This document shows, in pieces, positions 1 to 64,000 of a stretch of DNA of 64,000 bases (position 1 is the first letter of the stretch; each line of letters starts with the position of its first letter). The position numbers and the translations under genes were made by a program. Source of the stretch: a virus; the IMG/VR virus record IMGVR_UViG_3300043446_003193, positions 64,001 through 128,000 of that record; one strand, written 5' to 3'. A model generated the notes under the pieces. The model was not told where the DNA came from. It saw only the letters and a program-made list of their open reading frames with translations, and ran no database searches.

Positions 1-812
1 ACCTTATCATACAACATTGAATACATTTCTGAATAATCATTTAATTTATTATCCGCAACTGCTTGTCTAATTTTCATAAACACATTTCTCTTATCATCAT
101 TTGATTTCAAAAGGTCAATCAATTTAGTTTGGAAATTTGATTCAACCATAATCTGATGGTCAACTTTCAATTCACCTTTTGCAGATTGTAATTGACAAGT
201 ATTAAGTATTCTTCTAATATCTGGATAATAAGAATTGATAATATCCGCCATATTCTTTGGTTCATACTTAATGTTTTCAGCCTCTAAAATTTTAGCTACT
301 TGAACTGCTACATCCTTTTTTGTAGGTGGAGTAATTGCAAATGATTGACATCTACTTTTGATTGGGTCAATAATCTTTTCGTGATAATTACAAGTTAAGA
401 TAAAACGGCAATGTTTACTAAATGTTTCCATTAAGTTACGAAGGATTGCCTGTGCTCCAGGTGTCATATAATCAAACTCATCTAAGATAATAATCTTAAA
501 TCCTGCAAAACCCATTGATGATGCAAAGTTCTTTACTTTGTTACGAACTGTGTCCACATTATTTTCATCTGATGCATTGATAATCATGCTATCACACTTA
601 ATTGTATTTACTATTAACTTTGCTAATGTGGTCTTACCTGTCCCTGCTTTGCCATACAAAAGTAAATGTGGAATATCGTTATTATCCAAATATTGTTGTA
701 TTGTTTCTTTTACAGTTTCATTTCCTACATATTCGGAAAGTGTTTGTGGGCGATACTTTTCTACCCATAATGTATGTTCTCTTTTAGAGACATCGTTTGC
801 GAAAAAACTCAT
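1..812 (-). CDS. 44: Sliding-clamp loader subunit, T4 gp44-like AAA+ ATPase (3' end beyond window)
   Basis: AAA+ ATPase that loads the gp45 clamp at primer-template junctions. The start is the ATG at 812-810 and the frame is open to base 1, giving about 270 residues with the C-terminus missing. Visible motifs are Walker A GKAGTGKT (about residues 54-61), Walker B DEFD (111-114) and the SRC signature that supplies the arginine finger in clamp loaders (KSRCQS, about 152-157). Gene order 44, dut, 43, MTase, 45 keeps clamp, loader and polymerase together as in T4. It begins 12 bases after the dUTPase stop, so it is probably in the same operon. The small partner gp62 was not seen in this window. 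The family call is secure from the motifs. Confidence 0.93.
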   Translation of the reverse strand, partial: MSFFANDVSKREHTLWVEKYRPQTLSEYVGNETVKETIQQYLDNNDIPHLLLYGKAGTGKTTLAKLIVNTIKCDSMIINASDENNVDTVRNKVKNFASSMGFAGFKIIILDEFDYMTPGAQAILRNLMETFSKHCRFILTCNYHEKIIDPIKSRCQSFAITPPTKKDVAVQVAKILEAENIKYEPKNMADIINSYYPDIRRILNTCQLQSAKGELKVDHQIMVESNFQTKLIDLLKSNDDKRNVFMKIRQAVADNKLNDYSEMYSMLYDK

Positions 813-824
813 ATTATTATTTTT

Positions 825-1259
825 TTATTTACCAGTTGAACCGAATCCGCCTTCACCTCTTTCTGAATCAGAAAGTTCATCAACTTCCACAAATTCAATC
901 GGTGGGTAAGGTATAATTATTATTTGTGCAACTCTATCACCAACCATGTAGATATGCCCACCATCAATTTTATTTACGCCTTTTTTATTAAATGTTGCTT
1001 GTAATTCTCCTCTATAACCACTATCAATCACACCCACCGAATTACTTAATGTTAAATCGGTATTTCTTATTGATGAACGAGGAAATACCAATCCTACAAA
1101 TCCTTCTGGTATTTCTAAAGCAATTCCCAATCCATATGTAATTTGTGTTGAAGTTTCTAATATAATTGACGTTGCTACTAAATCTAATCCCGCATCACTA
1201 TTTTTTGCGTATTTTGGGATTACTGCGTTTTCTTTTAATTTCTTTATGTTTATCTTCAT
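825..1259 (-). CDS. dut: dUTPase (deoxyuridine triphosphatase), trimeric type
   Basis: Hydrolyses dUTP to dUMP and pyrophosphate, keeping uracil out of phage DNA and feeding dTMP synthesis. All five trimeric dUTPase motifs are present in order: SDAGLDL, PRSSIRN, GVIDSGYRGE with the catalytic Asp, GDRVAQI and the C-terminal arm RGEGGFGSTG. I chose the ATG at 1259 (144 residues, MKINIKK start). The open frame continues upstream into the end of the polymerase gene, but that extension does not fit the family, whose N-terminus lies just before the first strand. The 33-base gap after the polymerase stop holds a promoter-like sequence. Confidence 0.95.
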   Translation of the reverse strand: MKINIKKLKENAVIPKYAKNSDAGLDLVATSIILETSTQITYGLGIALEIPEGFVGLVFPRSSIRNTDLTLSNSVGVIDSGYRGELQATFNKKGVNKIDGGHIYMVGDRVAQIIIIPYPPIEFVEVDELSDSERGEGGFGSTGK

Positions 1260-1270
1260 TTTTTTATTTT

Positions 1271-1287
1271 TACTAATATACAAATAA
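1271..1287 (-). promoter_or_regulatory. Promoter-like motif upstream of dUTPase
   Basis: The coding strand reads TTATTTGTATATTAGTA, 11 bases before the ATG. It closely matches TTATTTTTCGTAAATTAG ahead of the asparagine synthase gene and similar sequences ahead of two other units. The TATATTAG part fits the Bacteroidota -7 element TAnnTTTG in part. Function is inferred. Confidence 0.4.
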
Positions 1288-1291
1288 TTTT

Positions 1292-3847
1292 TTAAAATGC
1301 AAAGAATTTCTTTGCAGTTTGTGCACCTTCGGATGCTTTTTCCCATTTAAGAGCGTTATAAAAATCATCTAATTTATTTTCTAATTCCGATTTATATATC
1401 TCATCCCTATCAATGTATGTTTCTATAAATTCCATAACTTCTTTAGGGTCATTATAATCTTTAAATGCTAATCCTTCTAGTCCTAATGGATTTTGTCTTA
1501 GATATACCCATTTTACTTTATCACCATCTCTGATTGGTTCGTGTTTATATGGACAATTGAAGAACTTTAATAATCTATTGTATGCTATTCCGGCTTTAAC
1601 GTGTGCAGGTGTTCCTTTTTCAAATTCTGCAACCGGTTTACCCTTTTCCCATCTTCCATTGTCATACTTACTTAACTCTTTAATTGCACCACCCTTTGCA
1701 ATTGTATTTACAGGAAGTTCTGGTAAACTCTTTTTAAATTTTAATAATGTATCATCAATATATTCATTGTTTTTACCCATTAGAATATCTTTTAACATTG
1801 TAGACATGAACTTCTGAAATGCTTTTGGAAATGAGGAACGAACTACATCCAATCCTTTTACATCCAACTTATCACATGGAATACCATTTTTCAAAATCAT
1901 CCATTGTGCATATCTTTTCTTTGCTACCCAAAATCCGGCTTTACTGATATACTCTTTCTTAATTTCAAATCTATGTTTCTCTTTTGGAATACAGAAAAAT
2001 CTTTCTGCTAATAGGTCATAAAATTTATTAAGGAATGTTTGTGTTTCTTCTGCAATAGTATTTACCTCTTGTGCCATTCTCTTCTCATCAAAGTTCTTAT
2101 AATCAGGGTATCTATGTTTTACCAAAGGTTCTGCCATCATATAGATTGAATCCGTATCAATATACACATTGTAATCTTCTTTCGTACCCAACTCTTTCCA
2201 ATATTTGATGTTAGCCATTTCGGCAGTTTTCTTAATTACTGTTTGACCAGTAATTGTAACCGCTTCCGCATTATCAATATCATAGAAACGAAATGCAGGT
2301 AATCCTAACACACCATACATTGAGTTCAAAAGAATCTTTTGTACCAATTGTCTTTTAGCGTAAAACTCATACTTTTCATTATCACCCGCTTCACCATATT
2401 TCTTTTCTAATTTTCTGAACTCAACCCTTTGTTGAAACCATGTATTAAGAATATCCGCAATCAAACCTGGTTTATCCTGATTATAAAGTACTCCATTTGC
2501 AGCGATACCCAAATTACTATCTTTGATTACATCTGCAAGTTCCTGTTTTGTATATTCATATTCATCACCATCCTTACCGATTATTTTATACATCCTATCT
2601 TCACCTTTAATCCATTGTTCCGGGTCCCAATTTTGTACCTTACCAATCTTTGTTTCTGGACTGATATTTAGGGTCATAATGATTGATGGATATAGAGATG
2701 TTAAATCCAAGTCATAAATCCAATCATACTTTCCAACGATAGGTTCTTTAACATATGCTCCGATGAACTTCTCTTCGTTGTTATCACGAAGTGCCTGCAT
2801 TCTTTCTTTCCTATCTTTTGGTTTATTTGGTGATACTAAATTTTTAGTTTTTAGATATGCCAAACATGCTCCTTCTAAGTACTTTGATGAATAAATGTAA
2901 TCTTCATATGGAACGAATCCGGCGTGACAAATCGCTCTACATAAATCAATGAATTGTAATTTACTATCCATTGCTACAACAAGGTCTACGTCCACAATAT
3001 TATATTCAATGAATTTTTCTAAATCCTCTTCAAATAAGTCATCCAAACTTCCTTCATACTCTACCTTACCTCTACCCAATTCTTTGGTTGCAATGTGGTT
3101 AAGGGTGTATGAACTTTCTAAACCATAGTTATAGTTTTTATAAAGATTGATGTAATCTAAAATTGATACACCACCAAAACTCCATTTCTCTCTATATGGA
3201 GACCAGAAAGTTTGTCCGATTGGAGATAATCTTTTTGCATGACCTTCTCCACATACATTTTTTAAACGATTGTAAAGATATGGAATATCAAAAAAATCTA
3301 TATTCCAACCAGTTAAAATAGTTGGGTTAATTTCCTCGTAATAATTAAGGAAAGCAAGTAAGAGATTTTTCTCGTTGTCGTAAATGTGAATAACAACTTT
3401 TCTCCCATCTTTGCTAAAATTGTTTGCATTATTTTTAACTTTTTTATGTTTATCTAAAACAAATACATCAAAAACACCAGTTGCCCCATCATGAGCAGCA
3501 ATTGCTGTAATTTCATTTTGAGCTTCTCGTGTATTTGGAAGACCTGTAATCATTTCTACCTCAATATCAAATGTCATTACTCTATGTCCATTTGAAGGTA
3601 AATCGGAATCATACATATCAACCAACACTCTCGTTGTTTCTGGTACATCACTTTCAAATAAATCTTCGGATTCTTCTTTTTCCCATTTGCTAATTCTAGT
3701 CAAACGGTCTCCGTTCATTGAAAGATGTTGACCCATAGGGTCTTTTTTGTAGGCATACTTTCGGTATGGTAAGGTGAAGTAACCTTTTTCATCGTCCCAT
3801 AAATGAATTAAGTTTCTTTGCCTTTCGTAGAATATGTTTTGATACAT
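1292..3847 (-). CDS. 43: Replicative DNA polymerase, family B, T4 gp43-like
   Basis: Phage replicative polymerase with 3'-5' proofreading. Exonuclease motifs are FDIEVE (about residues 93-98), NIDFFD (182-187) and YNIVDVD (282-288). Polymerase motif A is DLTSLYPS (381-388), motif B KILLNSMYG (504-512) and motif C YIDTDS (562-567), followed by KKRYAQ. At 851 residues it is slightly shorter than T4 gp43 (about 898). All catalytic acidic residues appear intact. It starts 8 bases after the stop of a methyltransferase gene and is followed by dUTPase and the clamp loader. It should work with gp45, gp44, gp41 and gp32, all encoded nearby. Confidence 0.97.
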   Translation of the reverse strand: MYQNIFYERQRNLIHLWDDEKGYFTLPYRKYAYKKDPMGQHLSMNGDRLTRISKWEKEESEDLFESDVPETTRVLVDMYDSDLPSNGHRVMTFDIEVEMITGLPNTREAQNEITAIAAHDGATGVFDVFVLDKHKKVKNNANNFSKDGRKVVIHIYDNEKNLLLAFLNYYEEINPTILTGWNIDFFDIPYLYNRLKNVCGEGHAKRLSPIGQTFWSPYREKWSFGGVSILDYINLYKNYNYGLESSYTLNHIATKELGRGKVEYEGSLDDLFEEDLEKFIEYNIVDVDLVVAMDSKLQFIDLCRAICHAGFVPYEDYIYSSKYLEGACLAYLKTKNLVSPNKPKDRKERMQALRDNNEEKFIGAYVKEPIVGKYDWIYDLDLTSLYPSIIMTLNISPETKIGKVQNWDPEQWIKGEDRMYKIIGKDGDEYEYTKQELADVIKDSNLGIAANGVLYNQDKPGLIADILNTWFQQRVEFRKLEKKYGEAGDNEKYEFYAKRQLVQKILLNSMYGVLGLPAFRFYDIDNAEAVTITGQTVIKKTAEMANIKYWKELGTKEDYNVYIDTDSIYMMAEPLVKHRYPDYKNFDEKRMAQEVNTIAEETQTFLNKFYDLLAERFFCIPKEKHRFEIKKEYISKAGFWVAKKRYAQWMILKNGIPCDKLDVKGLDVVRSSFPKAFQKFMSTMLKDILMGKNNEYIDDTLLKFKKSLPELPVNTIAKGGAIKELSKYDNGRWEKGKPVAEFEKGTPAHVKAGIAYNRLLKFFNCPYKHEPIRDGDKVKWVYLRQNPLGLEGLAFKDYNDPKEVMEFIETYIDRDEIYKSELENKLDDFYNALKWEKASEGAQTAKKFFAF

Positions 3848-3855
3848 TTTTTATA

Positions 3856-5427
3856 TTATGGTTTGTAAAATATAAAGATTGGTTCGTATTTGTAAAACTG
3901 ACCTTCAATCTTCATACTATTTTTTGCTTTTGATAAATCCATTCCTGTCATCGGACTCATCGTCATTCTTAATTTTCCTCTATACTCCATTCCTAATTCA
4001 ACTAGAATATCAATTGAATCTTGCTCTAATGGGAAAAATTTATCCGTTCCAATTTTTATATCTGCAATATTCCAACAAATGTATCTATCATTTTTAAGAT
4101 ATTCAAATGCAGTTGTTAGTGTAGGTCGTAAGAAACCATCTCTCCAACTTTCATATGAACTAAATTTCTTAAATGATTGTGTATCATCATCGGAATATCT
4201 TTCTCTATCAAAGTATGGTGGAGAAGTAAATACAAAATCTAATTCACCTTTATACTTTTGAAATCTTTCTTCTAAGTGAATAATTTCAGAGCCAGTTGTA
4301 AAAATTTCGTAAGTATTTGCATGTCCCCAAAACGGGTTTGATGCTCCAGGTACTTTATTGTTAAAGAATTCTGCAAGATACTCATATCTAGTTTTTCCGA
4401 TTTCAGGTATTTGATTTTCTGTATTAGGGTCATTTCCTATATAATGTATATTTCTATCATCAACACTCAATGCTCCTAAAATTCTACCACCCCATCCAGC
4501 AGATGGGTCGTAAATATTAATCTTCTTTTGGTCTTTGATGTGGTTTGTAAATCTTTGGTAAAGATATTTTGCAGTTAGTGGTGGAAAATTTACCGCTGCT
4601 TGAGTTCCCATACCAATTCTAAATGCCGCAGTTGCCTCAGGGAATATAGTTTGTCCTAATGGATAAATTTTAATTTGAATTGGTTGTTTTGGAATATCAT
4701 ATAGATTATCAATATTCTCACCCCAATCTGCAGTTTTTAATGAAGATATGTTTTCATACTTCAATATACCCGCTGCATAAAGTTCTTTAACCTCTTGTGC
4801 AGTAATTGGTGGTGATGGAACTTTACTATCTGCTTGAGATAAACAAAATCCATGTCCTTCTAAGCTTTCACCAGATACCCATTTCTCAATCCATTCTTTA
4901 CCACTTTGGATATGTGAGTTATGAAATTCAGGATGATTTAAATGTAAAGTTTTAGAAAAACGATACATACCATCTTGTCTTGTCAATCTATTCATTTGTT
5001 TAATGAACTCTGGAAGATATTCATCATTTGCAAATACATCATATATAGATGGTTTTGGTTTATCATAAGTTGAACCACCAATACCTGTCTTATACATTGC
5101 AGGGAAGAATTGATTAACTGGTGTAGCAAACTTATTAAAGTTAAAGATGACTTCATTTCCTTCATCATCTTTTTCTTCAAACTCATTTACTTTATAAGTT
5201 TGTAGTCTTGAAAACTGCTCAATCATTTCTGATTCATCAACACCAATTCTAGGTGGTGCACCGGTTTCATTCCACTTTCTTACTGCTAATTCACGAAAGA
5301 ATGCCACCCACTCTCCGAACTTAGGGAATGGCATTTTAAGAACATCTTCGTATTTTAAGTTTACTTCTGGAGAGTAAATCCAATCGTTCTTTTCGTAAAA
5401 GTATTTTTTAGGATAATTAAAACTCAT
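3856..5427 (-). CDS. SPPY-type SAM-dependent methyltransferase, paralogue 1 (523 aa)
   Basis: Probable amino-methyltransferase acting on DNA. The C-terminal half has a SAM-pocket motif DPSAGWGGR (residues 307-315) followed by the catalytic-type motif TSPPYF (401-406) and a family block YSDDDTQSFKKF. SPPY is typical of N4-cytosine and N6-adenine enzymes. The roughly 300-residue N-terminal part has no motif I recognise and may recognise the target. Two shorter relatives lie at 6207-7436 and 11874-12929. Its ATG overlaps the sliding clamp stop codon (TAATG), so translation is probably coupled to the replication genes. The order, SAM pocket before SPPY with a long N-terminal extension, is unlike the common beta class. 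Substrate unknown. Confidence 0.75.
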   Translation of the reverse strand: MSFNYPKKYFYEKNDWIYSPEVNLKYEDVLKMPFPKFGEWVAFFRELAVRKWNETGAPPRIGVDESEMIEQFSRLQTYKVNEFEEKDDEGNEVIFNFNKFATPVNQFFPAMYKTGIGGSTYDKPKPSIYDVFANDEYLPEFIKQMNRLTRQDGMYRFSKTLHLNHPEFHNSHIQSGKEWIEKWVSGESLEGHGFCLSQADSKVPSPPITAQEVKELYAAGILKYENISSLKTADWGENIDNLYDIPKQPIQIKIYPLGQTIFPEATAAFRIGMGTQAAVNFPPLTAKYLYQRFTNHIKDQKKINIYDPSAGWGGRILGALSVDDRNIHYIGNDPNTENQIPEIGKTRYEYLAEFFNNKVPGASNPFWGHANTYEIFTTGSEIIHLEERFQKYKGELDFVFTSPPYFDRERYSDDDTQSFKKFSSYESWRDGFLRPTLTTAFEYLKNDRYICWNIADIKIGTDKFFPLEQDSIDILVELGMEYRGKLRMTMSPMTGMDLSKAKNSMKIEGQFYKYEPIFIFYKP

Positions 5428-6146
5428 TATGCAGTTAATTGAACTTCTACTAAATAATATTTTGAAGTAAAGTCATCAACTTTAAATTCAGCGTGAGCCA
5501 AACCTGCAGTTGAAACTTTTAAAGTAACTGAAGTTGCCTCTTTGTTTGCTGTAAGGATTTCTTTGAAATACTTTGCAGAGAAAGAGATTGGTTTAATTTG
5601 TTTTGTAAAATCTTTTTGTGCTGTAAATTCAATTCTATTTGAATTAACATTTGAATATCCTAATACAATTTTTAATTGCTCATCTGCTGATAAAATTGTA
5701 AAAGTATCAACATCACTTAATGCGTTTTTCGCTTTGATAAATTTATCAATAAACTTCGCATCAAATCCGATTTCAACATCCCATTCTGGAATACTTTTTA
5801 ATTCAGGAACAGATGGAATAACTGCCAAATCTGCTAATTGGAATTGTAATTTAGTATCACCATTCTTAATGAATAAGTTTACTGCTTTACCTTCAACTTG
5901 TTGAACATCAAATTCAATATCTTCGTCAGCTACTGATAACAATTTTGTTAATTGTGATGTTGTGTATACACCTAATTCTGGTGTTGTTTGTGTGAAATTA
6001 TCTAATTCAACTTCACCTAATACTGTTTTATCATCTGAGATAAAACGAGTAACTAATTTACCATCTGTCGCTTTCCAAGAAACAGATTCTACTAATCCAG
6101 CCAAATTATACTTTTGGATAAATCGTGTAACTCTTACTTTGTTCAT
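5427..6146 (-). CDS. 45: Sliding clamp, T4 gp45-like
   Basis: Processivity clamp for the family B polymerase. Its 239 residues compare with 228 for T4 gp45. The N-terminus (MNKVRVTRFIQKYN), the two-domain repeat pattern and the C-terminal strand KYYLVEVQL match the gp45 family. Identification rests on the family pattern plus position beside gp43 and gp44 homologues. In T4 the clamp also couples replication to late transcription, but no gp55 or gp33 homologue was recognised here. A 60-base leader with a TATATTTAAC element precedes it. Its stop overlaps the start of the next methyltransferase by one base. Confidence 0.88.
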   Translation of the reverse strand: MNKVRVTRFIQKYNLAGLVESVSWKATDGKLVTRFISDDKTVLGEVELDNFTQTTPELGVYTTSQLTKLLSVADEDIEFDVQQVEGKAVNLFIKNGDTKLQFQLADLAVIPSVPELKSIPEWDVEIGFDAKFIDKFIKAKNALSDVDTFTILSADEQLKIVLGYSNVNSNRIEFTAQKDFTKQIKPISFSAKYFKEILTANKEATSVTLKVSTAGLAHAEFKVDDFTSKYYLVEVQLTA

Positions 6147-6172
6147 ACTTTTTTGTTTTAAATTTTATGTTT

Positions 6173-6190
6173 GTTAAATATAACACTTTT
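6173..6190 (-). promoter_or_regulatory. Promoter-like element upstream of the sliding clamp
   Basis: The coding strand reads AAAAGTGTTATATTTAAC, ending 26 bases before the clamp ATG in the 60-base gap after the second methyltransferase. TATATTTA resembles the Bacteroidota -7 consensus TAnnTTTG. The leader between it and the ATG is A-rich. Confidence 0.35.
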
Positions 6191-6206
6191 TTTTGATAAT
6201 ACCAAA

Positions 6207-7436
6207 TTATATTTTTTTCCATATCCATATAGGTTCGCAGAATGTTTTATCACCTGCTTCTTCTGCTTTTTTGAGTGCTTCTTCGGTGTATCTATCTTCA
6301 TCACCTTCTATAATTGAAGCTGCACCTGCACTACCTGGTCTCTTTGCCATTTCCATACCCAAACATCCTTGATATTCTGCACCCAAAGATTGAATAAAAT
6401 CATTCATTGGATTACATATTTCTTTATATCCTTTACCATCACCTTTAGAACTTGCGTATACATCTGCAATATTGATTGCTAAATATCCACCTTTACGAAT
6501 TGTAGGCCATACATTTGAAATTGTTTTATGTAAAAATAATGTATTCCAATCATCTATATTTTTATATCGTACCCAACTTTGAGTATCATCATATGAATAC
6601 CTTTCTACATTAAAATATGGTGGGGAACTGAATACAATATCAAAGTGTTCTTTATACATTGAAAGGTCTGCATCTTCTGCCGGTGATTCAATAAAATCGG
6701 CTTTCTTTTCAGTTTCAAAAAACCCGTTATTCTTTGTATAAAATTCTGCTTGTTGTCTATAAATTGGATGATTTTCTTTACGAGGATCAATACCTACATA
6801 ATGTTTTCCTTTTTCACTTGCAAAGAAACCACACATTCTATCACCCCATCCTGCTGATATATCCAAAACATTCTCAGCTTCCACGTAATCATACAATGCT
6901 TTGGCAACATTAGGTTTAAATTGAGAACATATGTATTTTCTTAAACTCAAACATACCCTCAAAGCTGCTTTATCTATTTCATCAAATTTAAGAGTATACA
7001 ATCCACCCATAAGAGTGGTCATAAATTCTTTACTTGTCCAAGTTCTCAATGGACCAGGTGAAACTGTACCATCAACACTCCAACGATTTTGTTGTTGGAA
7101 AAAATTAGATGCTTCGTTTCCGGTATTCAATCTTCTAAAGTATTGTGGTTTTCCTTGAAAATCTAAACTATATCTAAAATCGGATGCTTTTCTTGGAAAC
7201 CATTCACCTTCGGTAAGTAGTTCTCTCCAACGAATTCCTTTTAATTTAAGATATTCTTTTCTTGCTTCTTCTTCGGTAATTTCCGCATATGGAAGTGGGT
7301 ACTCCATGCAAATATCTGCAAGAGATTCTTTAACATCTTCTCTATCAAATGTTTTTTGTATATATTCCCACTCTTCTTCATTGATATGAAGATATGGTTC
7401 CATTCCTTTAAATTTATTAAAATATTCTATGAACAT
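6207..7436 (-). CDS. SPPY-type SAM-dependent methyltransferase, paralogue 2 (409 aa)
   Basis: Second member of the methyltransferase trio. SAM motif SAGWGDR lies at residues 194-200 and SSPPYF at 270-275, followed by NVERYSYDDTQSW, the same block as in the other two. The sequence before the SAM motif (KPNVAKALYDYV) matches the equivalent region of paralogue 3 (RPSVAKWIYNNY), showing common descent of the core. Its start overlaps the stop of the GNAT gene by 10 bases, and that gene in turn overlaps the asparagine-synthase-like gene. The three therefore look like one translationally coupled unit and may act on the same substrate. The target base and sequence cannot be read from the DNA. Confidence 0.75.
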   Translation of the reverse strand: MFIEYFNKFKGMEPYLHINEEEWEYIQKTFDREDVKESLADICMEYPLPYAEITEEEARKEYLKLKGIRWRELLTEGEWFPRKASDFRYSLDFQGKPQYFRRLNTGNEASNFFQQQNRWSVDGTVSPGPLRTWTSKEFMTTLMGGLYTLKFDEIDKAALRVCLSLRKYICSQFKPNVAKALYDYVEAENVLDISAGWGDRMCGFFASEKGKHYVGIDPRKENHPIYRQQAEFYTKNNGFFETEKKADFIESPAEDADLSMYKEHFDIVFSSPPYFNVERYSYDDTQSWVRYKNIDDWNTLFLHKTISNVWPTIRKGGYLAINIADVYASSKGDGKGYKEICNPMNDFIQSLGAEYQGCLGMEMAKRPGSAGAASIIEGDEDRYTEEALKKAEEAGDKTFCEPIWIWKKI

Positions 7437-7954
7437 ACTGTCTCAATATTTTTATCAGCAACTAACCTCAATCTAAAAACAATACCAGGTATTATACCAT
7501 CTTTTTTAGATGTCCAGTATATTTCACTATCCTTTACAAATCCGTTTCTATAATAGAATTCAACTGCTCTCGTATTAAACTCTCTTACGGTTAAGAACAA
7601 ATTTTCTGCATGTTGTGATTTACAATATTCTATAAATTTATTAAGAACTCTAACTGATGCTCCAGTTACTGAGTGATTACTTGCAATCTGATGTAAAATA
7701 TAATCACCTTTCTTTTTATAAGTGGTTGCGTTTCTACTCATCTTACCATTACTACCATATCTACCAAAAGTAACTACAACACCATCTTGCAGTATTATAC
7801 CACCTTTTTCAATATATTTTTCCAACTTAAAACCTTGCTTATGTAGGTGTGGAAATATTTCAGGATACAAATCAATAATAGCAGAAGCCTGATTTACTGC
7901 TTCTGTCATTTCTGTTGTACCTTTTTCTGCTTTTATAAAATTAAGCATATTCAA
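7427..7954 (-). CDS. GNAT-fold acyltransferase-like protein
   Basis: A 175-residue protein with the layout of the GNAT superfamily. After a core strand region, a helix (VLNKFIEYC) leads to strand LFLTV and the motif NTRAVEFYYRNGF, typical of the C-terminal half of GNAT folds. GNAT enzymes usually transfer acyl groups from acyl-CoA; the phage Mu Mom DNA-modification protein is a divergent member of this fold. It overlaps the upstream asparagine-synthase-like gene by 14 bases and the downstream methyltransferase by 10. Its use of a nucleobase, protein or small molecule as substrate is not known. A second in-frame ATG two codons later could be the start. Confidence 0.7.
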   Translation of the reverse strand: MNMLNFIKAEKGTTEMTEAVNQASAIIDLYPEIFPHLHKQGFKLEKYIEKGGIILQDGVVVTFGRYGSNGKMSRNATTYKKKGDYILHQIASNHSVTGASVRVLNKFIEYCKSQHAENLFLTVREFNTRAVEFYYRNGFVKDSEIYWTSKKDGIIPGIVFRLRLVADKNIETVCS

Positions 7955-9398
7955 AAAATTTATTTAAGTTTAATTTGTCTTTATATGAATATAAGGAATT
8001 TAATTGAGATTTCAAAATATCTTTTCTGGCTTCCATCATATCGCCTGTTCTTGCACCTTTTGCAAAAAATACTTTTGGTCTAAAAAGAAGTTCATCTGAT
8101 ATTTCACCTTTAAATGCGGCTCTCAATAGTGGTTTCATATGACCGTTTTCCTTTTGATATAGTGGTGGAATGTTTAATGTATATTCCACAAATGGTCTCC
8201 AACTATATGGTGTACGAACTTCTACCGTCCCACCCCACATAATAGATTGGTTTGTTGTTAAGAAATTGGTTTTATGTACATCCTCTACTAACTTTCTCCT
8301 AGCCTTATCATAATCTTCAGGTTTGTAATGAAACGCTTGAATGTGTCCATAACTACCCCATATCTCATCGGATAGGTCACCACTAAATACTACTTTAAAT
8401 CCCAACTCATTTATCTTTTTACCCAATGCTATTTGAGCAATTGCAGAACCAACATTTTGCCATCTACTTTGTTCTATCACATAAAGTGTTTCATCTATTG
8501 CATCTAATACATCCTGTTCGCTTAATATAATTTCATGTAACTTAACACCAAATTCTTTTGCAGCTATTCTGGCATATTTTATATCATCATTCTTTGTATC
8601 ACCATCTCCCATTGATACTACAAATGCTTCAATATCAGGTTTAATTTTAGAAAGTAAATAGGTTGTAATTACTGAATCAATTCCACCACTAAGGATTGTA
8701 CAAATAGGAACATCTGATACCATTTTAACCCTTACAGCTTCTTCCATCATTGTTCTAATATTCTTAACAATAGTTTCTCTATCATCATTTATTATTTCAT
8801 TTGGAAGTTTATAATAAGTTTGTGTTGAATGTTCTAATGTATTATAATCATATTCTAAATAAGTACCTGGATAAACGGCCTTTACTTGCTTCTCATATAA
8901 TTCTGAAATTGGTAATCCTTTCTTTTCCGAACAAAATACTAATTTACCGTCATTATCAATTGCATACCATAAAGGTAATTCACCAACATAATCTCTAACA
9001 ACAAATATTTTATTAAGTTTTGTATCAACTATTGCAAATGAAAACATACCATCTAATAATTCAAATGATTTTGTTCCAAATTCACAATAAGCGTTTAGGA
9101 TGATTTCAGTATCAGATTTTGTTTTGAACTTTGTTTTTAAACCTTTTTTTAATTCTTTTGTTTCTATACTATCCCAAAGTTCACCATTGTAAACAATACA
9201 TACGGTCTTATCTTCATTCCACATTGGTTGATTTGCAGATGAAGATAAGTCCTGTATTGAAAGACGATTGTGTCCAACATAAACGTTGTCCACTTTATCT
9301 ACTTTAGAAGCATCTCTGCCTCTATGAATTATTTTATTTAATTGGGTATAGGTTTGTTCCTCAGAGGTAAACCAATTACCGCCTATTATTCCACACAT
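7941..9398 (-). CDS. asnB: Asparagine-synthase-like glutamine amidotransferase
   Basis: Class II glutamine amidotransferase fused to an ATP-pyrophosphatase domain, the architecture of asparagine synthase B. The nucleophile Cys2 is in MCGIIGG, and YNGE (70-73) fits the glutaminase site. The PP-loop SGGIDS (237-242) and SGDLSDEIWG (339-348) belong to the synthase domain. The usual RGPD motif reads RGRD here (26-29). It could make asparagine or amidate another carboxylate, as related enzymes do in natural-product pathways. It is the first gene of a coupled trio with the GNAT and methyltransferase genes, which favours a specialised modification role over simple amino-acid supply, but that is inference. 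Confidence 0.85.
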   Translation of the reverse strand: MCGIIGGNWFTSEEQTYTQLNKIIHRGRDASKVDKVDNVYVGHNRLSIQDLSSSANQPMWNEDKTVCIVYNGELWDSIETKELKKGLKTKFKTKSDTEIILNAYCEFGTKSFELLDGMFSFAIVDTKLNKIFVVRDYVGELPLWYAIDNDGKLVFCSEKKGLPISELYEKQVKAVYPGTYLEYDYNTLEHSTQTYYKLPNEIINDDRETIVKNIRTMMEEAVRVKMVSDVPICTILSGGIDSVITTYLLSKIKPDIEAFVVSMGDGDTKNDDIKYARIAAKEFGVKLHEIILSEQDVLDAIDETLYVIEQSRWQNVGSAIAQIALGKKINELGFKVVFSGDLSDEIWGSYGHIQAFHYKPEDYDKARRKLVEDVHKTNFLTTNQSIMWGGTVEVRTPYSWRPFVEYTLNIPPLYQKENGHMKPLLRAAFKGEISDELLFRPKVFFAKGARTGDMMEARKDILKSQLNSLYSYKDKLNLNKFFEYA

Positions 9399-9402
9399 AT
9401 AA

Positions 9403-9420
9403 CTAATTTACGAAAAATAA
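9403..9420 (-). promoter_or_regulatory. Promoter-like motif upstream of the asparagine-synthase-like gene
   Basis: The coding strand reads TTATTTTTCGTAAATTAG, ending 4 bases before the ATG. Near copies occur at 1271-1287, 23382-23400 and 49975-49996. If TAAATTAG is the -7 element, the transcript would start at or near the ATG. Confidence 0.45.
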
Positions 9421-9433
9421 TTGATATTACCAA

Positions 9434-9697
9434 CTATTTTACTGCTTCGTTTATTGCATTAACGTAAGCAATTTTTGATGAAAGACCAGTGAACCTATTT
9501 ATTTCAACTCCATCTTTTACAATTACAACGGTTGGTACTGAGCGTACTCCGTATTTTTCGGTTTCATCACTATATTCATCAATATCAATATCTTCAAATT
9601 TTACATTTGAAAATTGACCTTTGATTTCATTCATTACCGGTGCTAATGCTCTACACGGACCACACCATACTGCTGAGAATTTTTTAACTGTTACCAT
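9434..9697 (-). CDS. trxA: Thioredoxin
   Basis: An 87-residue thioredoxin-fold protein with the classic WCGPC redox site near the N-terminus and the cis-proline segment GVRSVPTVV. It is shorter than bacterial thioredoxin (about 105 residues), mainly at the N-terminus, as is common in phage. It lies just downstream of the ribonucleotide reductase gene and overlaps the intervening small Cys-rich gene by 14 bases. The obvious role is to reduce the C-terminal Cys pair of the phage reductase. Regeneration would need a host thioredoxin reductase, since none was seen here. Confidence 0.93.
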   Translation of the reverse strand: MVTVKKFSAVWCGPCRALAPVMNEIKGQFSNVKFEDIDIDEYSDETEKYGVRSVPTVVIVKDGVEINRFTGLSSKIAYVNAINEAVK

Positions 9698-9887
9698 TTT
9701 CTTTTTCTTTTTCTTTTGTATTTGTATTTCCTTTTATACCAATTGGAACATATGGACAATGGCGGCAGCCACTCCCACAGCAATAACCTCTTTCAAGGTG
9801 ATACTTAGGAGTGAACACCACTTTACCATTTTCCAAATAATATAACGATTCATCATTTTTATTTAATTTCACAAGCACCTCCTGCAC
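9684..9887 (-). CDS. Small Cys-rich protein, DUF5522-like
   Basis: 67 residues with the cluster RGYCCGSGCRHCPY in the centre, preceded by KVVFTPKYHLE. This pattern matches, from memory, a short family of unknown function (DUF5522) common in Bacteroidota, which is one reason for the host inference. Four cysteines in twelve residues suggest metal or Fe-S binding. The start overlaps the end of the ribonucleotide reductase gene by 29 bases, and no other ATG precedes the conserved part. The C-terminal tail is Lys/Glu/Asn-rich and probably disordered. Placement between reductase and thioredoxin hints at a redox role. Confidence 0.75.
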   Translation of the reverse strand: MQEVLVKLNKNDESLYYLENGKVVFTPKYHLERGYCCGSGCRHCPYVPIGIKGNTNTKEKEKENGNS

Positions 9888-11715
9888 AAGCTAATTCACC
9901 ACTTAAATCTGTATTATCTTCCAATTCTACAACTTTACTTAGGTCAACATCATGTAATGTTTTCATAAGTTCTTCATACTTTTCTTTTGTACAATCTTCA
10001 AATGGGGCTTGAATATAAGTTCCACCATCATAAGGTAATACTGAAAGTCCGTTGTAAGAATCTTTGTTCTCCCACATCCATTCACCAACTGCATCCCACT
10101 CATGTTCTCTAATAGAAATTGTTGCAGATACATTGTGTGAATTGTTTCCTGTTCTATGTCCAGGTTTAATCCATTCTTGATGAACTCTCTTAACTCTTTC
10201 TAATAATTGAATTGGAGATTCAGTACGGAAGATTGCGTTTTCAGGTGCTTTTTGTGGAATACCGATTACTGCCGTATCATGTGGTCTAAAATATTCATCT
10301 TCAATCAATTCTGGATGATTTACTAATAAGTGAGTGTAAATACTTTCGTTCTTACCTACTCTTACTCTACGAATGTAGTAATCATTATGCCAAGCGTGAA
10401 TTCCAGATGATGTACCTAAAGTTAATGATGTTGTTCCGGCAGGCTTAACAGTCGTTGTTCTTGCTGAATGGTTGATACCTAAAATATCTGCTACTCTTAT
10501 ATTTTCTTCTTTAACTGCTTTTGCTGCAGCTTTCATGTCTAATTTTAAAACTGCACCACTACCGATACCTGTCATAGATACACCAATAAGTGCGTCCTTT
10601 TCAGTTGTTCTTTGCCAGATTGGTCTTAGGTAATGGAAATCGGTATAACCCGCTTGTAATGTTCCGATGAATGATGCTGCTTTTACTCTTGCATTCAAAT
10701 CATCCTGGTCAACTACATCACTTACATTTACTTCACATAAGTTACAGAATTGAAAAGGTCTTAATGCAATCTCACAACAAGGATTAGTTCCCCAATCTTT
10801 ATCATTTGATAAGTAGATACCAGGCTCACCTGCACCACTTGCTTCAATTCTTTTCCACAAATCCATAAAATATGTTTTTGTGATTTTATGTCTCATTAAT
10901 ACTGCTGAGTTATTTGCTCTACCTCTTTGTGGATTATTTTCCCACCAAGCACCACTCTTACAACTAATCATCTTATCATCATTTGCAGAGAATAAAGAAA
11001 TAAGTGCTGCTCTACGGATACCACCTGCTAATACTGCATCAGCAATGTGACAAATAATATCATGTACTTCAATTGGTTCTAATTTATCACTATCTTTTTT
11101 GGCATCTAAGATACCTTCAATCTTAATTAAACATTCTTTTAGGGGTTGAGGACCTGGTGCTTTACCACCTGATGTAATCAATCTTGCACCTTTTGGACGG
11201 ATATCTCTAAAATCAAATACTGGTTTACTTCCACCAAAGAAATATGCTTTAATTAAAACAGATATTGCATCTGCCCATCCTTCAATAGAATCACCAATAA
11301 GAAATCTTCTTGTTTTATCTTGATTTGGTTTTCTAATTTCTGGTAATTGATCAACGTGATGTTTTTGTACTGAATATCCTACACCAGTTCCACCTAATAA
11401 TAAGAACATAATTTCGGAGAACACTCTCCAATCATCTGCAGGTGCAAATGCACAATTATAAATTCTATTTGGACTTATTTCAATTGGTTTACCTGCGAAC
11501 TGCATTGAACGCATAGAAGGTAAAACCTTTTTATCATAAACAAATTTGTAGTTATCTCTAATCTCTTGCTCTAATTGTGGATATTTTTTAATATGCATCT
11601 CCATATTACGGGTTACCAACTCTTCCCATGTTTCTCTTCTGTTTAATTCTGGTCTAAACTTTGCGTACTTCATATAGACCGTAATGTCTGATAAAATTCT
11701 TTGTGAAATGTCCAT
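9859..11715 (-). CDS. nrdJ: Ribonucleotide reductase, class II (adenosylcobalamin-dependent) type
   Basis: Converts ribonucleotides to deoxyribonucleotides for phage DNA synthesis. Visible features are NCAF (87-90) with the conserved Cys, GGTGVGYSVQ (108-117), the NPCCEI active-site motif (about 311) where NxCxE is expected, and KPAGTTS. A C-terminal pair C610 and C615 (Cx4C, as in the Lactobacillus-type enzyme) should be reduced by thioredoxin. No small NrdB-like or activase gene lies nearby and thioredoxin is two genes downstream, so class II is most likely. At 618 residues it is shorter than the roughly 740-residue Lactobacillus enzyme. It would depend on cobalamin in the host. Confidence 0.88.
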   Translation of the reverse strand: MDISQRILSDITVYMKYAKFRPELNRRETWEELVTRNMEMHIKKYPQLEQEIRDNYKFVYDKKVLPSMRSMQFAGKPIEISPNRIYNCAFAPADDWRVFSEIMFLLLGGTGVGYSVQKHHVDQLPEIRKPNQDKTRRFLIGDSIEGWADAISVLIKAYFFGGSKPVFDFRDIRPKGARLITSGGKAPGPQPLKECLIKIEGILDAKKDSDKLEPIEVHDIICHIADAVLAGGIRRAALISLFSANDDKMISCKSGAWWENNPQRGRANNSAVLMRHKITKTYFMDLWKRIEASGAGEPGIYLSNDKDWGTNPCCEIALRPFQFCNLCEVNVSDVVDQDDLNARVKAASFIGTLQAGYTDFHYLRPIWQRTTEKDALIGVSMTGIGSGAVLKLDMKAAAKAVKEENIRVADILGINHSARTTTVKPAGTTSLTLGTSSGIHAWHNDYYIRRVRVGKNESIYTHLLVNHPELIEDEYFRPHDTAVIGIPQKAPENAIFRTESPIQLLERVKRVHQEWIKPGHRTGNNSHNVSATISIREHEWDAVGEWMWENKDSYNGLSVLPYDGGTYIQAPFEDCTKEKYEELMKTLHDVDLSKVVELEDNTDLSGELACAGGACEIK

Positions 11716-11781
11716 TTTGTAATTTTTTTAGTAAATAATTTTTTTCAGAAAAACCTGAAATTAAAAAGATATATATGGAGT

Positions 11782-11865
11782 CTACCCGTCAATAGTCTCG
11801 TTTTCTTTAGTTAATTTTAGGTTTTTTTGAAAAATATTTATTAGTTGTTTTTTTATTTTTTTCAT
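11782..11865 (-). CDS. Possible small basic leader peptide (27 aa)
   Basis: A short open frame from ATG 11865 to TAG 11782 fills part of the 158-base gap between a methyltransferase and the ribonucleotide reductase. The peptide is Lys/Asn-rich (MKKIKKQLIN start) and has no recognised family. The following 66 bases include a 6-bp hairpin (TTTCAG/CTGAAA at 11743-11760). It may be a real small protein, a leader peptide for nrdJ, or chance in AT-rich DNA. Confidence 0.25.
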   Translation of the reverse strand: MKKIKKQLINIFQKNLKLTKENETIDG

Positions 11866-11873
11866 ACTTATGC

Positions 11874-12929
11874 TTAATTTTTAGTAAACACAAATATTGG
11901 TTCTAATTTAGTTCCGTTTCCAGCTACCGAAGATAATATAAGGTACAAAATGTCAGTTTTTGTAAATCCCAATTCTTCTGCAATTCTAACGGTTTCCGTT
12001 TCAATTTGTTTATATTTTGGAGTGTTTGCAATGTTTATTAACATCTTTCCTCCCACTTTTAAACCAGTATGACAATTTGCCATAGTTTGTTTTAAAAATC
12101 CGTTTAACCAATCGGTTTCATTTGGAAACTTTTTATACGATTGAGTTTCTTCATCTGAATATTTTTCCGTATCAAAATATGGTGGTGAAGTAAAACACAA
12201 ATCCAAACTTTGTTCATCTGGTATAAATTCTTCCGAACCCATTTTATGGAGTATTATCTCCTTATTAAAGAAGTTTAATTCATCTTTTAATCGTATTAAC
12301 CCTTCGTATGTTTTAGTTGAAGGATCAGTTCCTATGTAGGTTTTACACCTACTTGTAAGGAATCCGGTCAATCTACCACCCCATCCACAACTCATGTCCC
12401 AAACGGTTTCTCCACCATAGTTGTTATAAATCCATTTGGCTACCGATGGACGAAAGTTACTTACTGATTGATTTCCTCCATAGATTTTAAAATTCTGTCT
12501 TAATCGGTTTAAAGTAAATGTACCGTTTCCATGTTTCAATTGCCAATCCCAAGTTTTTCTAATAACCTCTTTTAATTTGTTATCATCATTCCAATAATCA
12601 ATTGGTTTCATTGTATTGTTACCACATGCTACTTCAACCCAATGTGGAAAATAACTCCATGCTAATGATAGGCAATGCATGGTTTGTTCTAATTTTCCAT
12701 CTTTATAAATTGTATTTTCATCAAAATTAATCAATGATTTCAATTGGTTTAGTTTTTCATGCTTTGAAACATTATAATGTGGAAATCCTTTTTTTCGGTG
12801 ATAATCAAATATAATTTTTTCAGCATGTTCTCTATCAGTTACCTCAAATATGTTTGTGGTAATTTTATGATATTCTAAATCTAAATCATCAACTTCAATA
12901 AACTTACTAAAACTATTATAATTTATCAT
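11874..12929 (-). CDS. SPPY-type SAM-dependent methyltransferase, paralogue 3 (351 aa)
   Basis: Third and shortest member of the trio. The SAM motif reads CGWGGR (181-186), with Cys in place of the Ser-Ala seen in the others, and TSPPYF is at 247-252, followed by DTEKYSDEETQSYKKF. The N-terminal 150 residues differ from both paralogues. Its ATG overlaps the helicase stop (TAATG), so, like paralogue 1, it is coupled to a replication gene. Three separate copies with different N-termini suggest different target sites or successive steps on one base. Methylation of DNA is the likely function from the SPPY motif, but specificity is unknown. Confidence 0.75.
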   Translation of the reverse strand: MINYNSFSKFIEVDDLDLEYHKITTNIFEVTDREHAEKIIFDYHRKKGFPHYNVSKHEKLNQLKSLINFDENTIYKDGKLEQTMHCLSLAWSYFPHWVEVACGNNTMKPIDYWNDDNKLKEVIRKTWDWQLKHGNGTFTLNRLRQNFKIYGGNQSVSNFRPSVAKWIYNNYGGETVWDMSCGWGGRLTGFLTSRCKTYIGTDPSTKTYEGLIRLKDELNFFNKEIILHKMGSEEFIPDEQSLDLCFTSPPYFDTEKYSDEETQSYKKFPNETDWLNGFLKQTMANCHTGLKVGGKMLINIANTPKYKQIETETVRIAEELGFTKTDILYLILSSVAGNGTKLEPIFVFTKN

Positions 12930-14287
12930 TATCCCATATTCTCTACATACTTTTTGTGTAGTAGTTTCTTTTCAAGTCCTTCACCATTTTTACTTTCTTT
13001 TGTCGCCATCATACCATCAACCGAAGTTGCTGCAAATACATCCATTACACCGTGGAAGGTATCAATCTTTGCAGGGAATGTCATACCATCTGGTCCAAAT
13101 CTATTTTTTACAATATGAATACGACCTGTATTAGATAATTTATCTTTGGTCTTTCTACTCACACTCATAATGAAATCTGCAGTTTGAACTTTCTTATAAG
13201 AATCACCCACACTATCCGCTTGAATAACCTCATGGTCTATCGCTGCTCTATTTGTTTGTGTTGCTGTCCAAACAGGTATTCCCGTTTCACCACTCAAACC
13301 TCTTAGTTCTTCATAAATACCACCCAACTCTGCGTATAAACCATCACTACCCCTATTACCACTCTTTAATAAATCGGCATAATCAATGATAATAAGTTGT
13401 GGATTGAATCCAGTTGTTTTAACTTTTTCAATATGTGCAGATAAGGTTTTTGCTGATGCAAATTGTGGTGGATAGTATTTGATTTTTACCCTACCTTCCG
13501 TTTGTTTAACTTTACGAATGATTTCGGCTTTATTCATTTTTTGGTCTGCAGTAGTGATACCTGTAAGAATTGTGATATATCTTTGTCCTACATAACTTTC
13601 AGATAATTCCAAAGTGTAGTGTAATACATTAACACCTCTTTGTAATGCCGCACATGCTATTTTAGATAAGAACCAACTTTTACCGATACCAGATGGAGCC
13701 ATTACTACACCTAATTCACCAGGTCCTAAACCACCATCCATTAGTTCATCAATAACATCCCATCCGGTCCCAACTGAACTTCTTTTAACATTTTCTAAAA
13801 TAGATTCAAAATCATCAATAAAATCTAAACCCAAATCATTTTCCACACCTACTTTAGATGCGGCCATCATTGTATCTATGATTTTATCATAATTACCTGC
13901 TTTGAGAAGGTCTACCGATTTCAATAGAGCTTCTTTAACTTTCTGATTCTTTGCAAATGTAAGGTATTCTTTTTTTACATATGGTATATCTTCTGCACCA
14001 ACTTGTAGGTATACCGCTTTTAATTGTTCAATTGTGGTTTGTTTAAGAACTTTATCCTCAATTTCACCAACTTTAATCTTGAACACTTCCATTGTCGGAA
14101 TTGCACGATATTCATCAAAGTAGTTTTGTACTTCTTTTACAATCCATTGATTTGCCTGAGATTCAAAGAAATTTGGTTTAGTAATTTCAGTTACCTGTTC
14201 TAAAAACTTAGCATCTGTGATAAGTGAAGCAACAACTTTAGATTGATACGATTGGCCATATTTGACTAGTGTATCTACTGCTTCCAT
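12929..14287 (-). CDS. 41: Replicative DNA helicase, T4 gp41/DnaB-like
   Basis: Hexameric 5'-3' helicase of the replication fork. Walker A APSGIGKS is at residues 197-204 and the hydrophobic Walker B strand LIIIDYADLL near residue 300. Later segments (TATQTNRAA, KNRFGPDG) match the DnaB/gp41 RecA-like core. The N-terminal 170 residues are helical and family-specific. Length (452) is close to T4 gp41 (475). It sits between an 85-residue gene and methyltransferase paralogue 3, sharing TAATG overlaps with both. No primase gp61 was recognised in the window. Confidence 0.93.
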   Translation of the reverse strand: MEAVDTLVKYGQSYQSKVVASLITDAKFLEQVTEITKPNFFESQANQWIVKEVQNYFDEYRAIPTMEVFKIKVGEIEDKVLKQTTIEQLKAVYLQVGAEDIPYVKKEYLTFAKNQKVKEALLKSVDLLKAGNYDKIIDTMMAASKVGVENDLGLDFIDDFESILENVKRSSVGTGWDVIDELMDGGLGPGELGVVMAPSGIGKSWFLSKIACAALQRGVNVLHYTLELSESYVGQRYITILTGITTADQKMNKAEIIRKVKQTEGRVKIKYYPPQFASAKTLSAHIEKVKTTGFNPQLIIIDYADLLKSGNRGSDGLYAELGGIYEELRGLSGETGIPVWTATQTNRAAIDHEVIQADSVGDSYKKVQTADFIMSVSRKTKDKLSNTGRIHIVKNRFGPDGMTFPAKIDTFHGVMDVFAATSVDGMMATKESKNGEGLEKKLLHKKYVENMG

Positions 14288-14544
14288 TATCCTTTCATTA
14301 AATAGTTATCAATACCTTCTGCTTCTCTTTGTTTTTCTTTTAGTTTCTTTCTCTTAAGAGCTTTTTCAGAAATTGTTTCTTCTTTCTTTTCAATTTCTTC
14401 TACCTGCTTTTGTGTAGGTTTTGGTCTAGTTGCTTTCCATTCTGATTTTGCAACATACTGCCAAGTGTGGCCTGCCATTTGATAAGCCTGTTTATCATCA
14501 ACTCTGATGATATTTCCTGTTTCTTTGTTTTTAAGACACTTCAT
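14287..14544 (-). CDS. Conserved-looking small protein upstream of the helicase
   Basis: 85 residues, unknown function. The N-terminal half (KNKETGNIIRVDD, AGHTWQYVAKSEWK) looks globular. The C-terminal half is highly charged with many Lys and Glu and probably forms a helix or disordered tail. It has one of the few good Shine-Dalgarno sequences here (GGAGGT at 14550-14555, 5 bases before the ATG). Its stop overlaps the helicase start as TAATG, so it may set helicase translation. A helicase loader role (as gp59) is conceivable only from position; no homology was recognised. Confidence 0.7.
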   Translation of the reverse strand: MKCLKNKETGNIIRVDDKQAYQMAGHTWQYVAKSEWKATRPKPTQKQVEEIEKKEETISEKALKRKKLKEKQREAEGIDNYLMKG

Positions 14545-14565
14545 AGTTTACCTCCATGTTTTTTG

Positions 14566-14883
14566 TTATCTAATAACCATTAATAATTCTGATTCTCTTA
14601 ATAAGATGTATTTGTTACCACCTACTTTGATTTCTACTCCTTGATGATATGGTGGTAGAATTACTTCATCGCCTACCTTTACTGTCATTGGGATTGCTAC
14701 ACCGGCTTGAGTATATAATCCATCACCAACTGCTTCTACTTTTGCTCTTTTTACATCTTCTGATTTTGCACTATCTGGAATAATAATTCCACCTGCTGTT
14801 TTTGATTCATCTTTAACATCCAATTCGGTCAATAAAACTCTATCACCTAATGGTTTTGCTAATTTGTCTGCTGCTTTTGCCAT
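14566..14883 (-). CDS. groES: GroES-type co-chaperonin
   Basis: 105-residue Cpn10 homologue. N-terminal LAKPLGDRVLLTE, mobile-loop region TAGGIIIPDSA, VGDEVILPPYHQG and KYILLRESELLMVI follow the bacterial GroES fold along its length. T4 encodes an analogue, gp31, which replaces GroES so that the host chaperonin can fold the capsid protein; T4 gp31 is very divergent, while this protein is recognisably GroES. A similar role in capsid folding is inferred. It lies between two small genes in the replication operon, 4 bases after the upstream stop. Confidence 0.93.
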   Translation of the reverse strand: MAKAADKLAKPLGDRVLLTELDVKDESKTAGGIIIPDSAKSEDVKRAKVEAVGDGLYTQAGVAIPMTVKVGDEVILPPYHQGVEIKVGGNKYILLRESELLMVIR

Positions 14884-14887
14884 AACT

Positions 14888-15103
14888 TTATTTTATTATT
14901 TTGTTTACTAAATTATTCCAATCCTGTCTTTCTATTTTATCTGCATTATACATTTCAAATTCATCTTTATCTTTATCGTTTCTAATAGTAATGATATGAT
15001 ACTCATTATTCATATCGGATTTGTATACTATTTCAGAAACATTTCTTTGTTCTGCATCGGTCATTGAATTACGAAATCTCATTACAAATACTGGTTTTGC
15101 CAT
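14888..15103 (-). CDS. Small hypothetical protein (71 aa)
   Basis: Unrecognised. It starts MAKPVFVMRFRNSMTDAEQR and has alternating strands and helices suggestive of a small alpha/beta domain, with many charged residues and no Cys. It starts 3 bases after the RNase H stop and ends 4 bases before the GroES ATG, so it is clearly part of this operon. No function is proposed. Confidence 0.65.
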   Translation of the reverse strand: MAKPVFVMRFRNSMTDAEQRNVSEIVYKSDMNNEYHIITIRNDKDKDEFEMYNADKIERQDWNNLVNKIIK

Positions 15104-15106
15104 AAC

Positions 15107-16159
15107 TTAAAATTTTGCGATGTGACTAAATGTTGATTGTAACCAATCTAATACATTTGGAAATCCTTCAAGCATTCTATGTTTTAATCCTAATTTTAGG
15201 AATGCTTGTTTATCAAATTTTGGAGTTGGTTCATCGTATCTATCCATAATTTTCATACGAAGATTACCACTAAACTCCGGTTCAGATAACTGCATCAATC
15301 TACGATTTCTTTCGCAAATTGCCAAATTATTTAAAAACAATTCATGTGCTTTACTTTGTTTATCCAAAGATTCAACATATTCAATCATACTTTCAGTTGT
15401 ATGATATGTTTCTTCTGTTAGAATTGGAAAACTTTTTATAATTGATTTTATTCCCAAACCATTGATACCGCCTACATTGTCAGATTTATCACCATCAATC
15501 ATTCTGAAATTAATGAAATTGTGTGGATGAATACCAAACTCTTCTAACACCTCGTCAATGTTATAAATTTTCTTTTTAGACGGAGAATAAACACTTACAT
15601 CTTTGTTTACCAATTGTAAGAAATCTTTATCGGTACTCATTAGTATAACTTTCTCACCTTCTTGCTTTAATTGAGTTGAAATGTATGCCATAACATCATC
15701 TGCTTCAATTCCATCATATACCATAACGGTAACAGGTAGACAAGTTAATAGTTCAGCAAGTCCGACCATTTGACGTTTCATAGAAACTTGTTCATCTTCT
15801 TCATTCATCAAATCGGTATATGCCCTATTTAATCTAATTTTGTTTTTACCTCTTTCAGATTTGTAACCCGAATATATTTGTTTTCTGCTGTTTGACCCAC
15901 CTTTACCGTCAAATGTAATAATAACTCTAGTTGGATTAAGAGTACGGATTGCAAAGCCGATACTCTTTAAAGTACCGACTATGCCTCCAATGTGGTCACC
16001 ATTATCGTTTAGATTTGGTGCGGTTGACCAGGAACGGATGAAGGTATTAAGACCATCAATAACCAATGTTTTAGAATTTCTATGTAAATCACCAAACTCA
16101 TTGTGTTCCCTATCTATTTCTTTTAGTATATTTAAATACTTTGCTTTAATCTGACTCAT
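15107..16159 (-). CDS. rnh: RNase H / 5'-3' flap exonuclease, T4 rnh-like
   Basis: FEN-family nuclease that removes RNA primers and flaps from lagging-strand fragments. Metal-binding acidic motifs are VIDGLNTFIRSW, TFDGKGG, EADDVMAYIS, STDKDFLQLV and IDGDKSDNV, followed by the helix-hairpin-helix GINGLGIKS. I chose the ATG at 16159 (350 residues, MSQIKAKYL), which overlaps UvsX by 14 bases. A longer frame to 16228 would overlap UvsX by 83 bases and add a basic stretch without family support. T4 RNase H has 305 residues. Confidence 0.93.
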   Translation of the reverse strand: MSQIKAKYLNILKEIDREHNEFGDLHRNSKTLVIDGLNTFIRSWSTAPNLNDNGDHIGGIVGTLKSIGFAIRTLNPTRVIITFDGKGGSNSRKQIYSGYKSERGKNKIRLNRAYTDLMNEEDEQVSMKRQMVGLAELLTCLPVTVMVYDGIEADDVMAYISTQLKQEGEKVILMSTDKDFLQLVNKDVSVYSPSKKKIYNIDEVLEEFGIHPHNFINFRMIDGDKSDNVGGINGLGIKSIIKSFPILTEETYHTTESMIEYVESLDKQSKAHELFLNNLAICERNRRLMQLSEPEFSGNLRMKIMDRYDEPTPKFDKQAFLKLGLKHRMLEGFPNVLDWLQSTFSHIAKF

Positions 16160-17249
16160 TTGCTTCGTCCGTTGTAATTTCAACTTCTTCCGATGCGGAA
16201 TTTTTGTATTGTAATATTGTTGCCTCACAAATCCTACGATAGATTTGATCCTTTAATTCTTCGTTTTCTAACATCTTAGGAAAATCCTTAGATTGAAACT
16301 TCATAACTTCACCACTATCAGTATCAATGTATTCATACCATGCACCGGCTTGCTTTACGATTTTACCATCCTTCATAACTGCCAACCAGCCACCATAGTT
16401 ATCAATACCTCTGTCAAAGAAAATGTCAAAGTCTGCATGTCTCAATGGTGGTCCCATTCTGTTTTTAATAACCTGACAACGAACTTTGATACCCACTATT
16501 CTATCACCTTGTTTCAATTGTCCCATATTCTTCAATCTCAATCTAACTGAACTATGAAATGCTAATGCCTTGCCACCCGATGTTGTCCAAGGGTCACCGA
16601 ACATTGCGTTCATCTTTTGTCTCAATTGGTTTGTGAATACTAGAGCGATGGATTGTCTACCAATCATATTGGTAATTTTTCTCATTGCTTTTGAAATGAT
16701 AATAGCTTTATCGGTTGCGTAACCATCTTTATCATAATCAGCTTCCATCTCTTTCTTTGAAGATGCTGCTGCTACTGAGTCAACTACGATTGTAACTAAT
16801 CTATCTTTGTCTCCCGTTCTAACCTTTTCAATAATTGTTTCACATGCTTCAAAGATTCCCTCAACGGTGTCTACTGAAACATACAATAATTTTGAAATAT
16901 CTACTCCGATTGCTTCTAAGTATTCTCTACTTACAGCAGTTTCGGTATCAATTAATACAGCTACTCCACCTTTGCGTTGTGTTTCAGCAAGGAGATGGGC
17001 GGAGAGCAGAGATTTTCCACTCTGCTCTAAACCCGTAATCTCACTAATACGTCCAACAGGGAAGCCGCCATAAGGTCTATTAGAGATTGCAACATCCAAC
17101 ATAGCATTACCAGTTGAAATCCAATCCTTAACATTGGTAGGAGCATCACCACCTTCATCAGTTAGAAAGTAGGCAATCTTACCATCCTTATTTTGTTTGT
17201 TTAATGAATCTGCAAGAATACTTGCTAAATCCTCTTCTCTTTTGGCCAT
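16146..17249 (-). CDS. uvsX: RecA-like recombinase, T4 UvsX-like
   Basis: Strand-exchange protein for recombination-dependent replication and repair. Walker A GLEQSGKS is at residues 73-80, the Walker B strand is LVTIVVDSVAA, and the loop-2 region FTNQLRQKMNAMFGDPWTTSGGKAL is followed by a RecA-core segment. 367 residues against 393 for T4 UvsX. It directly follows the gp32 gene (13 bases) and precedes RNase H with a short overlap. UvsY was not recognised. Confidence 0.93.
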   Translation of the reverse strand: MAKREEDLASILADSLNKQNKDGKIAYFLTDEGGDAPTNVKDWISTGNAMLDVAISNRPYGGFPVGRISEITGLEQSGKSLLSAHLLAETQRKGGVAVLIDTETAVSREYLEAIGVDISKLLYVSVDTVEGIFEACETIIEKVRTGDKDRLVTIVVDSVAAASSKKEMEADYDKDGYATDKAIIISKAMRKITNMIGRQSIALVFTNQLRQKMNAMFGDPWTTSGGKALAFHSSVRLRLKNMGQLKQGDRIVGIKVRCQVIKNRMGPPLRHADFDIFFDRGIDNYGGWLAVMKDGKIVKQAGAWYEYIDTDSGEVMKFQSKDFPKMLENEELKDQIYRRICEATILQYKNSASEEVEITTDEANESD

Positions 17250-17262
17250 TGTAACCTAATTA

Positions 17263-18111
17263 TTAATTGTTAAATAAATCATCAAATGCTGATGCTACAT
17301 CATCCTTTGCTTTAGGAGTTTCATCTTCCCAAGGCAAATCGTTTGGTAAAGAACCAATACCTACACCAGGAATTTCTTTTGCTTCCGATGTTTTTGCAGG
17401 TTGTGCTTTTGGTTTTGGTGCTTCCAATTCCTCAACAATATCATCATCTACTCCAGATGGTGAAGATGGGTTTAACCAATTTTCTAAAATTGTTTTCAAT
17501 TCTGCGTAAGATAACTCCTGATATAATTCAGTAATTTCTTTTTGATTTTCTAATAAAGATTTAATCGTTGCAGGGTCTTCGTGCAATTTAGTTGTTGCAG
17601 GTTTAACTCTGATTGTTGTTGTAGGATAAGATGCGTTAGATTCTTCCGCTGAAGTTACTTCCAATACAATATCTCTACCTGTGATTGGGTCAGTAATATC
17701 ACCGTAATCAGGGTCTGCAATATAACCTAAGATATCTTGGTAAACTGTCTTACCAAATCCCCAAAACTTAACACCTTCGTTTTCTTTACCTCTTACGATA
17801 ACTGGTACGAAAGTTCTTAATTTTGGTTCCATTTTTTTACCTGCTTTCCAATCATCAGTATCACCTGTTCTCTTAAGTTTTTCTGCAAACTCAACGATAG
17901 GGTCAGGTCTACCAAATGACATTGGACTCAAATAAGTCTTGTTGTTAATGTTGTAGTGAAAATAAAGTTCAATAAAAGGAATGTCTTTGTTGAACTTGTA
18001 CGGAACGATTCTAACTTGTGATTTTCCGTTAGCCGGTTTGTAAATTGAATCCGACTTTTTAGTGTTGTTTTGTAAAGAGCTAAATCTCTTTAGTGCCAAT
18101 GAAATGTCCAT
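17263..18111 (-). CDS. 32: Single-stranded DNA-binding protein, T4 gp32-like
   Basis: Coats single-stranded DNA at forks and in recombination. The N-terminus (MDISLALKRFSSLQ) is like the cooperative B domain. The core includes VRIVPYKFN, ELYFHYNIN and KFWGFGKTVYQDI. The acidic tail ends DDVASAFDDLFNN, as in gp32, where it recruits partner proteins. The 282-residue protein contains no cysteine at all, so the zinc site of T4 gp32 (His and three Cys) is absent. A 131-base AT-rich leader with two promoter-like elements precedes it; T4 gene 32 is autoregulated through its leader, and the same may apply here. Confidence 0.88.
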   Translation of the reverse strand: MDISLALKRFSSLQNNTKKSDSIYKPANGKSQVRIVPYKFNKDIPFIELYFHYNINNKTYLSPMSFGRPDPIVEFAEKLKRTGDTDDWKAGKKMEPKLRTFVPVIVRGKENEGVKFWGFGKTVYQDILGYIADPDYGDITDPITGRDIVLEVTSAEESNASYPTTTIRVKPATTKLHEDPATIKSLLENQKEITELYQELSYAELKTILENWLNPSSPSGVDDDIVEELEAPKPKAQPAKTSEAKEIPGVGIGSLPNDLPWEDETPKAKDDVASAFDDLFNN

Positions 18112-18174
18112 TGTTTTGTTGTTTTAGGGTTTAAAAATTTGTTTTAAAGTTTAAGGTTTTATCGCGATTTCCTT

Positions 18175-18196
18175 ATATCTAAATATAACCTTTTTT
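18175..18196 (-). promoter_or_regulatory. Promoter-like element in the gp32 leader (proximal)
   Basis: The coding strand contains AAAAAAGGTTATATTTAGAT. TATATTTA fits TAnnTTTG except for the last base. An 8-base palindrome ATCGCGAT (18161-18168) lies just downstream and stands out in this AT-rich leader as a possible operator. Confidence 0.35.
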
Positions 18197-18207
18197 GCTT
18201 TTATTAC

Positions 18208-18226
18208 TATAAATATACGACTATTT
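18208..18226 (-). promoter_or_regulatory. Promoter-like element in the gp32 leader (distal)
   Basis: The coding strand reads AAAATAGTCGTATATTTATA. It combines the CGTATATT core of the metabolic-class motif with the ATATTTATA element seen before structural genes, which would suit a gene needed throughout infection. Confidence 0.35.
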
Positions 18227-18242
18227 TTTGGATTTTCCAAAT

Positions 18243-18656
18243 TTATTTTGCCCATTTTCCCCTCTGTACTAATTGGGCAATTATACCATAAACTGATAGG
18301 TCTTGGTAGGTATCTTGGATAGATTCACCCACCTCATCTGGTTGTCCCAAAACTATCAATTGTTTCAATCTTTGGATTTTATCGTTAATTCTAAACCAAA
18401 GGCCTGTAAGTGATAATTTTATATCTTCTTTGGTTTGTAGTGAAGTTCCAACGGAGATATTTCCTGGTCCATAATTTCTTTGTTTTTTACAAAATGTTTC
18501 GTACATTTCGTCTTGAATTTTCTTAAATTCAATCATCATTTCGGGATATTCCCTTTCGCAAAATTCTACTGCTGATTCTTCTTTCATATAACTTGTTTTT
18601 ACTTTTCTTATATCCGATATCGGTGGTGGGTTCGGAATTCTTGGTGAATATAACAT
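18243..18656 (-). CDS. Probable Nmad1 (DUF1599-like) protein
   Basis: 137 residues using the ATG at 18656 (MLYSPRIPNP); an upstream extension would run into the preceding gene. The C-terminal 90 residues, with FCKKQRNYGPGNIS, LTGLWFRINDKIQRLKQL and DTYQDLSVYGIIAQ, resemble the nucleotide modification associated domain 1 family (formerly DUF1599), which has a short helical fold and is often found near base-modification genes in phages. Biochemical function is not established to my knowledge. It starts 4 bases after the previous stop. Family assignment is by pattern memory and should be searched. Confidence 0.6.
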   Translation of the reverse strand: MLYSPRIPNPPPISDIRKVKTSYMKEESAVEFCEREYPEMMIEFKKIQDEMYETFCKKQRNYGPGNISVGTSLQTKEDIKLSLTGLWFRINDKIQRLKQLIVLGQPDEVGESIQDTYQDLSVYGIIAQLVQRGKWAK

Positions 18657-18660
18657 AATT

Positions 18661-18963
18661 TTATTTTTTCCAAAATTGATACCATTTTTTCTTTTTAACT
18701 TCTGGCTTTGCAAAGGGTTGCGTATTATCCCAAATGTTTACCATTCCTCCATATCTAACCATCATCATTTGACAAAATAATTGATGATATTGTGGTGGGA
18801 TTTTTTCAAAGTCTGCTAGGATTTTTACATCTAATGTAACACCTTGACCATCTCCTGTCATTAACTTTAGATAATCGTGCATTTCTACGACAGTACTACT
18901 TTTTACTGACAAATGTGCCCCATCTCCAATATGAAATTCACCTTTTTGTTGTTTTGGTGCCAT
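18661..18963 (-). CDS. Hypothetical protein (100 aa)
   Basis: Unrecognised. N-terminal polar segment (MAPKQQKGEFHIGDGAHLSV), a central region with helix and strand propensity (YHQLFCQMMMVRYGG) and a Lys/Trp-rich end KKKKWYQFWKK that could bind nucleic acid or membrane. It lies 2 bases after the upstream zinc-finger-like gene and 4 bases before the Nmad1-like gene, so co-expression is likely. Confidence 0.6.
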   Translation of the reverse strand: MAPKQQKGEFHIGDGAHLSVKSSTVVEMHDYLKLMTGDGQGVTLDVKILADFEKIPPQYHQLFCQMMMVRYGGMVNIWDNTQPFAKPEVKKKKWYQFWKK

Positions 18964-18965
18964 AA

Positions 18966-19226
18966 CTATTTTTTACTGTCCCAATACATTTGTCTAACTT
19001 TTGCTCCTAATTCGGCATCGTTAGGTGTATCTAAAATTGTTCTACTATTTACTGTGATTAGGTTTCTATCTTCACCTAAATAACATTCTCTACACAACTG
19101 TCCTGCTCCTTCTACATATCCATGTCGGAAATCAATGTGAGTTGTTTTTAATGTTGTTGTTTTCTTTCCACACATTATACAATCTTCGTAAATGTCTTCA
19201 AATGGTATTTCTAACTGTTTTGACAT
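18966..19226 (-). CDS. Small putative zinc-binding protein
   Basis: 86 residues with CIMCGKK near the N-terminus and LCRECYLG in the middle: two CxxC pairs about 30 residues apart, the layout of a zinc ribbon or treble-clef knuckle. The C-terminus is helical (AELGAKVRQMYWDSKK). It might bind nucleic acid or a polymerase. It starts 3 bases after the upstream stop. No family recognised. Confidence 0.65.
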   Translation of the reverse strand: MSKQLEIPFEDIYEDCIMCGKKTTTLKTTHIDFRHGYVEGAGQLCRECYLGEDRNLITVNSRTILDTPNDAELGAKVRQMYWDSKK

Positions 19227-19229
19227 AAT

Positions 19230-19544
19230 TTATACTTTTTGTTTATTTAATTTATCTTTAAGTTTCATTACTAATGCGCATGACTCATACTCCTCAAAAT
19301 CAATCAGCGTCTGTAAATTTTCATCTAAAAGGTCTTGAAACTCTCTACTATCAATTGAGAGTGTAATAACAATAATGTTTTTAATTAAGACTTTTGCAAA
19401 ATCAACCCTTTTCTTCTTATATCTAATACCATACTGAATCCCATCAACTATCGCTTTGGAAATCTGCCTTCTATGCATTTCAAAAATATCGGAAGGCTCA
19501 TCGGCATGTATTTCAATAGGAGCGTATTTTTTCATTTTTGTCAT
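19230..19544 (-). CDS. Hypothetical protein (104 aa)
   Basis: Unrecognised mostly helical protein. Basic stretch YGIRYKKKRVDF is followed by a hydrophobic strand-like segment NIIVITLSI and a C-terminal charged helix. It is first in a run of small genes leading to gp32. A near-perfect Bacteroidota -7 sequence, TATATTTG, lies immediately before its ATG. Confidence 0.6.
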   Translation of the reverse strand: MTKMKKYAPIEIHADEPSDIFEMHRRQISKAIVDGIQYGIRYKKKRVDFAKVLIKNIIVITLSIDSREFQDLLDENLQTLIDFEEYESCALVMKLKDKLNKQKV

Positions 19545-19565
19545 AAATCAAATATAACAAAAATA
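19545..19565 (-). promoter_or_regulatory. Bacteroidota-type promoter for the small-gene run before gp32
   Basis: The coding strand reads TATTTTTGTTATATTTGATT directly before the ATG at 19544. TATATTTG matches TAnnTTTG exactly and ends 5 bases from the ATG, so a leaderless transcript is possible. It fills the 23-base gap after the preceding gene. Confidence 0.5.
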
Positions 19566-19567
19566 TT

Positions 19568-19975
19568 TTAATTCTCCAAATTTTGTGTATTGAAACTTTT
19601 AAAAACTTTTGTAGATATTTTTTTGTATCCTACATTAGATGTAGTAAGAATACAATTTCTGAACTCTTCCCAATCAATCATATATGAATTATCAACCTGT
19701 CCACCTGTTTTTTCCTTAACTACTTCGTTAAGTGCATTAATAGTGTATATTGTATTTGATTGTTTTTTTCTATGTACTAAGATGGTTTTCCATTCGGAAG
19801 GTATTGCATTAGAACCTTTTTCAACATTAAATGTAATAAATGCTTCTTCAGGTCTCAACTTACTTTCTAAGATGAAAACATTTGGGTTAGTTAGTGTATA
19901 GTTACTTAATATAAAATCTACCGATTTATCTAACTCATCCTTTGTCGTAAATAGGCAAAGTAATTGTGTGTTCAT
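19568..19975 (-). CDS. Hypothetical protein (135 aa)
   Basis: Unrecognised alpha/beta-looking protein: MNTQLLCLFTTKDEL opens with a strand, then helix DKSVDFILSNY, strands around VFILESKL and AFITFNVE, and a later helix-loop IDWEEFRNCILTT. The single-base overlap TAATG with the end of the large upstream gene suggests translational coupling. Function unknown. Confidence 0.65.
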   Translation of the reverse strand: MNTQLLCLFTTKDELDKSVDFILSNYTLTNPNVFILESKLRPEEAFITFNVEKGSNAIPSEWKTILVHRKKQSNTIYTINALNEVVKEKTGGQVDNSYMIDWEEFRNCILTTSNVGYKKISTKVFKSFNTQNLEN

Positions 19976-22059
19976 TATCTTTTATTTATTTTAGCATCTA
20001 TTTCTCTACATGCATCTTCAAAATCTTTAGTTGGTTTACATTGTAGTCCTACTACACCATTATATCCAACTCCCTTCTCTCTCATTTCTATACTTGCTAA
20101 TTTAATAGGTTTTTCTGGTTTTTTACCTTTTGCAGAATACACAATTGATGCTACTCCGTTTACAACTTTGATTGATAAAAATTCTTTAATACTATTCCAA
20201 TCATCTGTTCCAAACATTTCTTGCATATGAGCTTGTGTAATATACATACTATCTATCTGCATTGTTTCTACACCTTCAACCATAGTTTTCATAGGAATTG
20301 CTTCTTGTAATTTTCTCAATAACATTCCCTGAAATTCTTTATCAGTTGCCATTTTTTCAGCAGATTCTTTCATAAAATCATAAGTAATCTGTCTGTGTGA
20401 ATCAATCCATTTTCTATCACCACTATATTCTGCTAATACTTTATTGTAAACCAAAACTGCTTTCTTAAATTCTTTTTCACTCATTGTTCCTAAGAATTTT
20501 CTAAACTCATCTACATCTAATGTCTTGGTTTTACTCAAATACTTAGCAACTTTTCTTACCAATTGTTCATCATTTTTATCAATAAACAACGGGTCGTTTT
20601 GACCTTTTTCCCTACAAGCTTTAATTGCTCTACCTAAATCTGAAGATGGGATTTCTCTGGTTTGTAAAAATCCTTTTTCTGCAGATGCCATTTGTTTTTC
20701 TTGTAATTCTGTATTTTTAACAGGTGCTTTTGAAAGAGCTTGTTCTGATAATTGTCTTAATTCTGCATCTTCTGCTTTACCAAAACGAGGGTCTTTAGCA
20801 TCCTTCATATTTTTTAATTCATTAGCTCTCTTTTCTTTTTGAGCACCTAATGTGTAGAACCAGTTTTCAGCATCACCTAAACCGGCATTTAATAAATAAA
20901 TTTGCCAATCCTTCTTACAACTGATTTCAATATTTTGAATTTGTCCTTTTATCTTAACCTGTGCGTTGATATCTGTTGAATCTCCTTTATCATCATAGTT
21001 TGCACCCAATGCTTCTTGTTGTGCTCTAACATCCCAAGTCATACCGGTAACTTCCCAATTTCCTTTACCATATTGTCTATCCATATTTTTGATAAACGCA
21101 TCGTGAGCACCCGCCATTTGTTTAATCCAACTTCTATCTAAAATTGGAACTCCACCTGCCGCTTCAATTGCATCTGCATTTGCTTCCAATGATTTTATAA
21201 ATTCTGCTCTTGCTGCCATTCCAGCTTGAGTTGGTGGGAACGAATATACCGCCTGCATTGCCAATTCGTTAGCTTGAGCAGATACTTGTCCTGCACCATA
21301 TTGGTCAGTAATCATTCCGATTGGTGGTTCAAATGTACCTTGTTTAGACATTTTAAGTAATGAACGAAGGGCATCATATCCAGCCGGTGGTAATTTACTT
21401 TGTAAAAATTTAGCCAATGCAGGAGGATAATCATATTTACTAACTACTTGACCAGGATATGCTTTCTTAAATGCCGCTATTGCCTTTTCTGTTGAAATTC
21501 CAGAAGGAGGTAAAAATTTATTTCTATTAGCCGCTTTCTTTTGGTCTAGAGTTTTTGAACCTTTAGTTCCGTATTTTTGTTTTGGAGCCACTACAACTGC
21601 ACCCTTTTCTACATCTACATTTTTAGGTGTTGTATCTTTTGTTTTTTTCTCTTTTGCCTTTTCAGCATCTGTTGTTGTAATATTTGCTTTAGGTGCTGTT
21701 TGTTGTTTTCCTACTTTTGGAGCAGGTTTTCCTGCAGCAGGTTTTTCTTTTGGTAATTGACCACCATTTGCCTTTTTAGCTTTACTAATTTCAGCAGATG
21801 TTGGTATATCGTGGATTGCAGGGTCCATTTTAGAAACCACATAGATGTTTCCTGATTTTTTGTTCTTAACTACATCCTCTTCGTTTAAATACGAAAAATA
21901 TACTCTTGCTTTCTGTGCCATTTCGTTAGCATCTGAAACCCCATTTTCTTTTAGGATTTGAGCAAGTTTTGTAACCTGTTCCTCTTTTGTCAAGTCTATA
22001 ATACCACTTTCTACTCTGTATTCTAACTCTTTAAGGATTTCTTGAAAATTTATTGACAT
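19975..22059 (-). CDS. Large orphan protein, possible virion or nuclease-like protein
   Basis: 694 residues, function not recognised. The N-terminal 90 residues contain a helical domain (LEYRVESGIIDL, KLAQILKENGVSD). Residues about 95-190 form a Lys/Pro/Ala/Thr-rich disordered linker. The remainder looks globular, including STDINAQVKIKGQIQNIEISCKKDWQ (two acidic positions and a Lys pair on adjacent strands, which may be a degenerate PD-(D/E)xK-like core) and a long helical C-terminus. A strong ATATTTATA element lies 33 bases upstream, as for structural genes, so a late, perhaps packaged, protein is plausible. No catalytic claim is made. Confidence 0.6.
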   Translation of the reverse strand: MSINFQEILKELEYRVESGIIDLTKEEQVTKLAQILKENGVSDANEMAQKARVYFSYLNEEDVVKNKKSGNIYVVSKMDPAIHDIPTSAEISKAKKANGGQLPKEKPAAGKPAPKVGKQQTAPKANITTTDAEKAKEKKTKDTTPKNVDVEKGAVVVAPKQKYGTKGSKTLDQKKAANRNKFLPPSGISTEKAIAAFKKAYPGQVVSKYDYPPALAKFLQSKLPPAGYDALRSLLKMSKQGTFEPPIGMITDQYGAGQVSAQANELAMQAVYSFPPTQAGMAARAEFIKSLEANADAIEAAGGVPILDRSWIKQMAGAHDAFIKNMDRQYGKGNWEVTGMTWDVRAQQEALGANYDDKGDSTDINAQVKIKGQIQNIEISCKKDWQIYLLNAGLGDAENWFYTLGAQKEKRANELKNMKDAKDPRFGKAEDAELRQLSEQALSKAPVKNTELQEKQMASAEKGFLQTREIPSSDLGRAIKACREKGQNDPLFIDKNDEQLVRKVAKYLSKTKTLDVDEFRKFLGTMSEKEFKKAVLVYNKVLAEYSGDRKWIDSHRQITYDFMKESAEKMATDKEFQGMLLRKLQEAIPMKTMVEGVETMQIDSMYITQAHMQEMFGTDDWNSIKEFLSIKVVNGVASIVYSAKGKKPEKPIKLASIEMREKGVGYNGVVGLQCKPTKDFEDACREIDAKINKR

Positions 22060-22092
22060 ATCTATTCTATTATCTTAAGTATAATTATATGA

Positions 22093-22102
22093 TATAAATA
22101 TA
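22093..22102 (-). promoter_or_regulatory. Putative late promoter element
   Basis: The coding strand reads TATATTTATA, 33 bases before the ATG of the large orphan gene. It is one of eleven exact copies of ATATTTATA in intergenic DNA here. Confidence 0.5.
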
Positions 22103-22107
22103 ATTTT

Positions 22108-23376
22108 TTAGTCTATTACCACTAAATCGTTGTAATTCTTTCCTTCGTAACTTCGGACCGGAAACCCACCCCTTTCCATTATCTCCTTAACCCCATTCAA
22201 TACCTCTTCTCTTTCAATCGGATGTGTATCTATAAGAAACGCATCATATGTGTATAGAATGAACTTGCTCATCTTACCTTCTAAGAAATCTAATACCTCT
22301 CTAATTTTCATATAATTCACTTCAGTCTCTAAGGCCTGTAACAGGTAACTAAACACCTTTTGTTCGGTTGCGGCTTCAATCCTACTAAAATGTATTTCTC
22401 TTTTATATAAGAGTGTCGTTAGTTTTCCAGAAATGATGAACTTTTGGTGTACTTCTCTTATCCACTCATCTACCTTTTGAAAAAACGGAATCCCTCTCGC
22501 CTTATCATCTAATCCCCCATAAAGATAACGGAAGGTTAATAACTTCGCTTCCTCATACCCAACCCCATAAAGGTCGGCAAGGTGTTGGTGAGCGGTAACC
22601 CCTTTAGGAAATTCGTATCCAACTATTTTCGCAATTAGGCGGATGTGATACGATTCGTAATCAAATTGTATTAGGGTTCCGTTGTGGTGACGGGATATAA
22701 TGGATTCTCTCGTTCCATCTCCTTTATTAAGGGCAGACCAGTTTACGTTTAGATGACGATTGGATGGACGACCGGTGATTGTGTATGGATTGTATTGTGT
22801 GTAAACGATACCACCTCTTTTGATATAAGCGGGATTGAAAGCAAAACTATCAATAAATTTTTCCTCTACGACCTTTACCCCAGCCCCTTCCAGCCTTCCC
22901 AATGTTTGTATTGCTTTGGAATATTTTAAATTCGGTTCTGTTCTTAGGGTTGGTAATGGAATTGTTTTTAGAACTTCGTACCACTTCATTAATGGTATAC
23001 AATCATTGAGTTCTTTATAATCATTTCTATACCCCTTATAAACTGATCCTACGAACTCGCTGAATATAAATGGTTTCCCATACTCTTCAAAGTATAACCA
23101 TTCAAAATCATATCCTAATCCACCAAGATACCTACTATCTAAAACGACAGTATCTTCGTTGATAAATTCCGATACATTAATCATTGGTAGTTTACCAGCA
23201 TCTATATGATGAAAATTAATAATACCGTCTTCCGATTTTGTTCTATAATAAAGAAACGACATAACTGTTCCTAATGGATGTGCTCTATGAGAACTCCAAA
23301 CGGGTATCAATAATTCTACTTTTGGTTTTGTAGATATTAGTTGTTTTAGTGTAGATTTTGTTTCAATTAAGTTCAT
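22108..23376 (-). CDS. Family A DNA polymerase-like protein lacking an exonuclease domain
   Basis: 422 residues with the palm and fingers motifs of DNA polymerase I. TGRPSNRHLNVN (201-212) precedes motif A DYESYHIRL (239-247). The fingers helix is K278-LLT-F282-RYL-YG, matching KxxxFxxxYG, and motif C is YTYDAF (375-380). Departures from Pol I: the fingers Arg four residues before the Lys is Tyr, and motif C has DA where DE is usual, while both catalytic Asp positions remain. No proofreading or 5' nuclease domain fits in the short N-terminus. Base composition differs from neighbours: 29 of 60 bases are G or C at 22141-22200 against 17 of 60 at 24121-24180. This suggests recent acquisition. 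A repair, translesion or terminal-extension role is possible. Confidence 0.75.
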   Translation of the reverse strand: MNLIETKSTLKQLISTKPKVELLIPVWSSHRAHPLGTVMSFLYYRTKSEDGIINFHHIDAGKLPMINVSEFINEDTVVLDSRYLGGLGYDFEWLYFEEYGKPFIFSEFVGSVYKGYRNDYKELNDCIPLMKWYEVLKTIPLPTLRTEPNLKYSKAIQTLGRLEGAGVKVVEEKFIDSFAFNPAYIKRGGIVYTQYNPYTITGRPSNRHLNVNWSALNKGDGTRESIISRHHNGTLIQFDYESYHIRLIAKIVGYEFPKGVTAHQHLADLYGVGYEEAKLLTFRYLYGGLDDKARGIPFFQKVDEWIREVHQKFIISGKLTTLLYKREIHFSRIEAATEQKVFSYLLQALETEVNYMKIREVLDFLEGKMSKFILYTYDAFLIDTHPIEREEVLNGVKEIMERGGFPVRSYEGKNYNDLVVID

Positions 23377-23381
23377 ACGAA

Positions 23382-23400
23382 CTCAATATACGAAAAATAT
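23382..23400 (-). promoter_or_regulatory. Promoter-like motif upstream of the family A polymerase-like gene
   Basis: The coding strand reads ATATTTTTCGTATATTGAG, ending 5 bases before the ATG. It matches the metabolic-class motif rather than the structural ATATTTATA element, although the gene sits next to baseplate genes. Confidence 0.45.
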
Positions 23401-23414
23401 TTGTATTTACAAAG

Positions 23415-23789
23415 TTATTTATGAAATTGTAATAGGTTAGGTAAATACAAACCTATGTTTTTTATTTTTGCAGCTGCAATAGAAATTGTTGCTTTGTTTG
23501 AGTTTCTAACACCCATATCATCAATACCACCTTCCACTTTATAAGTAGTATCAATTGGTCCAGATATTCTCCAATACATTTTTATAGCTAACCAAAATGG
23601 GTTTTCTAAATGTTGTGCATATACATTCTGGTCTACTTCGTACACATGTCCGTTTGAATCATTTGCTTTTTGAACAAAATATCTTTGAATGAATCCATTT
23701 GAATAATCATACTTTGTTGGAATTGGTACAATTGTTTTTGGGAATTGTATAGTAAATTGTTCTATATTTTGTGCTACATCTTTATACAT
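23415..23789 (-). CDS. Putative virion structural protein (124 aa)
   Basis: Not assigned to a named family. Sequence YDYSNGFIQRYFVQKANDSNG and HLENPFWLAIKMYWRISGP suggests a compact alpha/beta virion protein, and a Gly-Ile-Asp segment (VEGGIDDMGVRNSN) precedes a hydrophobic helix. It follows the large hub-like gene by 10 bases, at the end of the baseplate operon, so a baseplate or neck role is likely by position only. Confidence 0.6.
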   Translation of the reverse strand: MYKDVAQNIEQFTIQFPKTIVPIPTKYDYSNGFIQRYFVQKANDSNGHVYEVDQNVYAQHLENPFWLAIKMYWRISGPIDTTYKVEGGIDDMGVRNSNKATISIAAAKIKNIGLYLPNLLQFHK

Positions 23790-23799
23790 ACAATTTATT

Positions 23800-26211
23800 T
23801 TATGATATGATTAACCACATCGCTTCTATTTGTGTTGTCCAACCTTGAACATCAATTTGATGGGTAACATTTGTTATTTGAAATACTCCGTTTTGATTAT
23901 ATATTTCAGGTACACCATTTGCTCTAAAATATTCACCGGTACTTAATCCTGATATTCCGTTTATTGTTAAGTTTATAGTTGTATTTGTTAATGTTTTATT
24001 CTCTTTTTCAGGAGATATTTTTAATTCTTTTAAAACATTATTTTTATCATTTAAAATAAGTATTTCTATTTTACCACTACCACCTGTTTCTTTTGGTATT
24101 TTGAATTTTATAACTTTTGAATCAATTATAGAACTTGCAGAAGGTTGTTTTTCTGTTACCTTTTTATCTTTTTTTGCTTCTTTTTTTGCTTCAGCATCAT
24201 CAAATGGTTTTTTATTTTCTGCCTGCTTTAATTCTTCATCTACATATCTTTTTACAATAAATAATTCAACACCATCTACTGAATAATATCCATCTGCATT
24301 GTGGTATCTATTTGCTTTTGCATCATCTGTATCTAAAATTGGAATTGAGTATGCTGTTCCAACTTTTAAATCTTTATCTTTTAATTTTAATTGTTTTAAT
24401 GCATCTTCAACTGCAGTAGCGGTTTGGAATACAGTTTGGCCTGCAACAAGATTTCCTAAATCCATTTGTATTGTACATTCCTTTACAATACTATTGATAC
24501 CATTTGTTTTAAATCTATATACATCATTTGATTTTATCTTATTATTATCTTGATCAGTAAGTTCATAAAACTTTCTATCAATTATAGTCATAGGGCCGCC
24601 ACCACTATCACCATGTATAGGTGCAACAACTAAACTAAATACCCCATATGAATTGTTATTTATCAAAGCCAAAATTGCATTTATAAAATCCGCTTTTGTT
24701 TGTGATTTTTGCCACGTCTCTACAACTTGTTCATAATTAACAAATATATTTAAAGCATTTCCTATATTTTTAGTTGATCCATATTTTTTAAAATCAGATT
24801 CTACTTTTTTAGTTTTAGGATTATATGCCATAGTTGGTATTTCAACATCTCCAGATATTTTAAAATCTAATCCATTTATTCTACAATCTCTAACATTTTT
24901 TTCATCTAATTGTAATTCATCTCTTTTATCTTTATCTGATCCAATTAGTATAGTTGGTAATTTACCTGGAAATAAAATGTCCTGACTTGATGCTATTAAT
25001 TTATTTTTGTAGTTACAAGGTATTCCTTTTACGGTTTTACCCGCTACTTTTATATCCTGTCCTTCTAATATGTAACCTTTTCCAAATATTCCACTATTCT
25101 TAGCACTATGGTTAACAAGGTGCTCAACAATAAAATCAAGTGTAACATATCTTAATTCACTAACATTTGAATCCTTAGCTAAATCTTGTGGTTTTATAAA
25201 ATTAAATGTATGTACTTTTAAATAATCAGATGATATATTTAATTTTGGAATATTTAAATCAATTCTAAGTTGTCTTAAAATAATTTCTTCTTTTGATAAT
25301 ACTCTATCTCCTTCTTTTGCCGTTATTTTAGATACATCGGAAGTAATTGAAGATGGAATCGCCATTGATACAGTATTACCTGCTGATAACTCCAACATAA
25401 CATTATAAGTTCCATTATCTCCCATTTCTATTGTAAAGGTTGTAACCTTACCCGCAAACACATCATAGTTACCTCGTGTATCTATTAGTTTATTATGATA
25501 TACGGCTTGTTCATCTAAATTTAATGAAAAATATTTTGGAAATTCTGTTTGAGCATACTTTTTATAATCATTCTTTGGAACTAATACATTTTCAATTGTA
25601 GGTAAATCTATTGGTTCAATTATTGGACCGAATATGGTATCTTTACCATTTAATCCTCTAGCTTTTTTGTATTCTTTTAATAAACTTTCCTTTAAAGTAA
25701 AGTTATTTCCAAATTCCAATAAAATATTATAGCCAGGTCTACAAAAAAACAATTCAAACATTTCCAATTGTTTTAATGTAAAAAGTGTTAAATTGATTTG
25801 AGCAGTTTTTAATGCGTTATTATCTCCATCAGTATTTATTGAAATAGAACTTATAATAGGACTAGGTCTTCTTGCTCCAGACTCACCATCTAAATCAACT
25901 GTTATAGGTTTTCCATCCAAATCAACTCCAATGTTTGTACCAGTAAACCATTGACCTGTTGGATTGGTATTCATTGCATATATTACATCCGGAGTTATAC
26001 TACTTTGAATTATACAACCATGATAAGTTGTTGTTCCAGATGGATTATCACCTGTTACTGCTGATTCGTATGTTTTTGTTTTTGAAACTGTCGCAGATGA
26101 TGTTAATATAGCAAAAGGAACTTTAAGAGCTTCCATTTCTGGTATCTGCTCTCTTTTTTTAAATTCTTCTACTATCCATTCTTTGATTGGTTGTAAATAC
26201 GGAAACCCCAT
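23800..26211 (-). CDS. Large baseplate hub-like protein (803 aa)
   Basis: Probable central baseplate or hub component. Beta-rich throughout, with no signal peptide. The segment ISSISINTDG...LFTLKQLEMFELFFCRPG...LLEFG (roughly residues 115-175) resembles large tail proteins of contractile phages where a conserved strand-helix ends in LLEWG. A Lys-rich acidic linker (about residues 660-700, with KKEAKKDKK) precedes a C-terminal domain ending TQIEAMWLIIS. Its start overlaps the LysM protein stop (TAATG), and it follows tape measure and tube-cap-like genes, the usual place of hub genes. Exact T4 counterpart (gp27 or similar) not established. Confidence 0.6.
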   Translation of the reverse strand: MGFPYLQPIKEWIVEEFKKREQIPEMEALKVPFAILTSSATVSKTKTYESAVTGDNPSGTTTYHGCIIQSSITPDVIYAMNTNPTGQWFTGTNIGVDLDGKPITVDLDGESGARRPSPIISSISINTDGDNNALKTAQINLTLFTLKQLEMFELFFCRPGYNILLEFGNNFTLKESLLKEYKKARGLNGKDTIFGPIIEPIDLPTIENVLVPKNDYKKYAQTEFPKYFSLNLDEQAVYHNKLIDTRGNYDVFAGKVTTFTIEMGDNGTYNVMLELSAGNTVSMAIPSSITSDVSKITAKEGDRVLSKEEIILRQLRIDLNIPKLNISSDYLKVHTFNFIKPQDLAKDSNVSELRYVTLDFIVEHLVNHSAKNSGIFGKGYILEGQDIKVAGKTVKGIPCNYKNKLIASSQDILFPGKLPTILIGSDKDKRDELQLDEKNVRDCRINGLDFKISGDVEIPTMAYNPKTKKVESDFKKYGSTKNIGNALNIFVNYEQVVETWQKSQTKADFINAILALINNNSYGVFSLVVAPIHGDSGGGPMTIIDRKFYELTDQDNNKIKSNDVYRFKTNGINSIVKECTIQMDLGNLVAGQTVFQTATAVEDALKQLKLKDKDLKVGTAYSIPILDTDDAKANRYHNADGYYSVDGVELFIVKRYVDEELKQAENKKPFDDAEAKKEAKKDKKVTEKQPSASSIIDSKVIKFKIPKETGGSGKIEILILNDKNNVLKELKISPEKENKTLTNTTINLTINGISGLSTGEYFRANGVPEIYNQNGVFQITNVTHQIDVQGWTTQIEAMWLIIS

Positions 26212-26504
26212 TATTTATTTATTTTTTGTAAATCAGAAAGTATTTCATTTATGTTTGAAGGTATTCTTAATTGTATTCCTTCTTCTACAAAAAAGTTAGC
26301 ATCATTTAAATTATTAGCAGTTGCAATAACCCACCACATAGCGGGATTATTATAATACTTATTTGCTAATAGATCCAATCTATCACCTGCTTCCGAAATA
26401 ATATATAAATCATTATTATTTGGTTTTATTTTAGGATAAATTGTACTTGCTAAATAATTTTTACCCACATCGGATTTTAATATTTCAGAATTTTTATACC
26501 TCAT
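26211..26504 (-). CDS. 53: LysM-domain baseplate protein, gp53-like
   Basis: 97 residues. The C-terminal two thirds, YIISEAGDRLDLLANKYY then PAMWWVIATANNL and EGIQLRIPSN, is a LysM-like fold as found in T4 baseplate wedge gp53 and in hub or tape-measure-associated proteins of many myophages. It likely sits at the baseplate and may contact peptidoglycan or simply be structural. It lies between two baseplate genes, 6 bases after one and overlapping the next by one base. Confidence 0.75.
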   Translation of the reverse strand: MRYKNSEILKSDVGKNYLASTIYPKIKPNNNDLYIISEAGDRLDLLANKYYNNPAMWWVIATANNLNDANFFVEEGIQLRIPSNINEILSDLQKINK

Positions 26505-26510
26505 TTTTTA

Positions 26511-27959
26511 TTATTTTAATCCAACTTTTCCACCAGATACTGTAATTTCTGCTAAATCTTCTACTTCTTGTAATTTATCTTTTGGAGTAGGTTTTGTTTT
26601 TTCAGATAAAGTATCATTTACAACACTTTGATCATCTAAAGTTCTAAAATTGTAACCAAATACTTTTTTACCTTTGATATCTGTTATATTATAATTATTT
26701 ATACTTTCAATTATTTTCATTCCAAATTGAACATTTATAACATTTGGTAATAATTCTATCGCACCATCTGCAGTTGTTGATGTTGTCCATGCAGTAGTAT
26801 CATCTACTGAAAAAGATAATGTATCTACTATTCCAAGTATATCCGAATATAATGATTTAATACTCAATCTAATAAAATTAGGTGCAAACATAACTTGTCC
26901 ACTATCTAACGATATTGAATTTGAGTATTTGGTTTGAACTAATTCTCTAAATGGATATGCCAATTTTGTTAAATATTCTAATTTTTCAACTAAACTTTGT
27001 TTTGATGCTCTATCGTAATAATATAATTTAAAATCAAAAGTTAAACTTCTTTCAACTCCACCATAAGTGTATACTTTAAAAGGAGAACCTAAAAATTTAT
27101 AATCTTGTATTTCAGGTGATACTGTTTCATTCAATCCACTAATAGTTGCATTAAAAAACATTGCCTTTGGTTCACCTAATACATGTATTTTTATATATGA
27201 TGTTGATGATTCAATTAATTTTGTTTCTGTTTTACTGTCAATTGGGGTTGATGAAATATTACTATTCATTATTAATTCATTCAAATCATCCCAATTATTA
27301 CTGGTTTCATCCCTTTCTTTTAATTTTATTTGAACATATTCTTCTCTACCGGTGTATTTGTTTGTTATTCTATCATATACAGGATAATGTGGTATTGATT
27401 TTCCACCGTTAGTAGCATAAAATGTTTTTGTTTTATCAATTTTTTTACCAAATCTATCTTCTTGATATTTTGCTCCGTATTCTGAGTTTTTTTCTTGACT
27501 TCTTGCTTTTAAATCATCTTTTAAAGTATTCAACCCTTTCTTACTTCCACCTATATTATTAATAGCACTAACTGCCGCTTGTTTTAATAATCCGGCTGGA
27601 TTAGTAGCTCCTTGTTTTAATTTAGAAAATATTGAAGCGGGTGCGGGTGATTTTTTTACAAAATATTCTGTTTCAGCTTCTACTGCGTTTTTTAATCCTT
27701 CTTTGGTTTTAAATAAAGATATTGGTTTTGCTATAAAAGTATCATTCCTAAAAATAGTATCAGATGGTCTATTTGCAGAACCACCCAATGCTCCACCTAT
27801 TTGATTACCTATTAAATCAGCTAATGCATTAGGAGAAGATGCTAATAAAGCGGCTCCTCTTGGTGGATTGATTAACCCCAAACTATTAATACGAACATTT
27901 TCTGATTTTCCGTATAATTCTTTTTGTCTACTTTTAAATAATTCTTTTATAGTCGGCAT
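26511..27959 (-). CDS. Putative baseplate/tube-cap protein (482 aa)
   Basis: Likely structural protein linking tail tube and baseplate. The N-terminal 190 residues are Ala/Lys/Ser-rich and low in order. The C-terminal half is beta-rich with YTYGGVERSLTFDFKLYYYD, YLTKLAYPF and MFAPNFIRLSIKSLYSDILG, a pattern seen in baseplate proteins that cap the tail tube (gp48/gp54 role in T4). It starts 5 bases after the tape measure stop, and the LysM protein follows. Homology to a specific T4 protein was not confirmed. Confidence 0.6.
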   Translation of the reverse strand: MPTIKELFKSRQKELYGKSENVRINSLGLINPPRGAALLASSPNALADLIGNQIGGALGGSANRPSDTIFRNDTFIAKPISLFKTKEGLKNAVEAETEYFVKKSPAPASIFSKLKQGATNPAGLLKQAAVSAINNIGGSKKGLNTLKDDLKARSQEKNSEYGAKYQEDRFGKKIDKTKTFYATNGGKSIPHYPVYDRITNKYTGREEYVQIKLKERDETSNNWDDLNELIMNSNISSTPIDSKTETKLIESSTSYIKIHVLGEPKAMFFNATISGLNETVSPEIQDYKFLGSPFKVYTYGGVERSLTFDFKLYYYDRASKQSLVEKLEYLTKLAYPFRELVQTKYSNSISLDSGQVMFAPNFIRLSIKSLYSDILGIVDTLSFSVDDTTAWTTSTTADGAIELLPNVINVQFGMKIIESINNYNITDIKGKKVFGYNFRTLDDQSVVNDTLSEKTKPTPKDKLQEVEDLAEITVSGGKVGLK

Positions 27960-27964
27960 CGTTA

Positions 27965-30730
27965 TTAAGGTTTAGTTTGTGAATTAGCAGTATATAGTGC
28001 TGCTGCTTTATTATACATTGCACTACTAATTTTCTTACCATCTAAGTATACTTGTGAATTTCCAGTAAAATCACTATCTGCATCAATTGCAAGTATATCT
28101 AATAATCTTGTCATTTCAAGCAACTGTGATATTATTGCTGCTCTAAATTGTTCTTCCGTTCCGTTTGCAATGGTTTCTAATTCGTTTTGTTCTTTTATTA
28201 TTCTTTGGGTTTCTGCATCCTGTTTTTTCTTTTCTTCTGCTGCTTTTAATGCCTCGTCTTGTTTTTTAGCATCTTCACTAAACCAATTATCCCAAATTCC
28301 TTTAATTCCACCTATTACCCCACCAACAGCTCCACCAACTGCAGTTCCAATTCCAGGTATAACACTTCCAATTGCTGCTCCATATCCACCATATTCCAAT
28401 GCAGTTGCACCAACTTTCATTCCTTTACCTTGATTAACTTTACTTCTATCTGCTTCTGCCATACCCTGTGCTTCTCTTTCTCCTCCAAAATAATCACCAG
28501 CCATAGATGCGGCTGTTCCGATTATTCCCGCTACACCTCCCTTTAAAATTCCCTTAGTCAATCCTTTCATAACGCCTTTAACTCCAACTTTACCTGCAGT
28601 TTGTAAACCAGTTTTTGCAACAGCACCAGCCGTTGATTTTCCGGCCTGTTGAAGTGCTAACTCTCTTGCTTCTTTACCCGCAAATCCTGCTAATATTTGT
28701 TTTTGTGAGAATTTTTTAACACCAGTTTCGGCTACTTCACTAGCTGCTTTTTTACCAAATATACTGGCTACTTTAGGTCCTGCTTTTTTAAATATCGTCT
28801 TTCCAATAGTACTTGCAAGAGCTACTCCACCTACTGCAACTAAAATGAATCCTAATGTTCTTAACATTTCACTAAGTTGAGTATTGAATTCAAGTTCTTT
28901 TTTAGCTTGTTCTGCTTTAGCTTGTGCGCTCCACATAGCATTAGCTGCTTCTGCATTTGCAAATTTTACACTTATTTCACCGGTTTTGAATTGTTGTGCA
29001 ATTCCGGTCATTATATTTGCTATATTATTTAATGACCCTAATTGTTTTTGTTGTTCAGTTTCTAATGGCCCACCTTTACCACCTTTTCCAATTTTCATTA
29101 TAGTTTCCATGTCCATTCCAGTTGCTTCTTGTAAAGACTGTCTTTGGAACATATTCAACTTATTTAAATCAATTCCTTTTAATTGCTGTTGTAATGCTTG
29201 AGCCGCTCCTGCTGCATCACCACCTGCAAATTTTTGTCTAACTTGAGAAAGGTCTACTTGTCTACCTAATAATGCCGATAACTGCATTTCTGATTTGATA
29301 CTATCTTTATAATTTAGTACCATTTTTTGTCCAGCTTGTAAAACTTTTTGTGCCGCAACTCCCATTACTCTAAGTGTTGCAACTTGTTTTATTAAACTTT
29401 GCTCATTACCATAATTATTTTGTAATAAAGCTTCAGATGATTCTGCTAAATCTTCGTATAAAGCGTTAATAGGAACACCGGTTGCTTTTGCCATACTCTC
29501 AGCCATTCCTAAAGAATTAACTGCTGCTTTTCCACTTAAATCTCCTACAATTCTAAATGTATTTGCAACACCTCCTAATTGTTCAGATGATACGCCAGTT
29601 CTTGCTGCAATCATCGCTATATCTGCTCCTGCTTCCTGTGCATTCTTTCCAGCTAATCCTAAATTATTAGATGCGAATTTTGTTGCTGCTCCAAAATCTT
29701 GTCCAGATACTCCCAATTTGGCCATTTGGGCCTGTAATGCTCCTGATATTTTTACATTTTGACCAAGATTCATTCCAACCTTTGTCAATTCTACATTAAG
29801 ATCAATAATACTTTCTTGCAACTTTTTGTTCATTTGTAATTGAACTTCAGTTGGCATTCCAAATAAAGATATTCCTTTGGCGTCAAATATAGTTTTCATC
29901 AAAGAACCTAAAGCGGCTCCTAATGCAAAAATACCACCTATCATAGTCATTTTACTAAGACCACTCAATGCATTTACTAATCCAGATGCACCTGATATTC
30001 CACCGGCTGCTTCCGCAGCAACTCCTGCTATTCCTTTTTGTAATTCTTGTACAGCCTTTTTACCCTCTGAAAACGCTTTTACCATTTCATGGGTAGAACC
30101 ACTTACGGATTTCATTTCATTGTATAACTTTTTAGCCTCTTCATTGGTTAAATCCATTGTATCAAGGAAAGAATCCATTTCTTCACCTGCATATTTTATA
30201 CGAGATGCTAATTGTTCTGCATCAATTTTGCCAGTTTTGAATTCTCTCATTGCTTTGGTGACAGTATTACTATAATCACCCATTGCTTTGTTAGCTTCTC
30301 TGGCAGCTGCTGCTCCTTCTTTTGTTTTGAATGCTTGTTTATCTAATTGTAATCCTATTTTTCCAATTAGACCTTCCATTGCGTTGAAAGCCTGTGCGGT
30401 TTTATTACTTTGACTTCTAATTAATGTCTGATTTCTAGACATTTTTTTAGCAATTGATAATGCTTCTTGAGCACCATCAACTTCTTCCTGCACTAAATCT
30501 CTAGCTTCTTTTCTTAGCTTTACTTCCTTCGTATATAGTTTTAATTTTTCAATTAAATCCTTTCTAAGAGCTTCATCTATTTTTTGTCCTTTGGCTTTTT
30601 CTACATTTAACTGTTTTAACGTGGCAAGTGTTTCCCTTTGAACATCTCCCAATGATTCATCGGTTGCATTTCCTGTTTTTGCAAACCCACCCGCTTCGTT
30701 TCTTAAAGTTGTATACTTTGATTTAGCCAT
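27965..30730 (-). CDS. 29: Tail tape measure protein
   Basis: 921 residues, the expected largest tail-operon gene after the tail chaperones. The N-terminal 250 residues are charged and helical with coiled-coil character. Hydrophobic Ala/Gly-rich segments lie near residues 235-280, 640-665 and 770-830, as in tape measure proteins that reach the host membrane. The C-terminus returns to a charged helix. Using the common rule of about 1.5 angstroms per residue, the tail would be roughly 140 nm long, but T4-like values vary. Placement between chaperone-like and baseplate genes supports the call. Confidence 0.85.
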   Translation of the reverse strand: MAKSKYTTLRNEAGGFAKTGNATDESLGDVQRETLATLKQLNVEKAKGQKIDEALRKDLIEKLKLYTKEVKLRKEARDLVQEEVDGAQEALSIAKKMSRNQTLIRSQSNKTAQAFNAMEGLIGKIGLQLDKQAFKTKEGAAAAREANKAMGDYSNTVTKAMREFKTGKIDAEQLASRIKYAGEEMDSFLDTMDLTNEEAKKLYNEMKSVSGSTHEMVKAFSEGKKAVQELQKGIAGVAAEAAGGISGASGLVNALSGLSKMTMIGGIFALGAALGSLMKTIFDAKGISLFGMPTEVQLQMNKKLQESIIDLNVELTKVGMNLGQNVKISGALQAQMAKLGVSGQDFGAATKFASNNLGLAGKNAQEAGADIAMIAARTGVSSEQLGGVANTFRIVGDLSGKAAVNSLGMAESMAKATGVPINALYEDLAESSEALLQNNYGNEQSLIKQVATLRVMGVAAQKVLQAGQKMVLNYKDSIKSEMQLSALLGRQVDLSQVRQKFAGGDAAGAAQALQQQLKGIDLNKLNMFQRQSLQEATGMDMETIMKIGKGGKGGPLETEQQKQLGSLNNIANIMTGIAQQFKTGEISVKFANAEAANAMWSAQAKAEQAKKELEFNTQLSEMLRTLGFILVAVGGVALASTIGKTIFKKAGPKVASIFGKKAASEVAETGVKKFSQKQILAGFAGKEARELALQQAGKSTAGAVAKTGLQTAGKVGVKGVMKGLTKGILKGGVAGIIGTAASMAGDYFGGEREAQGMAEADRSKVNQGKGMKVGATALEYGGYGAAIGSVIPGIGTAVGGAVGGVIGGIKGIWDNWFSEDAKKQDEALKAAEEKKKQDAETQRIIKEQNELETIANGTEEQFRAAIISQLLEMTRLLDILAIDADSDFTGNSQVYLDGKKISSAMYNKAAALYTANSQTKP

Positions 30731-30742
30731 TTATAAAAGATA

Positions 30743-30982
30743 TTATTTTATATCATTAACATCTATACCTTTACTTTTTAAATAAGGTTTAGCTGTTTTA
30801 TCAACATCTTTTTCTATATCAGCAATGTGTTGGTCAAATTTTTTCCAAACATTTTTTAATGATGGATATTTTTTGAATGTTCTTTCAATCCAACCATCTT
30901 GTTGATTTTTTGATTTATTTTTATAATAATCAACAAATAAATCTGTAAAATCTTCAAATTCTTTTAATGTAATTTTGGACAT
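30743..30982 (-). CDS. Small helical tail-operon protein (79 aa)
   Basis: Short charged helical protein (EFEDFTDLFVDYYKNKSK at the start, Lys-rich end) located directly before the tape measure gene, 12 bases apart. Could be a tail assembly factor or chaperone by position. No family recognised. It has its own ATATTTATA element 20 bases upstream, so it begins the tape measure/baseplate transcript. Confidence 0.65.
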   Translation of the reverse strand: MSKITLKEFEDFTDLFVDYYKNKSKNQQDGWIERTFKKYPSLKNVWKKFDQHIADIEKDVDKTAKPYLKSKGIDVNDIK

Positions 30983-31002
30983 AGTTATAGTTTTCTATTT
31001 CA

Positions 31003-31012
31003 TATAAATATA
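31003..31012 (-). promoter_or_regulatory. Putative late promoter element
   Basis: The coding strand reads TATATTTATA, 20 bases before the small gene that opens the tape measure/baseplate operon. Confidence 0.5.
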
Positions 31013-31026
31013 AAATAAGTAATTAA

Positions 31027-31281
31027 TTATCGCCTTTTCCCTGCTTTGTTATTTGTATTAACCTTTTTAAGAGATTCTGATTCTGATTTTTTAGTTTCTA
31101 ACAACTTATTAAAATAGAATTTTCTAAATTTGACGGGCATATTATACACATCACCCCAACTAAACCCACCATTAGAGTAATATAATAAATCAAAAATCTC
31201 CGTATGAAGTATTACCGAATAATTAGATGGAAGGGTAAAAAAAGTCAAGTCCGAATGGGACTTGGAGAGCCTCCTTCTCAC
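31027..31281 (-). CDS. Distal part of tail assembly chaperone, probably made by frameshifting
   Basis: Open frame overlapping the end of the gp26-like gene by 59 bases in the +1 frame, with only a GTG as possible start at 31281. The core TEIFDLLYYSNGG and GDVYNMPVKFRKFYFNKLL resembles the short second protein of T4-like tail assembly pairs (gp51-like). The tail is Lys/Ser/Asn-rich. A run of seven T at 31237-31243 lies within the overlap, and a +1 or -2 slip there would join ...GLDFF to TLPSNYSV. Placement just before the tape measure region is where lambda- and P2-type phages make frameshifted G-T chaperones. Independent translation from GTG is the alternative. Confidence 0.6.
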   Translation of the reverse strand: MRRRLSKSHSDLTFFTLPSNYSVILHTEIFDLLYYSNGGFSWGDVYNMPVKFRKFYFNKLLETKKSESESLKKVNTNNKAGKRR

Positions 31282-32059
31282 CGGTAATAGGGCTTACATA
31301 ATCAAATGTAAAATCAATATCAGGAGTGATATCTTTAATGTGATTTCTAAATACTCTTGAATCCGATGCTAAAAATTGATTATTAACAAATTTTGCAATT
31401 GTACCCAAATCTCTTTCACCATTAACTGATGTAATGATGTATCTCAATCTGGTTGTAATTTCTGATGTGTTATCTTTGTTAATCTTAGAAATTGCATTTA
31501 AATCTGCATCAATTTTCTTTTCTAAACCATGAGTTAATAATTGATAAGTCAATTTTGTACCATTCTTTAAAGTGAATTCGTACTCATTGTTTCTGTTTAA
31601 TCTACTGAAGTCAATTTCTTTTGTTTTCAATTGACTCATATCAACTGTATAATTAACAACATCTTCCGTAATTGGGTCTGTTATTTGGACTGTATAATCT
31701 GGACCATATGATAGAACTCTACTAGCAATTAAGATAGCATTCTTATCACCAATTAAAAGGTCATCTGCTTTAACACCATCTTCAATTACTACTGCTTCTA
31801 ATAATTTATCTAAAAGAATTCCTTTTTTAATTAAATTAGGAGATGCAAGAATATCTTCTTCTTTTGCAGTCATTAATTTAATTGTAACTTCACCTTTAGA
31901 TAATGGATGACCTTCTGGATAACCCAACCCTTGAGATGGTAAGGTAATTGTTTCGGTTGGGAAATCGTATGATTTTTTAGGTGTAGATGAAACGGATGGG
32001 GTAGTTTGTGTAGTTGCACCCAATCCTCTTGTAACTTGTTGTTCAATATTTTCGCTCAT
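31223..32059 (-). CDS. 26: Tail assembly chaperone / baseplate hub assembly protein, gp26-like
   Basis: 278 residues. The segment FPTETITLPSQGLGYPEGHPLS, then KEEDILASPNLIKKG, LLIGDKNAILIASRVLSYG and FVNNQFLASDSR match the pattern of the T4 baseplate protein gp26 family and analogous tail chaperones of other myophages. These proteins assist assembly and need not be in the virion. It follows the tail tube gene after a strong terminator. A second frame overlaps its last 59 bases and may be fused to it by ribosomal frameshifting at a T7 run, giving a minor long product. Confidence 0.7.
   Translation of the reverse strand: MSENIEQQVTRGLGATTQTTPSVSSTPKKSYDFPTETITLPSQGLGYPEGHPLSKGEVTIKLMTAKEEDILASPNLIKKGILLDKLLEAVVIEDGVKADDLLIGDKNAILIASRVLSYGPDYTVQITDPITEDVVNYTVDMSQLKTKEIDFSRLNRNNEYEFTLKNGTKLTYQLLTHGLEKKIDADLNAISKINKDNTSEITTRLRYIITSVNGERDLGTIAKFVNNQFLASDSRVFRNHIKDITPDIDFTFDYVSPITGEKEALQVPFGLDFFYPSI
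31237..31243 (-). promoter_or_regulatory. Candidate ribosomal slippage site (T7 run)
   Basis: On the coding strand the zero frame reads GAC TTT TTT TAC CCT and ends in TAA 12 bases later. Moving +1 (or -2) on the T run gives TTT TTT ACC CTT and continues for 70 more codons. Homopolymeric slip sites like this occur in tail chaperone genes of other phages. Confidence 0.5.
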
Positions 32060-32080
32060 AATATAACTTTGTGTTTAATA

Positions 32081-32092
32081 ATATATATACAC
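32081..32092 (-). promoter_or_regulatory. Weak late-type promoter element
   Basis: The coding strand reads GTGTATATATAT, 21 bases before the gp26-like ATG and just downstream of the tube-gene terminator. It does not match ATATTTATA exactly, so it is less certain. Confidence 0.3.
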
Positions 32093-32105
32093 TTTTTAAA
32101 AAAAT

Positions 32106-32136
32106 AAAAGGGGATATCATTTCTGATTCCCCTTTT
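32106..32136 (-). terminator. Intrinsic terminator after the tail tube gene
   Basis: On the transcribed sense strand a 9-bp stem AAAAGGGGA/TCCCCTTTT encloses an inner ATCA/TGAT stem closed by a GAAA tetraloop, followed by ATTTTTTT. It lies 23 bases after the gp19 stop. This is the strongest terminator in the window. Confidence 0.85.
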
Positions 32137-32159
32137 ACATCTGTATCTCTTTACTAAAA

Positions 32160-32648
32160 TTAGTACTCTAAAATTGCGTAGTCGTATGCCAAAGTTAATT
32201 CAATTGATAACGGGTCGTTAGAAGCCCAATCCAATTCACCAAAGTTTGCTTGAGTGATAAATGCTCCTTTTAATGTCCATTGCTCAATCTTATCACCAAC
32301 TGGTCCTAATAAGTAGAAAGTAACATCTTTCTTATAGAAAGCTGCATAACCATCTCTACCTGTCAAAGATTCATGTGATTGACGAACCCACTCCATAACT
32401 TGCTGTGCTCCTGATGGAACGATTGGGTCATAAAGAGTAATGTTTACATCATCCCAAGTTGATTTTCCTTTAATCTTTCTCTTCACGTTGATGTGGTCTA
32501 ACTCAACTACTTCAGAAGTGAAAGTTGGTCTATTTGCTGTTTTGATAATGTATGATTCAATACCATTGATTTCCATAATGAATCTGTTACCAAGTTTTGG
32601 TTCAAAATTCTTATAAAACATCTTATCAAACTCTAATATTTCTGGCAT
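32160..32648 (-). CDS. 19: Tail tube protein, T4 gp19-like
   Basis: 162 residues, practically the length of T4 gp19 (163). Motifs YDPIVPSGAQQVMEWV, SHESLTGRDGYAAFYKKD and GAFITQANFGELDW are characteristic of the gp19 family. The protein stacks as hexameric rings to form the inner tube through which DNA passes. It follows the sheath gene, is followed by a strong terminator, and has its own late-type promoter element, allowing the high expression expected of a tube protein. Confidence 0.95.
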   Translation of the reverse strand: MPEILEFDKMFYKNFEPKLGNRFIMEINGIESYIIKTANRPTFTSEVVELDHINVKRKIKGKSTWDDVNITLYDPIVPSGAQQVMEWVRQSHESLTGRDGYAAFYKKDVTFYLLGPVGDKIEQWTLKGAFITQANFGELDWASNDPLSIELTLAYDYAILEY

Positions 32649-32674
32649 TTTACTTTATTTTTATGTTGTTCTTT

Positions 32675-32684
32675 TATAAATATC
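32675..32684 (-). promoter_or_regulatory. Putative late promoter element before gp19
   Basis: The coding strand reads GATATTTATA, 26 bases before the tube ATG, in the gap after the sheath gene. Confidence 0.5.
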
Positions 32685-32695
32685 TATTTTTCAAA

Positions 32696-34936
32696 TTATC
32701 CGTTAAAACTTGCACCAGTTGGTAAGATGTTGAAATCAATTTGAATGAATTCAGCTGTCTTAGTTGGTTGTAAGAAGATAGCTCCTTTCATAATGTTTCT
32801 ATCAATTACATCTGGTGTGTTGTTTGTATCATCCATTACAACTCTGAAAGCGTATAAACCTTGTCTTTGTTGGATTGATTCTAAGTAAGGATTAACAATG
32901 TTTAAGAATCTGTTTCTAGTTTCAGAAGTATTTTGTTCAAATACTAAATATCTTGAAGTAGAAGCGATGTACTTTCTAACAGTTAATAATAATCTTCTTA
33001 CATTGATTCTATCTAATGCAGATGGTTTATCTTGTAATGTTTTTTGTCCGAATACTACGATTCCTTGACCAGGGAACTGAACGATTGGGTTTACCTTTCC
33101 TTCGTATAATGTATCTTTTTCAGATTGAGTTAATCTATTCAATACACTTACTGCTCCTGTCAAACCACCTCTATTCAAACCTGCTGGTGCGAACCATTCT
33201 GCTGCTACTCTATCGTTTGCCGCAAATACGCCAGGTAATAATACTGATGGTGGAACTGTGATTAATTTGTTTGTGTTTACATCAATTGTTTTAATCCAAG
33301 GGTAGTAGAAAGCCGCGTAGTTAGAATCAACTTCACCTGCTTTAGTTACAGTTGTACTTAATGAATCGTTTGAACTACCTGCATCTGCAATATAAAATGC
33401 GTCAGCTCTTTCTTCAACCATATCCAAAATATCTGTAAATACTACATTGTGATTATTCTTATTGATACCAGGTGCTACAATCATATTGATATCCCACTCA
33501 TCTGCATTTGATAATGCTGCGATTTGTTTACCATATGCTACTGAACCACTTGCAGTTGATGTAGAACAATCAAGACCTTGTGTGTTGCTTGGTGTGATAT
33601 CAGAACCTTTGTAGATTGGAGTTGCTGGTGATTGACCATCAAATCCTTCTTGGAAACCTACTAAGAATTGTGCTACTGTTGAACCTACTGCCAATGAACC
33701 TCCGTTAGATGCATCCAATCCAAATACTGAATTTGAACCAGTTGTTGCTCCGTTAGGAATTGGTTTTAAGTAGATTTTGTTATCATCTTTAGTTACTGTT
33801 GTATCTAAATCAATACCACCATATTGTGTTGAACTTGCTGCTAAATAAACTACTGAAGGGATATTTGCTACTTGCAATGCCGAACCACTTACTGGTAATT
33901 GGTATGCAGAGTGTGCAAATGGTACTGCTTGAATTGGTGCGTTTTCGTTTAAGTTTGCAACTCTAATATATTTTGAGTTGTTTACCCAATCACCAGTTTC
34001 AGAAATTTTACCACTAGCATCAATTGATAACTTTCTATCACCAATTACTCTACTAATAAAGTTAGGAGAGTTAGGGTCTAAAGTTATATTAGCAAATGTT
34101 TCTAATACATTTTTCTTTTTATTTGTATCAGCAAATGCTCTTACTACTACTGTAAATGTACCATAATCAGTACCATTTACAGAACCTGCTGCTTTAATAT
34201 TTGTGATACCAACTTTTACTTTTGTATTTGCTGCATTACCTGCACCGATTGTTTCAAAATTGAAAAGAGAATGTCTTTCACCACTAATAGTTTGAGATAA
34301 AATAGTTGGAGTAGAAGCTTCTTGAGCATCAAATCCGAAATCTTGATCACCTAATGCTACAACACTTGCAGTTGCATTGCTATCCAAAGTAACACCGTGT
34401 CCTTTGAATAAACCATAAACATATCCACCTTTTGAACCGAATGGAGATGTACCAAATAATGCTTCAACATTATTAGTATCTTCACTATCTAAAGATGATG
34501 TACCAACAAATCCTAATTCAGAACCAGTGATAATAAAATCACCATTACCTAAGTTAGTAATAGTTGTTCCTGTAAATCCAGTTGAATCAGTATCTGTATT
34601 AAAGATGATACCAACTGATGCAGTTACACTACCACTTGCTACTGTAAATAATAAAGGATTTTGTTCAGTATATCCACCGATACCTGCTACTCTACAAATT
34701 GTTGCTGTACCTGCTTCTCTTAAATAGTTTTGAACTGCTAAAGGAGTATAATAAGTGTCATCAACATTTCCGAACAATGTTTCAAATTCTGATTGAGAGT
34801 TTACAATTGTTGGAACTAACGGTCCTTCTTTGAAAGGTCCGATGAATGCTGCACCGATTTCAGCTACACCTTGTTGTAAAAATGATAGGTCGTTTTCCTT
34901 TGTGAATACGCCTGGTGATACTATTTTCTCTGCCAT
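32696..34936 (-). CDS. 18: Tail sheath protein, T4 gp18-like
   Basis: 746 residues against 659 in T4. The N-terminus SPGVFTKENDLSFLQQG, then AFIGPFKEGP and FETLFG, and the C-terminal domain with SRYLVFEQNTSETRNRFL, NPYLESIQQRQGLYAFRVV and MKGAIFLQPTKTAEFI are typical of contractile sheath proteins. The C-terminal domain forms the contracting inner layer. The central region (about residues 100-440) is family-variable and larger than in T4, suggesting extra surface domains. The gene is preceded by a late promoter-like element and a hairpin. Confidence 0.94.
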   Translation of the reverse strand: MAEKIVSPGVFTKENDLSFLQQGVAEIGAAFIGPFKEGPLVPTIVNSQSEFETLFGNVDDTYYTPLAVQNYLREAGTATICRVAGIGGYTEQNPLLFTVASGSVTASVGIIFNTDTDSTGFTGTTITNLGNGDFIITGSELGFVGTSSLDSEDTNNVEALFGTSPFGSKGGYVYGLFKGHGVTLDSNATASVVALGDQDFGFDAQEASTPTILSQTISGERHSLFNFETIGAGNAANTKVKVGITNIKAAGSVNGTDYGTFTVVVRAFADTNKKKNVLETFANITLDPNSPNFISRVIGDRKLSIDASGKISETGDWVNNSKYIRVANLNENAPIQAVPFAHSAYQLPVSGSALQVANIPSVVYLAASSTQYGGIDLDTTVTKDDNKIYLKPIPNGATTGSNSVFGLDASNGGSLAVGSTVAQFLVGFQEGFDGQSPATPIYKGSDITPSNTQGLDCSTSTASGSVAYGKQIAALSNADEWDINMIVAPGINKNNHNVVFTDILDMVEERADAFYIADAGSSNDSLSTTVTKAGEVDSNYAAFYYPWIKTIDVNTNKLITVPPSVLLPGVFAANDRVAAEWFAPAGLNRGGLTGAVSVLNRLTQSEKDTLYEGKVNPIVQFPGQGIVVFGQKTLQDKPSALDRINVRRLLLTVRKYIASTSRYLVFEQNTSETRNRFLNIVNPYLESIQQRQGLYAFRVVMDDTNNTPDVIDRNIMKGAIFLQPTKTAEFIQIDFNILPTGASFNG

Positions 34937-34971
34937 TTTATATGCTTTAATTTAAATTTATTAATTCTCAA

Positions 34972-34981
34972 TATAAATATA
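34972..34981 (-). promoter_or_regulatory. Putative late promoter element before the sheath gene
   Basis: The coding strand reads TATATTTATA, 35 bases before the sheath ATG and immediately after the hairpin at 34983-35024. Confidence 0.5.
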
Positions 34982-34982
34982 A

Positions 34983-35024
34983 ATTAAAAGTTCAAAACAT
35001 TTATTTATGTAATGAACTTTTAAT
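34983..35024 (-). terminator. Hairpin between the 152-aa gene and the sheath gene
   Basis: A perfect 12-bp stem ATTAAAAGTTCA/TGAACTTTTAAT with an 18-base loop, ending in a T-rich stretch. It lies 30 bases after the stop at 35055 and abuts the sheath promoter element. It could end the upstream transcript or be an mRNA 5' or 3' structure. The stem is AT-rich, so termination strength is uncertain. Confidence 0.5.
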
Positions 35025-35054
35025 CTAAAAGGGAATTATATGTGGTGTAAACTA

Positions 35055-35513
35055 CTATTCAGTAGGTGCTTTCACTAATTTGAAGAATACATTTAAGTTT
35101 CCTTCAGTTTCTACATTTGCCAATTCTGATAATTCAAATGGACGGTATTCAATTTCTTTCTCTTCTGATAATAATTTATCGTACTCTTGATTAAATTCAA
35201 TAAAGTTTGAAGTTAATGAACGAGAAATAACATTTCCTTCTTCATCTTTTACTTCGTCGTACATTTTGATGAAAACTTGTCCATCTTCTTCCGTACCTAA
35301 CTTTTTGATTAATTCTTCTCTTAATTTTTCAACGCTTTCTTTTTCAGTTGCAACTTTCTTTCCTAATTCGTTTAACCAGAATTTAGCAACTAATGAAAGT
35401 TTTTCGTTTAATAAACCTTTTGATGTAACTTCTCCTGTTTGTTGATTTTTAACACCGAATAATTCTGCTTCCAATGTTAAGAATTCATGTAACTTAAGAC
35501 TAATTTTTTCCAT
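35055..35513 (-). CDS. Hypothetical helical protein upstream of sheath (152 aa)
   Basis: Charged, probably helical protein. KLHEFLTLEAELFG, KLSLVAKFWLNELGKKV and a Glu-rich middle are followed by EFNQEYDKLLSEEKEIEYRPFELSEL and NVFFKLVKAP. The pattern recalls small phage proteins of the DUF1617 type, but I am not sure. It stands alone between a late promoter element and a hairpin, so it is a single-gene transcription unit. Function unknown. Confidence 0.65.
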   Translation of the reverse strand: MEKISLKLHEFLTLEAELFGVKNQQTGEVTSKGLLNEKLSLVAKFWLNELGKKVATEKESVEKLREELIKKLGTEEDGQVFIKMYDEVKDEEGNVISRSLTSNFIEFNQEYDKLLSEEKEIEYRPFELSELANVETEGNLNVFFKLVKAPTE

Positions 35514-35542
35514 AATTCAATTTTAGTTTTGTTTTGTTTGTA

Positions 35543-35552
35543 TATAAATATA
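35543..35552 (-). promoter_or_regulatory. Putative late promoter element
   Basis: The coding strand reads TATATTTATA, 29 bases before the 152-residue gene. Confidence 0.5.
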
Positions 35553-35590
35553 TATTGTAATTTTTTTTGAAAAATGTACTTTATTATTTA

Positions 35591-37942
35591 TTATATTATT
35601 CTTTTCAAAAATATTGTTGTTCCCGCGCCTGTATAATTACTGTTATATCCTGCTATCTTAAAACGAATTGTATATGAACCACCCGTACCAATACATGAAG
35701 ATTCTACCGAGCTTTGATACATACATACATTTATTGTTAAATTACCACCACCAGAACCATATAAAGTTCTTGGTTGTGCACTTTCTTGACACCATACTAA
35801 ATAATCTGTTACAGCAGCTCCACTATAACCAGTTCCTATTAGTAATCTTCCATAATAAAAATCATAATAGGTAGCTCCTCCTGCATTTGCATTAGCAACA
35901 AGAGCTACTTCATATAAACCAACTCCATTTCTTGTTATTGTATCAAATATTGCTGTTCCTGTTCCAGAACCTGCGGTAAGTGTACTATATCCTGCTCCAA
36001 AGTAAGCAGGAGAATAAAATCCAGCAGATGAATATACTGTTCCGGATACATCTAATTTATATCCAGGACTACTCGTACCCACACCAAGATTACATTGAAC
36101 TATAAAATGTCCCATACAATTACCATATCCAACCCAATGACCGTTAGAATTATATATACCTCCCCTCCTATCACTTCCTTGGTCACCTGCATATGATATA
36201 AATGTACTATAATTACCAGAAGATGTACATACTCTAAAACCCCAATTGGTATCATTATCATTAGTTACTCCCCAATTATAGGTATTTGACATTCCTATAC
36301 AACCATTTACTGTAAGTGTTTTACTGGGTGAAGTACAATTTATACCTACACTTCCACCATTTGGATTCAATATTAAACAATAATTTGTACCTAAACCATC
36401 TGCATTAGTAGATTGTATCCAAGCATAAGTTGGAGAAACATTCATACCAAAATCCATTGTTTCACCATATAGCCCAACAGCAGGTCTTAATCTTAATATA
36501 CCACATTGAGATGTACCAGTTGTAGATGGTATACCTTGACCTGTACCAGTTGCTCCTTGGTTAACCGTTAATCTTTGGGTTGGAGTAGAAGTGCCAATTC
36601 CCATACAACCTCCTTGTATCCAGCTATCTCCATCTGTTCTTAATCTTATATATCCAGCCGCAAATGTACCACTTTCTGTACATCTACCCATATCTAAAAT
36701 AGAATGTCCTTGTGTACCATTACTGATAAAACTAAATAAATTATTGTTTGTAGTAGATGCAATTCTTGCGGATGTTGCGTTTGCTGCTAATACTTTTACT
36801 TGCAATGCACTTGCTGCATCATCAGTTACAGAATTAACTAATATTTTTGATAAACAAGCTCCTCCAGCTGTACATATTCCAGCATCAAATTTTGCAAATG
36901 CAGTACTACCATCAATAGTCATACCGGATACCCAAACTCCCGTATCATTTACTATACCAATTCTAGCATATCTATCTGTTGTAGCATCGCTTCTTCTTAA
37001 TTGAATACCACCACCATATCCTTCATTCCAAATACAGTATGTTGCTAAATTAGCAGGAAATACTAAATTACCTGATGACCTTATACCACTAGTTCCTGCG
37101 GCAATTCCCAATCCACAGACACTATTAGCAAAACACGCAGTTCCACTTCCTTTCAAATTTGCATTTACACAAACCGTAGTTCCATCATCAATTATGCAAC
37201 TATCATAGAGATGATCACCACCTCCACTCTTTGCAACATAGTTACAAGTTAAAGTGGTTTCGGTTCCTAAAGTTGCTGCTCTTGGACCGCTCATTAATAC
37301 TCCACCAGAATATCCTACTCCACTTGGGTTAGAATATATCCATCTGTTACATGTACTATCCCATAACATACTTCCAGTTACTCCATTTGCACTTCCACTA
37401 TCTTGTACGCTAATTCCGCCATATCTTACAGCGGGATTTGCAGTGTTTAAGTTTACAACATTAGTTCCGATTGAAACGGATGATGCCGAAATGTATTGGA
37501 TAGATGAGCTACCTTGAACTATAAAGTCACCTGCTATCCAAGTTGTACCGGATATAATCTGATTACCATAAAATGTATTTGAACCAGTACTTGCTAAAGA
37601 ACCGGTCTTATTTTCTAGTTCTGTCAGACGAGTATTTGCAGAAGTAGTAAAAGTATTAGTTGTATAAATAGAACTACTAAACGATTCCAATGAGGTTATT
37701 CTTGCAATGTTTGAAGCAGTAACGGTTTCAATTGAACTTACTCTATTATTTACCGAAGAACTAAATGTTGCAGTGTTACCAATGCCAAAAACGGAACCAG
37801 TAAATGATCCAGTAATAGAAGTAGCAACAACACTTCCACTTGTTTGAATTGAAGAGGACGGTGATGATGTTAAACTTACATTATTATTTACGTCGTAAGA
37901 TATTACATTTACTAAACCAGATTGTTGTCTATTTTTTCCCAT
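35591..37942 (-). CDS. Modular tail fibre protein, paralogue 1 (783 aa)
   Basis: Fibre-type protein with a Ser/Thr/Asn-rich beta-structured sequence. The first 113 residues carry heptad-like repeats of the type SxIxxVTASNxARIxxLE, likely a trimeric coiled coil. Residues 114-184 are the fixed-length module shared with six other fibres. Then follows a type A extension (PSGVGYSGGVLMSGP, LTCNYVAKSGGGDH) and a long C-terminal region with VGIGT/LDVSG beta-repeats and many cysteines, including CFANSVC. The C-terminus ends in a small domain (TIRFKIAGYNS, TTIFLKRII). It follows paralogue 2 by 12 bases, in one operon. Confidence 0.85.
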   Translation of the reverse strand: MGKNRQQSGLVNVISYDVNNNVSLTSSPSSSIQTSGSVVATSITGSFTGSVFGIGNTATFSSSVNNRVSSIETVTASNIARITSLESFSSSIYTTNTFTTSANTRLTELENKTGSLASTGSNTFYGNQIISGTTWIAGDFIVQGSSSIQYISASSVSIGTNVVNLNTANPAVRYGGISVQDSGSANGVTGSMLWDSTCNRWIYSNPSGVGYSGGVLMSGPRAATLGTETTLTCNYVAKSGGGDHLYDSCIIDDGTTVCVNANLKGSGTACFANSVCGLGIAAGTSGIRSSGNLVFPANLATYCIWNEGYGGGIQLRRSDATTDRYARIGIVNDTGVWVSGMTIDGSTAFAKFDAGICTAGGACLSKILVNSVTDDAASALQVKVLAANATSARIASTTNNNLFSFISNGTQGHSILDMGRCTESGTFAAGYIRLRTDGDSWIQGGCMGIGTSTPTQRLTVNQGATGTGQGIPSTTGTSQCGILRLRPAVGLYGETMDFGMNVSPTYAWIQSTNADGLGTNYCLILNPNGGSVGINCTSPSKTLTVNGCIGMSNTYNWGVTNDNDTNWGFRVCTSSGNYSTFISYAGDQGSDRRGGIYNSNGHWVGYGNCMGHFIVQCNLGVGTSSPGYKLDVSGTVYSSAGFYSPAYFGAGYSTLTAGSGTGTAIFDTITRNGVGLYEVALVANANAGGATYYDFYYGRLLIGTGYSGAAVTDYLVWCQESAQPRTLYGSGGGNLTINVCMYQSSVESSCIGTGGSYTIRFKIAGYNSNYTGAGTTIFLKRII
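37391..37603 (-). repeat. Fibre 213-bp module, copy 1
   Basis: Codes for GSLASTGSNTF to VQDSGS (71 residues). Eight copies of exactly this length occur in the fibre cluster. Confidence 0.9.
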
Positions 37943-37954
37943 TTTTGTTTTTTA

Positions 37955-40276
37955 TTATACTCTATTTAATTGCCAAATATATCCCGCTGAACCAGCATAT
38001 GTTGTACCTAATGCTTGGGTTGGTCTAGATGAATCTAACACTTTAATTCTATATGCTTGGAATGGAACATCATTTGTATACCAGAAAGTAAATATTGTAC
38101 CATCCGTACATCCACTTGCATTTCCACCCATATTCTGACAGTTATTACTATTACTACATAGAAATGCCAAAGAAGTCCAAGTACCATTAGTTGCAAATCC
38201 CGATGCATTTCCCGAATTATTTGAACCTTGTAATTCAAAATATCCCCAAGAGTTAGCATGTATCCATACTTTTAATTGATTTACTGCTCTTGCTGCACCT
38301 AAATTAACTGCCCAATAACCAGGAAAATCGGTTATACCACAATGTCCTCCGTGTGTTGCAAATTGATAACTCGTATTAGAAGTAGGCATTGAAGGTGTAG
38401 CGGGTCCATATATAGTAATACATGCTGAACCCTGTCCTTGTAATCCTAATGTTCCAGCTGCTCTATAAACATCATGACACATTGAAAGATTATTAAAACA
38501 AAAGCCGGTTGCCAAATCTCCACTTCCCATTTGTACCCAAGTACTTCCGTTATAAAATTCCATTAAATTATATGATGTATTATATCTCATCATTCCGGTA
38601 CATGCCGATGGTCTTTGAGCAGTTGTTCCATTATTTGGTAAAAATCCTCCAGTACCTCCAAATGAAATATTTCCTGTTGCATTTGCTCCTATTAATTGTA
38701 TATAACAACTACCATCTGAACGATATGAGTCTAGTCTAAAAGTTGGATTTGTACTTGAATTAGGTCCTAATACACCAATTCTCGCACCGCCACTATAATA
38801 ATCTAAGTATACTTCCGATGCTTTTGATGTTTGTGCTGTTCCTGTAACGTGTATAGCTCCATTAACTTCTAATTTATCTATTGGTGATGTTGTGCCTATA
38901 CCAACATATCCACTACAATTAATGTACATTCTTTCAGTACACGTACTTCCTGCAAAAAATCCAATATTATTATTTCCGTTAGGACCACAAGATACCAATG
39001 CCAATTGTCCACTTGAACCGGCACCATAATCAACGGTCATACCAAAGAATTCATTTGCTGTTTTAAATGAATAAATTTTAGCTGCACATGCATATCCTTT
39101 ACTACTATTGAAGAAATCAATACCACCATATCCACAATCGGATGTACGATAATTTGAATAAGGAATTATACTACATGCTATTCTTAAAGTTGTAATAGTT
39201 GAATCCGTAGATATTATATTAGGTGTACATACCTGACAACCAATAGTAATAATACCAGTTTGCCATATTTTCAATCTTTCATTATATGTTCCACCACCTT
39301 CGCCATTATAAAATCCAATAGATTGACCAAGATCAGATTGTATTATTGAATATCCACCAGAACCTTTACAAACCGTTAATCCAAATGTTACTTCATCGGA
39401 TACTCTTAAAGAAGTTGCTGTAAGTGATGGTGAACATATTCTTCCACCAAAACATGCAGTTCCTGTTCCTACCAAATTATTTTTAATACAAGTAGTAGTT
39501 CCATTATCTATAATACATGAATCATATAAATGAAAACCACTTTGTACTTTTGGTATTGAATTTGTTGTTAAACGAGTCTCATTACCAACACTATCGTATG
39601 TTTCTGGACCAGTAATGACCGTTGATGAAGTTACCGCTACATTTCCTTGATGTATGAATATCCATTCATTATCGGTTGAATCAAAATAAAGTGAACCACT
39701 TTTACCACTTGCACTACCACTATCTATTGCCGAAATACCTGCAAATCTTACTGCAGGATTTGCCGTATTTAAGTTTACAACATTTGTCCCAATTGAAACG
39801 GAAGATGCTGAGATATATTGGATTGAAGAACTTCCTTGCACAACCAAATCATTTGCAACAAAAACACTTCCAGAAAATATTTGAGTTCCAATAAAGGTGT
39901 TTGAACCAGTGCTTGCTAATGAGCCAGTTTTATTTTCTAAAGATGATAATCTACTTAAATTTGATGCCGAAACCGTTTCTATTGAATTTAATCTTGCAGA
40001 AGTAGATGATGTAAATGTTTCTATACTACCAATTCTTGCAATGTTTGAAGCAGTAACTTCATGTATACTAACTAAGTCGGACGATATAGATGAAGAAAAA
40101 CTTACAACATTACCAATACCATATACAGATCCAGTAAATGAACCAGTAATAGAAATCGCTTCAATACTACCACTTAATTCCAAAGATGAAGATACAGAAC
40201 TTCCGATAATAAGATTATTATTATTATCAAATTGTATTTGTGTTGCTAATTTACCTGTATTCCTTGTTTTTCCCAT
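37955..40276 (-). CDS. Modular tail fibre protein, paralogue 2, with discoidin-like C-terminus (773 aa)
   Basis: The N-terminal 117 residues have SITGSFTGSVYGIGN and heptad-like repeats; module at 118-188; then the type B extension (DNEWIFIHQGNVAVTSS, ETYDSVGNETRLTTN). All 22 cysteines lie after residue about 245. The last 150 residues (WAVNLGAARAVNQLKVW, GYFELQGSNNSGN, AYRIKVLDSSRP, GYIWQLNRV) resemble a discoidin or F5/8C-type galactose-binding domain. This suggests a carbohydrate-binding tip. An ATATTTATA element begins only 4 bases from the ATG. Confidence 0.85.
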   Translation of the reverse strand: MGKTRNTGKLATQIQFDNNNNLIIGSSVSSSLELSGSIEAISITGSFTGSVYGIGNVVSFSSSISSDLVSIHEVTASNIARIGSIETFTSSTSARLNSIETVSASNLSRLSSLENKTGSLASTGSNTFIGTQIFSGSVFVANDLVVQGSSSIQYISASSVSIGTNVVNLNTANPAVRFAGISAIDSGSASGKSGSLYFDSTDNEWIFIHQGNVAVTSSTVITGPETYDSVGNETRLTTNSIPKVQSGFHLYDSCIIDNGTTTCIKNNLVGTGTACFGGRICSPSLTATSLRVSDEVTFGLTVCKGSGGYSIIQSDLGQSIGFYNGEGGGTYNERLKIWQTGIITIGCQVCTPNIISTDSTITTLRIACSIIPYSNYRTSDCGYGGIDFFNSSKGYACAAKIYSFKTANEFFGMTVDYGAGSSGQLALVSCGPNGNNNIGFFAGSTCTERMYINCSGYVGIGTTSPIDKLEVNGAIHVTGTAQTSKASEVYLDYYSGGARIGVLGPNSSTNPTFRLDSYRSDGSCYIQLIGANATGNISFGGTGGFLPNNGTTAQRPSACTGMMRYNTSYNLMEFYNGSTWVQMGSGDLATGFCFNNLSMCHDVYRAAGTLGLQGQGSACITIYGPATPSMPTSNTSYQFATHGGHCGITDFPGYWAVNLGAARAVNQLKVWIHANSWGYFELQGSNNSGNASGFATNGTWTSLAFLCSNSNNCQNMGGNASGCTDGTIFTFWYTNDVPFQAYRIKVLDSSRPTQALGTTYAGSAGYIWQLNRV
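39713..39925 (-). repeat. Fibre 213-bp module, copy 2
   Basis: Same boundaries at protein level as copy 1 (GSLAST to IDSGS). Confidence 0.9.
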
Positions 40277-40280
40277 TTTT

Positions 40281-40290
40281 TATAAATATT
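40281..40290 (-). promoter_or_regulatory. Putative late promoter element, very close to the ATG
   Basis: The coding strand reads AATATTTATA with only 4 bases to the fibre ATG, in the 15-base gap after the previous gene. If used as a -7 element, the transcript would start at or inside the start codon. Confidence 0.4.
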
Positions 40291-40291
40291 T

Positions 40292-43200
40292 TTATTGTGC
40301 TATCTCCATTATTGTCCAAGTAAAATTTCCAACAGTAGCTGCATCAAATCCTGCAGATGCGTAATACGGATTCCACTCATAATAAGCTCCACTACTTCCG
40401 GTTGTTCCAATTCTAAATATAATTGTTTTTGTTGTTGTTCCCCAAGAATTAGCCGTACCATTTAATGAAATAATACCACCATTTTGTCCATTAGGACCAA
40501 AATTATATAAATATTGACCAGATTTAACCAAAATTGTACCATCAGTATGATTTGCAGCCCATAAATAAAAATGATCAGATACATTTGATCTTTCCCACAT
40601 AACAACACTATTTGTCATTATTAATATTTTTGATGTTGCTGATTTTGGTGTAAATGTTGTTTGTGCTATGTTTAATCCCTGATTATATGCCGGTGTACTA
40701 CCCCCTGCTTCATTTGTTCCCATGCTTGAACCAGTACCTTGTGCTCCGGATGAAACTGTTGCGTTTCCTGTTACAACTTGAATTGGTGTTCCAGGTGCGA
40801 ATATATTACAAGTAAAATTAGCAAAACCACTTTTATCAATAGTAACTACTTTACCGGCTCCAGTATACATTGCAATATACGCACAACTACAATTGGTATA
40901 TGGTACTTGGAATTCATTAATATTATGATTATATGCAATTGCACCCACATTTGTATTATTTCTAGCAAAATTTATTGAACTATATGAACACCCTGCTGCT
41001 ACATCTATTTTAACCTGATTATCATTTAATCCCAAAATATGAAGAGTACTTCCAGGAGTTGTTGTACCAATTCCCACTCTTCCACCACTAGAACCATTTA
41101 AAATCAAACAAGATGCTTCAATTGCTAATTTTTTATATTCATTATCACCATAATTATCTATATAAGAAGCGTTACCCGCTGATTGAAAATATAATCTAGA
41201 GTTACCCACATCATTTGTACCACCTAATCTTATTGAAGCCGTGCAAGATGAACCAGTATTTAATATTTGTAAATCACACATACATACTCTACCATAAAAT
41301 TTAGCAATACCATCATTAAATACCCTAAATAAAGCAGCAGTATCTTCATAATTATTTAATCCCCAAGCTCCACCATTTGCAGTGGTTCCTGCATTATGAA
41401 AAACAATTTGATTATTACCTGCATAAAATAGTCTTGAAAAAGTACTATTGTTAGATTTTACAAATACAGTATCTCTATTACAACCATCTATATAAAGTTG
41501 ACAAGATAGTGTAACTGCTCCAGTATTTGCAATTGATATTCTATTATTATTTGCGGTTTGTAATGCTAATGCTGCCTGGCTATTTATTAATATATTTCCG
41601 GTAGAATTTGATGCTTCCATTCCACCTAATTGAGTAATTCCATTATAAAAATAAACACCAGAATAGCCAGTTGTGCAGCCATTATTTATTGAAATTGCGG
41701 GATATTGTCCTGCTCCAGTACATGCATTGTTATTACATATTTCCAATTGGAATCTAGGAGTACATGTACCCATACCCACTTTACCACTACTACTAATAAA
41801 TAAATCAGGAGTAACACCAGCATCTTGTGTACTAAATTGTAAATTTCTACCAATACCCGATGATGTTGTTGTTGACTTAAATCTATTATAATTTGGTAAC
41901 GAACCATCAAAGAAAAAACTACCACTATCATCCATTACTTGGAATTTTCCAGCTGGTGAATTTGTATTAATACCTACACTTCCACTCATTTCCCAAATAC
42001 AACTATCATATAAATGGTCACCACCTCCAGACTTTGCTACATAATTACAGGTGAGTGTTGTTTCCGTACCAAAAGTTGCTGCTCTTGGTCCGCTCATCAA
42101 CACACCACCACTATAACCAACACCTGAAGGATTAGAATATATCCAACGATTACAAGTACTATCCCATAATAAACTTCCGGTTACACCATTTGCACTTCCG
42201 CTATCTTGTACACTTATACCTGCATATCTAACGGAAGGGTTTGCAGTGTTTAGGTTTACTATGTTTGTTCCAATACTTACTGAACTTGCTGAAATATATT
42301 GAATAGATGAAGAACCTTGTACTATAAAATCTCCAGCTATCCAAGTTGTACCAGATATGATTTGTGTGCCATAGAATGTGTTACTTCCAGTACTTGCTAA
42401 ACTTCCTGTTTTATTTTCTAAAGAATTTAGTCTTGAAGTTGCCGAAGAAGTAAATGTATTAGTAGCCGAATTACTTGCTGTAAATGAATTAAGTGATGAA
42501 AGTATTCCTATTACTTGAGCAGAAGATGAAACTGTGCCTACCGGTAAAGAATTAACTAAATTGATACTTCCACTATTAAGAGTGTCCGTTGTAACTATAC
42601 TTTGTGCAGTAATTGTATTTGTAACTTGTCCTTGTGGGTTTACTAAATAAATTGAACCACTTCCAACATATATGTGTCGGAACGGTTTATCAGTAGTACC
42701 TAAATCATATGCACCACTTACTGCAGGGATAATACTTCCACCAGCAATTATAGATGAACCACTTATAGAAATTACACTACTACCACTAATTCCACTTTGA
42801 GAACTAAAATATGCAAATTGTCCGGCTTCTCCACCACCACCAATACCACTAAACGCACCAATTTGGTTATTATATACAAAAATATCTATCACTTCTCCAC
42901 CAGTCGCAGCTTCTGTTAATATAATTGATGTTCCGTTATTTGCAGTATATTCTTCACTCGCCAAATGAGAACCATTGAAATATACATCAATAAGTCCAGG
43001 TGTATAATCTACTAAAAATGTAGTTTGTGATGCCGATGCTGTAAATGATGTTTTTGTTCTTAATGCGTTTTGTTCAACACCACTAACTGGTCTAAATGTT
43101 ACCAATTCAACAATATCTCCCGTTTGGTTTGAACCAGTTGTTAGAGTTATTGTACTTCCATTGATATCACTAAATTCAGTTGAATCTAATTTTGTACCAT

Positions 43201-43594
43201 TATAATAAACTTGTACTAAACCAGTTAAATATCCGTATGATGAATTGAATACAGTTTGTCCGGCAGTTGCAACAAATCTTTCAGTATTTAAGATTGCATT
43301 ACTTCCACTTATTGCTATTAGTTGTCCACCACTTATCGCAGCAACATAATTTACACCACTCCCACTTAAGTCCGAAACAAATAATGAACCAGTGATTGTA
43401 GTTGTTGTATTAATATTAAATCCACCGGTGCTTGAAATTGATGCTGTATATGAACCTGTACCGATTTGAGATGGGTTCAATCCTTCAATTCTACTAACAA
43501 TTGATGCACTTAATGCGGACAATTCTGATGCTGATATTACATTTTCTCCGTTAATTGAAAGTGAACCAGTGACTCTTAGGTTATGTTGTCTCAT
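40292..43594 (-). CDS. Largest modular tail fibre protein, paralogue 3 (1100 aa)
   Basis: Residues 1-100 open with RVTGSLSINGENVISASELSAL. Two beta-repeat domains follow (about 105-170 and 180-245) of the kind TAGQTVFNSSYGYLTGLVQV...YNGTKL, found in fibres of marine myophages. Residues about 395-467 hold the 71-residue module, then a type A extension. Repeats of the VGIGTTTPGSTLHILG type and a tip ending FTWTIMEIAQ follow. It has many cysteines in the distal half. The gene is a single unit preceded by a late-type element with one mismatch. Confidence 0.85.
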   Translation of the reverse strand: MRQHNLRVTGSLSINGENVISASELSALSASIVSRIEGLNPSQIGTGSYTASISSTGGFNINTTTTITGSLFVSDLSGSGVNYVAAISGGQLIAISGSNAILNTERFVATAGQTVFNSSYGYLTGLVQVYYNGTKLDSTEFSDINGSTITLTTGSNQTGDIVELVTFRPVSGVEQNALRTKTSFTASASQTTFLVDYTPGLIDVYFNGSHLASEEYTANNGTSIILTEAATGGEVIDIFVYNNQIGAFSGIGGGGEAGQFAYFSSQSGISGSSVISISGSSIIAGGSIIPAVSGAYDLGTTDKPFRHIYVGSGSIYLVNPQGQVTNTITAQSIVTTDTLNSGSINLVNSLPVGTVSSSAQVIGILSSLNSFTASNSATNTFTSSATSRLNSLENKTGSLASTGSNTFYGTQIISGTTWIAGDFIVQGSSSIQYISASSVSIGTNIVNLNTANPSVRYAGISVQDSGSANGVTGSLLWDSTCNRWIYSNPSGVGYSGGVLMSGPRAATFGTETTLTCNYVAKSGGGDHLYDSCIWEMSGSVGINTNSPAGKFQVMDDSGSFFFDGSLPNYNRFKSTTTSSGIGRNLQFSTQDAGVTPDLFISSSGKVGMGTCTPRFQLEICNNNACTGAGQYPAISINNGCTTGYSGVYFYNGITQLGGMEASNSTGNILINSQAALALQTANNNRISIANTGAVTLSCQLYIDGCNRDTVFVKSNNSTFSRLFYAGNNQIVFHNAGTTANGGAWGLNNYEDTAALFRVFNDGIAKFYGRVCMCDLQILNTGSSCTASIRLGGTNDVGNSRLYFQSAGNASYIDNYGDNEYKKLAIEASCLILNGSSGGRVGIGTTTPGSTLHILGLNDNQVKIDVAAGCSYSSINFARNNTNVGAIAYNHNINEFQVPYTNCSCAYIAMYTGAGKVVTIDKSGFANFTCNIFAPGTPIQVVTGNATVSSGAQGTGSSMGTNEAGGSTPAYNQGLNIAQTTFTPKSATSKILIMTNSVVMWERSNVSDHFYLWAANHTDGTILVKSGQYLYNFGPNGQNGGIISLNGTANSWGTTTKTIIFRIGTTGSSGAYYEWNPYYASAGFDAATVGNFTWTIMEIAQ
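42194..42406 (-). repeat. Fibre 213-bp module, copy 3
   Basis: GSLAST to QDSGS, residues 397-467 of the 1100-residue fibre; same 71-codon length as the other copies. Confidence 0.9.
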
Positions 43595-43626
43595 TCGTAG
43601 TTATTCTCTGTTTAATTAATACTACA

Positions 43627-43636
43627 TATAAGTATT
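43627..43636 (-). promoter_or_regulatory. Putative late promoter element (one mismatch)
   Basis: The coding strand reads AATACTTATA, 32 bases before the ATG of the 1100-residue fibre; one base differs from ATATTTATA. Confidence 0.35.
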
Positions 43637-43655
43637 TAATTTCTTCCGAATTGAG

Positions 43656-43838
43656 TTAAGGAATATAAATGTGTGCAGTATCTTCGTTTATATTACTAAA
43701 ATGTATTGGTGAAGATATTTTTACACCATTACTTAAATTTAATATTAGGTATGTCAAAGTAATTGCTGCTAAAATTTTAATCAATTCTAAACTACTTTTG
43801 AATTCTATTGTTTTCATATTATTATTTTTAATATCCAA
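43656..43838 (-). CDS. Small membrane protein (60 aa)
   Basis: Single hydrophobic segment (ELIKILAAITLTYLILNLS) after a short basic N-terminus. A second in-frame ATG at 43817 is a possible start. It occupies the gap between the LamG adhesin and the 1100-residue fibre, overlapping the former by 11 bases. One transmembrane helix with a short C-terminal tail would fit a small inner-membrane protein; a role in lysis or superinfection exclusion is only a guess. Confidence 0.45.
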   Translation of the reverse strand: MDIKNNNMKTIEFKSSLELIKILAAITLTYLILNLSNGVKISSPIHFSNINEDTAHIYIP

Positions 43839-44679
43839 ATCTTGCTTTTGTTACATTATAATTATTTAATATCTCTGCATCGGATAATGCTCTATTATAT
43901 ATAAAATATGTAGCAATTGCACCATTATTAAATTCACCAGGAGTGTTATCTGCTTTAGTGTGTGCACCAATTAAATATGTTTTATTTGGTTTGTTTTGTA
44001 CTCCCGATTTAGATGTACTTGTATATAGTGAACCATTTATGTACATTTTTTGTGTAGTTCCATCAAATGTTTGTGCCAAATTATACCACGTATTATATGA
44101 ATATGTAGAATGTAAATCACTATTTGATGTACCACCACCTGTTGTAATTCTTGTACTCATATATCCAATTGCAAGTCCGTTTAGATAAATTTCAACACCT
44201 TGATATACTGAACTTTCATATCCAGTACCACCTAATATCATTACTTTTTCAGAATATGTATTATTATTAAACCAAATTTGAGTTGTGGAATAATCCGTTG
44301 CAGGTGAAGAAGATAAACTCATATATCCTCCACCTAAATAAGATGCAGCAGGTGCGTATGTTCCAGTAAATTGATAATATCTAATATTACCGGAAGTTTG
44401 AATTACAGGATTTGATCCACCATTATATGAATTTGGTAATGCATAATATCCAGTATTTAATAAATTATACCAAGCACTATTATTTGCATATGTTGCATTT
44501 TTTGCATCCAAATACCAAGTCATTCCACTAGTTACTACACCGGTACCATAAAATTCACTCATTCCATCAGGTGTTGATTTTCCCATCGTATTACTTAAAG
44601 ACCTCAACGAATATGAAGGACTCCCTAATTCCGAAGCTATTTGACCGATTGATATACATCCGCTACTTTGTAATGCCAT
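43828..44679 (-). CDS. LamG/concanavalin-like adhesin (283 aa)
   Basis: Probable receptor-binding lectin of the fibre tip. The N-terminal 60 residues (SGCISIGQIASELG, STPDGMSEFYG) look like a short attachment region. The remainder is a beta-sandwich of the laminin G/concanavalin A type: WYNLAQTFDGTTQKMYINGSL and GAIATYFIYNRALSDAEILNNY are hallmark strands. It follows the 784-residue fibre, coupled by TAATG, so it may assemble on that fibre. The ligand is likely a surface glycan. Confidence 0.8.
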   Translation of the reverse strand: MALQSSGCISIGQIASELGSPSYSLRSLSNTMGKSTPDGMSEFYGTGVVTSGMTWYLDAKNATYANNSAWYNLLNTGYYALPNSYNGGSNPVIQTSGNIRYYQFTGTYAPAASYLGGGYMSLSSSPATDYSTTQIWFNNNTYSEKVMILGGTGYESSVYQGVEIYLNGLAIGYMSTRITTGGGTSNSDLHSTYSYNTWYNLAQTFDGTTQKMYINGSLYTSTSKSGVQNKPNKTYLIGAHTKADNTPGEFNNGAIATYFIYNRALSDAEILNNYNVTKARFGY

Positions 44680-47033
44680 TATAATCCTTTTGGTTTTTTA
44701 AGATTTTCTACTTCTATTGTAAGATTATCTATTTTAATTTGTTGTTCTTTAATTGCTTCTACCAATAATGCCGTCATATTTCCATAAGATACTCCATATC
44801 TATCTTGTTCTTTGTTATATGTTACTACTTCTGGAACTACATTTTGAACTTCTTGTGCTATGAAACCAATCTTAGTTGATTTATCTTCCAAATCAGTTCT
44901 ATTATACGAAACACCTCTCAATCTTAATACTTTATCTAATGGGTCGGTTATTGTTACTATATTTTCTTTAATTCTTCTATCGGAATATGCTACAACATCT
45001 CCAGATGCAGTTGCTGTACCACCACTACTTACACTAAATAATACTACCGTCCAAGCGTAGTCCACAACTTCAAAACTTCTAGAAGATGAACTATTACCAC
45101 CCAGTTGAACAGTCATTGTACCTTGGTTTCTATCGGATGCCCTACCTATCCACGCTTCACCTGTATTTGTTGTGCTATTTGGAAAAGTTCCCAAAGTAAT
45201 TTTTCCAGAGAATGATGAATATCCAGCACTTGTAATATTAAAAAATGCCGTATCATCTCTTCCAATTGAGTATTTATCCGTACCTTGTGCATTTGCACCT
45301 ACACCCATATCCCAATAATGATTTGCTGCACCATCCGATGCCATTCTTACTTTTGCTCCCGTATTTGTACCAGTAAATCCATTAACACCATTTGCAACAT
45401 AAGAAATGTGTGGATTTATATGCATTACCCATCTATCTTGATGACTACCATAAAGTGTTGGATATGTCGTACTACCTGCCCAACTGGCTTGAATATTTCC
45501 CAATGTTGCGGTATATGACCCACCATTTATTGCAGTTACTGCTCCAGTTGAAGTTACTGATCCAAATGTTGGACCAGAAGTTGTTAGTAATGCCTGATTG
45601 ATATATGTTCCAAATCCAGATGTAGATGATAATGTAATTTGCCCACTACCACTAACTACCGTTTCTGCATTCAATTTTGTTTTTACTCTTGCATCGGTAT
45701 AATATAAGTTGGTGTTTTCTGATAAATTTGCAGTAGTAAATCCACTTAAAGATATTTGAGATGAACCTGAAACAATTCCAGCAGGTATTGAACTTAATGA
45801 TGAATAAATAACTTGCCCACTACCACTTACAACACCGGAAGGTAATTGAGCACTTCCACTCCATACACCTGCCAAATTTGTTGCAGTTATAGTTGATGAT
45901 ACTTTTAAACTACCAGTTATTTCAGTATTTAATTTTAATCCAATAGTTGTACCATCATCATAAATTGCAGATGAAGAAATATGATCATCACCAACTGCTT
46001 TGACAATATAATTGTTAACTAATCCTAATTCGCTACCTAAAGTTTGTGATTGTGGTCCTGCTATAAATTTTGCAGATGTATATCCACTTCCACTTGGATT
46101 TTGATACAACCAGTTATTATTGGTTGAATCCCAAAGTATTGAACCAGTAAGACCGGTACTACCACTATCTATTACACTTATACCCGCATAACGAACTGCA
46201 GGATTTGCAGTATTTAGAACTACTTTATTTGTTCCAATATTAACCGAACTACCTGTAATATTTTGAATTGATGAACTTCCTTGTACAATTAAATCGGTAG
46301 TAATATATAATGAACCACTAAATACTTGAGTACCAATAAATGTGTTTGAACCCGTTGTTGCTAGCGAACCAGTTTTATTTTCTAAGTTTGTAAGACGAGT
46401 ATTTTGAGTTGTATTTAAATTATCTACCGATGCAGATGTGGTTTCTAATGCACTTAATCTTGCATTTTGAGTAGTATTTGTAGTGTCTACTGATGCCGAT
46501 TTTGTTTCTAATGCATTTATTCTAGCTGTATTTGATGATGTTATAGTTTCAATACTACCTAATCTTGCAGAAGTAGATGAAGTAAATGTATTTATTGCTC
46601 CTACCGAAACATTTACACTTGCTGATGTTGTTTGTAAAGAAGATAATACTGTATTTGTAGAAGATGTATAAGAATTAAATGATGCTGATGTTGCGTAATC
46701 ACTTACTTGTCCTACCGAAGATGATTGTGCAATATTTTGTGTTACTGATCCGGTACTGTCTACAAATGCAATAGAAGATGTGGTAATTACAACACTACCA
46801 ATTTGAATACCACCACCTGGAGCAGAACTTATTGTTGATTTTACACTACCACTATCTACAAAATTAATTGAACCGGTAGATACATAAATTTCTTTAAAGT
46901 ATTTATCAACACTTCCTAAATTACGAATGTTATTAGTATCTGGAATAATGTTACCACTTACTATTATATTTTGAAAAGAAGAACTGGCATTTACCGTTAG
47001 TGATCCGGTTATTTGAGCATCATTTATTAACAT
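44679..47033 (-). CDS. Modular tail fibre protein, paralogue 4, with S74 chaperone C-terminus (784 aa)
   Basis: The N-terminal 221 residues carry coiled-coil-like repeats of the TTQNARLSALETTSASVD kind. Module at 222-292, then a type C extension (NNWLYQNPSGSGYTSAK, GSELGLVNNYIVKA). The C-terminus from about residue 684 has SDRRIKENI, IGFIAQEVQNVVPE and a final coiled coil. This is the intramolecular S74 chaperone that trimerises a fibre and cuts itself off at the Ser of SDRR. It is the only fibre with a canonical S74 motif in this window and is followed by the LamG adhesin. Confidence 0.88.
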   Translation of the reverse strand: MLINDAQITGSLTVNASSSFQNIIVSGNIIPDTNNIRNLGSVDKYFKEIYVSTGSINFVDSGSVKSTISSAPGGGIQIGSVVITTSSIAFVDSTGSVTQNIAQSSSVGQVSDYATSASFNSYTSSTNTVLSSLQTTSASVNVSVGAINTFTSSTSARLGSIETITSSNTARINALETKSASVDTTNTTQNARLSALETTSASVDNLNTTQNTRLTNLENKTGSLATTGSNTFIGTQVFSGSLYITTDLIVQGSSSIQNITGSSVNIGTNKVVLNTANPAVRYAGISVIDSGSTGLTGSILWDSTNNNWLYQNPSGSGYTSAKFIAGPQSQTLGSELGLVNNYIVKAVGDDHISSSAIYDDGTTIGLKLNTEITGSLKVSSTITATNLAGVWSGSAQLPSGVVSGSGQVIYSSLSSIPAGIVSGSSQISLSGFTTANLSENTNLYYTDARVKTKLNAETVVSGSGQITLSSTSGFGTYINQALLTTSGPTFGSVTSTGAVTAINGGSYTATLGNIQASWAGSTTYPTLYGSHQDRWVMHINPHISYVANGVNGFTGTNTGAKVRMASDGAANHYWDMGVGANAQGTDKYSIGRDDTAFFNITSAGYSSFSGKITLGTFPNSTTNTGEAWIGRASDRNQGTMTVQLGGNSSSSRSFEVVDYAWTVVLFSVSSGGTATASGDVVAYSDRRIKENIVTITDPLDKVLRLRGVSYNRTDLEDKSTKIGFIAQEVQNVVPEVVTYNKEQDRYGVSYGNMTALLVEAIKEQQIKIDNLTIEVENLKKPKGL
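46158..46370 (-). repeat. Fibre 213-bp module, copy 4
   Basis: GSLATT to IDSGS, residues 222-292 of the 784-residue fibre; exact 213-bp length. Confidence 0.9.
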
Positions 47034-47051
47034 CTATATTCTGTTTTTGAA

Positions 47052-47061
47052 TATAAATATC
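47052..47061 (-). promoter_or_regulatory. Putative late promoter element
   Basis: The coding strand reads GATATTTATA, 18 bases before the 784-residue fibre ATG. Confidence 0.5.
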
Positions 47062-47077
47062 AATTTTTACTATTAAA

Positions 47078-47830
47078 TTACTTCTTATTGTACTGGCTAA
47101 GTATCTGTCTTGCCGAACTTTCATCCATATACGGATAAAGTCTATGATATCCCAATGTACCTAATTCAAATTTTGATTCAACACTAAATTTCTTAGATAC
47201 TTCAATTGGTGCATAATTTCCGATATTATACTTAATTAATCTTAAACAAAAGAATATATCTTCTGCAAAAAATGATGCTGTTGAATATTGTCCCAATTGT
47301 ATTAGTTCTTGTAAATCTGTTTCCCATCCAAAGTTTCTGCACACATATTCCATTATTCTAGGATTTCTAATTGATAATCCACCATTTTGAATTGTTTTAT
47401 CACCAACCCAATTATAACAAGGTGCACCAATATAATCCCAATCTAAGAATTCTTCAATACCTTCTCTTAAAAGACCAGTATCGGTTTGGAATATTAAAAT
47501 TCTTTCGTATTCGTATAAATCAATCCAAAAGTTTCTATCAGTTAAGAATAGACAATAATTTAACAATGGTTTTAAATGAGGATTGTTTTTTAATAATTCA
47601 TCAAATCCTGCAATATTTTGTATTGTTTTTGGAATTGGTAAATTAGACGGATATCTTCGGAAATGAATATTATCTTCTTTTAATAACTTTCTATATTCCT
47701 TTTCAGTGCTTTCTGATGTGTAAATGATTATATCAGTATCTTTTGGTAAATACTTCATATGTTCTTTTACAATCTTATAAAATTCTGCAATCTTTCTATC
47801 TTCAATTATAACTGCTCCTAATTTTTTCAT
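47078..47830 (-). CDS. Glycosyltransferase-like protein, DUF5672 type
   Basis: 250 residues using the ATG at 47830 (MKKLGAVIIEDRK), two bases after the upstream stop. Key segments FQTDTGLLREGIEEFLDWDYIGAPCYNW and QNGGLSIRNPRIM match the DUF5672 family, usually annotated as glycosyltransferases; the DxD-like QTD and the NGG motif are the likely sugar-nucleotide and acceptor sites. It is the last gene of a four-gene block. Substrate unknown: a sugar added to the fibre or a surface polymer. Confidence 0.75.
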   Translation of the reverse strand: MKKLGAVIIEDRKIAEFYKIVKEHMKYLPKDTDIIIYTSESTEKEYRKLLKEDNIHFRRYPSNLPIPKTIQNIAGFDELLKNNPHLKPLLNYCLFLTDRNFWIDLYEYERILIFQTDTGLLREGIEEFLDWDYIGAPCYNWVGDKTIQNGGLSIRNPRIMEYVCRNFGWETDLQELIQLGQYSTASFFAEDIFFCLRLIKYNIGNYAPIEVSKKFSVESKFELGTLGYHRLYPYMDESSARQILSQYNKK

Positions 47831-47832
47831 AA

Positions 47833-48540
47833 CTATATTTCGTTTTCCCAATTTGTTAAAGGTGATAACCATTTAGTTTCCCCATGTGTAGAATAGCCAG
47901 GAATAGATGATACCAATCTTCTACCTTTTTTAGTTAGGTCTCCCCACATTTGAAAATCATGTGGATATTCTCCTGCTGTCCATTGTCTTAAAACCGCTTC
48001 ATCTTCTTTTAGAGTTTTTACTTTTGCAGCAAATGTCATTGTAGTTGAATTAGTAATCTTAAAATGTGATAACTCACCACAATAAACTCTCGTAAATTCT
48101 GCTCTACCCTCACAATAAGGATTTCCACCTTCAATTGGATTTAAGTATTTATCTCTATGGTCATAAAGTGTAACATAATCCATTCCTAAATTCAAACCAT
48201 CTTCTAATACTTTTTGGGAACCGTCTTTATGTAAATAATCATCTTCTAAAAAGTAAACAATTTCATCTCCCTCTAAAACAAATACTTCCGTTTGTCCTAA
48301 TGCATGTGATAGTGCTAAATTAAATGTTCCAGCTCCATGTCCTATTTGAACTATTTGTGCTTTACCACTATAAATCTTTTCTATTTCTGATTTAAGATTT
48401 TCCGAAACACCATCCATTATAAGTAAAAAATCTTCTTGTCCGAAATGTTTAAGTGCATTTTTAAGACAATTGATTTTAGTAATATAATCGGGCTTCTCTT
48501 TTTGATATCCACCTTCTGATATTCTATAAATAACTTTCAT
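47833..48540 (-). CDS. GT-A-type glycosyltransferase
   Basis: 235 residues. N-terminal ISEGGYQKEKPDYITKINCLKNAL, then LLIMDGVSENL, HGAGTFNLALSHAL and YFLEDDYLH are consistent with a GT-A fold (family 2-like). EDD is the metal and sugar-nucleotide-binding acidic motif, here in the place of DxD. The C-terminal half lacks a clear acceptor motif. Coupled by TAATG to the methyltransferase upstream. Likely transfers a sugar from a nucleotide donor; acceptor unknown. Confidence 0.75.
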   Translation of the reverse strand: MKVIYRISEGGYQKEKPDYITKINCLKNALKHFGQEDFLLIMDGVSENLKSEIEKIYSGKAQIVQIGHGAGTFNLALSHALGQTEVFVLEGDEIVYFLEDDYLHKDGSQKVLEDGLNLGMDYVTLYDHRDKYLNPIEGGNPYCEGRAEFTRVYCGELSHFKITNSTTMTFAAKVKTLKEDEAVLRQWTAGEYPHDFQMWGDLTKKGRRLVSSIPGYSTHGETKWLSPLTNWENEI

Positions 48541-49052
48541 TAACCTCTTTTTATAACTCTAAAACCATTATTGTTTGTTACAGTTTCACATTCTACCCAA
48601 TGAGGATTTGCTTCCATAAATTCTTCAATTGCTCTATTCATATCATTTGCCCATTCGGTATCATGAAATGCAATATATTTTCTGGCTTTATTTCCATGCA
48701 ATTCTAATTCACCCTTCATTTGGTCGTAGTTGTGTTCGGTATCTATAAACAATAAATCGGTTTCTTCTATTTGAATTTCTAATGTGCTTTTTTCTATGAA
48801 CTGAAAATCTATTCCTAATTGGTTTGTTGTATCGTAAACATCATTAATATTTTCCGATGTTCTAATATCATAACAAATTAATTTTTTAGGATTTGAACCA
48901 ACCCAACCCCAAGTTGAAACAACATCTCTAACTCCAAATTCAGTTATATGTTCACATTCTTTCCCATATTTTAACATAAGGGGAAAGTGTTCACAAATAT
49001 CACAACCGGAATTACTTAGTTCTTCTATTTTTTCAGTTACATTAATTATCAT
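48540..49052 (-). CDS. Class I SAM-dependent methyltransferase (Methyltransf_24-like)
   Basis: 170 residues. TEFGVRDVVSTWGW is the SAM-pocket strand and glycine region, and DLLFIDTEHNYDQMKGELELHG followed by KYIAFHDTEW matches small-molecule or sugar O-methyltransferases of the type 24/cephalosporin-hydroxylase group. TAATG overlaps on both sides tie it to the two flanking glycosyltransferases, so methylation of a sugar is the natural guess. It is unrelated in sequence to the SPPY DNA methyltransferases. Confidence 0.75.
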   Translation of the reverse strand: MIINVTEKIEELSNSGCDICEHFPLMLKYGKECEHITEFGVRDVVSTWGWVGSNPKKLICYDIRTSENINDVYDTTNQLGIDFQFIEKSTLEIQIEETDLLFIDTEHNYDQMKGELELHGNKARKYIAFHDTEWANDMNRAIEEFMEANPHWVECETVTNNNGFRVIKRG

Positions 49053-49951
49053 TAGAACTTATTTACTTCATTGATTATTTGTGATACATCAAACATTTCG
49101 TCTTGAGAACCATAAGGACACTCGTGAAATTGTCCGTCTAATGAATAATCAAAATAAAGTGAATCAATTCTCTTTGTATTTCCAATTGGTTCTTTTGCTT
49201 CAATATTTTTGTGTATTTCGTAACCAAACATTTTAGGATGTGTTCCAATCCATAAAACTACTGATGGTAATTTGAATGCCGCTGCTGCGTGTTGTAAACA
49301 AGAATCAATTAGGACTCTTTTTGCTGAAACTTTTAATAGAGAGAACAATTCGGTATTACTCATCTGACGAGTAATTGTTTCTACTGCCGGATGATTTACT
49401 GATTGAGATTCGTGCTTACAAATTTGAATGATATGATATTGTTGTCCAAATTGTTGAACCAATGCTTCTACAACTGTTTTCGGCATGTCTCTTGTCCATG
49501 CATAGATTGGTTGTCCATCCATAATTGGGCCTCCGTTTGTATGCAATAACATAATCGGACGAGAACGCTGCCATTGTAAGTGCATTTGATTTTGTGTCAT
49601 ATTCAAATACAATTCTGGCAAATCTTCTTTCTTATTAAAAGGTAAATCATACATCTTATGCCAAGTTTCCGTTAGAGGAGTTTGTTGCATCATATGTTGT
49701 GATTCAAAATAAGGTTCTCTTCTTAAGACAATAGTATCTTTGCCATTGATATAATCATCCCAAAAATAAGGAGATACACCTAATCTATAAACTCTATGTA
49801 TGTAAGGATTGTTTAAAAATATCTCTGGGAAAGAACATACTACGATTAACTTTCTATCTGGATATTTTTTGTAAATATTTTTAAGGATTGCAGTAGATGC
49901 TACATTTTTACCTAGTCCACCTTCAACGTGGAAAATAACGAATTTGTCCAT
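49052..49951 (-). CDS. GT-B glycosyltransferase, heptosyltransferase (GT9)-like
   Basis: 299 residues, two Rossmann-like halves. The N-terminal loop is GGLGKNVASTAILKNI, and the C-terminal donor-binding half contains VLIDSCLQHAAAAFKLPSVVLWIGTHPKMFGY, as in heptosyltransferase-type GT9 enzymes. First gene of the four-gene block and preceded by a metabolic-class promoter-like motif. Likely transfers a sugar from an ADP- or UDP-linked donor; no donor biosynthesis genes were seen. Confidence 0.75.
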   Translation of the reverse strand: MDKFVIFHVEGGLGKNVASTAILKNIYKKYPDRKLIVVCSFPEIFLNNPYIHRVYRLGVSPYFWDDYINGKDTIVLRREPYFESQHMMQQTPLTETWHKMYDLPFNKKEDLPELYLNMTQNQMHLQWQRSRPIMLLHTNGGPIMDGQPIYAWTRDMPKTVVEALVQQFGQQYHIIQICKHESQSVNHPAVETITRQMSNTELFSLLKVSAKRVLIDSCLQHAAAAFKLPSVVLWIGTHPKMFGYEIHKNIEAKEPIGNTKRIDSLYFDYSLDGQFHECPYGSQDEMFDVSQIINEVNKF

Positions 49952-49974
49952 TTATAACTTTTTAATGTTTTATA

Positions 49975-49996
49975 GAAATAAATATACGAAAAATAA
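49975..49996 (-). promoter_or_regulatory. Promoter-like motif upstream of the glycosyltransferase block
   Basis: The coding strand reads TTATTTTTCGTATATTTATT, 23 bases before the ATG. It is a near copy of the motifs before asnB and the family A polymerase-like gene, and not an exact copy of the structural-gene element. Confidence 0.45.
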
Positions 49997-50016
49997 TTTA
50001 GAATACCAAAAATAAA

Positions 50017-50706
50017 TTATCCCTTTAAATTAGTAGATACTAAATATGATGTTCCGGTATAATACATACCACTTGACCCATCATTAAATTTAACATCTTC
50101 TAAATTATATCCGTTTGGTAAACCATTTCTATTATTCATATCACCTAACCATGTACCTAATTGATAATCTCCATTTGGTTCGGTATAAACAGTATCTCTC
50201 AACCACCATCTTCCATAATCTTTTACTTGCCAATCGGATGCACCTGTTCCATAAAAATATGGATTTCTCATTATATTACCTGTATAATCACCTGAATTTG
50301 ATGTGGATGTTCTATAAATACCAGGAACTGCTGATAAATAGGTATACCCAGTATCTCCAACTACATTGCTAAGAAAGTTTCTCATTGCTCTCCAATGATA
50401 TTTACTTCTTGGCATAATTAAATCTAATCCCAACGCAGTTCCACTATGTACTGCTGTATATGAATTTACTGATATACCACCTGTTATTACATAAAAATCA
50501 TATCCACCGCCTTCTTCTACCATGTCAACATACATTTGTAATGGATTTGGCATAAATTCAGATTGTATCCAATAATAACCAGAAGATTTGTGTGGATAAT
50601 TTCTTGCTAAATCCATACCACTTCTAGCCGGTCTGCTTGATGATGAACCATCTGCAGGTAAAGCATGTGATGAACTTATTATTAAACCTCCTACATCAAA
50701 TGGCAT
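50017..50706 (-). CDS. Fibrinogen-like-domain adhesin 1 (229 aa)
   Basis: A short N-terminal region (MPFDVGGLIISSS) with Ser-rich linker precedes a domain with SGYYWIQ, PNPLQMYVDM, GGGYDFY and a Trp-rich end GRWWLRDTVYTEPNGDYQ, resembling the fibrinogen C-terminal fold that binds sugars or acetyl groups. A tandem paralogue lies directly upstream. Both follow the 813-residue fibre and probably decorate its tip. The identification is from spacing of Gly/Trp motifs, so it is moderate. Confidence 0.65.
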   Translation of the reverse strand: MPFDVGGLIISSSHALPADGSSSSRPARSGMDLARNYPHKSSGYYWIQSEFMPNPLQMYVDMVEEGGGYDFYVITGGISVNSYTAVHSGTALGLDLIMPRSKYHWRAMRNFLSNVVGDTGYTYLSAVPGIYRTSTSNSGDYTGNIMRNPYFYGTGASDWQVKDYGRWWLRDTVYTEPNGDYQLGTWLGDMNNRNGLPNGYNLEDVKFNDGSSGMYYTGTSYLVSTNLKG

Positions 50707-50709
50707 ATC

Positions 50710-51420
50710 TTATCCTTTTAAATTTGTAGATAATAAATAGCTTGTACCCGTTGAATATGTACCACCATCATTAAATCCAGTCAAACTTCCATCAGAATTT
50801 AATGCGTATCCTGCTGCATATAATCCTAAAAATCCATAAGCGTATTGGTCACCATTTGGTTCACCAAATGTGGCATCTTTTAACCACCATCTGCCTAAAT
50901 CAGGTACTTTCCAATCTGGTGGTCCTGATGCGTAATAATTTGGATTTCTCATAACATATGAAGTATAGTTACCATTCATATATGCTGGATATGAGCCTGC
51001 TGCAACAGTTGATGATGTTGCGTATAATTTACCAACTATTTGCATATATCCTGATAAATTTCCTAATACATTATTTGCGTATCTATACATAGCTTTAAAA
51101 TGTCCTTGACTTCTTGGATATATTAAATCCAATCCCAGTGCAGTTCCACTATGATTTGCATTTGCATAAGATACAGCAGTTCCACCACTTATTGGATAAA
51201 AATCCCATCCACCACCATCACAATCACTATCCAAATTTACATACATTTGTAATGGATTTGGCATTTTTTCATTTTGTATCCAATAATATCCACTAGTTTT
51301 TGATGGGTAGTTTCTTTTTATATCCAATCCACTTCTAGCAGGATATGAACTAGAACTACCATCTGGTGCTAATTGTTTTGATGAATCAATAATCAATGTT
51401 CCTCCAATATCTATCGGCAT
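50710..51420 (-). CDS. Fibrinogen-like-domain adhesin 2 (236 aa)
   Basis: Paralogue of the next gene: SGYYWIQ, PNPLQMYV, GGGWDFYPI, GRWWLKDATFGEPNGD and ending YLLSTNLKG in both. I chose the ATG at 51420 (MPIDIGGTL) because it aligns with the start of the sister gene; a longer frame would overlap the fibre gene by 32 bases. Two differing copies side by side suggest alternative or combined receptor specificities. The gap to the sister gene is 3 bases. Confidence 0.65.
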   Translation of the reverse strand: MPIDIGGTLIIDSSKQLAPDGSSSSYPARSGLDIKRNYPSKTSGYYWIQNEKMPNPLQMYVNLDSDCDGGGWDFYPISGGTAVSYANANHSGTALGLDLIYPRSQGHFKAMYRYANNVLGNLSGYMQIVGKLYATSSTVAAGSYPAYMNGNYTSYVMRNPNYYASGPPDWKVPDLGRWWLKDATFGEPNGDQYAYGFLGLYAAGYALNSDGSLTGFNDGGTYSTGTSYLLSTNLKG

Positions 51421-51424
51421 AATT

Positions 51425-53866
51425 TTATATTTTTTTAGGTGTAGCACATTCTGCACAAACTTGCTCTAACATAAATCTGTACACTTTACATTGTTTATTA
51501 TTATATAAGAATAAATCATTTTCTCCTTCTACTATGGTATAATCTCCTATACCATTTGATAAGTCCAAATCGGATGTATATACAGTGCTCCATCTATAAG
51601 AAGAACTTCCTAAATTTTGAGTTCCATTTGCTCCAGGTCTAACAGTACCATCACCTACTATAACTAATTTATTATCATAGTTATAAAACCCAAATGATAA
51701 ATTATTACTTGAACTTTGGTCACCAACATAATTGAAAACCATTTTACCCAAATTATAAGACGCCTCTTGTTTTCCTATATTAAATGATAATCCACCACCA
51801 GTTTGACCGGATGCTAATAATGTAACAAAATCAGCATATCCACTACTTAAAGAATAAGTTGTTGTGAATCTACTTATTTGACTTCCAGATGTACATACAT
51901 GCAATGGTACTGATGGTGTTTGTATACCAATTCCTATATACCCATTTCCAGATACATAAAGAGCATCTATTGCATTTGCTCTTAATTTCATAAACCCACA
52001 TGCAGGTGTTGCGCAATGAATATATTCTACTGCACCTGCAGTTGTACCACCCGTTGGTGCTGAGAAATAAATTCTACCGTATCCAGTATCAGGAGAAAGT
52101 ATGTTTATACCTGTTATAGAAGTACTTTCAATTTGTAAACCACCTGTAAGAGAATATGCACTTGCTCCACTATTACCTTGACAAAGTTTAAGTAAATTAT
52201 TTGTTAATACAAATCTATCAATATTTGAACCAGTGGTTCTATCTACAATAGCAAATTGACAACTATTTCTTGATTGTATAGACCAACCACCACTATTAGT
52301 TGCTCCACCTTTTAAATACATTCCAGCATCCCCACCTGTTGCAACTAAACATAACATATTATATCCATCTGATGATGTATTTAATATCAGATTTGTAGAA
52401 CAGATAGTATTGGAAAAACAAGATATACCAGTAGTTGTTATTTGGAAGCGCGTAGCTGTATCATTTGATAAATCCCAGTTACTTCTTACTTCAAAATTAC
52501 CAGTTGTTGTATTTCTACCAAATGACCAAACTGTTCCAGTTTTACCCGCTGCAAAATAAGCGTTTCCAGAAGTATCTCCACAAACTTCTACTTGAATTAC
52601 TGCTTTATCTGATGAGGTACTACCACAATTATAATGATAAAGTCTATGGTCTCCGAATCCTTGTATAGATAAAGTATAAGTAGGTGCAATATTTATACCA
52701 ACACAACTATATCTATCCGCTCCTAATTTTATATACCCACAAGCGTTTGTATTTGCATCTATACCTGGTGTTAAAAATAAATGATTGCTTGTTCCACCTG
52801 CCGTTCTTATTGATGCGGCTTTATCTGCGGTTATAGCTCCACCTTGTTCACTAATAATTAAACCATTACAAGAATTTGCACCTCTTTGTAAAAATATACT
52901 ACCATTACACGCTACTAGTGAAGGTGCACATATTGTACCAGTAAAACATGCAGTACCTGTTCCTACCAAATTATTTTTAATACAAGTTGTAGTACCATTA
53001 TCAAAAATACAAGAATCAGTAATATGAAAACTATTAGTTGATTTTGGAATTACATTTGTTGTCAAACGGGTTTCATTTCCTACACTATCATATGTTTCAG
53101 GACCAGTAATCACCGTAGAAGATGTTACTGCTACGTTTCCCTGATGTACAAATATCCATTCGTTATCTGTTGAGTCAAAATAAAGTGAACCACTTGTTCC
53201 GGCAGCTGAACCACTATCTATTGCTGAAATACCTGCAAATCTAATTGATGGATTTGATGTATTTAATAATATAGTATTTGTACCAACACTTACTGCTGAA
53301 GCAGTTATATTTTGAAGAGATGATGAACCCTGAACTACTAAGTTGTTTTGAATAAAAAGAGTTCCACTTATTGTTTGATTACCAATAAAGGTATTTGAAC
53401 CCGTTGTTGCCAAACTTCCAGTTTTATTCTCTAAGTTTGTAAGACGAGTGTTTTGTGTGGTATTAAGAGTATCAACACTTGCCGATGTAGTTTCTAATGC
53501 ACTCAATCTTGCATTTTGAGTAGTGTTAGTAGTATCTACTGATGCTGATTTGGTTTCCAATGCTCCTATTCTTGCTAAGTTAGATGCAGTTATAGTTTCA
53601 ATAGACCCTAATCTTGCTAAGTTAGATGCAGTAATGGTTTCAATGCTACCTAATCTTGCGGAAGTAGATGATGTAAATGTTTCAATAGAACTCAATCTAC
53701 CATCTTGTGAACTCGTTGTTGATTGTATTCCAGTAATTACTTGATTAATAGATGAACTAAATATTTGTACATCTACTCCACTAACTGTCCCTATTACTCC
53801 ATTGGTAACTGTTAATGATCCTGTTATGATTAATGATCCTGATACGGTTGGGTTGTATTGTAGCAT
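51425..53866 (-). CDS. Modular tail fibre protein, paralogue 5 (813 aa)
   Basis: The N-terminal 149 residues contain three 14-residue repeats (residues about 59-100) plus further LETxSASVD units. Module at 150-220, then the type B extension. The distal part has two CFxxx[TI]C motifs (CFTGTIC, CFSNTIC) and SNGIGDYTIVEGENDLFLYNNK near the C-terminus, a tip motif shared with two other fibres. The last residues are CAECATPKKI. Two fibrinogen-like adhesin genes follow in the same unit. Confidence 0.85.
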   Translation of the reverse strand: MLQYNPTVSGSLIITGSLTVTNGVIGTVSGVDVQIFSSSINQVITGIQSTTSSQDGRLSSIETFTSSTSARLGSIETITASNLARLGSIETITASNLARIGALETKSASVDTTNTTQNARLSALETTSASVDTLNTTQNTRLTNLENKTGSLATTGSNTFIGNQTISGTLFIQNNLVVQGSSSLQNITASAVSVGTNTILLNTSNPSIRFAGISAIDSGSAAGTSGSLYFDSTDNEWIFVHQGNVAVTSSTVITGPETYDSVGNETRLTTNVIPKSTNSFHITDSCIFDNGTTTCIKNNLVGTGTACFTGTICAPSLVACNGSIFLQRGANSCNGLIISEQGGAITADKAASIRTAGGTSNHLFLTPGIDANTNACGYIKLGADRYSCVGINIAPTYTLSIQGFGDHRLYHYNCGSTSSDKAVIQVEVCGDTSGNAYFAAGKTGTVWSFGRNTTTGNFEVRSNWDLSNDTATRFQITTTGISCFSNTICSTNLILNTSSDGYNMLCLVATGGDAGMYLKGGATNSGGWSIQSRNSCQFAIVDRTTGSNIDRFVLTNNLLKLCQGNSGASAYSLTGGLQIESTSITGINILSPDTGYGRIYFSAPTGGTTAGAVEYIHCATPACGFMKLRANAIDALYVSGNGYIGIGIQTPSVPLHVCTSGSQISRFTTTYSLSSGYADFVTLLASGQTGGGLSFNIGKQEASYNLGKMVFNYVGDQSSSNNLSFGFYNYDNKLVIVGDGTVRPGANGTQNLGSSSYRWSTVYTSDLDLSNGIGDYTIVEGENDLFLYNNKQCKVYRFMLEQVCAECATPKKI
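53207..53419 (-). repeat. Fibre 213-bp module, copy 5
   Basis: GSLATT to IDSGS, residues 150-220 of the 813-residue fibre; exact 213-bp length. Confidence 0.9.
53566..53691 (-). repeat. 42-bp tandem repeat, three units
   Basis: Three consecutive 42-bp units (53566-53607, 53608-53649, 53650-53691) code for 14-residue segments of the form SIETxTASNLARLG. The first two are nearly identical and the third diverges. Repeat number differs between fibre paralogues. Confidence 0.85.
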
Positions 53867-53891
53867 TTAGTTAGTCCGATTTGTTATTTTT

Positions 53892-53901
53892 TATAAATAT
53901 T
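53892..53901 (-). promoter_or_regulatory. Putative late promoter element
   Basis: The coding strand reads AATATTTATA, 25 bases before the 813-residue fibre ATG. Confidence 0.5.
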
Positions 53902-53906
53902 ATCTA

Positions 53907-54254
53907 TTATGGTTTATTAGGCCAATTTATAATATCAGTTACATTTGTTATAGTTGATATTAAATCTCTTAATTCTTGTCTATAAGTTTGCCACTCCACT
54001 TTTTTTTCTTCACTTAATGGAGAATCAATGTTTTGTGTCCAATCGGATTCTGCTAATCTCTTATCTCTTTCTAATCTTACAAAATTTTTATGATTTTCTA
54101 ATATTATATTTTCTAATTCTTCAGATGTAGCCAAACTAATATCATCTGGAATAGGCATATTTAATATTATTGGATTGGCAACAAGATTATCATAATTTTT
54201 ATTGATATATTCTACTGAACCGTCTTCTTTTTCTATTTTTATAAAATCACTCAT
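53907..54254 (-). CDS. Tail fibre assembly chaperone-like protein (115 aa)
   Basis: The C-terminal part, RDKRLAESDWTQNIDSPLSEEKK...TYRQELRDLI and ending INWPNKP, matches the short tail assembly chaperone motif found after fibre genes in many phages (RxLAxSDWTQxPD...YRxxLRD). It is likely a chaperone or connector for the 789-residue fibre upstream. The N-terminal half varies. It ends the 57098 transcription unit. Confidence 0.75.
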   Translation of the reverse strand: MSDFIKIEKEDGSVEYINKNYDNLVANPIILNMPIPDDISLATSEELENIILENHKNFVRLERDKRLAESDWTQNIDSPLSEEKKVEWQTYRQELRDLISTITNVTDIINWPNKP

Positions 54255-54266
54255 AATATTAAAATT

Positions 54267-54725
54267 TTAACTATAATAACTTGTAGCTGATTGATTTTGT
54301 GCATATTCAATTATACCAACGGCACCTAAATCCAAACTATGTGAACCTATAAAAATGTTTATTCTACCTTCACTATACCCATCATTACCACTATCAAATT
54401 TAAAACACATATAATTTGGAGAAGCTATTTTGTAAATATTTGATAATGTAGTTGAACCCGTATTATAAATGTACTTATTTAAGATATCAGTACCACTATA
54501 TAAATAACATCCAGCGTGTCCAAAAATTGTACCTCTATTATATAAATATCCCCAATAATAAAAAGATAACATTGCACTACCTGATATCAAATTTGTTTTT
54601 ACATCTAAGTACCTGTTTCCTGCTCTTAATGTAAATTCACCAATGTGTTGCATCATTGGCATGCCTGATCTAGCCCATGTGTTTGTACTTGTTGCATCAC
54701 TAATTACTCTTTGAAATATTGCCAT
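54267..54725 (-). CDS. Small putative fibre-tip protein (152 aa)
   Basis: Unrecognised, beta-rich, starting MAIFQRVISDATSTNTWARSG. Aromatic-rich central strands (LSFYYWGYLYNRGTIFGH) suggest a surface or receptor-binding domain. It lies 3 bases after the 789-residue fibre stop and 12 bases before the chaperone-like gene, so it is probably part of the fibre assembly. Confidence 0.6.
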   Translation of the reverse strand: MAIFQRVISDATSTNTWARSGMPMMQHIGEFTLRAGNRYLDVKTNLISGSAMLSFYYWGYLYNRGTIFGHAGCYLYSGTDILNKYIYNTGSTTLSNIYKIASPNYMCFKFDSGNDGYSEGRINIFIGSHSLDLGAVGIIEYAQNQSATSYYS

Positions 54726-54728
54726 AAT

Positions 54729-57098
54729 TTATATAATTTCTTGTAATTGAATTTTGAATTTTTTATTATTTTTGTTGTTGATGATATATAAGTTTTCAGA
54801 ACCCTCTTGTATTGTCCAATTACCATTTGTACCATCAATATCATTACCACCACATTTACCTTCATTACTTAAATGTAAGTCGTTTGTATATATGTGAGCC
54901 CAAGCACAAGTTGAAGTTCCTAAACAATATGTATTATTAGCAGATGGTGCTAAGTTTACAGATACTTGAATACCATCATCTGCAATGTGTAGTTTTAGAG
55001 TTTGATTTGATAATAATCCACCTGTCCAAAATAAGTGTCCTTTACCTGCTGATAAATTTCCACCATATTGATAATAGTTTGTATAGTCAGCTGCCGTACC
55101 GGCTCTATTACCTCTTATAATAATACTATGATTTGCATCTGCTGCGTATATCCATCCATATCCACTACTATTTACAATTCCAATATCACCACAAGTTTTA
55201 GAACTACTAACAATCAATCCGTTTCCTGCACAAACTGTTGATGAAAAACATGCAATACCAGTTCCATAGAAACTTGCGTATTCGGTTGGTGCACCGTTTA
55301 CAAATGCTATTCTTTGGCCACCAACACTAGCATATTGAACTATATACGTGTTTGATGTATTCCCTAAATATAAACCAGATGCTGATCCATCTGCTCTGTT
55401 AATTCCTATACATCCCCCATTTGTTTGAATTTGGCAACCAAAAGTAGTTATACCGTTTGCTGCAATAGTAAGTCTAGTTTGACCAGTAGTTTGAAATAAT
55501 AATCCACCATATGTCATAGCCGATCTATATGATGTACCTATTTTACCATCACATCCACTAATTCCTACATAAATACCAGCATCATTTCCACCTGCTCCTT
55601 CAAACCAAGCTACATCACAAGATGCTATACCTTTAACTTGTAATGTTTGGTATACTCCTCCTGTTGTGCTCCAAGCTTGTCCAACTCCTATACAATTTAT
55701 TACCGCTTGTGGTGCACAAATTGTATTAGAAAAACAAGAAACACCATTGGTAGTATCTATTTTCAATAAACTAGTAAAAGTAAAAGAACATCCTGCTGCC
55801 TGGCATGCGGCACCTTGAAATAATATATTTTGATTATATCCACTAACAACTATTCCGGCTGATCCGTATGATCCATTTTTAATATAAGATGTACCATTAT
55901 AGTAACCATTTGATGTAATATACATTTCTGGCAATCCAATGTAATTGGCTATATTATTTCCATTTCTACCTTCAATAATAGGTGCTACTGGATTTCCCCA
56001 ACCACTTAAAGTTGAAATACCTGATCCAAATCTATCTCCTAAAACATTACCACAAATTATAGATTGGGATGTACAAATTGTATTAGAAAAACAAGCTACA
56101 CCATTGGTATCTATTTTTAATCTAGAATTTGTATTATTAGAATAAAATACCAAATTTTTATTTGTAGATGTACTAGATGCGTAAACAAAAGTATCATTTG
56201 GATCACTATAAATTGAAAGTGGATTTGAACTTGTACATCCAAAATAATTTGTATTTGCAAATGCGTATATTGATGATCCAGCGATAACCGTACTTCCAAA
56301 ACACGCAGTTCCTGTTCCTACCAAATTATTTTTAATACAAGTTGTAGTCCCGTTATCAATAATACAAGAATCTACAATGTGGAATCCACTTTGTACTTTT
56401 GGAATGATGTTTGTCGTTAATTTAGTTTCATTACCTAAATTATCATATGTTTCAGGACCAGTAATCATTATAGATGAAGTTACTGCCAAATTTCCCTGAT
56501 GAACAAATATCCATTCGTCATCTCTTGAATCAAAATATAATGAGCCACTCTTTCCTGCAGCTGAACCACTATCTACAGCCGATATTCCTGCATATCTTAC
56601 AGATGGATTAGCAGTATTTAATAGAACAGTATTTGTACCTATACTTACCGCAGAAGCAGTAATGTTTTGAAGTGAAGAAGAACCCTGAACTACTAAGTTA
56701 TTTTGAATGTAAACAGTTCCACTTATAATTTGGTCTCCAATAAGTGTATTACTTCCAGTACTTGCCAAACTACCAGTTTTATTTTCTAAATTAGTAAGAC
56801 GAGTATTTTGAGTAGTATTTGTAGTATCTACTGATGCTGATTTGGTTTCTAATGCATTTATTCTAGCTACATTTGAAGCAGTAATTGTTTCAATAGAACT
56901 CAATCTTGCGGAAGTAGAAGATGTAAATGTATTAGTTCCAGATATACTCGCAGTAAATGTATTGGTAGATGACGTAAATGTATTATTTGCATTTATATCA
57001 ATTCCGGCAATAGATCCACTAAATGAACCCGTTAGGGATACATTTGAACCAGTTGCTACCGTTGTTGTTCCTTTTAATTGTGGCGAATATATCTTCAT
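54729..57098 (-). CDS. Modular tail fibre protein, paralogue 6 (789 aa)
   Basis: Short N-terminal repeat region (residues 1-108), module at 109-179, type B extension, then at least three CFxxT[IV]C motifs and one that has lost its second Cys (CFGSTVI). The distal part ends in the shared tip (NWTIQEGSENLYIINNK, KKFKIQLQEII). It is followed by the small fibre-tip protein and the chaperone-like gene, giving a three-gene fibre cassette under one late element. Confidence 0.85.
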   Translation of the reverse strand: MKIYSPQLKGTTTVATGSNVSLTGSFSGSIAGIDINANNTFTSSTNTFTASISGTNTFTSSTSARLSSIETITASNVARINALETKSASVDTTNTTQNTRLTNLENKTGSLASTGSNTLIGDQIISGTVYIQNNLVVQGSSSLQNITASAVSIGTNTVLLNTANPSVRYAGISAVDSGSAAGKSGSLYFDSRDDEWIFVHQGNLAVTSSIMITGPETYDNLGNETKLTTNIIPKVQSGFHIVDSCIIDNGTTTCIKNNLVGTGTACFGSTVIAGSSIYAFANTNYFGCTSSNPLSIYSDPNDTFVYASSTSTNKNLVFYSNNTNSRLKIDTNGVACFSNTICTSQSIICGNVLGDRFGSGISTLSGWGNPVAPIIEGRNGNNIANYIGLPEMYITSNGYYNGTSYIKNGSYGSAGIVVSGYNQNILFQGAACQAAGCSFTFTSLLKIDTTNGVSCFSNTICAPQAVINCIGVGQAWSTTGGVYQTLQVKGIASCDVAWFEGAGGNDAGIYVGISGCDGKIGTSYRSAMTYGGLLFQTTGQTRLTIAANGITTFGCQIQTNGGCIGINRADGSASGLYLGNTSNTYIVQYASVGGQRIAFVNGAPTEYASFYGTGIACFSSTVCAGNGLIVSSSKTCGDIGIVNSSGYGWIYAADANHSIIIRGNRAGTAADYTNYYQYGGNLSAGKGHLFWTGGLLSNQTLKLHIADDGIQVSVNLAPSANNTYCLGTSTCAWAHIYTNDLHLSNEGKCGGNDIDGTNGNWTIQEGSENLYIINNKNNKKFKIQLQEII
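56562..56774 (-). repeat. Fibre 213-bp module, copy 6
   Basis: GSLAST to VDSGS, residues 109-179 of the 789-residue fibre; exact 213-bp length. Confidence 0.9.
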
Positions 57099-57113
57099 TC
57101 TTTAATTCTTTTT

Positions 57114-57123
57114 TATAAATATT
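57114..57123 (-). promoter_or_regulatory. Putative late promoter element
   Basis: The coding strand reads AATATTTATA, 15 bases before the 789-residue fibre ATG and directly after the previous stop codon. Confidence 0.5.
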
Positions 57124-58728
57124 TTATTTTGTTTTAAGTTCGTCCAATTCTTTTCTTAATTTTTGAACTTCGGACAATAATACAATTGACAATTTTTCAT
57201 AGTCAACATTTCTTACTACTTTATTATCTTCTTCATCTTTCAATATTGCCAATTCTGGATAAACTTCTGCTACATCTTCCGCTATCAAACCTATTTGTGT
57301 TCCTGATTTTAATTCTTTTCCTAAATGACACCATTCATCTTTGTATTGATATGTCACAGGAGTCAATTTCATAAACATACAACTATCGGTATTATATTGA
57401 CAAATAGATTGTTTATATTCACAAGAAGAACCTGCTGCGTAAAATGCTCCGTTTACATATAATTTGTAAGTAGTATTAATATTAGCAGCATTTACAGAAA
57501 CATTACCACATGCTCCCACTAAAAATCTAGGATTACCACTATAATCTTCTCCTTTTATAATTTCATTTGTTGCATTTGAACCCGCTTTAACATATAATCC
57601 TGCAGAATCACCTGTTTTAGTATTATATAATCTAACCAAATAATCACCAATACTACATTGTACATCTAATTTATAAGCAGGACAAACTACACCAATTCCA
57701 ACATGTCCATTATTCATAAAACGAACATTCTCAGTAAATACTGATCCGCAATATTGACCAAAAGTTATGCCACCACACTGTTCACCAGCAGTACCGGTAT
57801 ACATTAAAAATTGACTGTTTCTTATACCAAACCCATATCTATCATTTACCGAACCATTATCATATACAAGAAGTTTACAATCGTTTATTATACTTCCTAA
57901 ACTAACTTGTCCACATGGTGTTATATTGTTTACACCAACATATCCATTACTAGCTAAATGCAATCTTCTTATGCCATTTGATTGAATTGAAAATGGAGTA
58001 GCACCGGTGGTTCCAATTAAACCTTCCGATTCGGTATATGCTCCTAAACTATCAGAACTACTTGCTCTCTGTAGTCTTAATTCAGCATAAGTAGTAGATG
58101 ATCTTTGAAAAAATATAGCCGGTTGATATATACATTGATGGTGTGAATCAAGGTACATAAACATATGTTCACCGGTTGATCTAAAAATTGTTTGGTTTCT
58201 AAGAGTATTTTCAACTGTCAAACCATCTAATGAAGTTGTTGAATATACATGTAGTTTGGATGATGGGGATGTTGTACCCATTCCAATATATCCATTATTT
58301 TTTATACTTAATGCAACACACGCTGTGTTCATTAAAATATTAAAATTATTATCGTACGCTCGTATATAGTGTGAACTTGTAGAATTTTGCAATCTTATTT
58401 CAGGACCAGAACCTCCTGCTTGGCAAATATGCAGCATTTCAGTAGGAGCGTATGTACCAATACCAACATGTCCACCCCAATCAAATGTTACAGCAGCATT
58501 TGCACCATCAACTCCTTCTCTATAAAAAATTAAATTACAATATCCTTGTGAAAAATTTGTACCAGTTGAATATATTGACCAGGTTTGTCCATTAACACTC
58601 GTGTTTTTTAATTGAATTGCCGCATCTCCTACAGCCGAACCTTGTGCTGTAAATCCTAAACCTGGAGTATCCGTTCCTGCTCCTATTTTACCAGAGGCTG
58701 TCCATGTACCATTTACACAATATGCCAT
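57124..58728 (-). CDS. Tail fibre-like protein with degenerate S74 chaperone, no module (534 aa)
   Basis: Starts MAYCVNGTWTASGKIG and consists of VGIGT-type beta-repeats with many cysteines. The C-terminus has SCEYKQSI where S74 proteins have SDRRIKENI, then IGLIAEDVAEVYPELAIL and a coiled coil (LSEVQKLRKELDELK). The chaperone fold is therefore likely kept while the cleavage motif is altered. It lacks the coiled-coil N-terminus and the 71-residue module of other fibres. It begins 6 bases after the 1047-residue fibre stop, so it may form a distal segment for that fibre. Confidence 0.75.
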   Translation of the reverse strand: MAYCVNGTWTASGKIGAGTDTPGLGFTAQGSAVGDAAIQLKNTSVNGQTWSIYSTGTNFSQGYCNLIFYREGVDGANAAVTFDWGGHVGIGTYAPTEMLHICQAGGSGPEIRLQNSTSSHYIRAYDNNFNILMNTACVALSIKNNGYIGMGTTSPSSKLHVYSTTSLDGLTVENTLRNQTIFRSTGEHMFMYLDSHHQCIYQPAIFFQRSSTTYAELRLQRASSSDSLGAYTESEGLIGTTGATPFSIQSNGIRRLHLASNGYVGVNNITPCGQVSLGSIINDCKLLVYDNGSVNDRYGFGIRNSQFLMYTGTAGEQCGGITFGQYCGSVFTENVRFMNNGHVGIGVVCPAYKLDVQCSIGDYLVRLYNTKTGDSAGLYVKAGSNATNEIIKGEDYSGNPRFLVGACGNVSVNAANINTTYKLYVNGAFYAAGSSCEYKQSICQYNTDSCMFMKLTPVTYQYKDEWCHLGKELKSGTQIGLIAEDVAEVYPELAILKDEEDNKVVRNVDYEKLSIVLLSEVQKLRKELDELKTK

Positions 58729-58734
58729 AATCTA

Positions 58735-61700
58735 TTACTTTATTTCTATTAAGTTAAATTTATATTTTTTACAACTTATTTGATTTATAATAAATAAGTC
58801 ATTTTCTCCTTCTTGTATTAACCAACTACCTCTTGTACCATCTACATAATTTGCACATTCATAATTTAAGTTACTCAATCTTAAGTCATTTGTTCCGATT
58901 GTTTTAGCAGTTAAATCACAAGCAAAACAAGCAACACCATTTGATGCTATTCTAAATCTTTCAGTAATAGAACTTGCATTTCCTCCTGTAAAAAATGATA
59001 TTCTTGCGTTTGTTCCTAATGCCGAAACATCCAATTGATCAGCACTTACATTAAATCCATATCTTTGACCATTTGAAGGGCTTTCTCCATAAAGTAATAA
59101 AGAAGGTAAACCAGCAGTACCACTTTGTCCACATATGTGCAATGTAGATAAAGGTAAAGAAGTTCCTATACCAACACAACTCCCACTTTCATAAATTGCA
59201 CTATCATAAAGATGATCACCACCACCTGATTTTGCTATGTAGTTGCAAGTCAAAGTAGTTTCAGTTCCAAAAGTTGCTGCTCTTGGTCCACTCATAATAA
59301 TACCACCACTATATCCTACTCCAGATGGATTTGAGTATAACCAACGATTACATACTGAATCCCAAAGAATTGATCCAGTTACACCTGCAGAACTTCCACT
59401 ATCTTGTACACTTATACCTGCATATCTAACTGCAGGTGTTGAAGTATTTAAAGTTACAATATTTGTTCCAATACTTACTGAACTCGCTGAAATATACTGA
59501 ATAGATGAAGAACCTATTACTATTAAGTCGCCGGTTACATATGTTGAACCACTCATAATAGTAGTTCCTTTGAATGTATTACTTCCGGTTGTTGCTAAAG
59601 AACCAGTTAGTGATTCAATACTATTTAATCTATTTGTTTGTACTAAATCAGTTGTTGCAATAGAAGAACTAAATGTTGAATAGTTATTAGTTAAAGTTAC
59701 ATCAACTTGTGATGAACCAGATACAACACCATTATTTGCGTATATTGAACCACTAAATCCTGTTGAACATATGTTACCGCTAAATTTACCAGTACCTTCA
59801 ACATATAATGTGTATCCGGTATTTGCGTATTCGTTATTAATGTTTACACTTCTGCTGTAAAAATTTGCTATCGTTTGTCCGGCAACAATTGTTCTAATAT
59901 TTGTAGTTTGACTATTATTTGTATCAAAGTATGTATTATTACTCCAACCCAATCCATATCCAGGTTGTATTCTAGCACCTTGTTCTAAATTAGAAAATCC
60001 TCCAATATATAAATCATCCCAAAGATGTGTAGGGTCTCCTAAACTATATGCACTATATGTTACATTAGTTGCAGGTATTACATTTTGATTTAATGAATTT
60101 AAGTAAGATGCAGTTAATGAATTTACTGCGTTTGAAGCAGTTACATATGCTATTGGTGTCCAACTTGCAGTATAAGGTGAACCTGCTGAAACTTGTAAAA
60201 CATATCCTGCATAAGATGAACTAATAGAAGGTAAGTCACCACCTATTGTACCAATTGCCCAACCTGCTGCCGCTTCAGGGAATGTAATTAGAGATGAAGT
60301 GTTATCCGTTAATACAATTGTTTGAGGAATTATTTTCTCGTAATTACTGTCAAATGTTTGGATATTAACAAATCTATCTCCAAAATTATGTTCAAATCTC
60401 CATTCTAAAGAAGATGTAAAACTTTGTTTAACTGTTCTACCATTCACTTCAATTATACCACCAATACCTGCTACCGCGTATCCAGCAACTGGTGTACCAA
60501 ATTCTAAAACTAAAGTATTCACATCAGTTGCAGTAATGGTTTGTGGAAGAACTATTTGTCCGGAATTATTATAAACCGTTACATTTGGATATTGTACATT
60601 TAAATTATGCGTGAATGTCCAAGTTGCTGCAGAGGTAGTTTGTGTATGTATTTTTCCACCTCCAGTTAATCCGGTCAATAGAGAACCATCACCTTTGAAT
60701 GAACCAGTAAATGAACCAGTGAACGGGTCTGTTAAGGTTACAAATTGTGCAGATCCAGATATTAATGTAGGTTTTTCAGTTAATTCAGTAAATGTAATTG
60801 GTGTACCTACTTGTCTATATCTTAAATCTAAAGATGCTGTTGTTTGTTCTGAACCACTAATAATTCCGCCTGGTTTATTTGCAATATTGTCCCAAGTTGT
60901 TTGAGTTATTGAACCGCTTAAAACATATCTATTATCGTATGAAGCGGTCAATTGTGCAGATGAACTTACTAAACCATTTGATGCAGATATTGGGCCCGTT
61001 ACTTGTAAAGTACCATTAACTATTATTTTATTTCCACCCGTTTGAGTAATAATAGAATCGGAAATGTGGTCATCTCCACTTGCTACCGGAAGATATCCAG
61101 TTGTTAAACCAATTTCATTTCCCAAAGAACCCGTATTTTTAGGTCCTGCTATTAATATTGCCGAACTATATGCTGCTCCAGATGGATTTTCGTATATCCA
61201 ATGATTATTTACCGAATCCCACCAAAGAGAACCGGTTCCAGATGTACTTCCAGAATCTTGTACACTTATACCACCAAAACGAACTGCAGGTGTTGCTGTA
61301 TTTAATAAAACCGTATTTGTTCCAATACTTACTGCCGAACCCGTAATATTTTGAATTGATGATGTACCTTGAACAATTAAATTTTCAGTTACATATAAAG
61401 AACCACTCATTATTTGTGTTCCTTTAAATGTATTTGAACCAGTTGTTGCAAATGAAGATTCAATTACATCTAATCTTGTATCAATTGATGCGGATAAAAC
61501 ATTTGTACTTGCTGCACTTGCACTAAATGATGTTGCAACGGAGGAACTAAAGTCTCCAGTAACAGTTGAAACCGAAGCAGATAATGCTGAAATATTTGCA
61601 TTACTTGCACTTATTGATGTTGCAACGGAAGAAGAAAATGATTGTGTAAATGAATTAATAGCAGATAACGAAGTATCAACCGATGCCGATTTTGCTTCCA

Positions 61701-61878
61701 AAGAATTTAATCTCAATGCCTGTGAACCACTATCTGTTGATAATTCATTAAGCCTTTGATTAATTGAAGCGGAAGCAGCTAAAAACGAAGACGATACTGC
61801 TGTATATCTAGGTATTTCTGCTGTTTGTCCGGCTTGCTGTATTAAGGAACCGGTTATAATAGGACTATCTAAAATCAT
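58735..61878 (-). CDS. Modular tail fibre protein, paralogue 7, with internal module duplication (1047 aa)
   Basis: Two copies of the 71-residue module: residues 141-211 and 759-829. Between them are domains with FTHNLNVQYPNVTVYN and VEWR-type strand repeats (about residues 445-560) of a kind seen in marine phage fibres. After the second module comes the type A extension, then the shared tip (RGSWLIQEGENDLFIIN). The double module suggests that two ancestral fibre genes were fused or one was duplicated internally. It is preceded by a late element and a GGAG four bases before the ATG. Confidence 0.85.
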   Translation of the reverse strand: MILDSPIITGSLIQQAGQTAEIPRYTAVSSSFLAASASINQRLNELSTDSGSQALRLNSLEAKSASVDTSLSAINSFTQSFSSSVATSISASNANISALSASVSTVTGDFSSSVATSFSASAASTNVLSASIDTRLDVIESSFATTGSNTFKGTQIMSGSLYVTENLIVQGTSSIQNITGSAVSIGTNTVLLNTATPAVRFGGISVQDSGSTSGTGSLWWDSVNNHWIYENPSGAAYSSAILIAGPKNTGSLGNEIGLTTGYLPVASGDDHISDSIITQTGGNKIIVNGTLQVTGPISASNGLVSSSAQLTASYDNRYVLSGSITQTTWDNIANKPGGIISGSEQTTASLDLRYRQVGTPITFTELTEKPTLISGSAQFVTLTDPFTGSFTGSFKGDGSLLTGLTGGGKIHTQTTSAATWTFTHNLNVQYPNVTVYNNSGQIVLPQTITATDVNTLVLEFGTPVAGYAVAGIGGIIEVNGRTVKQSFTSSLEWRFEHNFGDRFVNIQTFDSNYEKIIPQTIVLTDNTSSLITFPEAAAGWAIGTIGGDLPSISSSYAGYVLQVSAGSPYTASWTPIAYVTASNAVNSLTASYLNSLNQNVIPATNVTYSAYSLGDPTHLWDDLYIGGFSNLEQGARIQPGYGLGWSNNTYFDTNNSQTTNIRTIVAGQTIANFYSRSVNINNEYANTGYTLYVEGTGKFSGNICSTGFSGSIYANNGVVSGSSQVDVTLTNNYSTFSSSIATTDLVQTNRLNSIESLTGSLATTGSNTFKGTTIMSGSTYVTGDLIVIGSSSIQYISASSVSIGTNIVTLNTSTPAVRYAGISVQDSGSSAGVTGSILWDSVCNRWLYSNPSGVGYSGGIIMSGPRAATFGTETTLTCNYIAKSGGGDHLYDSAIYESGSCVGIGTSLPLSTLHICGQSGTAGLPSLLLYGESPSNGQRYGFNVSADQLDVSALGTNARISFFTGGNASSITERFRIASNGVACFACDLTAKTIGTNDLRLSNLNYECANYVDGTRGSWLIQEGENDLFIINQISCKKYKFNLIEIK
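59392..59604 (-). repeat. Fibre 213-bp module, copy 7 (distal copy of the 1047-aa fibre)
   Basis: GSLATT to QDSGS, residues 759-829; exact 213-bp length. Confidence 0.9.
61246..61458 (-). repeat. Fibre 213-bp module, copy 8 (proximal copy of the 1047-aa fibre)
   Basis: SSFATT to QDSGS, residues 141-211. It is the most divergent at its N-terminal edge, but the length is again exactly 213 bp. Confidence 0.85.
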
Positions 61879-61896
61879 TTCTCCGTTTTATTTAAG

Positions 61897-61906
61897 TATA
61901 AATATC
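61897..61906 (-). promoter_or_regulatory. Putative late promoter element
   Basis: The coding strand reads GATATTTATA, 18 bases before the 1047-residue fibre ATG. Confidence 0.5.
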
Positions 61907-61912
61907 TTTATG

Positions 61913-62236
61913 TTATGGTTTTGGGTATTTTGCTTTTACTTCTAAACATTTTTGTATATAAGCATCAATTTGTTCTTGATCTCCTTTTACAATCCCATCT
62001 AAATAATCCGTAATTGGTGGATATTCCAATTTTCTCCTTCTTTGATAATTCAATGCATTATATTCGGAAATCAATTCTGCTCTTTTTTCTTCAATATCGG
62101 ATGGTAATGTTATAATATTGCCATCCATATCTACAAGTTCTCCATTTATATTAGCACCCTTAATACCATATTTTTCATTTAATACTGAAATATCATCAAT
62201 ATAATCTATATCTATTATTTTATTTTTATTTATCAT
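61913..62236 (-). CDS. Small fibre-associated protein (107 aa)
   Basis: The C-terminal part, NYQRRRKLEYPPITDYLDGIVKGDQEQIDAY...CLEVKAKYPKP, matches a short protein type placed next to fibre genes in T4-like marine phages (RxxEYPxIxDYLDGIVKGD...KYPK). The N-terminal part is less conserved. Likely a fibre assembly factor or connector for the truncated fibre upstream. It starts 14 bases after that gene's stop. Confidence 0.75.
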   Translation of the reverse strand: MINKNKIIDIDYIDDISVLNEKYGIKGANINGELVDMDGNIITLPSDIEEKRAELISEYNALNYQRRRKLEYPPITDYLDGIVKGDQEQIDAYIQKCLEVKAKYPKP

Positions 62237-62250
62237 AATTATTTATTTTT

Positions 62251-64000
62251 TTATATCCAATATCCCATTATCCATAATCCAATATAATGTGTACCTCCGG
62301 AATAACCAGTAGCTAAATTTGCATAAACACTTCCATTACTATTTACATTTATTATACCACTATCCATAAGACCGTAATATTGAACACCATTTGTTGTATT
62401 TGCGTTGGATGCATCACCATCATGCCATAATACAAATGATCCATAATCTGATCTAGTAAAAGTGCTTGCTGAATATGGGTATGGTCCTCCTGGTCCTGAC
62501 CAAGGATATGGAGTTGTATCAGTTGATGTACCAAATAAAGATACCGCATGATCACCTTGTCCTGCACCACCACTATATCCAGTAATATGATACCAACCCA
62601 ATACTTGAAGTGCTTTTACACCAGATGGTAAACCTAATCCGGTTGTTGAAAATGATGTTTGAACATTACCAGTTACCGATGCACACCATCCAATTGATGT
62701 TGTTAATACACAATATGTGTGTGCTTTGTAGTTTGCGGTACTAATAATTGGAACCGATGGACAAACAGCATTTGGATGTATTGATAATTTTGCCGTGTTA
62801 TTTGTATAGAATACGTGTCTAGAATTTGTTGCATCTCCACTAGAATGATATTGTATATCATAAATTGGTCCAGAAGTAAATCCATGTATAGTTGCTCCAG
62901 AATTAAATAAGTAAAGTTTTAATGAACCATCAGTATATCCACTTGAATAATCATTATTAAATCTTAATGCTGATGGTGTTGCTGTATTTACTTGTGCTGC
63001 ATTGTTTCCCGTATCAATTAAAATATTTCTTTTATCTTTAATTCTAAATCTTTCATCAAAAGTAGAACCATTCCACATTGTGAATATCATATCGGAACAG
63101 TTTGATCCTGCAGACCCACCTATATTACAAACTTTAATTTGTGCGTTACCAAGACCTGCACCGGCTGTACTGTTATCTACTCCAAAATCAATTCCGGTTG
63201 AAGTTCCTGCTGTATTACTACAATTTGTTAAAGTTATAGATGCCGCATATCCTCCAGCAGATACTCCATTTATATGTAACGTGCTTTCCGGAGATGCAGT
63301 TCCTAATCCCATTGCTCCTGAACCTTGACAGAAAAATATTACATTATTTCCTAATTCATTTATATAAAGTGGTTTTGAACCATGTGACTGTATCCAAGAA
63401 TAACTACAACAAGATACACCCATTCTCAAAGTTGCTCCAGTTGGTGAACCTAATCTTAACATACCCGTATTAGAGTCTCCAGTATTACCACATATATCTA
63501 ATAAAAACGATGGAGTACACGTTCCAATTCCAATTTTACCATCACCCTTTATAAACATTAAAGGTTTTGATACACCGCAGTTTGGCGTGGTACTTGTTCC
63601 AAAATAGATACCATTGTTAGGATCACTGCCGGAATAATCATATACTGCTATATGCAATGCTTCACCAAATGTTCCCGCAGTTTGACAAGTATATTCTTTA
63701 TATCCTATAAATCCATTTAATCCATTATCAGTAAATGCTATACCTTGCATTGCTCCATATGCCGAACTGCAGGTTCTCATTTCTATAAGTTGGTGATTAT
63801 CACTATCTATTAAAAGTAATGTATTTGCGTTTGGTGCACCTGCTCCATTTGGACAACTTGCATAAATGTGAACTTTTGCTAATGCAGAATTTGTTCCTAT
63901 ACCAATTTTTCCACCATCTCTTTGTAAATATAAATCTCTAACAACTCCAGCAGGTGTATATGATTGGATTACTGCTCCACATGCAGTTTGTCCACCAATT
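62251..64000 (-). CDS. Tail fibre protein, C-terminal part (5' end beyond window)
   Basis: The frame is open from 64000, so the first visible ATG at 63780 is not the true start. The visible part has VGIGT-like repeats (KIGIGTNSALAKVHIY, GLGTASPESTLHINGV) and many cysteines (CGNTGDSN, CCSYSWIQ, TCSSAYG). A C-terminal tip domain from about 62650 ends GGTHYIGLWIMGYWI. No 71-residue module is visible in this part. It is followed by the small fibre-associated gene. Confidence 0.85.
   Translation of the reverse strand, partial: IGGQTACGAVIQSYTPAGVVRDLYLQRDGGKIGIGTNSALAKVHIYASCPNGAGAPNANTLLLIDSDNHQLIEMRTCSSAYGAMQGIAFTDNGLNGFIGYKEYTCQTAGTFGEALHIAVYDYSGSDPNNGIYFGTSTTPNCGVSKPLMFIKGDGKIGIGTCTPSFLLDICGNTGDSNTGMLRLGSPTGATLRMGVSCCSYSWIQSHGSKPLYINELGNNVIFFCQGSGAMGLGTASPESTLHINGVSAGGYAASITLTNCSNTAGTSTGIDFGVDNSTAGAGLGNAQIKVCNIGGSAGSNCSDMIFTMWNGSTFDERFRIKDKRNILIDTGNNAAQVNTATPSALRFNNDYSSGYTDGSLKLYLFNSGATIHGFTSGPIYDIQYHSSGDATNSRHVFYTNNTAKLSIHPNAVCPSVPIISTANYKAHTYCVLTTSIGWCASVTGNVQTSFSTTGLGLPSGVKALQVLGWYHITGYSGGAGQGDHAVSLFGTSTDTTPYPWSGPGGPYPYSASTFTRSDYGSFVLWHDGDASNANTTNGVQYYGLMDSGIINVNSNGSVYANLATGYSGGTHYIGLWIMGYWI

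Follow-up and report, generated by a model that had tools for sequence, protein, structure and literature searches.

What is the function of three overlapping genes, coding for an AsnB-like amidotransferase, a GNAT protein and an SPPY-type methyltransferase (MT409), that lie within the replication operon of a phage? The window analysed here is a stretch of 64,000 nucleotides, bases 64001-128000 of a 209,443-base IMG/VR virus record labelled G000. An earlier note on this DNA had proposed that the trio is a nucleobase-modification pathway making an amide- or acyl-bearing base. Our analysis suggests that the trio probably represents one form of a modular cassette of phages for the hypermodification of a nucleobase, with the DNA of the phage itself as the most likely target. 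This reading is based on the coupled gene order that is kept, the purifying selection on the genes, the intact glutaminase and ATP sites of AsnB, its acceptor pocket, which is unlike that of aspartate-specific enzymes, and the linkage of its clade to base-modifying genes.

The trio lies in a minus-strand operon with the order RNR-DUF5522-trx-AsnB-GNAT-MT409-clamp-MT523-DNA polymerase-dUTPase (Table 1). The coordinates of the earlier note were confirmed, as AsnB and GNAT overlap by 14 nt (7941-7954) and GNAT and MT409 by 10 nt (7427-7436). However, GNAT has a second in-frame start two codons in (ATG 7946-7948), which several orthologs use; with this start the first overlap would be 8 nt. An overlap of 1, 8, 10 or 14 nt was observed at the AsnB/GNAT junction in 51 of 52 distinct relatives. 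The identities given to the three proteins also hold, on the basis of Pfam matches (sub-threshold for MT409) and of the predicted AF2/Foldseek folds of GNAT and MT409. Two more SPPYF paralogs, MT523 and MT351, had been overlooked within the window. A search of cultured phages gave no close DNA match. By-eye reading found TonB-type and lipoprotein-like proteins elsewhere in G000, outside the window. Since DUF5522 is a mostly Bacteroidota family, these proteins and DUF5522 together indicate that the host of the phage is probably a bacteroidote.

Table 1. Position of the trio, its paralogs and its neighbours in the window
Feature	Coordinates	Strand	Length	Description
AsnB	7941-9398	(-)	485 aa	Glutamine amidotransferase / AMP-forming amide synthetase (predicted), phrog_16728, virus-specific clade
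GNAT	7427-7954	(-)	175 aa from TTG 7954; 173 aa from alternative ATG 7948	
MT409	6207-7436	(-)	409 aa	SPPYF-motif SAM-dependent transferase (predicted)
MT523	3856-5427	(-)		Paralogous SPPYF methyltransferase between clamp and polymerase; profile match E 4e-111
MT351	11874-12929	(-)		Paralogous SPPYF methyltransferase adjoining helicase; profile match E 6e-102
Putative sliding clamp	5427-6146	(-)	239 aa	By-eye sequence reading and place beside polymerase, synteny
DNA polymerase, B-family type	1292-3847	(-)	851 aa	By-eye sequence reading, synteny
Thioredoxin-like protein	9434-9697	(-)		By-eye reading, WCGPC motif; 5' neighbour of AsnB in many relatives

Searches for viral relatives found 183 for MT409, 107 for GNAT and, for AsnB, 47 with the single protein and 203 and 219 with an alignment. 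All three genes are under purifying selection. The dN/dS values against the relative L005 are 0.09 for AsnB, 0.15 for GNAT and 0.10 for MT409, and those of the trio against L108 are 0.12-0.22. With dN/dS of 0.09-0.22 and a gene order kept over about 100 contigs, the trio is not a product of chance. In AsnB-centred scans of IMG/VR, GNAT directly follows AsnB in 52 of 52 distinct GNAT-type AsnB; AsnB and GNAT are the obligate pair of the trio. The earlier note had named, as evidence that would refute it, related phages in which the three genes never occur together. This is not what is seen: of the 59 distinct AsnB flanked by at least 5 kb on either side, 54 have an MT409-family gene within 5 kb, among them all 29 of the GNAT type, against a background of 9.1% of G000 lying within 5 kb of such a gene. 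A larger, partly redundant count gave 89 of 89 loci for the GNAT type. It should be noted that part, indeed much, of this co-occurrence is shared ancestry; the scans hold about 117 distinct AsnB but only 15 clusters at 70% AsnB identity. Different contexts therefore carry more weight. Among close relatives the trio is kept in three neighbourhoods, and AsnB-GNAT-MT409 is also present in phages (L198-L200) with a polymerase 41-46% identical to that of G000. In L121 the trio is broken: other genes separate AsnB-GNAT from MT409, which lies some 2.2 kb upstream.

MT409 is also common without AsnB and GNAT in many relatives, and its paralogs too occur widely without AsnB. Thus MT409 has some function of its own, possibly plain methylation. 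Both MT409 and MT523 adjoin the clamp, the polymerase and the clamp loader in most relatives, the clamp being a conserved neighbour of MT409 in many of them; MT409 is the older, clamp/polymerase-linked gene. Residues of MT409 such as W70, K83, H303, K315, G352 and G368, among others, were considered as marks of AsnB linkage and rejected, as the split tracks phylogeny. The central idea of the earlier note, a nucleobase-modification pathway, has strong comparative support, with the correction that AsnB-GNAT is the obligate pair and MT409 is found without them.

The relatives of AsnB occur in five kinds of cassette. These are A, [HD]-AsnB-GNAT-MT409; B, MT-PLP2-D2HDH-(MT)-AsnB; C, [HD]-AsnB-D2HDH-PLP2-MT409; D, MT-TS-like-AsnB-PLP2-HD and variants; and E, CmoX-AsnB-CmoA, in one AsnB subclade. 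The sister AsnB adjoin genes of the MT409 family and genes for a PLP enzyme, a 2-hydroxyacid dehydrogenase, a homolog of thymidylate synthase and an HD protein. In L297 and L300, whose polymerase is only 31% identical to that of G000, the genes overlap in the order MT409-family-PLP2-D2-hydroxyacid dehydrogenase-AsnB. In L298, which is closely related to G000, the place of AsnB-GNAT is taken by AsnB-D2HDH-PLP2. The nearest cultured homologs of PLP2 are in M6/YuA phages (M6 gp52; tblastn 7e-14, profile 8e-32), and the thymidylate synthase M6 gp58 matches the TS-like profile of the sister cassettes (6e-11). M6/YuA phages carry hypermodified thymidine, and the base of M6 is 5-aminoethyl-dU. AsnB relatives in CmoA/CmoX-type cassettes were found in Streptomyces phage TurkishDelight and in L447, L449 and L450. 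The order in TurkishDelight is ParB, ParB, a C5 methyltransferase with SPPC, AsnB with GATase and a CmoA-like protein, the last of which matches TIGR00740 at E 2.6e-25, below the family cut-off. All non-CmoA cassettes share AsnB and nearly all of them also an MT409-family enzyme. Judged from sequence, the trio is part of a widespread, mix-and-match family of viral cassettes that most likely decorates DNA bases, probably with an amide.

AsnB, the shared component, matches PF00733 (E 4e-45) and GATase_6/7 in Pfam. It has the same domain order as bacterial and human asparagine synthetase (AS-B, ASNS), and the glutaminase catalytic residues C1, R49, N74, E76 and D98 are all intact, as are the PP-loop and K449. 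The two differ in the acceptor site. The aspartate-site positions E348, D384 and R387 (E. coli numbering), which in human ASNS are Glu364, Asp400 and Arg403 (PMC6748925), are D, N and T in the window AsnB; D405 is W, and the T322/R324 region is replaced. D384N is common to every viral-clade AsnB examined, including those beside CmoX/CmoA, whereas only the GNAT-linked subclade has R387T, E348D and D405W. As judged from these residues, the acceptor pocket is unlike that of aspartate-specific enzymes. The best matches in cellular genome contigs have 25-34% identity (most 26-32%), which places the window AsnB, by sequence comparison, in a virus-specific clade without a close cellular homolog. phrog_16728 is matched by the AsnB of the window, of TurkishDelight and of Motura, and weakly by CmoY. 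In a maximum-likelihood tree AsnB-GNAT is sister to AsnB-PLP/D2HDH with support of 100/100.

On the other hand, AsnB scores 290 bits against TIGR01536 asparagine synthase, above the cut-off of 267.1, and AsnB and GNAT are also found together in osmolyte synthesis (N-acetylglutaminylglutamine amide, TIGR03104). Together with the wide occurrence of MT409 and its paralogs without AsnB, this could mean that MT409 is an ordinary N4-cytosine/N6-adenine DNA methyltransferase and AsnB-GNAT an unrelated auxiliary metabolic pair, making asparagine or an acetylated or amidated small molecule in the infected cell, with the replication operon as a common insertion site. We consider this unlikely. It agrees poorly with the altered aspartate pocket, with the distance of AsnB from cellular homologs, and with its association in unrelated phages with MT409-family, CmoX/CmoA, TS-like and M6-type PLP genes.

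The sole Pfam match of MT409 is to PF01555 N6_N4_Mtase and is sub-threshold (19.6 bits, cut-off 26.7). The protein carries the motifs DISAGWGDR (SAM motif I), SSPPYF and SSPPYFNVERYS..DDTQSW. Its AF2 model has a pLDDT of 90.3 and Foldseek relates it to class-I MTases, including tRNA m1A58 MTases, Trm11 m2G10 and NSUN6, and the 50 best matches include no acp transferase. A sequence search of the PDB brought no useful match to MT409, and its tblastn matches in cultured phages span at most 55% of the protein; cultivated phages of the Bacteroides DAC16/SJC03 types have a distant MT relative. From its motifs and predicted fold MT409 is likely a SAM-dependent transferase acting on an exocyclic amine. 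The best Foldseek matches are RNA methyltransferases, and tRNA is known to carry carbamoylmethyl and acp groups; both facts would fit a cassette that modifies RNA, such as tRNA, with the SPPYF enzyme working on an exocyclic amine of RNA. That substrate is improbable, as MT409 and MT523 keep to the replication genes in most relatives, and the relatives of AsnB and of the PLP enzyme belong to DNA-modification systems (PMC12783734; M6). It is this linkage to clamp, polymerase and clamp loader, with the precedents, that favours DNA over RNA.

The GNAT protein matches PF00583 (E 6e-6), and its AF2 model (pLDDT 90.7) shows the GNAT fold, Foldseek leading to PaiA/RimI-type acetyltransferases. A tblastn search of cultured phages gave no GNAT match. 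Among the 18 orthologs compared, H36, H88, Q89, R124, N127, Y134 and W147 are invariant and the Q/RxxGxG/A CoA-binding loop varies. Plain acetyl transfer is therefore not assured, though the protein may still use CoA. The comparison with Mu Mom made in the earlier note found no support beyond common membership of the GNAT superfamily: searches of Pfam, PHROG, NCBIfam and PDB, in which Mom itself was never a query, returned other GNATs only, and no similarity past the fold was detected. Mu Mom works without an AsnB or a methyltransferase. It is very improbable that GNAT itself moves a carbamoylmethyl-type group to adenine N6, with AsnB giving the amide precursor and MT409 merely methylating, since, in spite of the non-canonical CoA loop, the amide-making AsnB and the fact that Mom is a GNAT-superfamily enzyme (PMC7824862), the nearest structures are PaiA/RimI, no Mom sequence similarity was found (Mom not being a query), and the sister cassettes swap GNAT for PLP2/D2HDH and keep AsnB and the MT409-family gene.

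How could a hypermodification cassette of this kind work? MT409 would attach a carboxylate-bearing group to the exocyclic amine of cytosine or adenine. A candidate group, which is a guess, is 3-amino-3-carboxypropyl from SAM, which would supply both a carboxylate for AsnB and an amine for GNAT. AsnB, going by its intact catalytic residues and its family, would adenylate the base-linked carboxylate and turn it into a carboxamide, with glutamine as the source of the ammonia. GNAT could then acylate or otherwise tailor the amine, and the product may shield the DNA from host restriction. In the simplest scheme the MT409 family would stand in for CmoA/CmoX as the source of the base-linked carboxylate. 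GNAT, PLP2 and D2HDH would be alternative tailoring enzymes, as would fit an amino-acid-like handle; in hypermodification, PLP enzymes and acetyltransferases are known to tailor amino acids linked to the base. It is possible, but we propose it tentatively, that the SPPYF enzyme moves an amino-acid-bearing group (e.g. 3-amino-3-carboxypropyl) onto the exocyclic amine of the base, and that AsnB (amide), GNAT (N-acyl), M6-type PLP enzymes and 2-hydroxyacid dehydrogenases act on it interchangeably, in an undescribed DNA hypermodification.

The proposed origin of the carboxylate stays hypothetical, because neither CmoA nor HMUDK_hel is found in G000. No TIGR00740 match to CmoA, the Cx-SAM synthase, was obtained in G000 or in eight relatives, so that a Cx-SAM route with a phage CmoA was rejected and Cx-SAM in general is disfavoured, though the host might supply it. 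A C5 MTase with the SPPC motif was not seen adjoining the trio. The 5hmdU route was also rejected, as PF18723 (HMUDK_hel), which marks the 5hmdU-kinase route, and detectable homologs of M6 gp46-gp61 are absent from G000; PLP2 is absent from it as well. Glycan decoration was rejected too. The AsnB of S-SCSM1, which belongs to a cluster of glycosyltransferases, is an outlier on a long branch of the tree, and the glycosyltransferase cluster of G000 lies about 10-23 kb from the trio.

The present analysis suggests that phages have a large family of uncharacterised cassettes for base modification, which would have one virus-specific amide-forming enzyme in common and differ in the partners for installing and tailoring the handle. 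The earlier note knew of no described pathway with exactly this set. A virus-specific, GATase-bearing AsnB together with SPPYF enzymes and a GNAT or M6-type PLP enzyme was indeed not described in the literature searched, though a description could exist elsewhere; precedents for its parts do exist, and AsnB-family enzymes are already known in phage DNA modification from CmoY and from Motura-type 7-deazaguanine clusters. In a system described in 2025, CmoA and CmoX make 5-carboxymethylcytosine and CmoY, an asparagine-synthetase homolog, amidates the product with glycine, the product in Synechococcus phage S-B43 being 5-glycyl-carboxymethylcytosine (PMC12783734). The second-largest ligase cluster of that study keeps the glutaminase domain, and ammonia was predicted as its substrate, though the study did not express it (PMC12783734). 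As in S-B43, an AMP-forming enzyme of the asparagine-synthetase family is coded here beside a SAM-type transferase. Unlike S-B43, the transferase of the window is SPPYF and N6_N4_Mtase-like, not C5/SPPC like CmoX, AsnB keeps its glutaminase domain so that ammonia and not glycine is the predicted donor, a GNAT protein is added and CmoA is absent. With Pseudomonas phage M6 the likeness lies in the sister cassettes, whose PLP2 is homologous to the PLP enzyme gp52, whereas no 5hmdU handle is evident in G000. Achromobacter phage Motura has likewise recruited the AsnB family to a base-modification cluster (QueC, QueE and a TGT-type gene), but its AsnB is of a different clade on a long branch, and works in a transglycosylase (7-deazaguanine) pathway and not with an SPPYF transferase. 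The cassettes connect the CmoY systems with those of M6 and are defined sets of genes in which to look for new DNA bases; their handle chemistry may be new, beyond the AsnB-family phage DNA modification already known.

The phage encodes three SPPYF methyltransferase paralogs, all of which are surrounded by replication genes, and tandem duplication of one of them, MT409, is frequent in relatives. The gene for a DUF5522 protein (PF17653 match, E 2e-18) lies between those for RNR and thioredoxin; in relatives the RNR slot is occupied by an nrdA/nrdB-like pair, which is non-homologous to RNR.

The HD-domain protein is encoded outside the window, far from the AsnB-GNAT-MT409 trio. In relatives it is found directly upstream of AsnB (cassettes A and C) or after the PLP enzyme PLP2 (cassette D). 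In many cassettes AsnB is directly preceded by a short thymidylate-synthase homolog of 232 aa, and this family may represent a new pyrimidine-modifying enzyme.

Reading by eye placed three further groups of genes outside the window, namely a large cluster in which glycosyltransferase-like genes stand alongside related ones, IscA/IscU-like Fe-S proteins, and TonB-receptor-like proteins.

Two relatives' contigs without AsnB (L223 and L224) encode a protein that, as judged by eye, seems to combine two domains, one GNAT-type and the other oxygenase-like, and this apparent fusion adjoins a protein distantly related (37%) to the trio's GNAT. In other relatives lacking AsnB, MT409 is adjoined by other PLP fold-II enzymes.

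Coordinates of the features in the window, the whole virus record (G000) and relatives' contigs (L)
Feature	Sequence	Positions	Remark
SPPYF paralog MT523	window	3856-5427	
SPPYF paralog MT409	window	6207-7436	
SPPYF paralog MT351	window	11874-12929	
DUF5522 protein	window	9684-9887	
RNR	window	9859-11715	618 aa
HD-domain protein	G000	207187-207840	
Glycosyltransferase-like cluster	G000	about 48000-62000	
Fe-S proteins	G000	47030-47769	
TonB-receptor-like proteins	G000	30120-32372; 42686-45967	
Short thymidylate-synthase homolog	L030	5216-5914	
Apparent fusion protein	L223	3778-4947	
PLP fold-II enzyme	L014	2025-2798	phrog_7093 / phrog_3650
PLP fold-II enzyme	L028	9221-9988	phrog_7093 / phrog_3650
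PLP fold-II enzyme	L016	9293-10252	phrog_7093 / phrog_3650
PLP fold-II enzyme	L081	473-1447	phrog_7093 / phrog_3650
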